Source: Amphiura filiformis
Taxonomy: Eukaryota; Echinodermata; Ophiuroidea; Amphilepidida; Amphiuridae
Assembly (NCBI RefSeq): GCF_039555335.1
Contig: NC_092641.1
Coordinates: 31,494,848-31,558,847 of the forward strand
Reading direction: 5' to 3'
Length of the DNA: 64,000 nt
Both the position numbers and the translations under genes were made by a program. The notes beneath the pieces were generated by a model. The model was not told where the DNA came from, did not search any database, and saw nothing but the letters and a program-made list of their open reading frames with translations. Below are positions 1-64,000 of this stretch, piece by piece. Positions within the stretch are counted from its first letter, which is position 1; every line of letters starts with the position of its first letter.

Positions 1-1030
1 GCGGGCGCGTTCCGAGAAAATGATGCAGATCTTAAATGATGCATGCCGTAAGTGGGCTCGGGCATGTTCACAGAAGATGATGCATGTCGCAACGGGTGAT
101 TTGCAAATCGCACCGTAAATGGTATCTTGGGTAGATAAAAAACAAACAAACAAACAAACAAACAAACAGACAGACAAACAAACATGAAATATAAAAAAAA
201 TATACCAAAATATCTTTCTCGGCATTCGGCCTATATGCCAAGCTATAAGAAAAAAGGGGGAAAAAAAGAGGTAAAAATAGAGAAACAGTCAGATGCGGAA
301 AGTGATGAGTCTGTAATATCGCTTTAAACTTTCAGATCGGAACTAATGTATTAGAAAGAAAAAAGTCGCCGCTACATGATGAACTAAAAATTTAGAGAAA
401 ATAATGTAAAACATTACTTCTAGAGTAGAAAGATGCAATGAATCGGGATGAGATTCTAAATGCTATCTTCAGTAGATATAGCGAAAAAATCCTAAAACGC
501 GCACGGTTCCTCTGCCCGAATTAAGAAATCGGCATTCGGCCTATAATTATGCCGCGCTATTTTTTTAAAAAAAGGAGAAAAAAGAGGTAAAAATAGAGAA
601 ACAGGCAGATGATAATCTCTGCTTTGTAAGTGCTGTTTTAAATTTTGGTCAGCTTCGTCATTTTTACATTTCTTTATAGCTCTGCAGTCGGCCTAATGCC
701 GATTTTTCTCTGAGCGAGCAACCCCATTCAATGCAGTTTTGCCGTTTCGCGCCGTACTGAATCATCATCTACAACGCGTGCTAGGCAATGCCTTTTTTTT
801 TAATATTTTATTATTTTTTATTTTTTTTTTTTTTTTTTGTTTGCTTTCTTCTGAAGATAGCAATTTTGGTCAGCTTCGTCATTGTAACATTTCTTTATAG
901 CTTTGCATTCGGCCTAGTGCCGATTTTTATACTAAAAGAAAATGGGGTGAGACATGCCATAATTTGCTCGATTCTGGTGCCGGTGTCTATAGAGCTCCTG
1001 CATTGATTTACATGGGTAATATTAAAATTG
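1..1030. repeat. Dispersed repeat module, copy 1 (empty-site copy)
   Basis: This stretch recurs nearly unchanged as 2370-2639 plus 3908-4625, the two parts being separated there by an inserted element. Shared landmarks are an ACAA/ACAG microsatellite, the short palindromic phrase around cggcctatatgccg, and the gaggtaaaaatagagaaac segment at about 273. Parts of the module also occur at 2030-2330. No gene is recognisable; reading frames here are low-complexity T-rich artefacts. Confidence 0.8.
141..183. repeat. (ACAA)n/(ACAG)n microsatellite
   Basis: Tandem aaac units with a few gacag variants. The matching tract in the second module copy lies at about 2511-2548 and differs in unit number. Confidence 0.9.
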
Positions 1031-2029
1031 AAATATTTCAAGAACCGAATACTGTATGACACTGAAACAAACTTTGAAATAAAGCTTTCATATTTCTCTA
1101 TCTGTTTTATGTCATTTTGGTGTTTGTCGGATGAGTGTGATTTTGCTATCAACTGCAGATAGCTCAAATTTAAATACCCGTTGGTTGTCGTTTTTGTCTG
1201 CTGAACGAGATAGGGTACATACCAGTATACCACAAAAATGCTTTCCAGATACTTTACGTGCTAAATAGGGTTGCGTTTTGGCCATAAGACGAGTTACGTC
1301 CAACTTATATATTTGATATCATCTTAACTAGAACAAAATTCTGCATAACATTTTTGAAAGTGACTACACATTTTAGGTCCAACTAATTTTTCAGAAATTA
1401 GTGCTATATAAAAAGGCCACATTTTCCTGTGTTTACATCAGACTGCTAACCGCGTTCTGACCTCGTTTGTTCATGCGCATATAATCGTAAATATCACTCA
1501 AATTTTCGCATTTTCTTTTCAAATTTGTAGAGATCACATTCACAAGTTCTAGTAAAACACGATTTTCAACACTAAAATTGTTAATATTGTAGAATTTTTA
1601 TGCAAAGTTTGGGACTATAGGCGTGATAAACTTTTACCGGAAACCGCTTCGCAGGCGGATTTAGTGGTATATGAACCCTAAAGCGATGTTTTATAGAATC
1701 ATGTTACTGGTGTGCTATTTTCTGAAGATCAAATTAAAATTTCAAATGTTGCTACATTTTGTTTTGGTTTATAATTTTAATTGCATGTGGTTTTTTCTTC
1801 TACCTACTGAATACTAGTATATATAGCTGAAATAAAATGCAGGCCTATGTTTTGTTGTTTTCTTTGTCCCCTGCGCGAGATATATATTTTCGAATCGAAT
1901 TAGGCCTACTGGTGATGATCTACTGAGAATCAAATTAAAATTGCAAATGTTGCGACATTTTGTTTTGGTTTAATTTGGGACTATATGCGTTAATTTGGGA
2001 CTATATGAGATTCTAAATGCTAGGCCTAT
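1031..2029. other. AT-rich sequence without recognisable gene
   Basis: I see no coding signal or clear repeat boundary. A short phrase (tcaaattaaaatttcaaatgttgc and similar) occurs at about 1728 and 1926, so part of it is probably an older internal duplication. Confidence 0.5.
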
Positions 2030-2369
2030 CTTCAGTAGATAAAGCGAAAAAATCCTAAAACGCGCACCGTTACTCTACCCAAATAAAAAAATCGGAATTC
2101 GGCCTATATGCCGCGCTAAAAAAAAAAAAAAAAAAGGGGGTGGGGAAGAGGTAAAAATAGAGAAACAGGTAGATGCGGAAAGTGATGAGTCTGTAATATC
2201 CGCTGATGTATTAGAAAGAAAAAACTCGCCGCTACATGATGAAGTAAAATTTAGAGAAAATAATGTAAAACATTACTTCTAGAGTAGAAAGATGCAATGA
2301 ATCGGGATGAGATTCTAAATGCTATTTATTTATTAGGCCCGCAATGCTATCTTCAGAAGATAGCCGTTT
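2030..2369. repeat. Partial third copy of the dispersed module
   Basis: It carries the cttcagtagat, cggcctatatgccg and gatgcggaaagtgatgagtc landmarks in the same order as 465-605 and 3908-4215, with a poly-A tract in the middle. It directly precedes the second full module copy. Confidence 0.75.
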
Positions 2370-2639
2370 GCGGGCGCGTTCCGAGAAAATGATGCAGATC
2401 GTAAATGATGCATGCCGTAAGTGGGCTCGCGCGTGTTCACAGAAGATGATGCATGTCGCAACGGGTGATTTGCAAATCGCACCGTAAATGGTATATTGGG
2501 TAGATAAAAACAAACAAACAAACAAACAGACAGACAGACAAACAAACATGAAATATAAAAATAATATACCAAAATATCTTTCTCGGCATTCGGCCTATAT
2601 GCCAAGCTATAAGAAAAAAGGGGGAAAAAAGAGGTAAAA

Positions 2640-3907
2640 CTAGACTTAGCTGTGGTCTAAGACCACGAACACAGCCGTGTTGTGACCCCTTATTGACCTT
2701 TGACCCCAAAATATATGAAAGTCCCATAGACATTGGCTAGTGTCAATGTACATTTGCATGTGGCATCACTATGCCATGTTACTTGTGGCAGAAGGGCATT
2801 TTGAAGGTTTTTCGTCTCAGACCGGAAGTGACCCCTTGATGACCTTTGACACGAAATAAAAAATACCACATATACACTGGGTAACCACAATTCATATATG
2901 AACATACCGTTACTGTCCTTTGTTTTTCTTAGCTAATAAAAAATTTTGAAGGTATTTCGTTTTATATCGGAAGTGACCCCTTAATGACCTTTGACCCCAA
3001 ATCTGTGTACACCCCATATACACTGGGTAACACCAATGCATGTGTGCAAGTGGTATCACTGTCCTACGTAATTTGTGGAAGAAGATGCATTTTATAAGTA
3101 TTTCGTTTTATACCGGAAGTGACCCCTTAATGACCTTTGACCCCAAATTAAAAAATACCACATATACACTGGGCAACCACAATTTATGTGTGCATATACC
3201 GTTACTGTCCTACGTTTTTCTCAGCTAATAAAATTGTTTGAAGATATTTCGTTTTATACCGGAAGTGACCCCTTAATGACCTTTGACCCCAAATCTGTGT
3301 ACACCCTATAGACACTAGGTAATTGCAATACATGTGTGCAAGTGGCGTCACTGTCCTACGTAATTTGTGGGAGAAGATGCATTTTAAAGGTTATTTCGTT
3401 TTATACCGGAAGTGACCCCTTAATGACCTTTGACACAAATAAAAAAAAAATATCACATATACATTAGGTAACTGCAAATCAGATGTGAACATTCCGTTAC
3501 TGCCCTATATTTTGTTTAGCTTATAAAATTTTTTGAAGGTATTTCGTTTTATACCGGAAGTGACCCCTTAATGACCTTTGACCCCAAATCTGTGTACACC
3601 ATATAGACACTGGATGATAACAATGCATGTGTGCTAGTGGCGTCACTGTCCTACGTAAGTTGTGGGAGAAGATGCATTTTAGTTGAAATCACGTTTTTGA
3701 CCCCTATGACCCCTGCGTGACCTTTGACCCCACAAGTTTCATGTGACATGTAGGGGCACGGTCAATGATCATTGTGACCAAGTTAAGTCAAAATCGATAT
3801 AAGCATGTGAGTGCTAGAGCAAATGTAATGGTTGACAGAAAGAAGAAAGAAGAAGAAGATCCTGTAAGAAAAAAGACACAGCCGTGACTAACGTCACGGC
3901 TGTGTAA
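2640..3907 (+). mobile_element. HINE-T element, solo copy (non-autonomous, Helentron-like)
   Basis: This is the reference copy. The head (2640-2688) has ctagacttagctgtgg, a 7-bp palindrome gtggtct/agaccac and cacagccgtg. About seven core monomers follow, with the tgacctttgacc motif starting near 2694, 2840, 2985, 3131, 3277, 3424 and 3572 (146-148 bp apart). Monomers alternate between an ATCTGTGTACACC type and an AAATAAAAAATACC type. The tail unit contains the palindrome caatgatcattg and a GA-rich tract, then an 11-bp-stem hairpin (cacagccgtga/tcacggctgtg) ending gtgtaa. Comparison with the empty site near 280 shows clean insertion between As and no target-site duplication. It has no coding capacity. 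The structure resembles the tandem-repeat-cored Helentron-associated elements known from bivalves and flies; family membership is inference. Confidence 0.85.
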
Positions 3908-4334
3908 ACAGAGAAACAGTCAGATGCGGAAAGTGATGAGTCTGTAATATCGCTTTAAACTTTCAGATCGGAACTAATGTATTAGAAAGAAAAAATTCGC
4001 CGCTACATGATGAACTAAAAATCATAGAGAAAATAATGTAAAACATTACTTCTAGAGTAGAAAGATGCAATGAATCGGGATGAGGTTCTAAATGCTATCT
4101 TCAGTAGATATAGCGAAAAAATCCTAAAACGCGCACGGTTCCTCTGCCCGAATTAAGAAATCGGCATTCGGCCTATATGCCGCGCTATTTTAAAAAAGGG
4201 AGAAAAAAAGAGGTAAAAATAGAGAAACAGGCAGATGATAATCTCTGCTTTGTAAGTGCCGTTTTAAATTTTGGTCAGCTTCGTCATTTTTACATTTCTT
4301 TATAGCTCTGCAGTCGGCCTAATGCCGATTTTTA

Positions 4335-4335
4335 A

Positions 4336-4422
<87 letters not shown>

Positions 4423-4433
4423 CATTATTATTT
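4335..4433. repeat. (ATT)n microsatellite
   Basis: Nearly perfect ATT repeats of about 33 units with one ATC interruption close to the right end. Confidence 0.95.
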
Positions 4434-4966
4434 TGCTTGCTTTCTTCTGAAGATAGCAATTTTGGTCAGCTTCGTCATTGTAACATTTCTTTATAGCTTT
4501 GCATTCGGCCTAGTGCCGATTTTTATACTAAAAGAAAATGTGGCGAGACATGCCGTAATTTGCTCGATTCTGGTGCCGGTGTCTATAGAGCTCCTGCATT
4601 GATTTACATGGGTAATATTAAAATTTGGGTAATATTAAATTTGTTTTGATGGTATGTGTACGCGTTAAAATCCATTAAGTTTCAAGTTATCAAGGGATGG
4701 TTGGAGAGAGGGAGGAGAGATGGAGGGGGAGATGGAAGGAAAGAGGGAGAGGGGTGGTAGAGGGATAAGAGAGTGAGAAGCAAAACAATTAGAAAGCAGG
4801 TAAAAACTTAAAAATAATTACATGTCATACAGATAAACTTATATCGTACGTTTGGATGAACTTTATAAATAAATCAATCAATGCCGGAAATCAATGCAAG
4901 TACTGCATTTTGGGATAAAGATGTACAGATAATATAATGTTAAGAAATTGACAGAGTTTTACAGTG

Positions 4967-5039
4967 GTTTCCGTAGTGTAGTGGTTATCACGTGCGCCTC
5001 ACACGCGCAAGGTCCCTGGTTCGAGCCCAGGCGGAAACA
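4967..5039 (+). tRNA. tRNA-Val-CAC: tRNA-Val (anticodon CAC)
   Basis: The 73-nt sequence folds as a standard cloverleaf. The acceptor stem is gtttccg/cggaaac with discriminator A, the D arm is gtgtagtggttatcac, the anticodon stem is tgcgc/gcgca with loop ctcacac, and the T arm is cctgg-ttcgagc-ccagg. The internal A box and B box (ggttcgagccc) match RNA polymerase III promoters. A run of at least seven Ts directly after the gene is a polymerase III terminator, so the copy looks functional. It is identical to the minus-strand gene at 61032-61104. Confidence 0.95.
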
Positions 5040-5047
5040 TTTTTTTG
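5040..5047 (+). terminator. RNA polymerase III terminator of tRNA-Val
   Basis: T-run immediately 3' of the tRNA discriminator base. Confidence 0.8.
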
Positions 5048-5291
5048 TTAGGCCATGCAAAATAATAGTTTTGTCTCATGTTCCCATGGGAGTTTGAAAT
5101 CTAATGCGGTATGCGTTTTTTTTGTTTTATTTTTATAATTAAAAAAACGCCAATTTTGGGTATTTTATAATATCAAATTTATTATAGATAAATACAATTC
5201 TATAAATGGTTATAATGTTTAGCTGAAATAAGGCTACGTCTACTACATGTAGCGTCACAATGTTGGAGTTGTGAAGCAAACAGAAACAAAA

Positions 5292-6473
5292 CTAGACTTA
5301 GCTGTGGTCTAAGACCACGTGTTGTGACCCCTTAATGACCTTTGACCCCAAAATATATGAAACCCCATAGACATTGGCTAATATCAATGTATGTGTGCAC
5401 GTGGCATAACTTTGCCATGTTATTTTTGGCAGAAGGGGCATTTTGAAGGTTTTTTGTCTCAGACCGGAAGTGACCCCTTAATGACCTTTTACCCCAAATA
5501 AAAAATACCACGTATACACTGAGTAATATCAATTCATGTGTGAATGTACCGTCTCTGTGCTATATTTTTCTTGGCTGATAAAGTTTTTGAAGTTATTTCG
5601 TTTTATACCGGAAGTGACCCCTTAATGACCTTTGACCCCAAATCTGTGTACACCCCATAGACACTGGGTAATAACAATGCATGTGTGCAAGTGGCATCAC
5701 TGTCCTACGTAATTTGTGGGAGAAGATGCATTTTAAAGGTATTTCGTTTTATACCGGAAATGACCCCTTAATGACCTCTGACCCCAAATAAAAAAATACC
5801 ATATATACATTGGATAAACATAATTGATGTGTGAACATACCATCACTCTCCTATGTTTTACTTAGGTAATAAATTTTATACCGGAAGTGACCCCTTAATG
5901 ACCTTTGACCCCAAATTTGTGTACACCTTATAGACACTGGGTAATAACAATGCATGTGTGCAAATGGCATCACTGTCCTACGTAATTTGTGGGAGAAGAT
6001 GCATTTTATCGGTATTTCGTTATATACCGGAAGTGACCCCTTAATGACCTTTGACCCCAAATAAAAAAATACCACATATACATTGGGTAACTGCAACTCA
6101 TATGTGAACATACCGTTACTGTCCTATGTTTTCCTTAGCTAATAAAATTTTTTTAAAGTATTCCGTTTTATACCGGAAGTGACCCCTTAATGACCTTTGA
6201 CCCCAAATATGTGTACACCCTATAGACATTGGGTAATTACAATGCACGTGTGCAAGTGGCATCACTGTCCTACGTTAAATTTAGGAGAAAATGCATTTTG
6301 AGTTGAAATCGCGTCTTTGACCCCTATGACCCCTGCGTGACCTTTGACCCCCCGAGTTTCATGTGACATGTAGGGGCACGGTCAATGATCATTGTGACCA
6401 AGCTAGGTCAAAATCGATGTAAGCATGTGAGTGCTAGAGCAAATGTAATGGTTGACAGAAGAAAGAAGAAGAA
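5292..6473 (+). mobile_element. HINE-T copy 1 of the left array
   Basis: The head is shortened by loss of the aacacagcc segment. There is no terminal hairpin; the GA-rich tract runs straight into the next head. Its last ~280 bp closely match the end of copy 6 (about 12260-12545), including a gttaaatttaggag variant. Confidence 0.85.
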
Positions 6474-7568
6474 CTAGACTTAGCTGTGGTCTAAGACCAC
6501 AAACACAGCCGTGTTGTGAACCCTTAATCACCTTTGACCTCAAAATATATGAAAACCCCATAGACATTGGCTAATGTCAATGCACGTGTCCACGTGGCAT
6601 CACTTTGCTATGCTTTTTGTGGCAGAAGGGGCATTTGAAGGTATATCGTTTTATACCGGAAGTGACCCTTTACTGACCTTTGACCCCAAATGTGTGCAGA
6701 CCATATAGACACTGTGTTATAACAATGCATGTGTGCAAGTGGCGTCACTGTCCTACGTAATTTGTGGAAGAAGATGCATTTTAAAGGTATTTCGTTTTAT
6801 ACCGGAAGTGACCCCTTAATGACCTTTGACCCCAAATAAAATAATACCATATATAAACTGCGCGTAACCACAATTCATGTGTTAACATACCGTTACTGTC
6901 CTATGTTTGTCTTAGCAAATAAAAATTTTTGAAGGTTTTTCGTTTTATACCGGAAGTGACCCCTTAATGACCTTTGACCCCAAATCTGTGTACACCCCAT
7001 AGACACTGGGTAATAACAATGCAAGTGTGCAAGTGGTGTCACTGTCCTACGTAATTTGTGGGAGAAGATGCATTTTAAAGGTATTTCGTTTTATGTGACC
7101 CCTTAATGACCTTTGACCCAAATTTAAAAAATACCACATATAAACTGGGTAAGAACAATTCATGTGTGAACATACCGTTACTGTCCTATGTTTTGGTTTA
7201 GCTAATAAAATTTTTGAAGGTATTTCGTTTTATACCGGAAGTGACCCTTAATGACCTTTGACCCAAATCTGTGTACACCACATAGACACTGGGTAATAAC
7301 AATTCATGTGTGCAAGTGGCGTCACTGTCATACTTAAGTTGTGGGAGAAGATGCATTTTTAGTTGAAATCACGTGTTTGACCCCTGCGTGACCTTTGACC
7401 CCACAAGTTTCATGTGACATGTAGGGGCACGATCAATGATCATTGTGACCAAGTTAGGTGAAAATCGATGTAAGCATGTGAGTGCTAGAGCAAATGTAAT
7501 GGTTGACAGAAAGAAAGAAGAACCTGTAAGAAAAAGACACAGCCGTGACTAACGTCACGGCTGTGTAA
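6474..7568 (+). mobile_element. HINE-T copy 2
   Basis: Complete head and hairpin tail. It is first in the block duplicated at +8.4 kb; the partner is 14873-15968. One monomer carries an internal deletion (ttttatgtgacccc near 7090) that the partner shares. Confidence 0.85.
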
Positions 7569-8924
7569 CTAGACTTAGCTGTGGTCTAAGACCACGAACA
7601 CAGCCGTGTTGTGACCCCTTAATCACCTTTGACCCCAAAATATATGAAAACCCGATAGACATTGGCTAATGTCAATGCACGTGTCCACGTGGCATCACTT
7701 TGCTATGCTTTTTGTGGCAGAAGGGGTATTTTGAAGGTATATCGTTTTATACCGGAAGTGACCCCTTACTGACCTTTGACCAGAAATGTGTGTACACTAT
7801 ATAGACACTGTGTTATAACAATGCATGCGTGCAAGTGGCGTCACTGTCCTACGTAATTTGTGGAAGAAGAAGCATTTTAAAGGTATTTCGTTTTATTCCG
7901 GAAGTGACCCCTTAATGACCTTTGACCCCAAATAAAATAATACCACATATAAACTGGGTAACCACAATTCATGTGTGAACATACCGTTACTGTCCTATGT
8001 TTTTCTTAGCAAATAAAATTTTTTGAAGGTTTTTCGTTTTATACCGGAAGTGACCCCTTAATGACCTTTGACCCCAAATTTGTGTACACCCCATAGACAC
8101 TGGGTAATAACAATGCATGTGTGCAAGTGGCGTCTCTGTCCCACATAATCTGTGGAAGAAGATGCATTTTAAAGGTATTTCGTTTTATACCGGAAGTGAC
8201 CCCTTAATAAGATTTGACCCCAAATACAAAAATACCACATATACATTGGGTGACTGCAGATCATGTGTGAGCATACCGTTACTGTCCCATGTTTTACTTA
8301 GCTAATAAAATTTTTTGAAGGTATTTCGTTTTATACCGGAAGTGACCCCTTAATGACCTTTGACCCCGAATCTGTGTACACCCCATAGACACTGGGTAAT
8401 AACAATGCATGTGTGCAAGTGGCGTCTCTGTCCTACATAATTTGTGGAAGAAGATGCATTTTAAAGGTATTTCTTTTTATACCGGAAGTGACCCCTTAAT
8501 GAGCTTTGATCCCAAATAAAAAAATACCACATATACATTGGGTGACTGCTGATCATATGTGAACAAACCGTTACTGTGCTATGTTTTACTTAGCTAATAC
8601 AAATTTTGAAGGTTTTTCGTTTTATACCGGAAGTGACCCTTAATGACCTTTTGACCCCAAATCTGTGTACACCACATAGACATTGGGTAATGACAATTCA
8701 TGTGTGCAAGTGGGGTCGCTGTCCTACGTAAGTTGTGGGAGAAGATGCATTTTTAGTTGAAATCACGTTTTTGACCCCTGTGACCCCTGCGTGACCTTTG
8801 ACCCCGCGAGTTTCATGTGACATGTAGGGGCATGGTCATTGATCATTGTGACCAAGTTAGGTCAAAATCGATGTAAGCATGTGAGTGCTAGAGCAAATGT
8901 AATGGTTGACAGAAAGAAGAAGAA
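7569..8924 (+). mobile_element. HINE-T copy 3
   Basis: Intact head; the tail stops in the GA tract without a hairpin. Partner at 15969-17324. The shared aaacccgatagac variant near 7645 and 16045 marks the pair. Confidence 0.85.
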
Positions 8925-10053
8925 CTAGACTTAGCTGTGGTCTAAGACCACGAACACAGCCGTGTTGTGACCCCTTACTGACCTTTGACACCAAAATATA
9001 TGAAAACCCCATAGGCATTGGCTAATGTCAATGTATGCGTGCACGTGGCATTACTTTGCCATGTTATTTGTGGCAGAAGGGACATTTTGAATGTTTTTCG
9101 TCTCAGACCGGAAGTGACCCTTTAATGACCTTTGACCCCAAATCTGTGTACACCCCATGGACACTGAGTAATAACAATGCATGTGTGTAAGTGGCATCAC
9201 TGTCCTGCGTAATTTGTGGGAGAAGATGCATTTTAAAGGTATTTCGTTTTATACCGGAAATGACCCCTTAATGACCTTTGACCCCAAATAAAAAATACCA
9301 TATATACATTGGTTAAAAACAATTCATGTGTGAACATACCATCACTGTCCTATGTTTTTCTTAGCTAATAAATTTTTTTGAAGATATTTCGATTTATACC
9401 GGAAGTGGTCCCTTAATGACCTTTGACCCCAAATCTGTGTACACCACATTGACACTGGGTAATAACAATGCATGTGTGCAAGTGGTGTCACTGTCCTACG
9501 TAATTTGTGGGAGAAGATGCATTTTAAAGGTATTTTCGTTTTATTCCGGAAGTGACCCCTTAATGACCTTTGACCCCAAACAAAAAATACAACATATACA
9601 TTGGGTAACTGCAACTCATATGTGAACATACCGTTACTGTCCTATGTTTTCATTAGCAAATAAAATAATTTAAAAGTATTTCGTTTTTTACCGGAAGTGA
9701 CCCTTTAATGACCTTTGACCCCAAATCTGTGTACACCATATGGACACTGGATAATAACAATGGATGTGTGCAAGTGACGTCACTGTCCTACGTAGTTTGT
9801 AGGAGAAGATGCATTTTGAGTTGAAATCACGTTTTTGACCCCTATGACTTCTGCGTGACCTTTGACCCCACAAGTTTCATGTGACATGTAGGGGCACAGT
9901 CAATGATCATTGTGACCAAGTTAAGTCAAAATCGATGTAAGCATGCGAGTGCTAGAGCAAATGTAATGGTTGACAGAAAGAAGAAAGAAAGAAGAAAGAA
10001 GAAGAACCTGTAAGAAAAAAGACACAGCCGTGACTAACGTCACGGCTGTGTAA
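8925..10053 (+). mobile_element. HINE-T copy 4
   Basis: Complete, with hairpin tail. Partner at 17325-18452. The head monomer has the variant ataggcattgg, also seen in copy 14. Confidence 0.85.
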
Positions 10054-11330
10054 CTAGACTTAGCTGTGGTCTAAGACCACGAACACAGCCGTGTTGTGAC
10101 CTCTTAATCACCTTTGACCCCAAAATATATGAAAACCCCATAGACATCGGTTAATGTCAATGCACATGTCCACGTGGCATCACTTTGCTATGCTTTTTGT
10201 GGCAGAAGGGATATTTTGAAGGTATATCGTTTTATACCAGAAGTAACCCCTTACTGACCTTTGACCCCAAATGTATGTACACCATATAGACACTGTGTTA
10301 TAACAATGCATGTGTGCAAGTGGCGTCACTGTCCAACGTAATTAGTAGAAGAAGAAGAAGCATTTTCAAGATTTTCGTTTTATACCGGAAGTGACCCCTT
10401 AATGACCTTTGACCCCAAATCTGTGTACACCCCATAGACACTGGATAATAACAATGCATGTGTGCAAGTGGTGTCACTGTCCTACAGAATCTGTGGAAGA
10501 AGATGCATTTTAAAGGTATTTCGTTTTATACCGGAAGTGACCCTTAATGAGATTTGACCCCAAATAAAAAAATACCACATATACATTGGGTGACTGCAGA
10601 TCATGTGTGAACATACCGTTACTGTCCCATGTTTTACTTATCTAATAAAATTTTTGAAGGTATTTCGTTTTATACCGGAAGTGACCCCTTAATGACCTTT
10701 GACCCCAAATCTGTGTACACCCCATAGACACTGAGTAATAACAATGCATGTGTGCAAGTGGCATCTCTGTCCCACATAATTTGTGGAAGAAGATGCATTT
10801 TAAAGGCATTTCTTTTTATACCGCAAGTGACCCCTTAATGAGCTTTGACCCCAAATAAAAAAATAATACCACATGTACATTGGGTGACTGCAGATCATAT
10901 GTGAACATACCGTTACTTTGCTATGTTTTACTTAGCTAATACAAATTTTTGAAGGTTTTTCGTTTTATACCGGAAGTGACCCCTTAATGGCTTTGACCCC
11001 AAATCTGTGTACACCACATAGACACTGGGTAATAACAATGCATGTGTGCAAGTAGGGTCGCTGTCCTACGTAAGTTGTGGGAAAAGATGCATTTTTAGTT
11101 GAAATCACGTTTTTGACCCCTCAGACCCCTGCGTGACCTTTGACCCCACAAGTTTCATGTGACATGTAGGGCATGGTCAATGATCATTGTGACCAAGTTA
11201 GGTCAAAATCGATGTAAGCATGTGAGTGCTAGAGCAAATGTAATGGTTGACAGAAGAAGAAAGAAGAAAGAAGAAAGAAAGAACCTGTAAGAAAAAAGAC
11301 ACAGCCGTGACTAACGTCACGGCTGTGTAA
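10054..11330 (+). mobile_element. HINE-T copy 5
   Basis: Complete, with hairpin tail. Partner at 18453-19730. It has a shortened monomer with an agaagaagaagaagc tract near 10350; the same variant heads the copy at 59422. Confidence 0.85.
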
Positions 11331-12545
11331 CTAGACTTAGCTGTGGTCTAAGACCACGAACACAGCCGTGTTGTAACCCCTTAATCACCTTTGACCCCAA
11401 AATATATGAAAACCCCATAGACATTGGTTAATGTCAATGCACGTGTCCACGTTGCATCACTTTGCTATGCTTTTTGTGGCAGAAGGGATATTTTGAAAGT
11501 ATATCGTTTTATACCGGAAGTAACCCCTTACTAACCTTTGACCCCAAATGTGTGTACACCATATAGACACTGTGTTATAACAATGCATGTGTGCAAGTGG
11601 CGTCACTGTCCTACGTAATTAGTGGAAGAAGAAGCATTTTAAAGATTTTCGTTTTATACCGGAAGTGACCCCTTAATGACCTTTGACCCCAAATCTGTGT
11701 ACACCCCATAGACACTGGATAATAACAATGCATGTGTGCAAGTGGCGTCACTGTCCTACAGAATCTGTGGAAGAAGATGCATTTTAAAGGTATTTCGTTT
11801 TATACCGGAAGTGACCCCTTAATGAGATTTGACCCCAAATAAAAAAAAATACCACATATACATTGGGTGACTGCAGATCATGTGTGAACATACCGTTACT
11901 GTCCCATGTTTTACTTATATAATAAAAATTTTTGAAGGTATTTCGTTTTATAGCGGTAGTGAACGACTAATGACCTGTGACGCCAAATTTGTGTACACCC
12001 CATAGACACTGAGTAATAACAATGCATGTGTGCAAGTGGCGTCTCTGTCCCACATAATTTGTGGAAGAAGATGCATTTTAAAGGTATTTCTTTTATACCG
12101 GAAGTGACCCCTTAATGAGCTTTGACCCCAAATAAAAAAAAATACCACATGTACATTGGGTGACTGCAGATCATATATGAACATGCCGTTACTGTGCTAT
12201 GTTTTACTTAGCTAATACAAATTTTTGAAGGTTTTTCGTTTTATACCGGAAGTGACCCCTTAATGACCTTTGACCCCAAATATGTGTACTCCCTATAGAC
12301 ATTGGGTAATTACAATGCACGTGTGCAAGTGGCATCACTGTCCTACGTTAAATTTAGGAGAAAATGCATTTTGAGTTGAAATCGCGTCTTTGACCCCTAT
12401 GACCCCTGCGTGACCTTTGACCCCTGAGTTTCATGTGACATGTAGGGGCACGGTCAATGATCATTGTGACCAAGCTAGGTCAAAATCGATGTAAGCATGT
12501 GAGTGCTAGAGCAAATGTAATGGTTGACAGAAGAAAGAAGAAGAA
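11331..12545 (+). mobile_element. HINE-T copy 6 (recombinant tail)
   Basis: The first ~920 bp match copy 13 at 19731. From about 12250 it switches to the tail type of copy 1 and loses the hairpin. The switch point falls within a conserved monomer sequence, as expected for unequal exchange or template switching between monomers. Confidence 0.85.
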
Positions 12546-13610
12546 CTAGACTTAGCTGTGGTCTAAGACCACAAACACAGCCGTGTTGTTACCCCTTAAT
12601 GACCTTTGACCCCAAAATATATGAAAACCCCATAGACATTGGCTAATGTCATTGTATGTGCACGTGGCATCACTTTGCCATGTTACTTGTGGCAGAAGGG
12701 GCATTTTGAAGGTTTTTCGTTTTATACCGGAAGTGACCCCTTAATGACCTTTGACCCCAAATCTGTGTACACCCCATAGACACTGGGTAATAACAATGCA
12801 TGTGTGCAAGTGGCGTCACTGTCCTACAGAATCTGTGGAAGAAGATGCATTTTAAAGGTATTTCGTTTTATACCGGAAGTGACCTCTAAATGAGATTTGA
12901 CCCCAAATAAAAAAATACCACATATACATTGGGTGACTGCAGATCATGTGTGAACATACCGTTACTGTCCCATGTTTTACTTAGCTAATAAATTTTTTAA
13001 AGATATTTCGTTTTTACCGGAAGTGACCCCTTAATGACCTTTTGACCCCAAATCTGTGTACACCCCATAGACACTGGGTAATAACAATGCATGTGTGCAA
13101 GTGGCGTCTCTGTCCCACATAATTTGTGGAAGAAGATGCATTTTAAAGGTATTTCTTTTTATACCGGAAGTGACCCCTTAATGAGCTTTGACCCTAAGTA
13201 AAAAAAATACCACATATACATTGGGTGACTGCATATCATATGTGAACATACCGTTACTGTGCTATGGTTTACTTAGCTAATAAAATTTTTGAAGGTTTTT
13301 CGTTTTATACCGGAAGTGACCCCTTAATGACCTTTGACCCCAAATCTGTGTACACCACATAGACACTGGGTAATAACAATGCATATGTGCAAGTGGGGTT
13401 GCTGTCCTACGTAAGGTGTGGGAGAAGATGCATTTTTAGTTGAAATCACGTTTTTGACCCCTATGACCCCTGCGTGACCTTTGACCCCACGAGTTTCATG
13501 TGACATGTAGGGGCACGGTCAATGATCATTGTGAATATGTTAGGTCAAAATCGATGTAAGCGTGTGAGTGCTAGAGCAAATGTAATGGTTGACAGAAGAA
13601 GAAAGAAGAA
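12546..13610 (+). mobile_element. HINE-T copy 7
   Basis: Intact head of the gttgttacccc type; the tail stops in the GA tract without a hairpin. It lies between the two duplicated blocks. Confidence 0.85.
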
Positions 13611-14872
13611 TTAGCTGTGGTCCAAGACCACGAACACAGCCGTGTTGTTACCCCTTAATGACCTTTGACCCCAAAATATATGAAAACCCCATAGACATTG
13701 GCTAATGTCAATGTATGTGTGCACGTGGCATCACTTTGCCATGTTATTTGTGGCAGAAGGGGCATTTTGAAGGTTTTCGTCTCAGACCGGAAGTGACCCC
13801 TTAATGACATTTGACCCCAAATAAAAAAATACCACATATGAATTGGGTAACCACAATTCATGTGTGAACATACCGTTACTGTCCTATGTTTTTCTTAGCA
13901 AATAAAAATTTTTGAAGGTTTTTCGTTTTATACCGGAAGTAACCCCTAAATGAACTTTGACCCCAAATATGTGTACACCCCATAGACACTGGGTAATAGC
14001 AATGCATGTGTGCAAGTGGCGTCACTGTCCTACATAATCTGTGGAAGAAGATGCATTTTAAAGGTATTTCATTTTATACCGGAAGTGACCCTTAATGAGA
14101 TTTGACCCAAAATAAAAAATACCACACATACATTGGGTGACTGCAGATCATGTGTCAACATACCGTTACTGTCCCATGTTTTACTTAGCTAATAAAATTT
14201 TTGAAGGTATTTCGTTTTATACCGGAAGTGACCCCTAAATGAACTTTGACACCAAATCTGTGTACACCCCATATACTCTGGTGACAACAATGCATGTGTG
14301 CAAGTGGTGTCTCTGTCCCACATAATTTGTGGAAGAAGATGCATTTTAAAGGTATTTCTTTTTATACCGGAAGTGACCCCTTAATGAGCTTTGACCCCAA
14401 ATAAAAAAAATACCACATATACATTGGGTGACTGCAGATCATATGTGAACATACCGTTACTGTGCTATGTTTTACTTAGCTAATAAAAATGTGTGAAGGT
14501 TTTTCGTTTTATACCGGAAGTGACCCCTTAATGACCTTTGACCCCAAATCTGTGTACACCACATAGACACTGGGTAATAACAATGCATGTGTGCAAGTGG
14601 GGTCACTGTCCAACGTAAGTTGTGGGAGAGGGTGCGTCTTTAGATGAAATCACGTTTTTGACCCCTGTGACCCCTGCATGACCTTTGACCCCACAAGTTT
14701 CATGTGACATGTAGGGGCACGGTCAATGATCATTGTGACCAAGTTAGGTCAAAATCGATGTAAGCGTTTGAGTGCTAGAGCAAATGTAATGGTTGACAGA
14801 AAGAAAGAAGAAAGAAGAAGAAGAACCTGTAAGAAAAAAGACACAGCCGTGACTAACGTCACGGCTGTGTAA
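13611..14872 (+). mobile_element. HINE-T copy 8
   Basis: The head lacks ctagac and begins at ttagctgtggtccaag. It has a full hairpin tail. It is a close relative of the two tandem copies at 53770-56261, so material has moved between the two array blocks. Confidence 0.85.
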
Positions 14873-15968
14873 CTAGACTTAGCTGTGGTCTAAGACCACA
14901 AACACAGCCGTGTTGTGAACCCTTAATCACCTTTGACCTCAAAATATATGAAAACCCCATAGACATTGGCTAATGTCAATGCACGTGTCCACGTGGCATC
15001 ACTTTGCTATGCTTTTTGTGGCAGAAGGGGCATTTTGAAGGTATATCGTTTTATACCGGAAGTGACCCTTTACTGACCTTTGACCCCAAATGTGTGCAGA
15101 CCATATAGACACTGTGTTATAACAATGCATGTGTGCAAGTGGCGTCACTGTCCTACGTAATTTGTGGAAGAAGATGCATTTTAAAGGTATTTCGTTTTAT
15201 ACCGGAAGTGACCCCTTAATGACCTTTGACCCCAAATAAAATAATACCATATATAAACTGCGTAACCACAATTCATGTGTTAACATACCGTTACTGTCCT
15301 ATGTTTGTCTTAGCAAATAAAAATTTTTGAAGGTTTTTCGTTTTATACCGGAAGTGACCCCTTAATGACCTTTGACCCCAAATCTGTGTACACCCCATAG
15401 ACACTGGGTAATAACAATGCAAGTGTGCAAGTGGTGTCACTGTCCTACGTAATTTGTGGGAGAAGATGCATTTTAAAGGTATTTCGTTTTATGTGACCCC
15501 TTAATGACCTTTGACCCAAATTTAAAAAATACCACATATAAACTGGGTAAGAACAATTCATGTGTGAACATACCGTTACTGTCCTATGTTTTGGTTTAGC
15601 TAATAAAATTTTTGAAGGTATTTCGTTTTATACCGGAAGTGACCCCTTAATGACCTTTGACCCCAAATCTGTGTACACCACATAGACACTGGGTAATAAC
15701 AATTCATGTGTGCAAGTGGCGTCACTGTCATACTTAAGTTGTGGGAGAAGATGCATTTTTAGTTGAAATCACGTGTTTGACCCCTGCGTGACCTTTGACC
15801 CCACAAGTTTCATGTGACATGTAGGGGCACGATCAATGATCATTGTGACCAAGTTAGGTGAAAATCGATGTAAGCATGTGAGTGCTAGAGCAAATGTAAT
15901 GGTTGACAGAAAGAAAGAAGAACCTGTAAGAAAAAGACACAGCCGTGACTAACGTCACGGCTGTGTAA
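14873..15968 (+). mobile_element. HINE-T copy 9 (duplicate of copy 2)
   Basis: Nearly base-for-base the same as 6474-7568 at an offset of 8399-8400 bp, with a two-base length difference in one monomer. Confidence 0.85.
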
Positions 15969-17324
15969 CTAGACTTAGCTGTGGTCTAAGACCACGAACA
16001 CAGCCGTGTTGTGACCCCTTAATCACCTTTGACCCCAAAATATATGAAAACCCGATAGACATTGGCTAATGTCAATGCACGTGTCCACGTGGCATCACTT
16101 TGCTATGCTTTTTGTGGCAGAAGGGGTATTTTGAAGGTATATCGTTTTATACCGGAAGTGACCCCTTACTGACCTTTGACCAGAAATGTGTGTACACTAT
16201 ATAGACACTGTGTTATAACAATGCATGCGTGCAAGTGGCGTCACTGTCCTACGTAATTTGTGGAAGAAGAAGCATTTTAAAGGTATTTCGTTTTATTCCG
16301 GAAGTGACCCCTTAATGACCTTTGACCCCAAATAAAATAATACCACATATAAACTGGGTAACCACAATTCATGTGTGAACATACCGTTACTGTCCTATGT
16401 TTTTCTTAGCAAATAAAATTTTTTGAAGGTTTTTCGTTTTATACCGGAAGTGACCCCTTAATGACCTTTGACCCCAAATTTGTGTACACCCCATAGACAC
16501 TGGGTAATAACAATGCATGTGTGCAAGTGGCGTCTCTGTCCCACATAATCTGTGGAAGAAGATGCATTTTAAAGGTATTTCGTTTTATACCGGAAGTGAC
16601 CCCTTAATAAGATTTGACCCCAAATACAAAAATACCACATATACATTGGGTGACTGCAGATCATGTGTGAGCATACCGTTACTGTCCCATGTTTTACTTA
16701 GCTAATAAAATTTTTTGAAGGTATTTCGTTTTATACCGGAAGTGACCCCTTAATGACCTTTGACCCCAAATCTGTGTACACCCCATAGACACTGGGTAAT
16801 AACAATGCATGTGTGCAAGTGGCGTCTCTGTCCTACATAATTTGTGGAAGAAGATGCATTTTAAAGGTATTTCTTTTTATACCGGAAGTGACCCCTTAAT
16901 GAGCTTTGATCCCAAATAAAAAAATACCACATATACATTGGGTGACTGCTGATCATATGTGAACAAACCGTTACTGTGCTATGTTTTACTTAGCTAATAC
17001 AAATTTTTGAAGGTTTTTCGTTTTATACCGGAAGTGACCCCTTAATGACCTTTGACCCCAAATCTGTGTACACCACATAGACATTGGGTAATGACAATTC
17101 ATGTGTGCAAGTGGGGTCGCTGTCCTACGTAAGTTGTGGGAGAAGATGCATTTTTAGTTGAAATCACGTTTTTGACCCCTGTGACCCCTGCGTGACCTTT
17201 GACCCCGCGAGTTTCATGTGACATGTAGGGCATGGTCATTGATCATTGTGACCAAGTTAGGTCAAAATCGATGTAAGCATGTGAGTGCTAGAGCAAATGT
17301 AATGGTTGACAGAAAGAAGAAGAA
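15969..17324 (+). mobile_element. HINE-T copy 10 (duplicate of copy 3)
   Basis: Matches 7569-8924 including the hairpin-less end. Only scattered single-base and short length differences are visible. Confidence 0.85.
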
Positions 17325-18452
17325 CTAGACTTAGCTGTGGTCTAAGACCACGAACACAGCCGTGTTGTGACCCCTTACTGACCTTTGACACCAAAATATA
17401 TGAAAACCCCATAGGCATTGGCTAATGTCAATGTATGCGTGCACGTGGCATTACTTTGCCATGTTATTTGTGGCAGAAGGGACATTTTGAATGTTTTTCG
17501 TCTCAGACCGGAAGTGACCCTTTAATGACCTTTGACCCCAAATCTGTGTACACCCCATGGACACTGAGTAATAACAATGCATGTGTGTAAGTGGCATCAC
17601 TGTCCTGCGTAATTTGTGGGAGAAGATGCATTTTAAAGGTATTTCGTTTTATACCGGAAATGACCCCTTAATGACCTTTGACCCCAAATAAAAAATACCA
17701 TATATACATTGGTTAAAAACAATTCATGTGTGAACATACCATCACTGTCCTATGTTTTTCTTAGCTAATAAATTTTTTTGAAGATATTTCGATTTATACC
17801 GGAAGTGGTCCCTTAATGACCTTTGACCCCAAATCTGTGTACACCACATTGACACTGGGTAATACAATGCATGTGTGCAAGTGGTGTCACTGTCCTACGT
17901 AATTTGTGGGAGAAGATGCATTTTAAAGGTATTTCGTTTTATTCCGGAAGTGACCCCTTAATGACCTTTGACCCCAAACAAAAAAATACAACATATACAT
18001 TGGGTAACTGCAACTCATATGTGAACATACCGTTACTGTCCTATGTTTTCATTAGCAAATAAAATAATTTAAAAGTATTTCGTTTTTTACCGGAAGTGAC
18101 CCTTTAATGACCTTTGACCCCAAATCTGTGTACACCATATGGACACTGGATAATAACAATGGATGTGTGCAAGTGACGTCACTGTCCTACGTAGTTTGTA
18201 GGAGAAGATGCATTTTGAGTTGAAATCACGTTTTTGACCCCTATGACTTCTGCGTGACCTTTGACCCCACAAGTTTCATGTGACATGTAGGGGCACAGTC
18301 AATGATCATTGTGACCAAGTTAAGTCAAAATCGATGTAAGCATGCGAGTGCTAGAGCAAATGTAATGGTTGACAGAAAGAAGAAAGAAAGAAGAAAGAAG
18401 AAGAACCTGTAAGAAAAAAGACACAGCCGTGACTAACGTCACGGCTGTGTAA
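17325..18452 (+). mobile_element. HINE-T copy 11 (duplicate of copy 4)
   Basis: Matches 8925-10053 with the hairpin tail. Its tail plus the following head recur at 59318-59750. Confidence 0.85.
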
Positions 18453-19730
18453 CTAGACTTAGCTGTGGTCTAAGACCACGAACACAGCCGTGTTGTGACC
18501 TCTTAATCACCTTTGACCCCAAAATATATGAAAACCCCCATAGACATCGGTTAATGTCAATGCACATGTCCACGTGGCATCACTTTGCTATGCTTTTTGT
18601 GGCAGAAGGGATATTTTGAAGGTATATCGTTTTATACCAGAAGTAACCCCTTACTGACCTTTGACCCCAAATGTATGTACACCATATAGACACTGTGTTA
18701 TAACAATGCATGTGTGCAAGTGGCGTCACTGTCCAACGTAATTAGTAGAAGAAGAAGAAGCATTTTCAAGATTTTCGTTTTATACCGGTAGTGACCCCTT
18801 AATGACCTTTGACCCCAAATCTGTGTACACCCCATAGACACTGGATAATAACAATGCATGTGTGCAAGTGGTGTCACTGTCCTACAGAATCTGTGGAAGA
18901 AGATGCATTTTAAAGGTATTTCGTTTTATACCGGAAGTGACCCTTAATGAGATTTGACCCCAAATAAAAAAATACCACATATACATTGGGTGACTGCAGA
19001 TCATGTGTGAACATACCGTTACTGTCCCATGTTTTACTTATCTAATAAAAATTTTTGAAGGTATTTCGTTTTATACCGGAAGTGACCCCTTAATGACCTT
19101 TGACCCCAAATCTGTGTACACCCCATAGACACTGAGTAATAACAATGCATGTGTGCAAGTGGCATCTCTGTCCCACATAATTTGTGGAAGAAGATGCATT
19201 TTAAAGGCATTTCTTTTTATACCGCAAGTGACCCCTTAATGAGCTTTGACCCCAAATAAAAAAAATACCACATGTACATTGGGTGACTGCAGATCATATG
19301 TGAACATACCGTTACTGTGCTATGTTTTACTTAGCTAATACAAATTTTTGAAGGTTTTTCGTTTTATACCGCAAGTGACCCCTTGATGACCTTTGACCCC
19401 CAATCCGTGTACACCACATAGACACTGGGTAATAACAATGCATGTGTGCAAGTAGGGTCGCTGTCCTACGTAAGTTGTGGGAAAAGATGCATTTTAGTTG
19501 AAATCACGTTTTTGACCCCTGTGACCCCTGCGTGACCTTTGACCCCACAAGTTTCATGTGACATGTAGGGGCATGGTCAATGATCATTGTGACCAAGTTA
19601 GGTCAAAATCGATGTAAGCATGTGAGTGCTAGAGCAAATGTAATGGTTGACAGAAGAAGAAAGAAGAAAGAAGAAAGAAAGAACCTGTAAGAAAAAAGAC
19701 ACAGCCGTGACTAACGTCACGGCTGTGTAA
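18453..19730 (+). mobile_element. HINE-T copy 12 (duplicate of copy 5)
   Basis: Matches 10054-11330. The extra C in aaaacccccatagac near 18530 is shared with the copy at 59422 and not with copy 5. Confidence 0.85.
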
Positions 19731-20951
19731 CTAGACTTAGCTGTGGTCTAAGACCACGAACACAGCCGTGTTGTAACCCCTTAATCACCTTTGACCCCAA
19801 AATATATGAAAACCCCATAGACATTGGTTAATGTCAATGCACGTGTCCACGTTGCATCACTTTGCTATGCTTTTTGTGGCAGAAGGGAGATTTTGAAAGT
19901 ATATCGTTTTATACCGGAAGTAACCCTTACTAACCTTTGACCCCAAATGTGTGTACACCATATAGACACTGTGTTATAACAATGCATGTGTGCAAGTGGC
20001 GTCACTGTCCTACGTAATTAGTGGAAGAAGAAGCATTTTAAAGATTTTCGTTTTATACCGGAAGTGACCCCTTAATGACCTTTGACCCCAAATCTGTGTA
20101 CACCCCATAGACACTGGATAATAACAATGCATGTGTGCAAGTGGCGTCACTGTCCTACAGAATCTGTGGAAGAAGATGCATTTTAAAGGTATTTCGTTTT
20201 ATACCGGAAGTGACCCCTTAATGAGATTTGACCCCAAATAAAAAATACCACATATACATTGGGTGACTGCAGATCATGTGTGAACATACCGTTACTGTCC
20301 CATGTTTTACTTATCTAATAAAATTTTTTGAAGGTATTTCGTTTTATACCGGAAGTGACCCCTTAATGACCTTTGACCCCAAATCTGTGTACACCCCATA
20401 GACACTGAGTAATAACAATGCATGTGTGCAAGTGGCGTCTCTGTCCCACATAATTTGTGGAAGAAGATGCATTTTAAAGGTATTTCTTTTATACCGGAAG
20501 TGACCCCTTAATGAGCTTTGACCCCAAATAAAAAAAATACCACATGTACATTGGGTGACTGCAGATCATATATGAACATGCCGTTACTGTGCTATGTTTT
20601 ACTTAGCTAATACAAATTTTTGAAGGTTTTTCGGTTTATACCGGAAGTAACCCCTAAATGAACTTTGACCCCAAATATGTGTACACCCCATAGACACTGG
20701 GTAATAGCAATGCATGTGTGCAAGTAGGGTCGCTGTCCTACGTAAGTTGTGGGAGAAGATGCATTTTTAGTTGAAATCACGTTTTTGACCCCTGTGACCC
20801 CTGCGTGACGTTTGACCCCACAAGTTTCATGTGACATGTAGGGGCATGGTCAATGATCATTGTGACCAAGTTAGGTCAAAATCGATGTAAGCATGTGAGT
20901 GCTAGAGCAAATGTAATGGTTGACAGAAGAAAGAAAGAAAGAAAGAAAGAA
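19731..20951 (+). mobile_element. HINE-T copy 13 (duplicate of copy 6 front)
   Basis: Matches copy 6 until about 20645 and then follows another tail type without hairpin. This fixes the right edge of the duplicated block. Confidence 0.85.
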
Positions 20952-22097
20952 CTAGACTTAGCTGTGGTCTAAGACCACGAACACAGCCGTGTTGTGACCT
21001 CTTAATGACCTTTGACCCCAAAATGTATGAAAACCCCATAGGCATTGGCTAATGTCAATGTATGCGTGCACGTGGCATTATTTTGCCATGTTATTTGTGG
21101 CAGAAGGGGCATTTTGAACGTTTTTCGTCTCAGACCGGAAGTGGCCCCTTAATGACCTTTGACCCCAAATCTGTGTACACCACATTGACACTGGGTAATA
21201 GCAATGCATGTGTGCAAGTGGTGTCACTGTCCTGAGTAATTTGTGGGAGAAGATGCATTTTAAAGGTATTTCGTTTTATACCGGAAATGACCACTTAATG
21301 ATCTTTGACCCCAAATAAAAAAATATCATATATACATTGGTTAAACACAATTCATGTGTGAACATACCATTACTCTCCTATGTTCTTCTTAGCTAATACA
21401 TTTTTTTGAAGATATTTCAATTTATACCGGAAGTGGCCCCTTAATGACCTTTGGCCCCAAATCTGTGTACACCACATTGACACTGGGTAATAGCAATGCA
21501 TGTGTGCAAGTGGTGTCACTGTCCTACGTAATTTGTGGGAGAAGATGCATTTTTAAAGGTATTTCGTTTTATTCCGGAAGTGACCCCTTAATGACCTTTG
21601 ACCCCAAATAAAAAAATACCACATATACATTGGGTAACTGCAACTCATATGTGAATATACCGTTACTGTCCTATGTTTTCCTTAGCTAATAAAAAAATTT
21701 GAAAGTATTTCGTTTTATACCGGAAGTGACCCCTTAATGACCTTTGTCCCCAAATCTGTGTACACCATATAGACACTGGTTAATAACAACGCATGTGTGC
21801 AAGTGGCGTCACTGTCGTACGTAATCTGTAGGAGAAGATGCATTTTAGTTGAAATCACGTTTTTGACCCCTATGACCCCTGCGTGACCTTTGACCCCACA
21901 AGTTTCATGTGACATGTAGGGGCACGGTCAATGATCATTGTGACCAAGTTAAGTCAAAATCGATATAAGCATGTGAGTGCTAGAGCAAATGTAATGGTTG
22001 ACAGAAAGAAGAAAGAAAGAAGAAAGAAGAAGATCCTGTAAGAAAAAAGACACAGCCGTGACTAACGTCACGGCTGTGTAAAGAAAGAAAGAAAGAA
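20952..22097 (+). mobile_element. HINE-T copy 14
   Basis: Complete element with hairpin ending at 22081, followed by a 16-bp GA spacer before the next head. Confidence 0.85.
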
Positions 22098-22269
22098 CTA
22101 GACTTAGCTGTGGTCTAACCCACGAACACAGCCGTGTTGTGAACCTTTAATAGCTTTTAATGACCTTTGACCCCAAAATATATGAAAACCCCATATACAT
22201 TGGCTAATGTCAATGTATGTGTGCACGTGGCATCACTTTGCCATGTTATTTGTGGCAGAAGGGGCATGT
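22098..22269 (+). mobile_element. HINE-T copy 15, head only
   Basis: The head palindrome has lost a few bases (gtctaacccacg). The sequence follows the first monomer until gggcat and then changes abruptly into unrelated DNA at about 22268. Its missing remainder is not found immediately beyond the Helentron. Confidence 0.85.
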
Positions 22270-22500
22270 TGGTTACCAAATATGTGTTTGTGGGCAAGGA
22301 AAGGAGATAAGTAGGGTCACGGGCATAGATGTTCGTGTTTTGTCGAACACAACTCTGCTGAAGCCACGTGGTTCAGCTATGCAAATGATGATATTCCTAA
22401 ACAATTTGAAGCAGCAAGAGATTTGCGGATTCGTCCTCAGTGCCCAGGACCCGCACGACTGTACTTTGTCAAATCAAGAGAAGACAAAGTAGGAGACTAA
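22270..22500 (+). pseudogene. Protein-like fragment of unknown origin abutting a HINE-T head
   Basis: From 22270 the + strand reads as 76 codons closed by TAA at 22498, with a single in-frame TAG at codon 15 and otherwise protein-like composition. It includes GHRCSCF, AEATWFSYANDDIPK and RIRPQCPGPARLYFVKS. Cysteines, aromatic residues and a Pro-Gly-Pro turn make it look like part of a folded domain rather than a chance frame. I do not recognise the family. It begins exactly where the truncated element ends and is antisense to the Helentron. It may be a host exon picked up by a rolling-circle element, or an older gene remnant. A possible splice donor (caaagtagga) lies at its end. Confidence 0.4.
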
Positions 22501-22646
22501 GACTCGTTTCTGACTAGTGCAATTTTTGTTGTAGATAGAAAGGGTCCAGAACAGTGTACTTTGTCTGCAGAGAAGACAAAGTTGCCCCATTTCTAACTTA
22601 CGCACAAATTGCCCTAACCTGGGCATACGAGTCTTAACTAAGACTC
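22463..22646. other. Cluster of three short hairpins at the Helentron 3' side
   Basis: Two stems of actttgtc/gacaaagt (22463-22490 and 22558-22582) and one of gagtctta/taagactc (22629-22646). Helentron and Helitron 3' ends carry short hairpins, and the coding strand of the neighbouring element is minus, so this could be its 3' terminal region. The exact end is not resolved. Confidence 0.4.
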
Positions 22647-22650
22647 AATT

Positions 22651-23587
22651 ATAATTATTGGTTAGCATATAGTATATACAATAATTGCAAATAATTTATT
22701 ATGATTCATGACAAATTATTTTAAGTAGGCTATACAGAGTGACATTAATACATTATTAAAAAAATACACAGAATATTTTATTGATATTGCACAAAGTTAA
22801 GGTATATATATAATTGACAAAAAAGTGAATAAAAAGCGACTATTCAATATTATTTGATATAATGATGTCATGTATAATAGGCTGGACAATGTGAAAGCAT
22901 AAATAGAATTACAACATAATTATCGAGGTTTATATGTCACAGAAATACGCAGGCTTATAATCTTTATTGTACGTTGCATTTTCTAAAAAGTAATACTAAG
23001 ATAGAGGCATCTACGTGTACCAATTCTCTGAACTATGAAAATGCATTTTTAACACTTTGAATATGAACATGTTGAAAAATAGTTCAATGGAATGACGATG
23101 TTCGTTATATTATATAAGTTATAGTATGATGAAAATCGGTAATTGATTGACATGATTAATGTATGTTATTTTTGATAAATGAGGTATTGAAACTGTTGAA
23201 GACGAGTATAAAATATGCAGGAAAAACACAATATTTAAATAATCCGATTCATGAAACATTCACAGATCATTGTACAATTAAACAATGTTATATAGATATT
23301 AATTAACATCTGCTATGTCACAATTATTGCGTATAACAAAATACTTGGATTAACACAAAGATGTTTCACTGAGCTCAATTGTTTTAAAAAAGATATAAAT
23401 TTAGATTCTCATGCAAGACATTACTAAGTGCATGGTTTATATTAATTTTGACATAAGTTAACAGTTATCCTGCTCTTAAACTTGCTTTTGCCTATAATCA
23501 AACATTATTTTTACCTTTATTGTTTTGTTTCAGTACAAGGGAATCGTCTTTGTTTGTAAATCTAAATGGTTTAACTGAAAAGAATTG
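22651..23587 (-). other. AT-rich 3' non-coding part of the Helentron
   Basis: No open frame or repeat of note. It lies between the endonuclease stop codon and the hairpin cluster, so it is most simply the element's 3' untranslated region. Confidence 0.5.
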
Positions 23588-25060
23588 CTAATACGTTATG
23601 GCAATAAATGTTGGCTGATGGTAGCTGTAATATGTTGTCATTACAGATGCTTGGTATTGCTTGGGCTTGGGCTTGACATAAATGTGATCTAGCAGAGTTC
23701 CTTTAGCGGTGGTAGAATTGGAGATGACCTGATGGTATTGTCTGAAAGCGGGTAAAATGGTTTCTTTGAATAAGTTGCGATTGAAATCTCCGACGAGTAC
23801 TTTGTAATCTGTATCTAGTACTTCCATTTGGGCTGTGATATTGTTCATTTCTGTGCTAAACGTGCTTGTACTTGTTGCCATAGGCTTGTATATTGTCGCA
23901 ACCAGCAAGTTTGTTTTTCCACTTGTTCTTATGGCAAGTATATCACATTCATTACTGAAAAGTGGTACTACTGTATAACGGATGCCGTTCTGAATATACA
24001 TAGCGACACCTCTACCATTTCCAGAGTTAACTACTTCCAATGTGTATCCTTCAATTGAAACAGAGTCGAGGTTACTGTCGTCGGTAAGCCATGTTTCAGA
24101 CAAACAGATCACATGGGCCTTTCTTATTTCTGGGTTCTTTTTGAGATCATCTATGTGTCGATGTAAACTCTGTATGTTGTGATGAGCGATTACAAAATTT
24201 GTGTTGTGGTCGATTTCTGTCAAAGGGTTTGCTTTGGAAAGATCACATGTAGGCATTTTGGCGACGTTTGCTTCGATATCTTCATTACAAAAGATGCGGG
24301 ATTCATCATAATCCATCAAATACATTCCTTCAAGATGAGTGACTCGACTGAGTGCCACGTAAGCCATCGATTTTCTTAGACCTTTCATAGAAATCACTGC
24401 CTGATCTGTCGTTTGGCCCTGCACTTTATGAACAGTAACAGCCCATGCAAGTTTCAATGGCATCTGTTCTCTTGTCGTAGTGAATGTTCTACCTTTGACC
24501 TGGAATGATTCTTTACGTGGCTTTATTGGTATACATCCTGCATAGTGTGGTGGAATAAACTGGGTAGTTCGTGTTTTTGCTCCAACTCGATCACTGTCAA
24601 ATTTGACATATACAACAATTGGCATATTTTGAGAATTGCAGAACTCGATTCCTTTCACTATGCCAGGAACTCCGTTACATAGTCCATCTGAAACATCTAC
24701 ATTTGCTATGAGCATAACTCGAGCATCTACTGCTAATTTCAGGTAAGATGCTAAAGAAGTATCATCTGCACGTGTTGTTCTATGTGGCGTTTCATGCACT
24801 TGGATAATTCGTCCACCTCTTTGGTCAACGTCATTAGCTTTAATGGTGAACATTTCAGTGTTCAGTGACGCAAGTTTTCTTTCATTGTGGCTATCGACAT
24901 CTTTGTTAAGGTAAAACAAATGCAATGCATCAGGAGGCGTTGTTAGATTATTTTCCTCAACTCTTCGTGATTCGAGCAATTCTTTGTCTGTCTTTTGCAG
25001 TGGTTGTTTCTTTTTTCCGTTCACGTAGCCGATTAAGCATTTGAGCAAAGATAGCATCAT
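23588..25060 (-). pseudogene. Helentron RepHel C-terminus: PIF1 helicase motifs and AP-like endonuclease
   Basis: The upstream two thirds carries helicase motifs V and VI: LAWAVTVHKVQGQT followed by AYVALSRVTHLEGMYLMDYD, typical of SF1B PIF1-like enzymes. The last ~210 residues form an endonuclease/exonuclease/phosphatase fold. Metal- and substrate-binding motifs are visible in order: HHNIQSL, SETWL, GRGVAMYIQ, VGDFNRN, LLDHIYV and YYSYHQPT; the last stands where SDH is usual, with Tyr in place of Asp. In the family this endonuclease is thought to nick target DNA and is shared with non-LTR retrotransposons. The frame ends naturally at 23588. Upstream it joins the Walker B segment across a frame break near 25020. 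Confidence 0.85.
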
Positions 25061-25529
25061 CTTTTTGGCGCATGATTTCTTTGAGCTCAACTATTTGAAA
25101 GAGTGGGTTCCATATATCTTTCAAAATTTCGTCGTGCGGAAAGCATAATGGTGTAGGTGGGCTAATTGGTGGCAATTGATAGAAATCTCCCACTGCTAGG
25201 ATTGACACATTGCCAAAGTCAGTATATGTTCCTTTAATCTGCTGCAACCGTCCGAATATATATGTCAGCTGAGTTGTACTAACCATTGAAATTTCGTCTA
25301 TAATTACTAATTGCAAATGCCGATATTTGACTCGTAAAGTGTTTAGTGATTCTTCACCAAGTGGTTTGTATTCTTTTTGAGATTTAGGATTAATTTTTAA
25401 TCCGGAGCAGATTGTTTGACCACAAATATTGAATGCAGCTGTTCCAAGGTGAGCAAGTGACAAGACTGTCATATCTTCGGCGGATTCTGTCATGCGTGCA
25501 AATACTTTTTTGCATAGTACTGAATGCAT
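24957..25529 (-). pseudogene. Helentron PIF1 helicase core, middle part
   Basis: Motifs Ia to III are readable: LAHLGTAAFNICGQTI, the Walker B VIIDEISMV, AVGDFYQLPP, and ELKEIMRQ before the next conserved block. This segment would couple ATP hydrolysis to DNA strand separation during rolling-circle transposition. It continues the Walker A segment across a frame break near 25520. Confidence 0.85.
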
Positions 25530-26545
25530 TTGATAACATGCGACTTTCCGGTTCCTGCACCTCCAGTAACAAACATTTGAAATGGGTCGACACTCTGATC
25601 TCTTACTTTATCGTCACACCATTTTGAAACATGATTAAATACCTGACGTTGCTTTTCGTTCAGTTGGCGCATCATGTGTTGTGCTTGTTCTTCGGTTATT
25701 ACAGGATCGCATGTTTCAATCGCACATCTAGGTTGATCTGCCTGATGTATATTTTGTCGTGACTGCAGTTCAGGAACTTCAATTTCGGCAAATTCATCAT
25801 CTGAATCTTGAACTAAATTGCGGTCTAATTGGTCATCCAGACGTTGTTGTTCACCTTGTGGATTGATTGCTGCCCATGCATCTTGAAGGTCTGCAACATG
25901 TTGAATCGCATCCCATGCTTCATCTAGTTGGTCAGTTGCTGGTTCAAACTCTTGCATATTTTCTTTAACTATATCTTTGACTTGTGCTCTTTTGCCATTG
26001 ATATTCACATTACCCTTCATATGATAATCTTCATATTTGGTAAAGGCATTTGGCTTGATTTGTTCATTTCTGTGTGGCAAATATAAGCGTAGCATGTTCA
26101 TATGATAACGCTCACTATCTTTCTTAACTGATACTCTTGGGTAACGAATAACAGCTGGCTTTCCTCTTGTACGTTCTTTCATCTTGATGGAGCAATTTTG
26201 CAGTTCGATTGGTTTATTTCGTTGGCAAGATTTTGCTTGTTTCTCATTACTTGCTTCATCACCTACATCTTGTTCATTCTCTGATTCAGTTTGCTCAACA
26301 TCTGTTTCGTTATCTGCTTCATTGTTTGTTTCGTCATTACGTACATCTTGTTTATTCTCGGGTTCAGTTTGCTCAATATCTCCAGCATCTGTTTCGTTAT
26401 CTTCTTCATTGTCTGTTTCGTCATCAATTAATTCATCTGGACTGGCATTGATATTATCTGATTTGCCTGATACTTGATAATGACTGGAGAAAAATTTAGC
26501 CATGCACATGTTATTATACTTTGAGGTTCTTGGTCTACCTATATA
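25490..26545 (-). pseudogene. Helentron Rep-helicase linker and Walker A
   Basis: An acidic repeat (DETDNE-, QTEPENKQDV- and QTESENEQDV-type units, about residues 27-85) is followed by a basic stretch and a region rich in WDAIQ and LQDAWAAIN that precedes the helicase in this superfamily. It ends with LNEKQRQVFNHVSKW and the P-loop VTGGAGTGKSHVIKC. In the upstream direction the frame continues as [15 protein letters not shown] before a break near 26570. The acidic insertion looks like an expanded tandem repeat within the protein. Confidence 0.85.
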
Positions 26546-26960
26546 CTTTTCAATTTGGGATGTTTTCCAAACTTGTTCAGATTTCCTGCGTTTGCTTGTA
26601 CCTCTTTCAATGGCAATGATATTTTGTGTCCGTCCAAATCAGTTTGAACAAAGATGACCTTTCTGGTACTATTTCGTAGAGGCATGCTACAGATTAGGTA
26701 GATGGCGCCCATGACACTGATTTCTCTATGTTGCAAATAAACACTTCCAAGTTTTCTCAATTGCGAAACAGCATCATCATTTCCCAATTCCCTTGCTTCT
26801 CTCTGTGCATTTCTTAACAAATCACCCATTTCTCTTTCAGATTTGGTAATGTAGGAAAGCATGTACATGGCGGCACCAAATGGATCTAACACGAACTGTA
26901 TGTCCATATTTCCATTCCAGCATCGAATCAAGTGTGGGTTGTAATTGTTGATCCATTGAT
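26539..26960 (-). pseudogene. Helentron Rep domain, catalytic tyrosine segment
   Basis: [19 protein letters not shown] is followed by [10 protein letters not shown], which matches the Yx3YxxK signature of Helitron Rep, where tyrosine attacks DNA to start rolling-circle strand transfer. The tyrosine and lysine of the signature are both present. A conserved [20 protein letters not shown] block follows. This piece is broken from the preceding segment near 26990. Confidence 0.85.
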
Positions 26961-26981
26961 CTTGGATACGTCGTTTCAGGT

Positions 26982-27311
26982 TTATTGTGTTTTTCTTGTA
27001 ACCAATGCTAAGTACTCTTCAAATTCAGATTGTGTAACTTGTGCGGTACGGAGTATTTGTTCAAAATCTGCGTCAGTGTTACCTTCGACAAGTTCCCAAA
27101 TCTTCTTTAAAGTTTCCTTTGCCTTTGTCTCATCTTCTTTTCTATGTTCAAGAGCTTCTTGATATTCGAGATCTTCTTCATTTCCTTCTATCCCTTCAAC
27201 TGGTCTGGAGATAAATGTTCTGTTGGATGGTGGTTTTGGAAAATTAAACCGACATACTTTTCCAGTTTTCCGACATGATTTCGAATGACTTTTTACTGTG
27301 TAGTTGCACAT
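26982..27311 (-). pseudogene. Helentron Rep domain, segment between HUH and Tyr motifs
   Basis: Conserved SKSCRKTGKVCRFNFPKPPS followed by a charged helical linker. The Cys-rich CRFNFP phrase is standard between the HUH and Tyr motifs of Helitron Rep. Both ends are frame breaks (about 27300 and 26990). Confidence 0.8.
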
Positions 27312-27850
27312 TGGTCACTAGTTCATGTAATTCTTCATCAGTCTCAGGGGGCAGTTCACAAGATATATACTTGTCAACAAACTCTGTAATATCTTCATCA
27401 GAATCTTCATCAAACTTCGGTGCATCTTTAACCCATACCATCATGTGAATGTGTGGCCAACCTCTTTGTTGGAACTCTGTCCTGTAGTAATAGTCCTCAA
27501 CTTTACCAATTGGGTTAGCTGATGAGCACATTACATCTTTAATTAAAGTGTGCACTCTTCTTTCAAACATTCTGGCTGCTGCTGCAGGATTAGACATGAT
27601 GATAGTACAGTGATCTTCCCATGTCATGTTCTTATGTTGCTCTTCAGTCATTGGTGGTTTGCCTTGTGATATTAGGATACCATTGGTTATTTCGATCCAG
27701 CGTCTGTCTGCAGCACTAAATGACATGAAAAATGTTGGGATTCCTAATTGACGTATCATTGCAAACAGATCTCGCTTTGATCTTTCCCAATAAGCAGGTG
27801 TTCCTCTTATTTGTGTCAGGAATCTATATCCTTCGTCCCTTTTGATTAGG
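27244..27850 (-). pseudogene. Helentron Rep domain, HUH motif
   Basis: It opens with the conserved block GYRFLTQIRGTPAYWERS and AMIRQLGIPTFFMSFSAADRRW, then MFERRVHTLIKDVM. Next is the metal-binding HUH motif in the form QQRGWPHIHMMVWVKDAP (His-Ile-His). This is the nuclease half that binds the transposon 3' end. The motif residues are intact although the reading frame as a whole is not. Confidence 0.9.
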
Positions 27851-28215
27851 TTTTTACTTGTTCCTTGTCTCGCAACATAGATGCAGTTATCTTTCTACCT
27901 CCTGCTGTCTTAGTGTTACCTACTCTAATTGCGATAGAAATACCGGAGTGAATTTGGTGAACCTCTGTTGCATACAAAGCAAAATATGTATTCCGGATTC
28001 CTGACAAATCTGTTGTCCATTGAAAATAAGCGAGCATTAAAGTATCGTGAAGGTGATATCTTTTTTTCTCTCTTTTCCATGTAGGTATTTTTGCCATCAG
28101 GAAATTCAGTTGGACAACTCTTTGATTCCATTTCAAAAACCTTTTCAGGTATATTTCCTTCGCCAGGAGCAAGACACATTATTGATTCATCATGTTTGTC
28201 TGCAACATATTGAGC
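27851..28215 (-). pseudogene. Helentron conserved segment upstream of Rep
   Basis: Readable as YVADKHDESIMCLAPGEG, then EFPDGKNTYMEKREKKISPS, RYFNARLFSMDNRFV and RNPEYIF. This is the standard block (ApGEg...Fp.G...R...Yf..Rl...dnRFa) that precedes the Rep nuclease in Helitron-superfamily proteins. Frame breaks lie near 28000 and 27853; the latter looks like loss of one A from an A-run. Confidence 0.8.
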
Positions 28216-28220
28216 AAAAT

Positions 28221-28580
28221 CTACTGGATGTAGAAACGAAAAAGTGGTGCTGAGGTATTTGTAACATAGTCAGTTTCCGCTTGTACATTATTTTCTAATG
28301 CATCTGGAGGGTTATATTGGGAAGGCTCATCTATCATAGGATCCAGATCAGAATTGTCTTTAGTAGCTTGGCTATCTTTGTTTGCAATATCATCTTTGTG
28401 TTCATCTTCAACATTACTCATATTGTCACTGGCCAGATGACTGGAACATTCTGATTCATTTTGGTTGACATCGGTAGACCTAATGTTTGTTGTTTCACTC
28501 ACAGATATATATGTATCGACTTCTATGGCTAGTGGTTGAATGACAAACGTTTTGTATCTTAGATGCAATTCCTCAGACAA
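28221..28580 (-). pseudogene. Acidic linker after the second peptidase copy
   Basis: SEELHLRYKTFVIQPLAIEV is nearly the same as the C-terminal flank of the other peptidase copy at 30700-30790. A Ser/Asp/Asn-rich, low-complexity linker of about 80 residues follows. I recognise no catalytic domain in the linker. Confidence 0.7.
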
Positions 28581-29620
28581 GAGAAGCAGATAGTCGTGAA
28601 GGTTTTCAAAGTTTTCAAAATATAATGCAACTGCAGTTCCTTCTGATGTTGGAAAACCGAATTCATCTCGTGAATGAGAATCAAAAATACATATTGTCCT
28701 GATGTAATGTCCTTATAAATCGCCATCATGTAAGGTTCAAATATCAAAATGTTAAAATTTGATACATGGAATGCGTCCTGTAATTCAACATCAAGTGGTC
28801 TTAACGCACTGTCTGGAGTAGCGTCTAATCTTCCACATCTTTGAATCAGATATCGAATCGGGAAAGATGAATTGCCAAAGGTACAAGTCGTCGGCAATTG
28901 TTCACTATCTAGATACTTGCTACGATCGAGTTGGCCATTTGCATTTAGTTCCTGAGATGTTGTCTTGTACAATTCATCGCCATATATCAGAATTTGGTCT
29001 AAATCATCGGATGTCAATTTGTGGGAAATATTCGGTATATAGCATAACATTACTAATGCATTACACGAACATTGTACAGCTCTTGATTCTTCGCTGAATT
29101 GGACATCTCCTTGATGAAAATTTGCCAAAATTCTGTTTGCATAGGTTAATCTAATGGCGAGATCATCATCATGGAAGTCATGATCACTGTTCTCATTAAT
29201 AACGTGGTCATCGTAACATTCACTAGAGCTTCCGTCATAGTTGGTATTTTGTATGAATGGATCATCATCATTCTCCGAGGTTTCATGGAAAGGTTCATCA
29301 GAAGCATCAATGTGGTGACTTGATTCCGACATTGTTTCTTCCAACGCATCGTTTTGTGCCTGTTGTTCTTCATTGCGAAGTAATTGATCGTCTAACATAG
29401 TGTCAAACTCGTCGAAATTTATATCAATACTTTCATACTCTGGATTGTTTTGTTTTAACCAGACAAGAGCTTGTTTTACTTTTGTTGGATTTACGTCCTG
29501 ACACATGTGATGTCCTTTGTACTCTAATTTCTTTTTCAGTTTCACTCTAATTAGACTTTGTTCCGTTGGCAGTCTTGGTAAACATCGAGCAGTATTATCG
29601 ACATTAGCTTTGACGCATAC
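28559..29620 (-). pseudogene. DUF6570-like end plus second papain-like (OTU/C76-type) peptidase copy
   Basis: The frame begins with NTARCLPRLPTEQSLIRVKL and KQALVWLKQNNPEY, typical of the segment that follows DUF6570 in Helitron proteins. An Asp/Glu-rich stretch follows, then a cysteine peptidase-like domain with NFHQGDVQFSEESRAVQCSC and the stretch up to SGQYVF. A one-base shortening of an A-run near 28685 disrupts the expected FDSHSRDE histidine motif. The domain is a near-duplicate of 30730-31380, so one of the two copies arose by local duplication. Confidence 0.8.
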
Positions 29621-30470
29621 AACCTGTCCATTGATTCCTTTTGAGCACCCTTTATAAGTGAAATCATCTTCATGAATAGTATGGCGGGCGAAATGAGATG
29701 TCTTTCCAGCATATTTAACTGAGACAGTTCAGGTGGCTGCTCATGTAAGCTAAGCTTATTTACTGTTGCTAATCTAGGAACAGAATTTGATAACATATTT
29801 CTATGACAGGCTTCACAAATCCATTTGTTTTGCTTATCATTATCTGTTGTAAGAGGTAATTCTGTAATTACAACACTTGCTGGTATACTCTTGAGTAGGA
29901 TGCGTTCATTATATTTGTCTCGATATAATGCTCTAACCTGTTGCTTGAAAAGGACTCGCTGGCATATGTGACATATGTATATCAGTTGTTGGTCTTCTTT
30001 GCACGATCTTTTGAAATTTGCAATAACAGTATCGATATCTGATGACTTCTTTAATCTATTAGACTGAACACGTTGTCGCTTTATGTTGGCCTTTTCAGGG
30101 TCTTCATACTGAAGTCGTGCTTGTTGTCGCTTTATATTGGCCTTTTCAGGGTCTTCATACTGAAGTCGTGCTTGTTGTCGTTTTATGTTGGCCTTTTCAG
30201 GGTCTTTATACTGAAGTCGTGCTTGTTGTCGTTTTATGTTGGCCTTTTCAGGGTCTTCATACTGAAGTCGAGACTGAAGTCGTGCTTGTTGTCGTTTTAT
30301 GTTGGCCTTTTCAGGGTCTTCATACTGAAGTCGTGCTTGTTGTCGTTTTATGTTGGCCTTTTCAGGGTCTTCATACTGATGTCGAGACTGAAGTCGTGCT
30401 TGTTGTCGTTTTATGTCAGCTTTTTCAGGGTCTTCATACTGAAGTCGAGATTGAGTCGTGCTTTTGTCGT
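29551..30470 (-). pseudogene. YEDPEK tandem repeats and zinc/DUF6570-like domain
   Basis: Seven 17-residue repeats (RLQYEDPEKANIKRQQA consensus, 51 bp each, about 30070-30455) are followed by VIANFKRSCKEDQQLIYICH and ICQRVLFKQQV. Further on come WICEACHRNML and ELSQLNMLERHLISPAILFM. Paired CxxC motifs and the P-L-S-x-L-N-x-L-E-R phrase match the DUF6570 region of Helitron-type proteins. NPEK-type repeats are common upstream of this domain in animal Helitrons. The frame is broken near 30465 and near 29640. Confidence 0.8.
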
Positions 30471-31822
30471 TTTCTTTCGGCGTATTCAGGTGATGAGTAC
30501 TGCTCCTTTGATCTTTTCCTTTTTTTTGCACGAATTTCATTTTGTACTTCTATTGGTTGATTTTGTAACCATTTTTGATGTTTCGTTAGTTTTTTTCTTG
30601 GTTTTGGCAAACTGGAACTATCGTGGCTACTTGTACATGGTTTCATATTTTGTTCAGTCCATGTCGAACATCCTGGTTCATTTTCCACGCCACCTTTAAC
30701 AGTCTTGGTAGTCATGTCGGTGTCAGTCACAGAAATATCGATTTCTATGGATAATGGTTGAATGACAAACGTTTTGTATCTTAGATTCAATTTCTCAGCC
30801 AATAAAACCAGGAATTGGTGAAGGTTTTCAAAGTTTTCAAAATACAATGCCACAGCAGTTCCTTCTGACGTTGGAAAACCGAATTCATCTCGAGAATGAG
30901 AATCAAAAAATACATATTGTCCCGATGTAATGTCCTTATAAATCGCCATCATGTAAGGTTCAAATATCAAAATGTTAAAATTTGATACACGGAATGCGTC
31001 CTGTAATTCAACATCAAGCGGTCCTAACGCACTGTCTGGAGTAGCGTCTAATCTTCCACACCTTTGAATCAAATATCGAATCGGGAAAGATGAATTGGCA
31101 AAGGTACAAATCGTCGGCAATTGTTCACTATCTAGATACTTGTTGCGATCGAGGTGGCCATTCGCATTTAGTTCTCGAGATGTTATCTTGTACAATTCAT
31201 CACCATATATCAAAATTTGGTCTAAATCATCGGATGTCAATTTGTGGGAAATAATCGGCATGTAGCATAACATTACTAATGCGTTACATGAACATTGTAC
31301 AGCTCTTGACTCTTCACTGAATTGGACATCTCCTTGATGAAAATTTGCCAAAACTCTGTTTGTATAGGTTAATCTAATGCCACCAGTAGGCTTCGTTACA
31401 TCGGACTTTTTGTCAATTGAGCTTACAGATTTGCTGCATTTCATTTTACTTTCTGGATTATCATGATTATTATCATCCTGTAATTTCTTGTGAAATGCCG
31501 ATTTGGCACGTGTTAATCTAATGCCACCAGTTGGCTTCGTTACATCCGGCTTTTTGTCAATTGAGCTCACAGATTTGCTGCATTTGATTTCACTTTTTGG
31601 ATTATCATGATTATTATCATCCTGTAATTTCTTGTGAAATGCCCATTTGGCACGTGTTAATCTAATGCCACCAGTAAGCTTCGTTACATCCGGCTTTTTG
31701 TCAATTGAGCTTACAGATTTGCTGCATTTGATTTTACTTTCTGGATTATCATGATTATTATCATCCTGTAATTTCTTGTGAAATGCCAACTTGGCACGTG
31801 CTTTATTAGAGCGCTTAGGCAT
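30434..31822 (-). CDS. Helentron N-terminal ORF: three 48-residue repeats and a papain-like cysteine peptidase
   Basis: Start at the ATG at 31822 (MPKRSNKARAK) is preferred; the frame is open to 32005 but the extra residues look like translated AT-rich leader. Residues 9-152 are three tandem 48-residue repeats (AFHKKLQDDNNHDNPES core, 144 bp each). Residues about 160-330 form a cysteine peptidase-like domain with QCSCNALVML (Cys177) and FFDSHSRDEFGFPTSEGTA (His309), comparable to OTU/C76-type deubiquitinating folds. Of the two copies in this element, this one keeps the whole domain in frame. A basic tail with RAKKRKRSKEQ follows. Its cellular substrate is unknown; counteracting ubiquitin-based host control is inference. 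Confidence 0.7.
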   Translation of the reverse strand: MPKRSNKARAKLAFHKKLQDDNNHDNPESKIKCSKSVSSIDKKPDVTKLTGGIRLTRAKWAFHKKLQDDNNHDNPKSEIKCSKSVSSIDKKPDVTKPTGGIRLTRAKSAFHKKLQDDNNHDNPESKMKCSKSVSSIDKKSDVTKPTGGIRLTYTNRVLANFHQGDVQFSEESRAVQCSCNALVMLCYMPIISHKLTSDDLDQILIYGDELYKITSRELNANGHLDRNKYLDSEQLPTICTFANSSFPIRYLIQRCGRLDATPDSALGPLDVELQDAFRVSNFNILIFEPYMMAIYKDITSGQYVFFDSHSRDEFGFPTSEGTAVALYFENFENLHQFLVLLAEKLNLRYKTFVIQPLSIEIDISVTDTDMTTKTVKGGVENEPGCSTWTEQNMKPCTSSHDSSSLPKPRKKLTKHQKWLQNQPIEVQNEIRAKKRKRSKEQYSSPEYAERKRQKHDSISTSV

Positions 31823-32005
31823 TTTCAAAGAAGTAATGTAATTGAATAAAAAGTGATAAATGGCGTTTAGGCTAATTGGTATAAGTTTAATAAACACAAA
31901 CAATGAAACTTTTAATACTATATAACGGCAAAAATATTGACGATATCTATTAAAATACGTGAAAAGTAGAAAATTATAACTACAAGAATACAACAATTGT
32001 AACAA

Positions 32006-33690
32006 TAGGCTTAAATGTAACTTTTAAACAAATTTATGTATATAATAAATAGAACACTATAAAAACTAGGAATTGTTTATAACGCTTAACTGTTTAATAT
32101 AGTAACTGATGTACAAAAGGAAATTCCGAAATATCGGACTTCTTTATGATGAAGCAATTTAAATTGTCCAACATATACTTTGAGCTAATGGTGTTTGAAG
32201 TAATTCGGCTCTACAAAAGAGATTCGTATGTGTCGTTAACCATACGTTTATGATTCTGTAAAATTCTTACTTAAACGGGACTGCACGAAGAGTCAAGACT
32301 CAAGAAAAGGTCTAACCGTTAATTGTCACTTTTATCTTTCAACAGAACACTAGTTTTATGCAGAACGCTAGTTAACGTTTTGTATTAGATATTCAATTTT
32401 GTTGTCAAGTACGAATGTAGATTTTAGCATTACCCAGGGTCGGTTGTACGCTTATTAAACGTTGTTTTATATCATACGGAACCAATCTACAGACCCCATA
32501 GACAATAAATAGAACCGTGTTGTTCACATTATTGTTGTACTTGCATGTGTTTTAAAATAATTTCATAATTAGCTTAAGTTTTGGTTTATTCTCAAAGTCA
32601 TATTTCAAATTCGGTTTTAACTTCCAATACAGGACGTAAATCCCACAATATGTTCATTGATTTTTTTTTTTGAAGAAAAAGTTTAACATTGTTATTCAAG
32701 TTGAAGATACTGTGTCTGAACACCAGTGGATGAGGCTGATGTCGGCAAATACAAATTTACTGTACGTCCATAAATCGTCATTAAGGTGTTGAAAAATTCA
32801 AATATTTTGTTGTTGTTGCAGGAAATACCTTGATATCTCTTTCAAACCATATTTTTTTCTTTTGAAATCCACGTTAACATGTTCAAAACATGAAATGTCT
32901 TTTTTTACATATGATGTAATTTTAAAGGCTTGTTTCTTTGTATTTAAGTTCCATGACGTTTGACTGATAATAACTTTATAACTATATCTCTGACCGGTAT
33001 CATTTTAATCCACACTTAGTACTTTTATAAATTATGAAACTGTAACAATTTCAATTAACTAAATTTATGCCATGTGCCTCATTTACATGCGTTCGGTAAG
33101 CAATTCTTGAAACATGAACGTGATAATGTCTTTTACATTTCTGCAGATGTGAAATATTGTTGCATAGGTTTGTAGAGGCTCCGAATCAATGATATTAAAT
33201 TGAATATAATCGAATTCGGGGTACTATGCCGATATTTTGAATCTAGGGTCAACGTTGTTCAGTGATACACATTAACATGTGCAGATAGTACGTTAATGAA
33301 TCCTATTGTTAATATTCGTGTTGCTAATCAGGGGTGCTTGAATTCCTCAATAACGCCATTTGATCTCTCCAAATAATTTGTTACAATACGAGCGTGTGCG
33401 TGGATTGTTTTCTATCATGCCGTATTGAATTGAAACAACGGATTCTTCCCCGCAACTTAAATAAATTAGTGACGTTGTTTTCCTTGTATCACGGTGTACT
33501 CACACTAAGATAATCTCGCAAGAGTCAAGAGACGTTCTGGATGAGAATTTATTGTTTTTAATTGCTGGTACAACAAATTAGATCAAATACATGATAAGAT
33601 ACAATTAATATTTTAAAACACATTATGATGTACATCTGATAATAAACAATAAATTTGTACACAAAATATAACTACGCATTTTAGTTAATT
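32006..33690. other. AT-rich sequence upstream of the Helentron ORFs
   Basis: No gene, tRNA or repeat boundary is recognised apart from a short gagtc/gactc inverted repeat at 32291-32303. The first few hundred bases are probably the Helentron 5' leader. Confidence 0.5.
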
Positions 33691-34950
33691 AAATCGGGTA
33701 TTACATGATTAATAATCCATATCCATTGGTGTTTGGTAAGCATGAAAGAATCACAAAATGCAATTAGAATTATAATAATGTATAAAATATTCCTAACGGA
33801 GTTGTTGGGTATGCTTATGCTTAGGCCCTAATCATCTTCGGTTATGATTTTACTATCCTAAAAAGCTAGTTTACGTTTAATTATCTATATTCATTAGGTT
33901 TCTGGTGAGATGCAAATGCTCAATATGTTAATAATAAATATTCACAACGGGGCTTTACTTGCGTATTTTAGCTATGTATGGATAGTCCTATGACTGACTG
34001 TACTATATATATTTTTCTTTCCTTGAATTTGTTTGGTTAAGCATACCTGATTACAATTCTTTGGTGATGCTTTGGTATATCATTGTGATTAAAATTTACA
34101 TGTAGGCCTACTTATATTGTTTCATTTTCCATGTTCATTATTAGGTTTTTGGTTAATGTCTCATGAATGTAATTACGAGATTGCTCGGGCATACCTATGC
34201 TTAATCAGCTTTAACTATTTTACTATCCTTGACTTAAGGTTATTAACTATTTTAAACTGTTGTGATTTGGTAGTTCACAGCATCTTACGAATGGTAGTGA
34301 GCTTTGGAAAAACTGAATAGCTCAATTCATAGCGAACGTGTAGAAGAATTAAAATATCACAGAGATACTTTTATAGGTGCTGCGGTTCTTGTGTTACGTT
34401 GTAAAGAGGGCTGAAACAACACCACTTTTGTAAAACGTACATAACTTATTAACAACAATAAATTAAGCAAGTTTGCTAAGTATACGATTTGTAGAATGAA
34501 CTTTTGCAAAACATCGAGGAGTTGTTTTTTCAATAATATATTGATCTAGATAATGGAAATCGATTTTTAGGTTGCTTCGACCAACAATACCTCGTCTACC
34601 CTTAACATGGCTATATCATACTGGAATTAAAATCTACTTCCATTGTTATACAATCAAAAAGCTAGTTTACGTTTAATTTTCCATACTAGTATTCATTATG
34701 TTTTTGGTAACTGTTCAATGTAAAAATTACGAAATTCAGATTATCAATATGTTAATAAATAAATATTCATAATGAGGCTTTTTTGGCTATGCATGATTGG
34801 CTATGATTGACTGTGCTTTGTTATATATTTATCTTTCGTTAAATTTGTTTGGCTACCGGAGATGATGCTTTGTACCGTACTTACTTTGTAATGGAAACAT
34901 AGGTAGTTCCATTCGCCATGTTCATTATCAATTCAATCAGTGTTATATCA
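33690..34950. repeat. Diverged tandem repeat region
   Basis: The phrase ccat-attcattaggtttttggt recurs near 33715, 33884, 34126, 34678 and 34909. A second phrase, aaaaagctagtttacgttta, occurs at about 33858 and 34659, and ttttactatcc at about 33847 and 34218. Copies differ by many substitutions, so the array is old. Confidence 0.65.
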
Positions 34951-34964
34951 ATTCGATTCGTTCC

Positions 34965-35035
34965 AATTCGTGTCAATTCGTTTCAATAATTCGTCTCAAT
35001 TAGTCTCAATTAGTCTCATTTAGTCTCAATTCGTG
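34965..35035. repeat. Short tandem repeat (attcgtctcaattagtctca type)
   Basis: About six imperfect 10-11-bp units of the form tctcaattagt/attcgtt. Confidence 0.8.
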
Positions 35036-35043
35036 TATATCTA

Positions 35044-35117
35044 TGTTGGGTGCAAGGTCCAGTTCCAGCTCTAGTCCGACGGACCCCAGAACTCCCTTGT
35101 CGAAGAGATTACCTACA
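35044..35117 (-). repeat. 75-bp direct repeat, copy 1, with exon-like minus frame
   Basis: A gggtgcaaggtccagttcc...tacctacaatt segment is repeated at about 37087-37161. On the minus strand both copies stay open in the same frame (IVGNLFDKGVL...LELDLAP), and an AG preceded by a pyrimidine-rich stretch stands upstream. It may be a dispersed repeat that happens to be open, or a duplicated exon. Confidence 0.5.
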
Positions 35118-36130
35118 ATTCAAGAACAATAGGCAACTCTGTGGTTCGTCTGCAATCGTGACATATAACGAGGACAAAAACAACACAATGGCCTGCAGAT
35201 AACCATGTCACATATAACAAGAACAAACACAAACATAACATGAATGAAATTGTCGCTGATCTAGCATACCTGCATGACGATTTTGGACAAAAATGAGTTT
35301 ACATGCAAGTTGCATTTCATAATATATAAATGAAACGATTTACTCTGCAAAAATTTGAGTCATAAAGGTAATTAGTTTAAGAGATACAGCTCTATAGTGT
35401 GATATACCATGGTTTTTACATTGCATGAAATTTTCATTTTGTGCTCTGGCATACCGCATATTATGATATGCCACCGTGGAACTCAATTGCTTTATTGTAT
35501 ATACCGATACCGGAGTATATCAGTGGCATATCAGTGTAGAAAGGATAGTAAAATGTTGTTTGTTCTGAAATACTGGAATAGGGCCTATGACTTTTAATTA
35601 GAATTATTCCTTAATGATTATATTTATCAATGTTCTTATGTTCTGTAGCAATGATAATGACATTTGATTTTAGTACTTTCCAGTAAGTCTTCATAAATTT
35701 GGAACATTTTCAAATGCATTTTTCTCAAAATGGTGTTTTTTCATGATATGCAGGTATTCTACATAGAACAGCGACGAATTGTTACCGATATTCTCAATCA
35801 ATTGAACATAGTAAGGATATGACCTTTGCTAATTTCCATGTAAAACAGCCCAAGACAAATTTCCCGTATTTTTTGAGAACAAGTAGGAAGCAATGATTTT
35901 ATAACACGTATTCTATATCTTCCGAATTGTGAAGGATTTTAGTTTGGTAATTTTCCTGAAAAGTGTGTGAGTCCACACCACTAAATAAAATACAGTATGT
36001 ATGTAACCTAGCTGATGACGGCAGTGCAATCATGCCTGTTGAAAGTGGCAGCAGTTGCCCTGGTCAAATTGAGAAAAATTATATTCTATGAAAATGGGTT
36101 CTTTGGTGCAAATTTATTATCAAATCATAA
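35118..36130. other. Sequence without recognisable feature
   Basis: No coding frame with protein-like composition and no clear repeat. The aagaacaataggtaactc phrase occurs at its two ends (35120 and 36140). Confidence 0.4.
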
Positions 36131-36149
36131 ATAAATAACAAGAACAATA

Positions 36150-36245
36150 GGTAACTCCCCAGATAGCAAGAAAACGTTGGTAAGCCCACGCCAAGCCAAT
36201 GTTGGGTCAACGTTGCAATGCCATGCCACGTTGCTAATGTTTTTA
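36150..36245. repeat. Palindromic ccaacgttgg repeat, isolated units
   Basis: The agatagcaagaaaacgttgg and ccaatgttgggtcaacgttg phrases are the same family as the cluster at 37163-37690. Confidence 0.7.
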
Positions 36246-36258
36246 GCCGCTGCAGTGC

Positions 36259-36718
36259 ACTCTCAGAAAAAAGGTGCTACTTAGAACCTTTTTTGTCCTG
36301 TATTTAGAACCCTAAGCAGTAATAAGGTTCTAAAAAGAACCTTAAAAGATTCTATAAAGAACCTTAAAGATTTAAATAGGTCTGGGAACATTCTAATTCA
36401 TTCATTCAGGGACTCATCACAAAGTTAAGAAAGGTAAAACGTAGTGTTAACCCTTTTTGGTACTAGAAATCATTTTCTTGGATAAAAAACCTTTTTCTGT
36501 TCTACTAAGAACCCTTTGAGGGTTCTTTCTTTAAGATTCTTTAAAGGTTCTTCAAGCTTAAGGTTCTACAAAGAACCTTTTTCTTGGCTACACAACCTTT
36601 TTTGATTCTACAAAGAACCCAACTGAAACCCAATGGGGTTGTTTTAGAACCTTATTACTGCTTAGGGTTCTACATAGAGGACAAAAAGGTTCTAAGTAGC
36701 ACCTTTTTTTCTGAGAGT
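36259..36718. mobile_element. MITE with ~45-bp terminal inverted repeats
   Basis: The left end actctcagaaaaaaggtgct and the right end agcaccttttttttctgagagt are inverted copies, and the inversion extends to the ggacaaaaaggttcta phrase. Flanking GTGC at 36255 and 36719 is a possible 4-bp target duplication. The interior is made of repeated aaggttcta/tagaacctt units and has no coding capacity. Superfamily not assigned. Confidence 0.85.
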
Positions 36719-37086
36719 GTGCAACATCATTCATCAGGGCGATATCATTATTTTAAGTAAAACAACAAGGCAAAGCTGACTTGTTTGACACCAAAAATAG
36801 TGATGTCGCGTGTTATATGAGACGATAGATGTACGACACCAGCTACAAATAATACCTTTATACTTATTCTTAAACACTTCTAAATAAATCATATTAATCA
36901 TGATCACAATATCACAATCAGTTCCGTTGTTGCTATGCACCTCCGATTGGTTCAAGTGACACGTACGAGTATCGTGTTGACACGCACGTGCTAAAGTGTG
37001 TGATATCATGTCATACGACACAGGTAAGAACCAATAAGATTGCAAGAACATTCTTAAGTGTTTAAGAAAAGTTTATATCATCAGTT

Positions 37087-37161
37087 TGGGTGCAAGGTCC
37101 AGTTCCGGCTCTAGTCCAGCAAACACCAGAACTCCCTTGTCGAAGAGATTACCTACAATTC
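37087..37161 (-). repeat. 75-bp direct repeat, copy 2
   Basis: Partner of 35044-35117. Here the segment is joined directly to the ccaacgttgg palindromic cluster, whereas copy 1 is not. Confidence 0.6.
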
Positions 37162-37162
37162 C

Positions 37163-37690
37163 AGATAGCAAGACAACGTTGGCCCAACGTTGACAATGGT
37201 CTGCATGGTCGTGCTCGGGAAACCAACGCCAAGCCAATGTTGGACCAACATTGACATGCCAACCTTTTAAATTATGGTTCAAATGGGAATGTCAGGCCAT
37301 CGTTGGGTCAACATTGTTATGTCAACTTTACAAATATTGACGGTCGGCATGCCAACGTTGTTGTGCCAACATTAAATGATGGTCAGTATGCCAACATCAA
37401 GCCAACATAGCCAGTCAACCTTAACATGACAGTCGGCATGTCAACGCTGTTGTGCTATTGCCAACCTTAAATGATGGTCGATATACCAACGTCGAGCCAA
37501 CATTGCCAGCCAACCTTAAAATGACGTTCATTACGCCAAGGTTGGGCCAACGTTGTTGTCCCAACCTTAAAATGATAATCGTAATGCTGACGTTGCACCA
37601 ACATAACCAGCCAGTCGTAAAATGAACGTCGCACAAATCTTAATATGACGGTCGGGATGTGAACATTGGACCAACGTTGGTAAACTGTTC
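37163..37690. repeat. Cluster of palindromic ccaacgttgg-type units
   Basis: About ten degenerate units of ccaacgttgggccaacgttg, spaced roughly 50-65 bp, separated by ccaaccttaaaatgacggtc-like linkers. Such short palindromic families are common non-coding repeats in marine invertebrates. Frames across it are artefacts. Confidence 0.75.
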
Positions 37691-38007
37691 TCCAAGTCAT
37701 GGTTATGATCAAGTTTATATATTCTATTTATTAGGCGTATTAAAGAGTGACATTAAATAAAGACTATAAAAGCCCCACTAGATAAATAATAAAGATGATG
37801 ATAATATTGTTAATGCTCAGTATAATACGAGGGGCAGTCAATATATTTCCACAACTATTATTTATCTCCGCTCAAGCATGACTTTGATGACTGCTACTTA
37901 TGATAAATACAAGTTGTTTTGTCTTTCTAAACACATAACTTTTATTATTAGAGTACTTTGAATTAGGTAATCTCAGTTGCATAAAGTCATTGATATATGT
38001 ACACTGA

Positions 38008-38551
38008 CAATTGAATACCTGAGTGGAAGAAAGGCCCAACTCCATCAACCCTGTTTTTAAGATAAATAAAAAACTTAATCATCTTCAGGGGACCTTTAAT
38101 ATATAGTACTACATTCATTCGAAATCTATTATGATGTTTCTATGGCAACGGTACAGGCCTTAATAAGAGCTGGAGTTGGGCCCTTCTTCCATTAACATAC
38201 TGGAAGTGAAAGTTCCGTAAGCAGATGTGTTATAAATAGCTACAGAAATTAGGAAATTGTCCATTTATCATGTTTATTGCACAAGTAGAAGCATGTAATA
38301 ATGTTAACAAGAAAGTTTATTGTAGTGAAAAGCTCATTTCATGGATGAACAAAATTCCTCTTTAACCCCATATTTATTTCTTCCATGAAAACCATGATTA
38401 AGTGTATTATGTGGAAGACTATTTAGAAAGTGGATTTTGACTCATCTTTCACACACAAGGAAGAACAGTCTGTTGGCAATAAAATGCTGGGTCTAACTCA
38501 TTTTTGTAAAAAATTGGAGTTGGGCTCTTCGTCCACTCAGGTATTCAATTG
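38008..38551. mobile_element. Foldback/MITE with ~38-bp inverted ends
   Basis: caattgaatacctgagtgg at the left and ccactcaggtattcaattg at the right are inverted copies with few differences and continue through gcccaactcca. A third, internal copy of the ggagttgggccc phrase lies near 38173. Confidence 0.75.
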
Positions 38552-38633
38552 AGAACATGTAATAAAAAGTAAGTACCAAAGCAGTTTGGAAGCCCTGTTT
38601 TTGGTATGAGGTAATCTGAGTATATTCACTTGA

Positions 38634-39304
38634 TAATTGAAGGAGTGGTGTAATATAGTCCTAACCCTCACCTATTTTTCAACCGACTTGTTACTGGATT
38701 CAAAACAGTTGCGTTTAAAACATATTTGTTAAGCTAGTGTTTAGTTCATTCTCAACAAAAATCATCCGATCACTGCGCTTATCAACACTATGTGTTATAT
38801 AATCAGGAATATCAATAATTATCTAAGATATAGCATGTTCAATCAGGTTTAAACGAGTCACTTCTATTTTGATGGTTAACACTATATTGTACCAACATTT
38901 GAGTACAGTTTCTCAGATCATCTAGAATCACTGAAAGCTGAATCTAGATTTGGAATCACTAAGAACATGTTTTTTACATCCCAAACTTTTAGATTTGTCA
39001 TTTTCTTATAAGAAATATCCCATTTATTTAGTGTTTCCAGGGTCTAGAAAGAAGGTACCAAAACAACAATATTAGTAGTACATGATATATTGTTCAACAT
39101 GGTGCTAACCCTCAAATTACAAGTGACTGGTTTCAAATTAATAATTACAACTCGCATTATCTGTTGCAAAACCCATGTACTGTATGCTTATGTACATAAT
39201 ACATCTGATTTCACAACTATGTGGTCAGAAAATGGTTTCTCTTAAAACTAGTAACATGTGTTTTTGGAGGGTTAGGACTAAATTACACCCACCCCTTTAA
39301 TTGT
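38634..39304. mobile_element. Second foldback with ~35-bp inverted ends
   Basis: The left end taattgaaggagtggtgtaa and tagtcctaaccctc is mirrored at the right by gagggttaggactaaatta and cacccacccctttaatt. It lies just beside the preceding foldback and shares the pattern of a repeated end phrase inside (ctaaccctcaaatt near 39110). No coding capacity. Confidence 0.75.
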
Positions 39305-39454
39305 GAAAGAAGAAATGTATCCATTAACAGATGAGTAATGGACTGTCTTTGAAATTCATTAAAAATAGGCCTTAACAACAAACAAATATGGTGTGAAAAT
39401 CGTGAGAATTGACATCTAATAATAATATGAAATTGCAAATGACAAATGCAGTTG

Positions 39455-40372
39455 TCTCATGGATTGTTCATTTATAATAATAATAATTATAATAAATAAG
39501 CATTACAAAGTCATTAAAACCAGATCAATTACACAAAACATATACAATCATATCAATTATCATAACAGAGTGGTGAAACGCACACGACCGTATCCCAACA
39601 AAGGGCTGGGACGCGACCGCATACCCCCAACCACCATACCGTGAGTGCTAGATGCACAGATACGGGTCCTGGGAGCCACAGCTATGCATCCCACACAACA
39701 TGGGTACAAACAATAACAATACATAGATAAATGCAACAACAATTACAAAATGTGAGAAACAGATAAAACAAAATTTCATAAATATCACAGAGCAGAAACA
39801 ATTCTGAGTTCACACAACCACTTCCCAACATGGCTGGTGGAGAGTAATTGTGTGAGCCCAACAATCATGAAATGAGAGGCCCACTATCACACTCCAAGAA
39901 GGCAACAACAGTGCACCTCGCATAGCCCCCCCAATAATAATTACAAAATAAAACATTTAGTAAATTTATACACCATATAGCAATGCAGACAATAAGGAAA
40001 TATTTTTAATAAATCGCAGTAAAATATGATCATGTATGAGAAGCCCACCGACTGAGCACGATGGGACAGTCGGTGCACCTCACATACAAAGTAACACACA
40101 TACATTCTTTAAAAATAAAAACATTGCACAAAGAGACACCTCTCTCAAGCATCACAATCGGCAGCATCAGAAGAAGCATGAGAGACCAAATGACATGATC
40201 CCAGGGAGCCAGTCAGTGGACCTCACATAACATCCCCGTACATGAGTAATAAAAAGCATAACAACATGAAAAAGTCCCAATGATACAACAACTCTGCAAG
40301 TAAAACAATATAAAACAGCACAGTTCAATAGGCAATGCATACAATGTATCAGGTAAACACAGAAACGCATTA
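39455..40372 (-). repeat. Diverged tandem repeats, probable LINE 3' region
   Basis: Units of roughly 150-200 bp with phrases such as gggagccac, tgcacctcacata and tggacctcacataac. They directly follow the reverse transcriptase fragment in its reading direction, so they are probably the 3' untranslated part of that LINE. Confidence 0.5.
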
Positions 40373-41190
40373 TTACAATGTAAACACGTATTTGTTTGTT
40401 GATTTGTAAGGCAATTCATTCCATACATGTAGCGTTAGTGCTGCAGGCAGTGAAAGACCAGCTTCCATACACTGTAATGCAGATGTCTTCACTGGAGTGA
40501 GTAAGTATTTGGCACCGGACCTGAATGAGCGAGTGTCCTTGTATTCCGCGATCAACTCATAAATATAGTCCAGTGCAAGCCCATTTAGTGATTTGTAAGT
40601 TATTATAAAGATCTTCAGTACTGGTAACCAATGAAGCTGTTGCAGAACTGGTGTTATATGTTCATCCTTTCTCAGACGGGGTACCATCCTACATGTAGAT
40701 ACAGTGTTTAACACTTGCTGTAGTTTAGCGATTTCATAATCCGGTAGTCCGTAAAGAATGCTATTGCAGCTGTATAAGAGTGAACTCACAAAGGCATGGA
40801 TTAGTTTCTCAGTGGATGCATGATCGAGGTACTTCTGAACTTGACCAATTTTGCGTAGAACAAAGTTAGCTGCTTTGCAGATGTTATTCACATGAGCTGA
40901 CATACTTAGGTGTATATCAATGGTCACACCAAGGTTGCACGCTGAAGGAACTGCATCAACAGATTCAGAGAGAACATGAAGACGTGGAATGGTATGGAAT
41001 GGTATTTCTTTTACGTAAGAACTTGGAAGTAACATGTAGGAATTCCGTCTTGCTGCTGTTCAGTTTCAACTTGTTTGCATACATCCAGTTTTTCACATCA
41101 TGGATGCAGTGTTCGAAAATGGAGATGGCAATTGAAGTCTCCGACTGATTGAAAGTCATGTCCAGTTCAACAGTTGTGCATCATTAATGG
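40373..41190 (-). pseudogene. Non-LTR retrotransposon (CR1/L2-like) reverse transcriptase, 3' fragment
   Basis: Two minus-strand frames carry the end of a reverse transcriptase. The first (40965-41159) has DVKNWMYANKLKLNSSKTEF, the thumb-side WM..NKLKLN.KTE motif. The second (40373-41035) has LGVTIDIHLSMSAHV, CKAANFVLRKIGQ, LIHAFVSSLLYSCNSILYGL, HITPVLQQLHWLPV and YKSLNGLALDYI, all standard for the CR1/L2 group. The catalytic FADD box is decayed just upstream (NDAQL in another frame near 41175), and the rest of the element is missing. This is a dead 5'-truncated insertion, as is usual for LINEs. Confidence 0.9.
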
Positions 41191-41219
41191 TGCGGTGTAC
41201 ATGGTAAAACACAACAGGC

Positions 41220-41880
41220 CAAACAGTCATTCATTTACTTGATTTTAAGTGCCTTTTTTACATATGAACGTCTCCCAATGACGCTGTTGATTGAAAATCA
41301 GAATCACTTCATTTCATCCATGAGTGGAGCTTGATCTTAAGGTTGTGAATAGAGGCCGGATTATGACAATCATGGTTAACACATTACTCTTTTCAACTGT
41401 GTGATCATGTACAAATAACTAATTGTATTTGTGACCGATGGCTTACATGTAGGTATGTACTTTCATGGTTTATGTACCTGATTCTAAATGTACCATAAGT
41501 AAAGTGAAAGCCTGACTTTAATGTATTGATGTCACCACTTAAAGCCAGACATTTATCTTCTGATGATTTTAGTCTTATTTAAATTCGGAATTCATTCAGT
41601 TTCTTGTAAACTTCATTGCCCAGCAAATTGTGCTGATAATCTATATTGAAAGTACTATTGGAGTAAGCAGCAGCAACTGCTTTGTTTGAAATGTAGTTAC
41701 TACTGGTTTTGAATGCATCACATGATGAATGAGCTAGCAGACACTTAATAAACTAAGTTCTTAATTTGTTTTGTTGATGTAATTCATTCATAGTTTGAGG
41801 ATGCAGGCATGTGCTGCAACGGCCTGCTATACTATACATGTAGCATCTCTATCTAGATATTCTGTGCTATTTTACATGAT
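41220..41880. other. Sequence without recognisable feature
   Basis: No coding or repeat signal found. Confidence 0.4.
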
Positions 41881-41914
41881 CCATTTGCCTGGCAAAGGCG
41901 GTGTAATCTCTATA

Positions 41915-42165
41915 CATGCTATTGAATGAATAAATCTAAAATCAAAACAGTTCAATTTCATAAAGAGATGACATTCTTGAGAATCCTGTTGCTTCTTTAA
42001 TAATGTGATCAAAAATATCAATCTTTGTAGATACTGCTTACTGAGAGAATACATCTAAATTCCAAACAGTTCAGTTTCACATAAAGATGAACACAACACA
42101 GCAGCTGTGATCCTTTAGAATCCTGTTGCCTCTTTGATAATGAGATCAACAATATTGGCAAATAC
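41915..42165. repeat. Two-copy tandem repeat (~130 bp)
   Basis: The order aaacagttcaatttcataaa then gaatcctgttgc then ttaataatgtgatcaa occurs at 41944-42013 and again at 42063-42150 with moderate divergence. Confidence 0.7.
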
Positions 42166-42639
42166 TATTACCAGTTCCATGCACAGAACATAATCTGCTT
42201 CATATGGAATGTTTGATGCTAGAATGTATTTTTCTGAACGTCAGAATGGTTCCCGAGTATCATAATATAATAGAGACTAGTGTCCTGGTTTGTCTGGTCG
42301 ACTTGTGCAGTCTGTATAAAAAACAAAAGATAATAATACTTACATTATGAACAAAACACAAACATCATATTCAGAAGTGGGAAGTCGGGGTCAGAATTTC
42401 GGCGAGAATCGATTCTCGGAAATTGCATGGATTAAATAAGTAAATTCTCACAAACTTTTGTAGTTTACACAGAAGTTGATTTACAAGAATCAAATGATCC
42501 TGCAAATTTATTCTGCAAGAATCAAGATTGATTCTCGCACTGTGAAACAAAATTCTGACCCTGGATGTGAAAGATTACAAAGGTTTAAAGTGACTTGTGC
42601 AATGTGAAAGTTTTGTTTTCCTTCTTAAGTAGTAATGTG

Positions 42640-42975
42640 TTGGGTCTACCTTCATTCTCAACAAATTCATTGCAACGATTCTGCATTCTGTTGACCAGGT
42701 TTCGAAAGCATTGCTGGTCCAGGTGACTCCATGCACGTTGCAGTATTCTCATCAACCATTTCAGTGTTGTGTTGTCATTGACTTTCTTGTTTCCAGCTTG
42801 CTTCAGATGGTCTTAGAGATTTCCAATGGGGTTACAGTCTGGGGCTGGTCTTAGAGATGTCCAATGGGGTTACAGTCTGGGGCTTGGCAGTGCACTCCAG
42901 TCGTTCAATTCCTTCATGGACTCACCTGGACCAGCAGTGGATTCGAAACCTGGTCAATCACATTCAATTGACAAT
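42640..42975 (-). pseudogene. Tc1/mariner-like transposase C-terminal relic with foldback
   Basis: The minus strand gives APDCNPIGNL, the decayed form of the SPDLNPIENLW catalytic block, followed by DHLKQAGNKK, LQRAWSHLDQQCFRNLVNRM and QNRCNEFVENEG. This is the usual C-terminus of Tc1-like transposases. The catalytic Glu position reads Gly and the Trp codon is a stop. A 39-bp block around this motif is tandemly duplicated (42815-42890). A ~50-bp piece of the SHLDQQ region reappears in the opposite orientation at 42915-42965, making a foldback. Confidence 0.75.
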
Positions 42976-42989
42976 AATCACTCAGATTA

Positions 42990-43630
42990 ATCATGATCAA
43001 AAATTTTGTTGGATAATTTTAAACCATTATGATAGCAATTTCATCAAATTTGTTTTTAACATTTCTTGTCATTAAAGTTGTTTAATAGAAATGCATAGAT
43101 GTGTGTAGGCCTACTTGATATCCCTACATGTATGTTAAAATGCAGCTTCTTTTTGGCCTCAAATTTCATAAATGGCTGTATTTTCTGATGAAGGACAAAA
43201 TATTGGACAAAAATGTAATGTGTAACTAATCAGGCTACATTTCACACTTTAAATCAACTTAAGGGGCCTAACAGTTTTGTAGTTATGCCCAAATATGCTT
43301 GTGCATATTGCTAAACCAGATATCCATTATGGGCGCCCAGTTTTTTTTGGTTCGTCCACCAGTTGTGCCTGCAGTGTGACATTTACATGGCAGACACTCA
43401 CCTTACTTGAGAACTCCAGCTTCGAAATTGCACACAATAATTGAGACTAGAGTCCAAAGCTATCGTTTTTCAGCAGATCAGCATTGAGATTGTTTGTAAC
43501 GCATTCAACATGTTAAATATCCTGTTCATGTTTAAAATTGGATTTTAATGATTTTGTTATCTTGGGCCTTAGCCTCGAATGTGAAGCTATCTGTAAGCAA
43601 ATTTGAAGCTAGGCTTATCAAGCAACTCAC
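42990..43630. other. Sequence without recognisable feature
   Basis: No coding signal; probably an intron if the RAG1-like exon at 43631-43936 belongs to a spliced gene. Confidence 0.4.
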
Positions 43631-43936
43631 CATTAGCCTGATGATGTGCGACTTCATATCCACATCTCTCTACATGCTTCGTTCTTTTCACAGGTTCTCA
43701 TAAATCGATGGCAGTTATGACAAAACCGTGGTGGGTGAATGTTGTTATGTGTAATGTCAACATTGCAGTATTGCAACAGTTTTGTATTCCAAGTGATGTT
43801 TGGAAACTTATCCACACCCTTACTGTCAAAACTTGTTCCAGGCAACTTTGATCCAGGCCTACGAAAATCTCTGCCACATATCCTACACACCTTTTACAAT
43901 TTTGCTGATGCTGAAGGAGCCCAGACGTATTTTAGC
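43631..43936 (-). pseudogene. RAG1-like N-terminal zinc-module exon
   Basis: The minus-strand frame 43890-43654 reads VCRICGRDFRRPGSKLPG, later YCNVDITHNNIHPPRFCHNC. This matches the N-terminal zinc-binding region of RAG1 (CRICG...F.IDV....IHP..FCHNCW), upstream of the RING/dimerisation domain and outside the recombinase core. An excellent splice acceptor (ccttcatttacag) ends at 43937 and an excellent donor (gtgagt) follows 43631, so this looks like one exon. The matching frame has a TAA at 43894-43896, fourteen codons into the exon, and closes before the donor with TGA. The exon is therefore either a decayed copy or uses an internal acceptor (taaaag at 43891). No recombinase core is found in the window. 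RAG1-N-like genes are known from sea urchin, lancelet and molluscs. Confidence 0.65.
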
Positions 43937-43949
43937 CTGTAAATGAAGG

Positions 43950-44870
43950 AAAATAAAATAAAATTACAAATTAAACCCGATTGTTCCAAACACTCACATA
44001 AATAATCTGCTTATGCGTCCCGTTTCTTAACACGCAAACAAGCACATATAATCACATTCACCACGTATACATGTATTCACATACTAAGTTTTTTAAGAGC
44101 CAATCTTCCTTATTATGTACGGATCTGTGATACAAAAAAAAAATAGAATTTTCTCTAAAAATGATTTTACCAAAAAAATAGAATTTTCTCTAAAAAATGA
44201 TTTTGGTAAATATTAACAAAAACTCACATACATTCCGTCGTTTTATCTTTTCAGTTTCTGTTTCCGTATCCGTAATAGTTTTTGTAAGTCATTGTTATTC
44301 TGAAGTGGTAGTCTCCCAGGTATGACCAATCTTTTATTCTAGCCTTTTGTTAGTTACTGAAAATTTGAAGCTCGTGAATTTCAGTTTTCGTTTTGGTAAG
44401 TTATATTGATTTTTTACATAAAACCTTGAGATGTGCGGTTGGGTGCCAATCTAGACAAAAGAAGAGTCTAAATTTTACGGTCCTAAATTCGCGGTAAATT
44501 GTACGGCTTCAATTGACTTGTGTTTGGTGTATATGTACTTACGCCTAGTCGTAAAAAAAAAAAAAAAAAAGTCTTGCATTGAAATATATACTAACCATGT
44601 TGCCAAGTTATAAGCAATGAGTCTTTCATATTGGCGATGAAACGAAAGCGTCTAAAATAGTCAAATATCTCCCAATGAGGCGCGTACAAGTGGTGATTTG
44701 GTAATCATGTTTTATATTGAAATGCAATACAAAAGAATTTGCATTGGAGCAAAGATAATGTATTCTATTCATGGCAAGCTAATCTGATAATTGGTTGGGC
44801 CTATATGCAAGACTCGGGTTTATTTTAAATGTTTATTTTTGCAGAGCTTATTTTCAGTCATGGATCATAC
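43950..44870. other. Sequence without recognisable gene
   Basis: AT-rich, with a poly-A run at 44551. The aattttctctaaaaaatgat phrase is duplicated at 44148 and 44180. A tttatcttttcagtttc segment at 44243 is inverted at about 45468. Confidence 0.4.
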
Positions 44871-44879
44871 TGATAAATT

Positions 44880-45075
44880 TGAGCGAGGGAGGGAGGAGGA
44901 GATACTTAAGTTGAGACTGAACAAGCGAGAGTGGGAGGGGGTGAGGAAGAAAGAGAGGTGAGGGAGAGACGGAAAGACTAGAAAGAGAAGAACTGGAGAG
45001 GAGAGAGTAGGGACCGGGGGACGGGGAGGGAGTGGGGAGACTGATCACGGGGGAGGAGGAAGCAAAATAGGGAGA
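44880..45075. repeat. Purine-rich (GA/GGA) low-complexity tract
   Basis: Long run of gaggga/gagaga words. The serine- and proline-rich minus frame over it (44854-45222) is a by-product of composition. Confidence 0.85.
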
Positions 45076-45870
45076 TAGACATTGATACGAGGGAAGGCGA
45101 CACTGTGGCCCTGCACAAGTGCAATGGGGCGCGACAGGCTCATAAGCGGACCTTTTGTTATTGAAGGGCTTATTTCCAACGTTTTTACAGAAAAAAGTGG
45201 ACCTTTTCATTCGGATTGGCATTTTGTCATAATAATGTGAATCAATTTATCACTGTCAAACACGAGAGGGCGCTAGACCATTAAAACAGCGGTCGGACAC
45301 CGGTGTTCAATACTATTTTATCTCCAGCCTTTATGGGCTTTATTGACACAGGCAATTACCTCTATTGAAATAAGCTGATTGGTACTTCAGAGTTAACAAT
45401 GAAGTCAGATTACAGTAAACTTACTGAATCCCTTGCGTTTTCGTATCTGAACAATAGAGTTACGGAAACTGAAAAGATAAAAAGACCCATTATACAGTAT
45501 GAGCGTGCACAGCGCCCTCGTTCAGCTTAAAAAATTCTTGAAATTTCAGCCTCTCTGAGCCGTACTTACAAAGGATAAACTTTGGAGGTGCATAACGCAT
45601 AACATTGTGAGTCATCCCAACCTGCATTTTGCATTTCTTTGAAGTACCAACTGATTACATCACAAAAACCAAGGGAAAAAAATTGGATCTTTGATTAGTG
45701 CAAAAAACCCAGCAAATCCAATGTTTTGATAAAAAGCGCCCTCAAGCAAACTTCTAAGCATCATAACCACGGAGGTCTTTAATTTCAAACTTGTTCAGAC
45801 TTGGGATAAGTTTAATTTTCCAGCAAAAAGTTTTTGGGATTTTGATGGCGCACATAGATACTGTTAACTG

Positions 45871-45883
45871 AGGTCAAAGGTCA
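45871..45883. promoter_or_regulatory. Perfect DR1 nuclear-receptor half-site pair (candidate)
   Basis: aggtcaaaggtca consists of two AGGTCA half-sites spaced by one base. It lies just upstream of the separate gacct-rich repeat and outside the HINE-T arrays. Sequence match only; no evidence of use. Confidence 0.4.
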
Positions 45884-45984
45884 AAATTTCATATTTTCGC
45901 AACTTTTTACTTGCCTAAAGGAAGTTCTCGAACCACGAGTATTGCCTGTTTTCGCGAGCGCCTGCTTTCACGATTACTTTCAGT

Positions 45985-46490
45985 AGAAATGAACCTGCAA
46001 CAACCCATGAAGACCCTGAAATGACATTCCAAAAATTTGGCTCTAAATGTTGACTGAATCCACACACTTTCATGCCCATACAATAGTTTTTAGTAATTTG
46101 ACCTCACCTGACCCCTGGATGACCTTGGGTGACCCCAAAATGACCTTCCAAAGATTTGGCTCTAAATGTTGAATGACAGTCATTTCTTTACATTTTTTCT
46201 TTGTCATATTGCGTCCGTCTATTGGGCGCCCCACTTTTATACGCCTTGCTATGCGTCTGTTGAATGTACCCACTTAGTTTCATGCCCATGACAGTTTTTA
46301 GTAATTTGACCTCAAATGACCCCTGGGTGACCTTGGATAACCCAAAAATGACCTTTCAAAAATTTGACTATTTAAATGTTGACTGTACCCACCAAGTTTC
46401 ATGCCCATACAACAGTTATTAGTAATTTGACCTCAGATGACCCCTGGGTGACCCAGGAATCACACAGGATGACCTGAATATCTAATCAGG
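45985..46490. repeat. Tandem repeat of ~125 bp rich in TGACCT half-sites
   Basis: Three to four units contain tttggctctaaatgttga, catgcccatacaatag, agtaatttgacctca and tgacccctggatgacctt. It is unrelated in its remaining sequence to the HINE-T monomer but shares the gacccc/gacctt vocabulary. Confidence 0.75.
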
Positions 46491-48365
46491 TAGAAGGCAT
46501 GTACATTCCAAATTTTTTGTGCGCTCCTCATGCATGATTGTTAAGTATTCATTCAATTATATGTACTCTCAAGCTTCAAATCAACAAAATGTGTGCACAC
46601 TTACAATTTTGGTGTAACACTGTATGACTCAATGAGTAATAACTTCAAACGGTAATTTTAGCTAATGAGTTAATGACCATAGGTGTAGATCCTGGGGTGG
46701 GGGATAAATTCCCACCTAATATTTTGAAATTTGGGGGTGGGGCATACAATCATCCCCCAATGTTGACGCCTGTAGGCCTATATGGGTTTGTGACCAAATT
46801 AACCCCATATTTGGGCAATTTGGTCATTTTAACTTAAAAAGTGCCAATTTTTTTTTTTTTTGTACTTCACACTAATTCATTCCAGTTTTGTACCATAGGC
46901 CTATACATGTATCGCCAATCTAGCTTTAATATGGCAAAATTTTTCATGCGCTTCGCGCATTTGTACCATGAACTTATTTTGGAAATTGCAACCAAAAGGT
47001 GCAATTACAAATGTAGACTTCAAGAAATTTTCTCCAACTCTATCCCCCATGTCAAAAAGAAATCTACGCCACTGTTAATGACATATATTTTTGGTTTCTT
47101 TTTTAGGACATGTAGAGGGGATAAAAAAAAATTTAGACCATACATTATGTAAAAAGAGGGGGAAAAAAGGGGCGGAATGAAAAATGTTATACTGCAACAA
47201 CCCCTTGTCCTATTGAGCTAGATGAGGTCTCATTTTAAAGCTGAAGGATGGGGTAAAAATTTTGGAAAATGTCAATGAAACAGAAGTTTAAACAAAAAAA
47301 TGGCAGCAGTTTACATAAATTTGAAATTGCAGGGGTGGAGGAGCAGGTGGGTCAGGAGCAGGTGGGTCAGGAGGAGGTTGAGTGTACTGAGTGAATGGGA
47401 ATATTGTTTTTTGTCATACCCAGACATGTTTTACAAATATATTTTAAACAATATATATTATAAGGAGCTGTTTTAAGTATTTAATTGTGAGTAACACATC
47501 AGAGTATTGTTCTGAAACATTTAAACATTTTCAGTATCAGTACTTGTAAAGTGGTATGTTCATTTGCATGGAATGCACTTGTAATTCCTTATGTATTCTA
47601 TTGTTTTCTAATATCGAATTTGAAGAAACAGCATTTTGCCATAGCACGCTTATTAGTCACCCTACTATGCTAAAAGTATACATTTTCTGGGGTGAAATTT
47701 GCTGACAAATTCAAAATTTGCATTCAAAATTGAGTAGGTTGAAGTGTTAGCAACTTGTCCTTAAAAATTCAAAAAATAATTAATTTCATGTACTTTTTAC
47801 ACACCCTGTATCTACGCCTTTTATTGAAAGAGTCATTTATTGACTCCAAGATGTTCTAATCATGTTTGGAACATATTCTGTTACAAAATATTCCAAACAC
47901 TCTATTTCAATGATGTGCAATGTAAATTGCTCTGATAATAGTCGAAAAGGAGAAAAATGCATTTAAAGTTTCAAATTTACATTGAATCCTGTACATTAAT
48001 TAGGCGGAAACTGTCTGTTTTCGCAAAAAAGGAACATATTTTTTTCTTCAAAAGTCATGTTGATTAATAAAAAGGGTCATAACCTCCAAAATATCCAAAA
48101 ATCATTTTTTGGTAAGTTTTTGGCCTGTAATGCAAAATGGACCACCTTCTGACATGCGACCACATACACAATGTACATGTACGTATGACATGTGTGCAAA
48201 CTCATGTGATATCCCAAATACAGTCATTCCGACATTCGTTTACTATCCTGTATCCAGCTGCATGTCCAGCTAGTACAGGATCTATACAGTGATTTTTTTT
48301 ATTTTGGGTGGATCACCGTACTCACTGTATAGGCATTTAATTTTTACATTGAAAATACATGTCAC
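46491..48365. other. Sequence without recognisable gene
   Basis: Contains a dispersed-repeat-like stretch bounded by gtgtagat (46684) and atctacgcc (47063), and a small aggagcaggtgggtc tandem repeat at 47338-47385. No convincing exon found. Confidence 0.4.
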
Positions 48366-48476
48366 CCATGCACCACGCAATTGAATAGCAGAGCGATACT
48401 GCACAGGTTCGCTGCACTGCTGGTTACCAGCTGAGTTGCTCTCGTCTATGTCGTCCTCGTCAATCGGGGCCGGAGC
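48366..48476 (-). CDS. Candidate internal exon (exon B of a minus-strand gene)
   Basis: The minus strand has an acceptor (acgttttttag) followed by 37 codons reading APAPIDEDDIDESNSAGNQQ and CSEPVQYRSAIQLRGAW, then a GTGACA donor. It starts in phase 0, which fits the phase-0 donor of the candidate first exon at 50956-51054. GC content is higher than the surroundings. I recognise no family. The donor choice is uncertain: a GTGCAT donor 8 bp earlier is also possible. Confidence 0.35.
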
Positions 48477-49620
48477 CTAAAAAACGTGGCGCACATATCA
48501 TGACATCGAGAATTGATGCAAATTTTTACGGTAAAAGCAGTCATACCTAGAAAGGATCAAATTCAAATTGAGAAAATATTCTAGGTATGACTTGTTGTAC
48601 TAATCATGTCCAGCTATCAAAATTACTTCACTTCAATATAAAAAGGTTCTAGATGCATTGCATGCATTAATAACACAGTTAAAGCCATATTACATGTATA
48701 ACATTTTCATACAAAATAGATCAGCATTTCTTTGCCATAAAATGTTAATTGGAATTTACTACCACTGTACCAGTGCATAGTCGGTATGCTAGGTGAATTC
48801 AAATTTGCCATCAAACGGTATCATTTTATATAATTAAAGCCCTTGAGTAAACAAAGCCAAAATCGAAAACCTTTTTTCATAGCACTTTCCGTAGCAAAGT
48901 TACATCTTGTCAAAGATTGACTTTCATCAAAAAGATTCAGCTAGCAAAATTCCCCAAAACGGCATTTTGGGGGTGTTTCTAGATCTTAGTCTCATTATGA
49001 TACCGGTAGCAGCTTTTTTTAATGGAACTGCTATCAAAATCCCTCTAAAATTCCATGTGCAATTGTCTGATCACCATAAAAATCATATATTTGGGTCAAG
49101 TGAAGTATAGAAAACATATTTATGTAGGTTTCCTTCTTCGCCAGTTGTTTTAAATTTCAATGTAAATATGCATTGACATTGTCTGCGAATTTGGCTGACT
49201 AGCAAATGTGTTAACTAAGGTTTGCCTGGGATACCTACATGTATATGTCGCCAATTGATACGTACCACTCCTTCGGTCATGTTATGGTACGACCCTTTGT
49301 TGTGTAGATCACCGTCCGGCGTCCCGCACGCCGTGTACATACTGTGTGTTATGAACATTGTGTACATGTATGGTATGCGCTCGACTAATAATTCCATCGT
49401 AATAATAAAACGACGGTTCCATCGTTTTATTCAAAATCTCGGATTTTGACAAAACTACAGCACCTAGAGTCTTGATTTAAGCAGGGTATATTGGTTTAAT
49501 AAAGTACAATATAATCGTGTAAAAAACGAATTTTAAAAAATCAGTGAGGCGTCCTCCTCAGCAAATGTTATAATATCATGGCTTTAATCGCACTTTGGTC
49601 CAAACATGCCAATAACACAA
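48477..49620. other. Sequence without recognisable feature (possible intron)
   Basis: No repeat or coding signal beyond short chance frames; between candidate exons A and B. Confidence 0.4.
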
Positions 49621-49649
49621 TCCCCGGGACCAGTGATCGAATTTAGGAA

Positions 49650-49825
49650 AAATAAATGGTTGTCCCACGGACAACCAGAATACAATTTCTGGTTGTCCGT
49701 CTAAGTTTTTGGTTGTCCGTAGGCCTACAAATATGACTTTTTGCTAGATTTATGGTTGTCCAGCGGACAACCGAATGAGTATTTTGGTTGTCCGGCGACT
49801 TAATTAGTTGTCCGGGCAACCGAAA
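49650..49825. repeat. Cluster of ggttgtccg/cggacaacc palindromic words
   Basis: Six or more ggttgtcc words, several paired with an inverted ggacaacc (for example 49657-49677 and 49753-49772). It looks like an old foldback repeat. Confidence 0.7.
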
Positions 49826-49920
49826 ACCAAAATTTCGAACCCTGCCCGGGACACAATCGCAATCTGGACAGATAGTATCAGTTTGTGAATTGAGGACATC
49901 GAATAAGTTCCTTGTACTAA

Positions 49921-50717
49921 GGGGCCGTCCATAATTTTGGCCATTTTTACTTACGTACAAAGCGTACGTAAGAGGGAGGCAGGGGGTAAAAATCCTGGGC
50001 ATGTGTACGTAAGAAAAATGGCGATTTGTTTGAGCAATAAAAAAATTAAAGTGAAAATTATTATGGTATTTTCCAATATTTTATATAACCAATTGACCTA
50101 AAATTGTTCAATTCGTTTTAACAATTTCTTTAACATATGCAAAAAATGATTTTCGCTTTACATGTAATGTTGAGTCTAATATGCAGAAGCAGTGGTCCTA
50201 TTTTACATTATGCTCAATTTATTTCATACCAAAATACCAAATACCATACACCAAACATGTCAAAGGGATGTCCCCCTGGTTCCCTCTATATATGATTTGA
50301 TCCCGGAGTTCTATTAAAGTGGAAAAGAGAGTATAGGATGTTCAGCAGATTTTGGAGTGCATTAGTCATTTAGTTAGATTCAGGTTGCATTTTTTAAAGC
50401 TATGTTTTAATTTATTGATGGCTTTCGTTTTCATGAATATAAGGTTTAAAAGGAATTCTTTTAGCATTTCTCAACTTATCTGTAAAAATATTAATCATGT
50501 TAATCCAGAACTAACTGTCCTCCTGGATCACCGTAACGCGTAATATAACCCTAACCTAAACTCTAACCACAACCCCAAGCCAACCTCTCAATTTTGCTAT
50601 TAGTAGTCATGGAAATCCTTCGCCATTTTATTTGTACGTAACTCGAGGGAGGGAGGGGGTAAAAAGTTACGTACGCTTTGTACGTAAGTGAAAATGGCGA
50701 AAATTATGGACGGCCCC
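49921..50717. mobile_element. PIF/Harbinger-like MITE
   Basis: It begins ggggccgtccataatttt and ends aaaattatggacggcccc; the inverted match continues through cgtacaaagcgtacgtaa to over 50 bp. TAA stands on both sides (49918-49920 and 50718-50720), a 3-bp duplication of the kind made by Harbinger-type transposases. No coding capacity. Confidence 0.85.
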
Positions 50718-50955
50718 TAAATCTGGTCCCAAAACAAACCTTGGCCATTATGGCCATATATGCACAATTGCACATGTATGCATATACCCCGGTATGTGAA
50801 TTGTCATGATTGATTGTTGCGTGATCATGCCACTCATGGTGATTCGATTCACAATCACATGCTAACTTTTTTACGCGTCTAAACCTCTACAATTAGCAAT
50901 CGGTTCTCAATATTATACATGATATGACCTTAGAATATTATTAGTCAACACTCAC

Positions 50956-51054
50956 CGCCAGGCTTGGGTCCTTTAACATGTTTAATACCTTCCAAAAGTG
51001 CCCATTTCTGTGGACATGTCGATCGCGATACCGATACTGAGTGTAGGCTGCCAT
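50956..51054 (-). CDS. Candidate first coding exon (exon A of a minus-strand gene)
   Basis: ATG at 51054 is preceded by acA-AT context (gttacaatggc), close to a good start. It opens 33 codons (MAAYTQYRYRDRHVHRNGHF, WKVLNMLKDPSLA) that end exactly at a consensus donor gcg|gtgagt. The phase-0 junction agrees with exon B. The protein is not recognised. No TATA box is visible upstream. The gene could continue towards the RAG1-like exon, which is co-linear on the same strand, but nothing in the sequence proves the connection. Confidence 0.4.
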
Positions 51055-51162
51055 TGTAACAGTATCATGTGCTAGAAGGAGTCAAGGAGAGCCCGTTTTC
51101 AAGAGGAGCACCCCTGTCGCAGGTGAAATGGCGTTAGGCCTACATGTCACTCATCTATCATC

Positions 51163-51336
51163 ATTTTATACCAGAAGTGACTCCTAAATTACCTTTGACC
51201 CTAAATAAAAAAATACCACATAATACATTGGGTATAACAATTCATGTGTGAACATACCATATCACTCTCCTATGTTTTTCTTACCTAAGAAAATTGTTTG
51301 AAGGAATTTCGTTTTATACCGGAAATGACCCCTTAA
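51163..51336 (+). mobile_element. HINE-T fragment left of the TTAA insertion
   Basis: One and a bit monomers, more diverged than those in the arrays. It stops inside gacccctta, and the rest of the same monomer resumes at 52744. Confidence 0.8.
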
Positions 51337-51779
51337 GGTTAGCTGAGAGTTTTTCATGCGCTTGATTTCAGAGGGCGTAAGTTCATAACAGAAACAGCCA
51401 TGCAGAAAATGAACAAGCGTACTGGGACGTAGGCCTACTTTACAATAGAATATTGATCCACGGTCAAGACATGAAACTTGGCTTAGCTGTGCCCGGAGCT
51501 CGTGAGTCGGGGGCGGGCGGGGGTGTCATGAGGGGCGGCATGCCGGGTCGGATGCCGAGGGAGGGGCACAAGCCGTTTTCGGCAATTTTCATAAGGATTT
51601 TATAAATTTTAAATAAATTATAAAATCAACAACAGTATCAAAAAGCAATTATTTGCAAATCGAATTTGGGAAGAATATTCAAAAAGACAGACTTAGCAGG
51701 CCTACACATTTCTGATTTATTTAAAGTGAAAAACAATCAATCACGATTCACTGCAGTCAGCGAATCAATCAAATAAAAC

Positions 51780-51886
51780 TAAAAAGAAAGGAGCAAGAAA
51801 GAATAAAGAAATAGTGAAAAAGAGAAAGAAAGAGAGAGAGAGAAAGAAAAAGAACGACAAAGAAAGGAAGAAAGAGAGAAAGAAAT

Positions 51887-51922
<36 letters not shown>

Positions 51923-51965
51923 GGAAAGAAAGAAAGTAAAAATGAGAAAAGAAAAAAGGAAAGAA
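51780..51965. repeat. (GAAA)n-like purine tract
   Basis: Continuous gaaa/gaga words. It lies downstream of the tRNA-like promoter in the minus direction, as a pyrimidine-rich SINE tail. Confidence 0.85.
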
Positions 51966-51969
51966 AATT

Positions 51970-52048
51970 CAGCCACACGGGGACTCGAACCCACAAAATT
52001 GTTCATAACAGATTCCCAGTCCAACGCCCTATCCACTCGACCATACAT
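51970..52048 (-). repeat. tRNA-derived SINE head (or tRNA-Ser-like relic)
   Basis: The minus strand contains an A box (tggtcgagtgg) and a perfect B box (ggttcgagtcc) at tRNA-like spacing, with ggcgttggactgggaatc between them. Acceptor and anticodon stems pair poorly, so it is not an intact tRNA. The adjoining pyrimidine-rich stretch supports a SINE. Confidence 0.6.
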
Positions 52049-52743
52049 CAGCTTACGAAATTTCTTGTTCTCGAAGCGGATATGTAACTATTGATGCAAT
52101 TACTTAATGATTACAATCGCGTCCGCACAATGGCTCTTAGAATAAACACGCATGTCGGCGCTGAAATTTTGAACGAAGTGATGGAGGAAAAACCTCGTTT
52201 TTGCAATACTAGCTTCAATTTGGAGTGAAAATCAAATGGGATAGCAATTGGCAGAATGTTGAGAAATAATGTAGGTATTCAGATGTCTAAATTAACGCCC
52301 CGTTATCAAGATATCGATAATTTCACAAAACAGTTTTTTCTCAGACAAGATTCTCGAAAATGTTCCCCAAAAACGGGCTTTTTAAATTTAATTGGTACTG
52401 TATTTGGTTCTTCCCCATGGCAACATTATTTCTTTAATCGATTTGTAGTACAATACAAAAAAGGAGAAAACAATCACTCGGCGTGGTTTTATACGGAGCG
52501 AACATTTGAAAAAAACTGCATGGAACGTGTTTTTGATCTTGTGAACATGGTGCGTAAAAATGATTTAAACGAAGGATTTTCAAACGGATTCTAAATTTTT
52601 TTATAAACACACAAAAAAATTGTAAAGATACATCCATGCACCAACATTTGACTCACTGCGATATTTGATTGCTGAGAAAACGCGGTTTTAGAGAACAACT
52701 TTATACGTCTTTTATACGTTTTTATACGTTTCTTCGTGTAACC

Positions 52744-53769
52744 TTAATGAACTTTGATCCCAAATTAAAAAATACCATATAGACATTGAGTAAACACAAT
52801 TAATGTGTGAACATACCATCACTCTCCTATGTTTTTATTAGGTAATAAATTTTTTTGAAGATATTTCGATTTATAACGGAAGTGACACCTTAATGGCCTT
52901 TGACCCCAAATCTGTGTACACCCCATAGACATTGGGTAATAACAATGCATGTGTGTAAGTGGCATCACTGTCCTAAGTAATTTGTGGGAGAAGATGTATT
53001 TTAAAGGTATTTCGTTTTATACCGGAAATGACCCCTTAATGACCTTTGACCCCAAATAAAAAAATACCATATATACATTGGGTAAACATAATTCATGTGT
53101 GAACATACCAGCACTCTCCTGTGGTTTTCTTAGCAAATGAAGTGTTTTGAAGATATTTCGATTTATACCGGAAGTGACCCCTTAATGACCTTTGACCCAA
53201 AACATGTGTACACCACATTGACACTGGGTAATAACAATGCATATGTGCAAGTGGTGTCACTGTCCTACGTAATTTGTGGGAGAAGATGCATTTTAAAGGT
53301 ATTTCGTTTTATACCGGAAGTGACCCTTAATGACCTTTTGACCCCAAATAAAAAAAATACCACATATACATTGGGTAACTGCAACTCATATGTGAACATA
53401 CCGTTACTGTCCTATGTTTTCCTTAGCTAATAAAAAAAATTGAAGGTATTCCGTTTTATGCCGGAAGAGACCCCTTAATGACCTTTGACCCCAAATCTGT
53501 GCACACCTTACAGACACTGGGTAATTACAATGCATGTGTGTAAGTGGCGTCACTGTCCTACGTAATTTGTAGGAGAATATGCATTTTGAGTTAAATTCAC
53601 GTTTTTGACCCCTATGACCCCTGCGTGACCTTTGACCCCACGAGTTTCATGTGACATGTAGGGGCATGGTCAATGATCATTGTGACCAAGTTAAGTCAAA
53701 ATCGATGTAAGCATGTGAGTGCTAGAGCAAATGTAATGGTTGACAGAAAGAAAGAAGAAAGAAGAAGAA
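52744..53769 (+). mobile_element. HINE-T copy 16 (right part, second array block)
   Basis: Continues the fragment at 51163-51336 after the TTAA insertion. It has six monomers and a tail unit without hairpin. No head is present, so the 5' end was lost or lies beyond the older fragment. Confidence 0.8.
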
Positions 53770-55039
53770 CTAGACTTAGCTGTGGTCCAAGACCACGAAC
53801 ACAGCCGTGTTGTTACCCCTTAATGACCTTTGACCCCAAAATATATGAAAACCCCATAGACATTGGCTAATGTCAATGTATGTGTGCACGTGGCATCACT
53901 TTGCCATGTTATTTGTGGCAGAAGGGGCATTTTGAAGGTTTTCGTCTCAGACCGGAAGTGACCCCTTAATGACATTTGACCCCAAATAAAAAAAATACCA
54001 CATATGAATTGGGTAACCACAATTCATGTGTGAACATACCGTTACTGTCCTATGTTTTTCTTAGCAAATAAAAATTTTTGAAGGTTTTTCGTTTTATACA
54101 AGAAGTAACCCCTAAATGAATTTTGACCCCAAATATGTGTACACCCCATAGACACTGGGTAATAGCAATGCATGTGTGCAAGTGGCGTCACTGTCCTACA
54201 TAATCTGTGGAAGAAGATGCATTTTAAAGGTATTTCATTTTATACCGGAAGTGACCCCTTAATGAGATTTGACCCAAAACAAAAAAATACCACACATACA
54301 TTGGGTGACTGCAGATCATGTGTCAACATACCGTTACTGTCCCATGTTTTACTTAGCTAATAAAATTTTTGAAGGTATTTCGTTTTATACCGGAAGTGAC
54401 CCCTTAATGACCTTTGACCCCAAATCTGTGTACACCCCATATACTCTGGGTGACAACAATGCATGTGTGCAAGTGGTGTCTCTGTCCCACATAATTTGTG
54501 GAAGAAGATGCATTTTAAAGGTATTTCTTTTTATACCGGAAGTGACCCCTTAATGAGCTTTGACCCCAAATAAAAAAAATACCACATATACATTGGGTGA
54601 CTGCAGATCATATGTGAACATACCGTTACTGTGCTATGTTTTACTTAGCTAATAAAAATGTGTGAAGGTTTTTCGTTTTATACCGGAAGTGACCCCTTAA
54701 TGACCTTTGACCCCAAATCTGTGTACACCACATAGACACTGGGTAATAACAATGCATGTGTGCAAGTGGGGTCACTGTCCAACGTAAGTTGTGGGAGAAG
54801 ATGCATTTTAGTTGAAATCACGTTTTTGACCCTGTGACCCCTGCATGACCTTTGACCCCACAAGTTTCATGTGACATGTAGGGGCACGGTCAATGATCAT
54901 TGTGACCAAGTTAGGTCAAAATCGATGTAAGCGTTTGAGTGCTAGAGCAAATGTAATGGTTGACAGAAAGAAAGAAGAAAGAAGAAGAAGAACCTGTAAG
55001 AAAAAAGACACAGCCGTGACTAACGTCACGGCTGTGTAA
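53770..55039 (+). mobile_element. HINE-T copy 17
   Basis: Complete, with gtggtccaagaccac head and hairpin tail. It is nearly identical to the next copy and to copy 8 at 13611. Confidence 0.85.
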
Positions 55040-56261
55040 CTAGACTTAGCTGTGGTCCAAGACCACGAACACAGCCGTGTTGTTACCCCTTAATGACCTT
55101 TGACCCCAAAATATATGAAAACCCCATAGACATTGGCTAATGTCAATGTATGTGTGCACGTGGCATCACTTTGCCATGTTATTTGTGGCAGAAGGGGCAT
55201 TTTGAAGGTTTTCGTCTCAGACCGGAAGTGACCCCTTAATGACATTTGACCCCAAATAAAAAAAATACCACATATGAATTGGGTAACCACAATTCATGTG
55301 TGAACATACCGTTACTGTCCTATGTTTTTCTTAGCAAATAAAAATTTTTGAAGGTTTTTCGTTTTATACCGGAAGTAACCCCTAAATGAACTTTGACCCC
55401 AAATATGTGTACACCCCATAGACACTGGGTAATAGCAATGCATGTGTGCAAGTGGCGTCACTGTCCTACATAATCTGTGGAAGAAGATGCATTTTAAAGG
55501 TATTTCATTTTATACCGGAAGTGACCCCTTAATGAGATTTGACCCAAAATAAAAAATACCACACATACATTGGGTGACTGCAGATCATGTGTCAACATAC
55601 CGTTACTGTCCCATGTTTTACTTAGCTAATAAAAATTTTTGAATGTATTTCGTTTTATACCGGAAGTGACCCCTTAATGACCTTTGACCCCAAATCTGTG
55701 TACACCCCATATACTCTGGGTGACAACAATGCATGTGTGCAAGTGGTGTCTCTGTCCCACATAATTTGTGGAAGAAGATGCATTTTAAAGGTATTTCTTT
55801 TTATACCGGAAGTGACCCCTTAATGAGCTTTGACCCCAAATAAAAAAAATACCACATATACATTGGGTGACTGCAGATCATATGTGAACATACCGTTACT
55901 GTGCTATGTTTTACTTAGCTAATAAAAATGTGTGAAGGTTTTTCGTTTTATACCGGAAGTGACCCCTTAATGACCTTTGACCCCAAATCTGTGTACACCA
56001 CATAGACACTGGGTAATAACAATGCATGTGTGCAAGTGGGGTCACTGTCCAACGTAAGTTGTGGGAGAAGATGCATTTTTAGTTGAAATCACGTTTTTGA
56101 CCCCTGTGACCCCTGCATGACCTTTGACCCCACAAGTTTCATGTGACATGTAGGGGCACGGTCAATGATCATTGTGACCAAGTTAGGTCAAAATCGATGT
56201 AAGCGTTTGAGTGCTAGAGCAAATGTAATGGTTGACAGAAAGAAAGAAGAAAGAAGAAGAA
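55040..56261 (+). mobile_element. HINE-T copy 18
   Basis: Tandem near-duplicate of copy 17, differing by small indels and by loss of the hairpin tail. Confidence 0.85.
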
Positions 56262-57669
56262 CTAGACTTAGCTGTGGTCTAAGACCACGAACACAGCCGT
56301 GTGGTGACCCCTTAATCACCTTTGACCCCAACATATATGAAAACCCCATAGACATTGGCTAATGTCAATGCACGTGTCCACGTGGCATCACTTTGCTATG
56401 CTTTTGTGGCAGAAGGGGCATTTTGAAGGTATATCGTTTTATACCGGAAGTGACCCCTTACTGACCATTGACCCCAAATGTGTGTACACCATATAGACAC
56501 TGTGTTATAACAATGCATGTGTGCAAGTGGCGTCACTGTGCTACGTAATTTGTGGAAGAAGAAGCATTTTAAAGGTATTTCGTTTTATACCGGAAGTGAC
56601 CCCTTAATGACCTTTGACCCCAAATAAAATAATACCACATATAAACTGGGTAACCACAATTCATGTGTGAACATACCGTTACTGTTCTATGTTTTTCTTA
56701 GCAAATAAAAATTTTTGAAGGTTTTTCGTTTAATACCGGAAATGACCCTTAATGACCTTTGACCCCAAATCCGTGTACACCCTATAGACACTGGGTAAAA
56801 ACAATGCATGTGTGCAAGTGGCGTCTCTGTCCTATAGAATCTGTGGAAGAAGATGCATTTTAAAGGTATTTCGTTTTATACCGGAAGTGACCCCTTAATG
56901 AGATTTGACCCCAAATAAAAAAATACCACATATACATTGGGTGACAGGAGATCATGTGTGAACATACCGTTACTGTCCCATGTTTTACTTAGCTAATAAA
57001 ATTTTTGAAGGTATTTCGTTTTATACCGGAAGTGACCCTAAATGACCTTTGACCCCAAATCTGTGTACACCCCATAGACACTGGGTAATAACAATGCATG
57101 TGTGCAAGTGGCGTCTCTGTCCCACATAATTTGTGGAAGAAGATGCATTTTAAAGGTATTTCTTTTTATACCGGAAGTGACCCCTTAATGAGCTTTGACC
57201 CCAAATAAAAAAAATACCACATATACATTGGGTGACTGCAGATCATATGTGAACATACCATTACTGTGCTATGTTTTACTTAGCTAATAAAATTTTTTGA
57301 AGGTTTTTCGTTTTATACCGGAAGTGACCCCTTAATGACCTTTGACCCCAAATCTGTGTACACCACATAGACATTGGGTAATAGCAATACATGTGTGCAA
57401 TTGGGGTTGCTGTCCTACGTAAGTTGTGGGAGAAGATGCATTTTTAGTTTAAATCACGTTTTTGACCCCTGTGACCCCTGCGTGACTTTTGACCCCGCGA
57501 GTTTCATGTGACATGTAGGGGCATGGTCAATGATCATTGTGACCAAGTTAGGTTAAAATCAATGAAAGCATGTGAGTGTTAGAGCAAATGTAATGGTTGA
57601 CAGAAAGAAGAAGAAGAAAGAACCTGTAAGAAAAAAGACACAGCCGTGACTAACGTCACGGCTGTGTAA
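56262..57669 (+). mobile_element. HINE-T copy 19
   Basis: Among the longest copies (about 1.4 kb), with hairpin tail. Confidence 0.85.
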
Positions 57670-57773
57670 GAACCTAAGAAAAAAGACAAGCCTGTAAGTC
57701 ACGGCTGTGTAAGAACCTGTAAGAAAAAAGACACAGCCGTGACTAACGTCACGGCTGTGTAAAGAACCTGTAA
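57670..57773 (+). repeat. Two extra tandem tail hairpins
   Basis: One degenerate (gtaagtcacggctgtgtaa) and one intact copy of the gaacctgtaag-plus-hairpin terminus, without any head or core. A third start (agaacctgtaa) runs into the inverted segment. Confidence 0.85.
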
Positions 57774-58087
57774 GGGGTCAAAGGGCATTATTTGGGGTCA
57801 AAGGGCATTAAGGGGTCACTTCCGGTCTGAGACAAAAAACATTCAAAATGCCGCTCGGCCACAAATAACATGGCAAAGCAATGCCACGTGCACACATGCA
57901 TTGACATTAGTCAATGTCTATGGCGTTTTCATATATTTTGGGGTCAAAGGTCATTAAGGGGTCACAACACGGCTGTGTTCGTGGTCTTAGCCAATGTCTA
58001 TGGGGTTTTCATATATTTTGGGGTCAAAGGTCATTAAGGGGTAACAACACGGCTGTGTTCGTGGTCTTGGACCACAGCTAAGTCTAG
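57774..58087 (-). mobile_element. Two truncated inverted HINE-T heads
   Basis: 57774-57990 is an inverted head plus first monomer cut at ggtcttag. 57991-58087 is a second inverted head joined to it. Confidence 0.8.
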
Positions 58088-59303
58088 TTCTTCTTTCTTC
58101 TTTCTGTCAACCATTACATTTGCTCTAGCACTCACATGCTTACATCGATTTTGACCTAACTTGGTCACAATGATCATTGACCGTGCCCCTACATGTCACA
58201 TGAAACTTGTGGGGTCAAAGGTCACGCAGGGGTCATAGGGGTCAAAAACGTGATTTCGACTCAAAATGCATCTTCTCCTACAAATTACGTAGAACAGTGA
58301 CGCCACTTGCACACATGCATTGTAATTATCCAGTGTCTATAAGGTGTACACAGATTTGGGGTCAAAGGTCATTAAAGGGTCACTTCCGGTATAAAACGGA
58401 ATACCTTCAAAAAATTTTATTATCTAAGGAAAACATAGGATAATAACGGTATGTTCACATATGAGTGACATTTATCCAATGTATATGTGGTATTTTTTTA
58501 TTTGGGGTCAAAGGTCATTAAGGGGTCACTTCCGGTATAAAACGAAATACCTTTAAAATGCATCTTCTCCCACAAATTACGTAGGACAGTGACACCACTT
58601 GCACATATGCATTGTTATTACCCAGTGTCTATGGGGTGTACACAGATTTGGGGTCAAAGGTCATTAAGGGTCACTTCCGGTATAAAACGAAATACCTTCA
58701 AAACATTTTTATTAGCTAAGTAAAACATTGGACAGTAACGGTATGTTCACACATAATCTACAGTCACCCAATGTATATGTGGTATTTTTTTTATTTCGCG
58801 TCAAAGGTCATTAAGGGGTCATTTCCGGCATAAAACGAAATACCTTTAAAATGCATCTTCTCCCACAAATTACGTAGGACAGTGATGCCACTCACACACA
58901 TGCATTGTTATTACCCAGTGTCAATATGGTGTACACAGATTTGGGGTCAAAGGTCATTAAGGGGTCGCTTCCGGTATAAATCGAAATATTTTCAAAATTT
59001 TTTATTAGCTAAGAAAAACATAGGAGAGTGATGGCATGTTCACACATGAATTGTGTTTTCCCAATGTATATATGGTATTTTTTTATTTGGGGTCATAGGT
59101 CATTAAGGGGTCATATCCGGTTTGACACAAAAAACTTTCAAAATGCCCCTTCTGCCACAAATAACATGGCAAAGTGATGCCACGTACACACATACATTGA
59201 TATTAGCCAATGTCTATGGGGTTTTCTTATATTTTGTGGTCAAAGGTCATTAAGGGGTAACAACACGGCTGTGTTCGTGGTCTTAGACCACAGCTAAGTC
59301 TAG
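58088..59303 (-). mobile_element. HINE-T copy in inverted orientation
   Basis: Tail (ttctttctgtcaaccattac) at the left and head (cacagctaagtctag) at the right. It lacks the hairpin on its tail side. At 59304 an inverted tail end (ttacacagccgtga) of yet another copy begins and is cut after 14 bp. Confidence 0.85.
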
Positions 59304-59317
59304 TTACACAGCCGTGA

Positions 59318-59421
59318 CGCTAGAGCAAATGTAATGGTTGACAGAAAGAAGAAAGAAAGAAGAAAGAAGAAGAACCTGTAAGAAAAAAGACACAGCCGTG
59401 ACTAACGTCACGGCTGTGTAA
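59318..59421 (+). mobile_element. HINE-T tail fragment
   Basis: Plus-strand tail from gctagagcaaatgtaatgg to the hairpin. Together with the next head it reproduces the copy 11/12 junction. Confidence 0.85.
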
Positions 59422-60381
59422 CTAGACTTAGCTGTGGTCTAAGACCACGAACACAGCCGTGTTGTGACCTCTTAATCACCTTTGACCCCAAAATATATGA
59501 AAACCCCCATAGACATCGGTTAATGTCAATGCACATGTCCACGTGGCATCACTTTGCTATGCTTTTTGTGGCAGAAGGGTTATTTTGAAGGTATATCGTT
59601 TTATACCAGAAGTAACCCCTTACTGACCTTTGACCCCAAATGTATGTACACCATATAGACACTGTGTTATAACAATGCATGTGTGCAAGTGGCGTCACTG
59701 TCCAACGTAATTAGTAGAAGAAGAAGAAGCATTTTCAAGATTTTCGTTTTATACCGAAAGTGACCCTTTAATGACCTTTGACCCCAAATCTGTGTACACC
59801 CCGTAGACACTGGGTAATGACAATGCATGTGTGCAAGTCGCGTCACTGTCCTACATAATTTGTCGGAGAAGATGCATTTTAAAGGTATTTCGTTTTATAC
59901 CGGAAGTGACCCTTTAATGACCTTTGACCCAAAATAAAAAGATACCACATATACATTGGGTTACCACAATTCATGTGTGAACATACCGTTACTGTCCTAT
60001 GTTTTGTTTAGCTAATAAAATTTTTTGAAGGTATTTCGTTTTATACCGGAAGTGACCCCTTAATGACCTTTGACCCCAAATCTGTGTACACCACATAGAC
60101 ACTGGGTAATAACAATGCATGTGTACTAGTGGCGTCGCTGTCCTACGTAAGTTGTGGGAGAAGATGCATTTTAGTTGAAATCACGGTTATGACCCCTGCG
60201 TGACCTTTGACCCCACGAGTTTCATGTGACATGTAGGGGCACGATCAATGATCATTATGAATAAGTTAGGTCAAAATCGATGTAAGCATGTGAGTGCTAG
60301 AGCAAATGTAAAGGTTGACAGAAAGAAAGAAGAACCTGTAAGAAAAAGGACACAGCCGTGACTAACGTCACGGCTGTGTAA
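59422..60381 (+). mobile_element. HINE-T copy 20
   Basis: Complete but short, with copy-12-type head and hairpin tail. Confidence 0.85.
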
Positions 60382-60512
60382 GAAGAAGAAGAAGAAAGAA
60401 CCTGTAAGAAAAAATACACAGCCGTGACTAACGTCACGGCTGTGTAAGAAGAAAGAAAGAAAGAACCTGTAAGAAAAAAGACACAGCCGTGACTAACGTC
60501 ACGGCTGTGTAA
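60382..60512 (+). repeat. Two further tandem tail hairpins at the right end of the block
   Basis: Two units (60382-60447, 60448-60512) of GA tract, cctgtaagaaaaaa and intact hairpin. The last ends gtgtaa against host sequence ttgaaattg. Confidence 0.9.
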
Positions 60513-60760
60513 TTGAAATTGAACATAACAAATGTTTTACTTGAGCAAACGGGCCGAATAAATCAAATGCGCGCGGGGAACATGGGGCCAAACTATTATT
60601 TTCTTTGACCTTTTGCTCAGCTTCAGTGATTTATACATGAAAAATATAATCAGTTCACATCTTAGGCTACAATCAAATGTACAACTTAACAAAACATAAA
60701 AAACTTATCTATTGCACCTTTGATCAGAGATTACATTAATGAAATAAGACCGAAAATCGG
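60513..60760. repeat. Inverted piece of the tRNA-Val repeat unit
   Basis: Reverse complement of about 61830-62060 (shared ctcaag, catttgat, gttccc, aagttgtaca and aggctac phrases). Orientation switches back near 60760 at gaaaatcggctgtaaa. Confidence 0.65.
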
Positions 60761-61031
60761 CTGTAAAATGAATGTTAAATTTCAATTTTGTTTCTGTTTG
60801 CTTCGCAACTCCGAAATTGTAACGCTAGTAGATGCGGGAGTAGATGTAGCCTTATTTCAGCTAAACATAACCATTATATAGAATTGTATTTACTTTGATT
60901 TGATGAAATACCCAAAATTGGCGTTTTTCAATTTATAAAAATAAAATTAAAAAAACCACATAACGCATTATATTTCCAACTCCCATGGGACATGAGACAA
61001 AACTGTTATTTTGTTTGACCTAACAAAAAAA

Positions 61032-61104
61032 TGTTTCCGCCTGGGCTCGAACCAGGGACCTTGCGCGTGTGAGGCGCACGTGATAACCACTACACTACGG
61101 AAAC
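61032..61104 (-). tRNA. tRNA-Val-CAC: tRNA-Val (anticodon CAC)
   Basis: Same 73-nt sequence as the + strand gene at 4967 and therefore the same fold. A seven-base T-run on the minus strand directly follows the gene (61025-61031) as terminator. Confidence 0.95.
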
Positions 61105-62308
61105 AACTGTACCACATATACTATTTGTTAACATTATATCAACTACAAAATTTATCCCAAAATGCAGTTCTTATTGATTGATTGTGTCCAATACTTAATC
61201 CGATAAGTGATCGATGAAGATATGATCGTGGAATTAAACCATTGTGATTTATATGGGTGACTTCATTTTGTTCTTTATGATTACGATTTAAAAGAAAACA
61301 ATAATAATAAAATACTGATAAGACTACAGCGTATTATGATTTTTTATTAAAGAAAAATATTTTTTCTGTTATAGCTCTAATTAAATGTAAGTTTCTAACA
61401 TTATTATTATCAATAAATTACAGAATTGCTCTTTCATAAGCTTTCGTAAAATATTAGATTATGGCTATAAAGGTTTTTAACACGACTAACATAAAGTTGA
61501 AAATTGTATGATTTATTTTATTATAATCATTGTGATTTATTTTATTGTCAAATCAAATTGCAATATATCTTCATATTTTCTTTTTAAGGAATTTTGTTTT
61601 TCTTAACTTGCTTTTGTATTGCACCTCGAACATCTTGTTTTAATGGTATGTGTACGCGTTATAAATCCATTAAGTTAATAACTTAAAAATATATAATATA
61701 AACACCAATGTTATTATTATTTTTTAAACATCATAATACAGCATACTTTAGAAAAGCAGAGAGTTATATCAGCTCTGGAGATTATCTGAAAATTTTCAAA
61801 AAAATAGAAATAGATCAACAATACAAGAGAAATGCAAATAGATCTCTGATCATAGGTACAATAGATAAGTTTTTTATTTTTTAGTTAAGTTGTACATTTT
61901 ATTGTAGCCTAAGATGTGAACTGATTATATTTTTCATGCATAAGTCATGGAAGCTGAGAAAAAAGCCAAAGAAAATAATAGTTTTGTTTCATGTTCCCTG
62001 CACGCATTTGATTTATGTTGCGCCTTTGCTCAAGCAAAATTGCAGACGTTGAATTTTATTTTGTATTATTTTTTTGACATTTTAACGAAATTTGAACGAA
62101 AATCGGCTGTAAATTCAATGTTCAACTTACCATTTTATTTCTATTCGCTTCGCAATTCTGAAATTATAGGGCTAGTAGATTTAGCCTTATTTCAGTTAAA
62201 CATAACCATTATATAGAATTGTATTTACCTATATTTTGATATTATGAAATTCCAAAATTGGCGTTTTTTCAAACTATCATTTTGTTTGGCCCAAAAAGAA
62301 AAAAAAAG

Positions 62309-62381
62309 TGTTTCCGCCTGGGCTCGAACCAGGGACCTTGCGCGTGTTAGGCGCACGTGATAACCACTACACTACGGAAAC
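62309..62381 (-). tRNA. tRNA-Val-AAC: tRNA-Val (anticodon AAC)
   Basis: Identical to the CAC genes except that the anticodon loop reads ctaacac, giving AAC (IAC after wobble deamination). All stems and both internal promoter boxes are intact, and T-rich terminators lie within 15 bp 3'. Confidence 0.95.
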
Positions 62382-62894
62382 CACTGTAACAAGTTTGCTA
62401 TTTGTTTACATTTCATCAACTACACAACTTTTTATATCCCAAACTGCAGTACATATATTGATTGATTTATAAAGTTTATCTGTATGACATGTAATTATTT
62501 AAGTTTTTATCTGCGTTTTAATTGTTTTGCTTCTCACTCTCTTATCTCTCTCCTCCCTCTCTCCCTCTACCCCCTTTTCCCCTCTCCCTCTCCCCCTGCA
62601 GCTCTCCTCCCTCTCACCAACCATCATCCCTCTCTCTCTCGCACTTAATTTCTTTCTCACTTAAAAGTTACCAACTTTTCACAAGGTTGCTTCTCAAAAT
62701 TGCCTAAAGTTGCTGAAAACACGCTCAAAAGTTTGGAAATTGCTGAATATTGCGTTCAGATCACACTACCGAGCGAAATGAATCGGATATCGTCAAAACG
62801 CATTTAGTTATTGATAAAAAGAGGTGACACGTTTTTATGTATTTCTATTTTTTGGGGGTCTGTTCATTTTTCTTTCTTCTTTACTTTTTTTTTT

Positions 62895-62915
62895 CGAACC
62901 AGGGAACTTGCGCGT
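62895..62915 (-). pseudogene. tRNA-Val fragment
   Basis: Minus strand acgcgcaagttccctggttcg is the 3' half of the anticodon stem through the start of the T loop, with one substitution. It lies directly at a unit boundary (followed by acgcgttataaatcc). Confidence 0.7.
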
Positions 62916-63583
62916 CTTGTACGCGTTATAAATCCATTCAGTTAAGTTAATTAATAACTTGAAAATACATAATATAAACACCAATGTTATTATTATTATT
63001 TTAAGATCACAATACGGTACACTTTAGAAAAGCAGAGAGCTGTATCAGCTCTGGAGATCATGTGAAAATTTACACTCAAAAAATATCATAGAAATAGATC
63101 AACAATACAAGAGAAATGAAAAAAAATCTCTGATGAAAGGTACAATAGATAAGTTTTTTATTTTTAGTTAAGTTGTACATTTTATTGTAGCCTAACTGAT
63201 TATATTTTTTATGTGTAAGTCATGGAATTGGAAGCTGAGAAATAGGCCAAAGAAAATAATAGCTTTGTCTCATGTTCCCCGCGCGCATTTGATCAAGCAA
63301 AATTGCAGAAGTTGAATTTTATTTTGTATTTCTTTTTAAATTTTAACGATATTTCAATTTTGTTTCTGTTCGCTTCTCAACTCCAAAATTGTAATTGTAG
63401 CCTTATTTCAGCTAAACATAGCCATTAGAATTGTATATTTTGATATCATATAAAATGCCCAAAATTGGCGTTTTTCAATTTATAAAAATAAAATAAAAAA
63501 ACGCATATATACAGCATCAGATTTCAAACTCCCATGGGACATGAGACAAAACTATTATTGTTTGGCATAACAAAAAAAATAAT

Positions 63584-63656
63584 TGTTTCCGCCTGGGCTC
63601 GAACCAGGGACCTTGCGCGTGTTAGGCGCACGTGATAACCACTACACTACGGAAAC
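63584..63656 (-). tRNA. tRNA-Val-AAC: tRNA-Val (anticodon AAC)
   Basis: Same 73-nt sequence as 62309-62381, with an eight-base T-run 3' on the minus strand (63572-63579). Confidence 0.95.
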
Positions 63657-64000
63657 CACTGTATCATTTTTTCTATTTTATTACTTTTTATCAACTACAC
63701 AACTTTATATTAAGTACTTTCATTGATTGATTGATTTATAAAGTTCATGCAAGCGTACTATTTATACAAGTTTATCTGTATGACGTGTTAGGCCTACTGA
63801 TTTTAAGTTTTTATCTGCTTCTTAATTGTTTTGCTTCTCCACTCTCTCATCTCTTTCCCTTTATTTTCTTTTACTTTTTTCTCAGCTTTCATGAATTTTT
63901 GATGATAAAAAGAGGTGACACGTTTTTATATATTATTTCTGGTGTTTGTTTGTTTGTTTTGCGGGGGGTCTGTTCTTTTTTCCCTTTTTTTCTCTTTTCT

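Follow-up and report, generated by a model that had tools for sequence, protein, structure and literature searches.

In a stretch of 64,000 nucleotides of Amphiura filiformis DNA (NC_092641.1, positions 31,494,848 to 31,558,847; hereafter the window), a tandem array carries over and over a 14-mer, TGACCTTTGACCCC, which fits the form of an HNF4/RXR response element, with two RGKTCA half-sites at a one-base spacing (DR1). The question raised by this locus is whether the 14-mer is kept as a receptor site or is a passenger of a mobile repeat. The match and the spacing, both already claimed in the sequence-only reading, are borne out by 94 exact copies in a plain string count of the whole window, 62 of which lie inside 5292-22269. 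With at most one mismatch to the 14-mer, the window holds 139 matches versus an average of 0.03 over 100 dinucleotide-shuffled sequences, which is far above chance, and in most copies the GGGGTCAAAGGTCA orientation lies on the minus strand. The estimate of 100 or more copies holds for monomers, of which 109 profile-detected ones covering the 14-mer are found in 5292-22269. A perfect site in almost every monomer is not what is found: by model columns, 64 of these 109 are exact, and the others deviate at one (27), two (15) or at least three (3) positions. Over half of the units thus carry the 14-mer intact. By unit type, the exact copies in this interval amount to 36/48 for A monomers, 10/32 for B monomers, 5/15 for heads and 13/14 for tails, and in the whole window to 53/70, 15/52, 10/23 and 20/24, respectively. 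This count by model columns gives 98/169 exact and includes copies with an inserted base (hence the lower plain string count), and the 24 tail-type rows include two weak matches at 46 kb, one of which scores exact by columns while its string is not. When heads and tails are anchored on the element ends and not on the motif, the 14-mer is exact in 19/22 tails and 8/21 heads. The unbroken cassettes (n=18) hold 2 to 6 perfect sites each.

Each cassette places a series of ~146-bp monomers, for the most part A and B in turn, between a 5' module and a 3' module. The 19 plus-strand cassettes in which head and tail are both present follow the order head, A/B monomers, tail, and the head string CTAGACTTAGC occurs 19 times on the plus and twice on the minus strand of the window. 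The number of monomers varies between cassettes, and A-A neighbours occur. The 11-bp sequence ACACAGCCGTG near the 3' end has its complement at the 5' end, where the arms are 13 bp long, and the centre of this 5' end is found in 16 copies in the window. The coordinates of these features are collected in Table 1.

Table 1. Features of the window, with positions numbered from its first nucleotide
Feature	Position	Strand	Basis
Single complete HINE cassette, separate site	2640..3905	-	Paralogous empty site
3' terminal hairpin GTGGTCTTAGACCAC, 12 nt from CTAG 3' end	2652..2666	-	Sequence
11-bp subterminal inverted repeat of the 3' side, complement of the 5' repeat; distance to 3' end 29 nt	2669..2679	-	Sequence
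GAA-type microsatellite, left module	3838..3859	-	Sequence; similar in other cassettes
Element 5' end: 13-bp subterminal repeat, 4-nt loop, complementary inverted repeat	3876..3905	-	Sequence
HINE array, first half, tandem cassettes, each with its CTAG 3' end on the low-coordinate side	5292..22268	-	Monomer profile matches, layout
Example of the 59-column block that A and B monomers share	8021..8079	-	Consensus comparison
ETS-like ACCGGAAGTG in common block	8043..8052	+	Sequence
Third half-site GGGTCA; DR5 with inner DR1 half-site	8051..8056	-	Sequence
DR1 14-mer GGGGTCAAAGGTCA, example	8062..8075	-	Sequence match
Helentron-type ORFs (Helitron_like_N, PIF1 helicase, endonuclease domains), several frames	23588..32023	-	Pfam
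Isolated fragment of the repeat, 14-mer degraded	51161..51336	-	Profile match
HINE array, apparent second half; inverted segment ~57774-59312	52736..60512	-	Profile matches, layout

The features that match those of HINEs are the subterminal inverted repeats, the 3' palindrome, the inverted repeat and microsatellite of the left module and the central tandem repeats. In the available sections of Thomas et al. 2014 (PMC4067079), HINE/DINE-1 elements share the subterminal inverted repeats (mite elements: 12-15 bp), the 3' palindrome (8-35 bp away from that end), the microsatellite and the central repeats, and also the insertion into T-rich sequence with no evidence of target modification. The cassettes differ from them in the CTAG 3' end, which the same sections give, as Helitron-like, for a proto-Helentron, and in being stacked into an array of ~25 kb. 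The distances also depart from those of the mite HINE families, in which the 3' subterminal repeat lies 38-60 bp and the 5' one 2-4 nt from the ends, values not stated there as a general rule: here the 3' repeat lies at 29 nt and the 5' one at the very end (0 nt). The oyster Cg_HINE, as far as the available part of PMC7492417 describes it, has the same layout, with a left flank made of a 5' subTIR, a complementary inverted repeat and a microsatellite, a right flank made of a 3' subTIR and a palindrome (subterminal repeats of 11-12 bp), and satellite-like repeats between the flanks. Its monomers are mostly of 140-180 bp, with one cluster averaging 146, and conserved segments are common to otherwise dissimilar monomers. 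Unlike in the oyster element, two monomer types alternate here; the likeness described is one of layout.

Insertion sites point in the same direction. The joined flanks of the single cassette at 2640-3905 match 121-423 with 95.1% identity over 306 columns. Given that the left flank of 5292 and the right flank of 60512 form a single empty site, with a lower similarity (74.3%), the blocks at 5292-22268 and 52736-60512 look like two parts of a single array with 30.5 kb between them. On the plus strand, insertions have oligo-A on the left and AA on the right, and the empty sites have no clear target duplication, a 2-bp duplication of AA being indistinguishable from the placement of the ends. A reading of the GAA-rich ends as SINE or LINE tails was dropped in favour of a Helentron, with which both the empty sites and the subterminal repeats agree.

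The Helentron-type ORFs sit in the segment separating the two apparent halves of the array. This nearby Helentron was considered as a candidate for the direct partner of the cassettes, but no common ends were found; a search for cassette ends elsewhere in the window, outside the arrays, gave no copies. The suggestion that the element uses a receptor for its own transcription finds no support, given that no open frame of at least 110 aa is found within the arrays and no DR1 match in the Helentron region (22270-34500).

The array is best explained as a HINE (non-autonomous Helentron) family whose members carry central repeats and follow one another head to tail, and in which DR1 and DR5 have been multiplied passively, a reading to which we give a probability of roughly 0.78. 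The cassettes would have been copied by rolling-circle transposition using a Helentron protein, as family membership suggests, and then linked head to tail, with missed termination as the probable cause and with subsequent unequal exchange that would include an 8.4-kb duplication. The half-sites of DR1 and DR5 belong to the 59-bp block that A and B have in common and would have been multiplied along with it, as latent receptor-like sites; nothing in the sequence indicates that receptor binding keeps them. The lack of an autonomous partner with the same ends in the window counts against this explanation. The idea that the element could spread receptor sites holds at the sequence level, in that a mobile tandem array has multiplied a perfect DR1-type element.

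Whether the motif is a passenger depends on how it is preserved relative to its surroundings. Conservation was measured over columns 1-140 on 120 full matches (97 distinct), after 50/170 matches were dropped as partial; these are mostly heads and tails, which were measured separately. The 14-mer had been described as more conserved than neighbouring monomer sequence, heads and tails included. This is true for A monomers, where it ranks 3/127 among 14-column windows, with a diversity of 0.042 versus 0.135 for the monomer average and 0.093 for the rest of the block, and not for B monomers, where it ranks 92/127 and is slightly more variable than average (0.126 versus 0.115). Pooled monomers give a rank of 22/127 and a diversity of 0.082, which is well below the monomer average (0.205) and near that of the rest of the common block (0.099, columns 33-73). 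The refuting condition set in the sequence-only reading, a conservation no higher than the monomer average, thus has a mixed outcome. With the alignment anchored on the ends, the 14-mer ranks 35/173 in tails and 68/177 in heads, and the claim does not hold for heads. Taking A and B together, the 14-mer, with 34 changes, varies at the rate of the other block columns (P = 0.48); for A only, P is 0.10 versus random block columns and 0.035 versus all columns. Over all units, preservation of the 14-mer does not exceed that of its immediate surroundings and, for this reason, it looks like a passenger; selection on the 14-mer as such is not supported by these sequence comparisons. Passive multiplication seems the likeliest reading of a 14-mer that is kept in A and not in B, changes in A and B together as much as the block, is exact in a minority of heads, is not intact in the isolated fragment at 51 kb, and has an equally frequent ETS-like neighbour. 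B monomers, which mostly have a broken 14-mer, have been amplified all the same. Some measures count against passivity, namely the good preservation in A relative to the rest of the block, and the 22 changes in the 12 half-site columns (1.8 per column) versus 12 in the other two (6 per column). Nine of the latter 12 fall at the CCCC/AAA edge, where slippage probably gave rise to them.

The conserved segment could instead be the whole 59-bp block and not DR1, either constrained in active copies, perhaps because a DNA-binding protein of the element or host lands there, or homogenised by recombination between A and B. This is compatible with passive multiplication, and we regard it as having a nearly even chance. 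The consensus sequences of A and B differ at 1/59 block columns, none of them near-fixed, versus 33/81 outside, 13 of them near-fixed; unequal exchange is indicated by the varying monomer numbers and the A-A neighbours, and the oyster HINE monomers likewise share conserved segments while being otherwise dissimilar (PMC7492417, available part). Nonetheless, no protein binding the block is known, and minor alleles common to A and B number 19 versus 14.6 expected inside the block and 23 versus 13.1 outside, so that exchange within the block is not directly shown, the excess being no greater inside than outside.

The additional upstream half-site that had been pointed out is real, and the consensus of both A and B has one DR5 beside one DR1. 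All three half-sites recur in the consensus of every unit type (A, B, head and tail), despite differences in the other sequence. In tails the spacer of DR5 is unlike that of the monomers and 16/22 still hold the three half-sites in register, which also counts against passivity; the three-half-site string is kept by 3/21 heads only. The common block also contains the ETS-like ACCGGAAGT in 92 window copies, about as many as the 14-mer; we take ETS to be the factor family for ACCGGAAGTG-type sites. Among shuffled monomers, 1.2 to 1.7% have some receptor-type pair, 0.15-0.16% have DR1 itself, and a fraction of 0.00025 has at least two receptor-type arrangements, a rarity that again counts against the passive reading.

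These figures bear on chance as the origin of the motif, through a TGACCYY unit repeated within the ancestral monomer and then copied. We hold this, which is also compatible with passive multiplication, as a tentative account, somewhat short of even odds. The three half-sites resemble successive copies of TGACC(CC/TT), and a second TGACC-rich repeat, spaced differently, lies at 46083-46480. Some receptor-type pair is present in a small share of shuffled monomers, and many factor families were open to being chosen post hoc, but DR1 itself and the double arrangement (0.025%) are much rarer in the shuffled monomers.

The block could also be a working receptor-response module, through which HNF4, RXR or another receptor would open the array and aid its copying or transcription in particular tissues. 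The perfect match and spacing, the three half-sites recurring in otherwise different units, the strong conservation in A and the frequent exact copies in tails would fit such a module, and bound heat-shock elements in Caenorhabditis Helitrons offer a precedent (PMC6927752, available part). We consider it unlikely, given that the 14-mer is not exact in most B monomers and heads (13/21 heads), few heads keep the three-half-site string, the arrays have no open frame of the length noted above, and the Helentron region has no DR1 match. A narrower version, in which A monomers and tails would be composite modules under selection (DR1 with DR5, plus the ETS-like site in A), a hormone or fatty-acid receptor would time copying and B monomers would be relaxed spacers, appears slightly less likely still; if true, every new insertion would bring a dense cluster of receptor sites. 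Passive multiplication carries a caution, since a perfect receptor motif in a repeat is easily mistaken for a selected one: here the motif is real, and yet amplification extended to B monomers, most of which no longer have it. The contrast of A and B within one array is a natural set of intact versus broken sites, and should receptors bind those copies that lie in open chromatin, hormone-responsive clusters could be seeded quickly by Helentron satellites.

The ISX element of Drosophila is a Helitron. Like the array described here, ISX (PMC4384637) and the Caenorhabditis Helitrons with heat-shock elements (PMC6927752) are, in the sections available, mobile elements that spread binding sites of regulatory proteins or complexes, and the HNF4 sites (PMC3252374) and DR2 sites (PMC1785376) of Alu are receptor motifs multiplied by a mobile repeat. 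In these cases function is reported (ISX, heat-shock elements) or binding was obtained by binding arrays or ChIP (Alu), whereas the present case rests on sequence. A role of such repeats as receptor sink is already discussed for Alu.

Exact searches gave no matches for the core and head patterns in viral contigs, or for the core in bacterial and archaeal genomes, where an animal repeat is not expected. Five longer strings of the element were not found in the literature searched by sequence, and no literature was found on Helentrons and nuclear receptors together. Judged by titles and opening lines of abstracts, papers pairing Helitrons with HNF4 are unrelated; titles on satellite DNA and nuclear receptors include none on satellites as receptor sites, no paper with the phrase "transcription factor sink" was found, and the retrieved portions on Helentrons and repeats contain nothing about receptors. 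The 14-mer string occurs in a paper on a carp sex marker.

The 14-mer GGGGTCAAAGGTCA, a DR1 motif (two receptor half-sites one base apart), occurs in 94 exact copies window-wide, 62 of them inside 5292-22269, and has 139 matches with at most one mismatch on both strands of the 64,000 bases, versus a mean of 0.03 in 100 dinucleotide shuffles. Monomers were counted independently of the motif with a whole-monomer profile from nine seed slices, the search being iterated three times, which gave 170 monomer matches; the motif columns are covered in 169. By these model columns, of the 109 motif-covering monomers in 5292-22269, 64 have an exact copy, 27 a single mismatch, 15 two mismatches and 3 three or more, and the exact motif is found in 6 of 8 monomers in block 2640-3905 and in 27 of 49 in block 52736-60512. 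The sequence-only reading, which placed a perfect HNF4/RXR DR1 site in almost every monomer, thus holds for an abundance far above chance and overstates the share of monomers that carry the site. Fragment 51161-51336 contains no intact copy, and the sole DR1 match in 22270-52735 is at 45871.

The 120 full-length monomers cluster into two groups, A and B (mean distance 0.12 and 0.14 within, 0.30 between), which mostly alternate, with A-A neighbours in some cassettes, each cassette being probably one copy of a HINE (a non-autonomous Helentron). The order head, A/B monomers, tail is seen in the 19 plus-strand cassettes having both ends. Window-wide, the exact motif is present in 53/70 A monomers, 15/52 B monomers, 10/23 heads and 20/24 tails, the last total taking in two weak matches at 46 kb; anchoring by element ends gives 8/21 heads and 19/22 tails. 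The inner half-site is broken in TGAGCTTTGACCCC and TGAGATTTGACCCC, both of which are among the commonest B variants.

Because array copies are not independent, a single ancestral monomer is the fairer null model, for which 20,000 dinucleotide shuffles were made of either consensus (A or B) after lengthening it by 40 bases. DR1 appeared in 0.16% (A) and 0.15% (B) of the shuffled monomers, any receptor-type pair with a spacing of 0-8 in 1.7% (A) and 1.2% (B), and two or more in 0.025%. Such an occurrence is improbable for a single named motif, but DR1 was chosen post hoc among many factor families.

Conservation was measured as per-column nucleotide diversity over distinct monomers only (60 A-type, 37 B-type). 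The 14-mer has a diversity of 0.042 in A monomers versus a mean of 0.135 (rank 3/127 windows), 0.126 in B monomers versus 0.115 (rank 92/127), and 0.082 when both are pooled (rank 22/127), with 0.205 for all columns and 0.099 for columns 33-73. Exact retention agrees with this measure (0.75 in A, rank 3/127; 0.32 in B, rank 94) and ranks 9/41 among windows whose consensus is identical in A and B. The corresponding diversities are 0.070 versus 0.101 in tails (rank 35/173) and 0.068 versus 0.114 in heads (rank 68/177). Parsimony places 15 changes across the 14-mer columns in A and 19 in B; for random columns of the block shared by both types, a count this low has a probability of 0.10 for A, 0.91 for B and 0.48 for both together, and versus all columns the value for A is 0.035. 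The proposal that the motif is conserved beyond neighbouring sequence is therefore supported in A monomers and fails in B monomers and in the pooled comparison with the block. In its favour, 22 changes fall across the 12 half-site columns and 12 across the other two; 9 of these 12 lie at the CCCC/AAA edge, where they may reflect slippage.

The 14-mer belongs to a larger conserved block, since the A and B consensus is nearly identical over columns 33-91, differing at 1/59 with no near-fixed differences, versus 33/81 outside, 13 of them near-fixed. The block also holds ACCGGAAGT, which we take to be an ETS-like site, in 92 copies versus 94 for DR1 (8043-8052 and equivalents), and a third half-site that forms a DR5 with the inner DR1 half. 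The tail consensus keeps the half-sites with a different DR5 spacer, and all three are in register in 16/22 tails and only 3/21 heads. The block may be constrained in active copies, or it may be kept alike by exchange; minor alleles common to A and B number 19 versus 14.6 expected inside it and 23 versus 13.1 outside.

Read on the minus strand, the element's 5' to 3' direction, a cassette starts with a 13-bp repeat, a 4-nt loop and the complement of the repeat, a palindrome present at some stacked-cassette junctions and absent from others. The cassette substructures match ones described for HINEs in PMC4067079 and PMC7492417, and two cassette positions are unlike those of the mite families in PMC4067079. 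The types of element in the window suggest an animal genome. For 2640-3905 there is a paralogous empty site, the joined flanks matching 121-423 (95.1% over 306 columns); the insertion point is oligo-A (T on the opposite strand), with no clear duplication, although there may be a 2-bp AA one.

Features of the cassettes, the array and its surroundings
Feature	Position	Remark
TTC-type microsatellite	after 5' palindrome	minus-strand reading
5' module with one DR1	after microsatellite, ahead of monomers	minus-strand reading
11-bp subterminal repeat	after monomers	complementary to 5' one; minus-strand reading
Hairpin GTGGTCTTAGACCAC, then CTAG end	3' end of cassette	minus-strand reading
5' palindromic module in tandem	57618-57774; 60320-60512	without monomers; about 65 bp per unit in 60320-60512
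Duplication within array, about 8.4 kb	6474-20928	same monomer-type order in both copies
Duplicated cassette heads	6474, 7569, 8925, 10054, 11331 to 14873, 15969, 17325, 18453, 19731	offset 8399-8400 bases
Inverted segment	57774-59312	versus rest of second half; rearranged head pieces at edge
Isolated GAGGTCAAAGGTCA	45870	near TGACC repeat
TGACC repeat	46083-46480	distinct; half-sites mostly spaced 10-11 bp
tRNA matches (four)	4967-5039; 61032-61104; 62309-62381; 63584-63656	right-hand three about 1.28 kb apart within repeat units, which the array flanks resemble

Both the 5292-22269 block and 52736-60512 seem to belong to a single HINE array inserted at one site, because the sequence made by joining the flanks of 5292 and 60512 aligns, over the junction, with a further copy of the surrounding repeat (470/500 bases, 74.3% over 501 columns). 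The 30.5 kb of intervening DNA interrupts a cassette, the joined edges matching other cassettes across the join with a net shortfall of 15-25 bases (best rows); the array probably formed first and was interrupted later. This DNA carries Helentron-type ORFs in several frames, with Helitron_like_N, PIF1 and endonuclease domains; the Helentron is a candidate partner only, because the cassette ends had no further copies in the window beyond the arrays.

The half-sites most likely ride along as passengers of element amplification. A block with TGACC half-sites would have multiplied among monomers inside a HINE mobilised by Helentron proteins, and cassettes would have been stacked through unequal exchange and missed termination, the latter proposed for Helitron arrays in PMC4067079; copies would later have decayed, leaving the exact motif rarest in B monomers and heads. 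The suggestion that a receptor drives the element's own transcription gains no support from the arrays, which have no open frame of at least 110 aa, or from 22270-34500, which has no DR1 match. Among open-licence papers, none was found that reports DR1 sites in a Helentron repeat, repeat consensuses being mostly in databases outside that literature. The spreading of receptor motifs by repeats is already known, Alu having spread HNF4 motifs (PMC3252374, which also takes up the sink idea) and DR2 motifs (PMC1785376), as is that of functional factor sites by mobile elements, namely Helitrons and ISX (PMC6927752 and PMC4384637, respectively).
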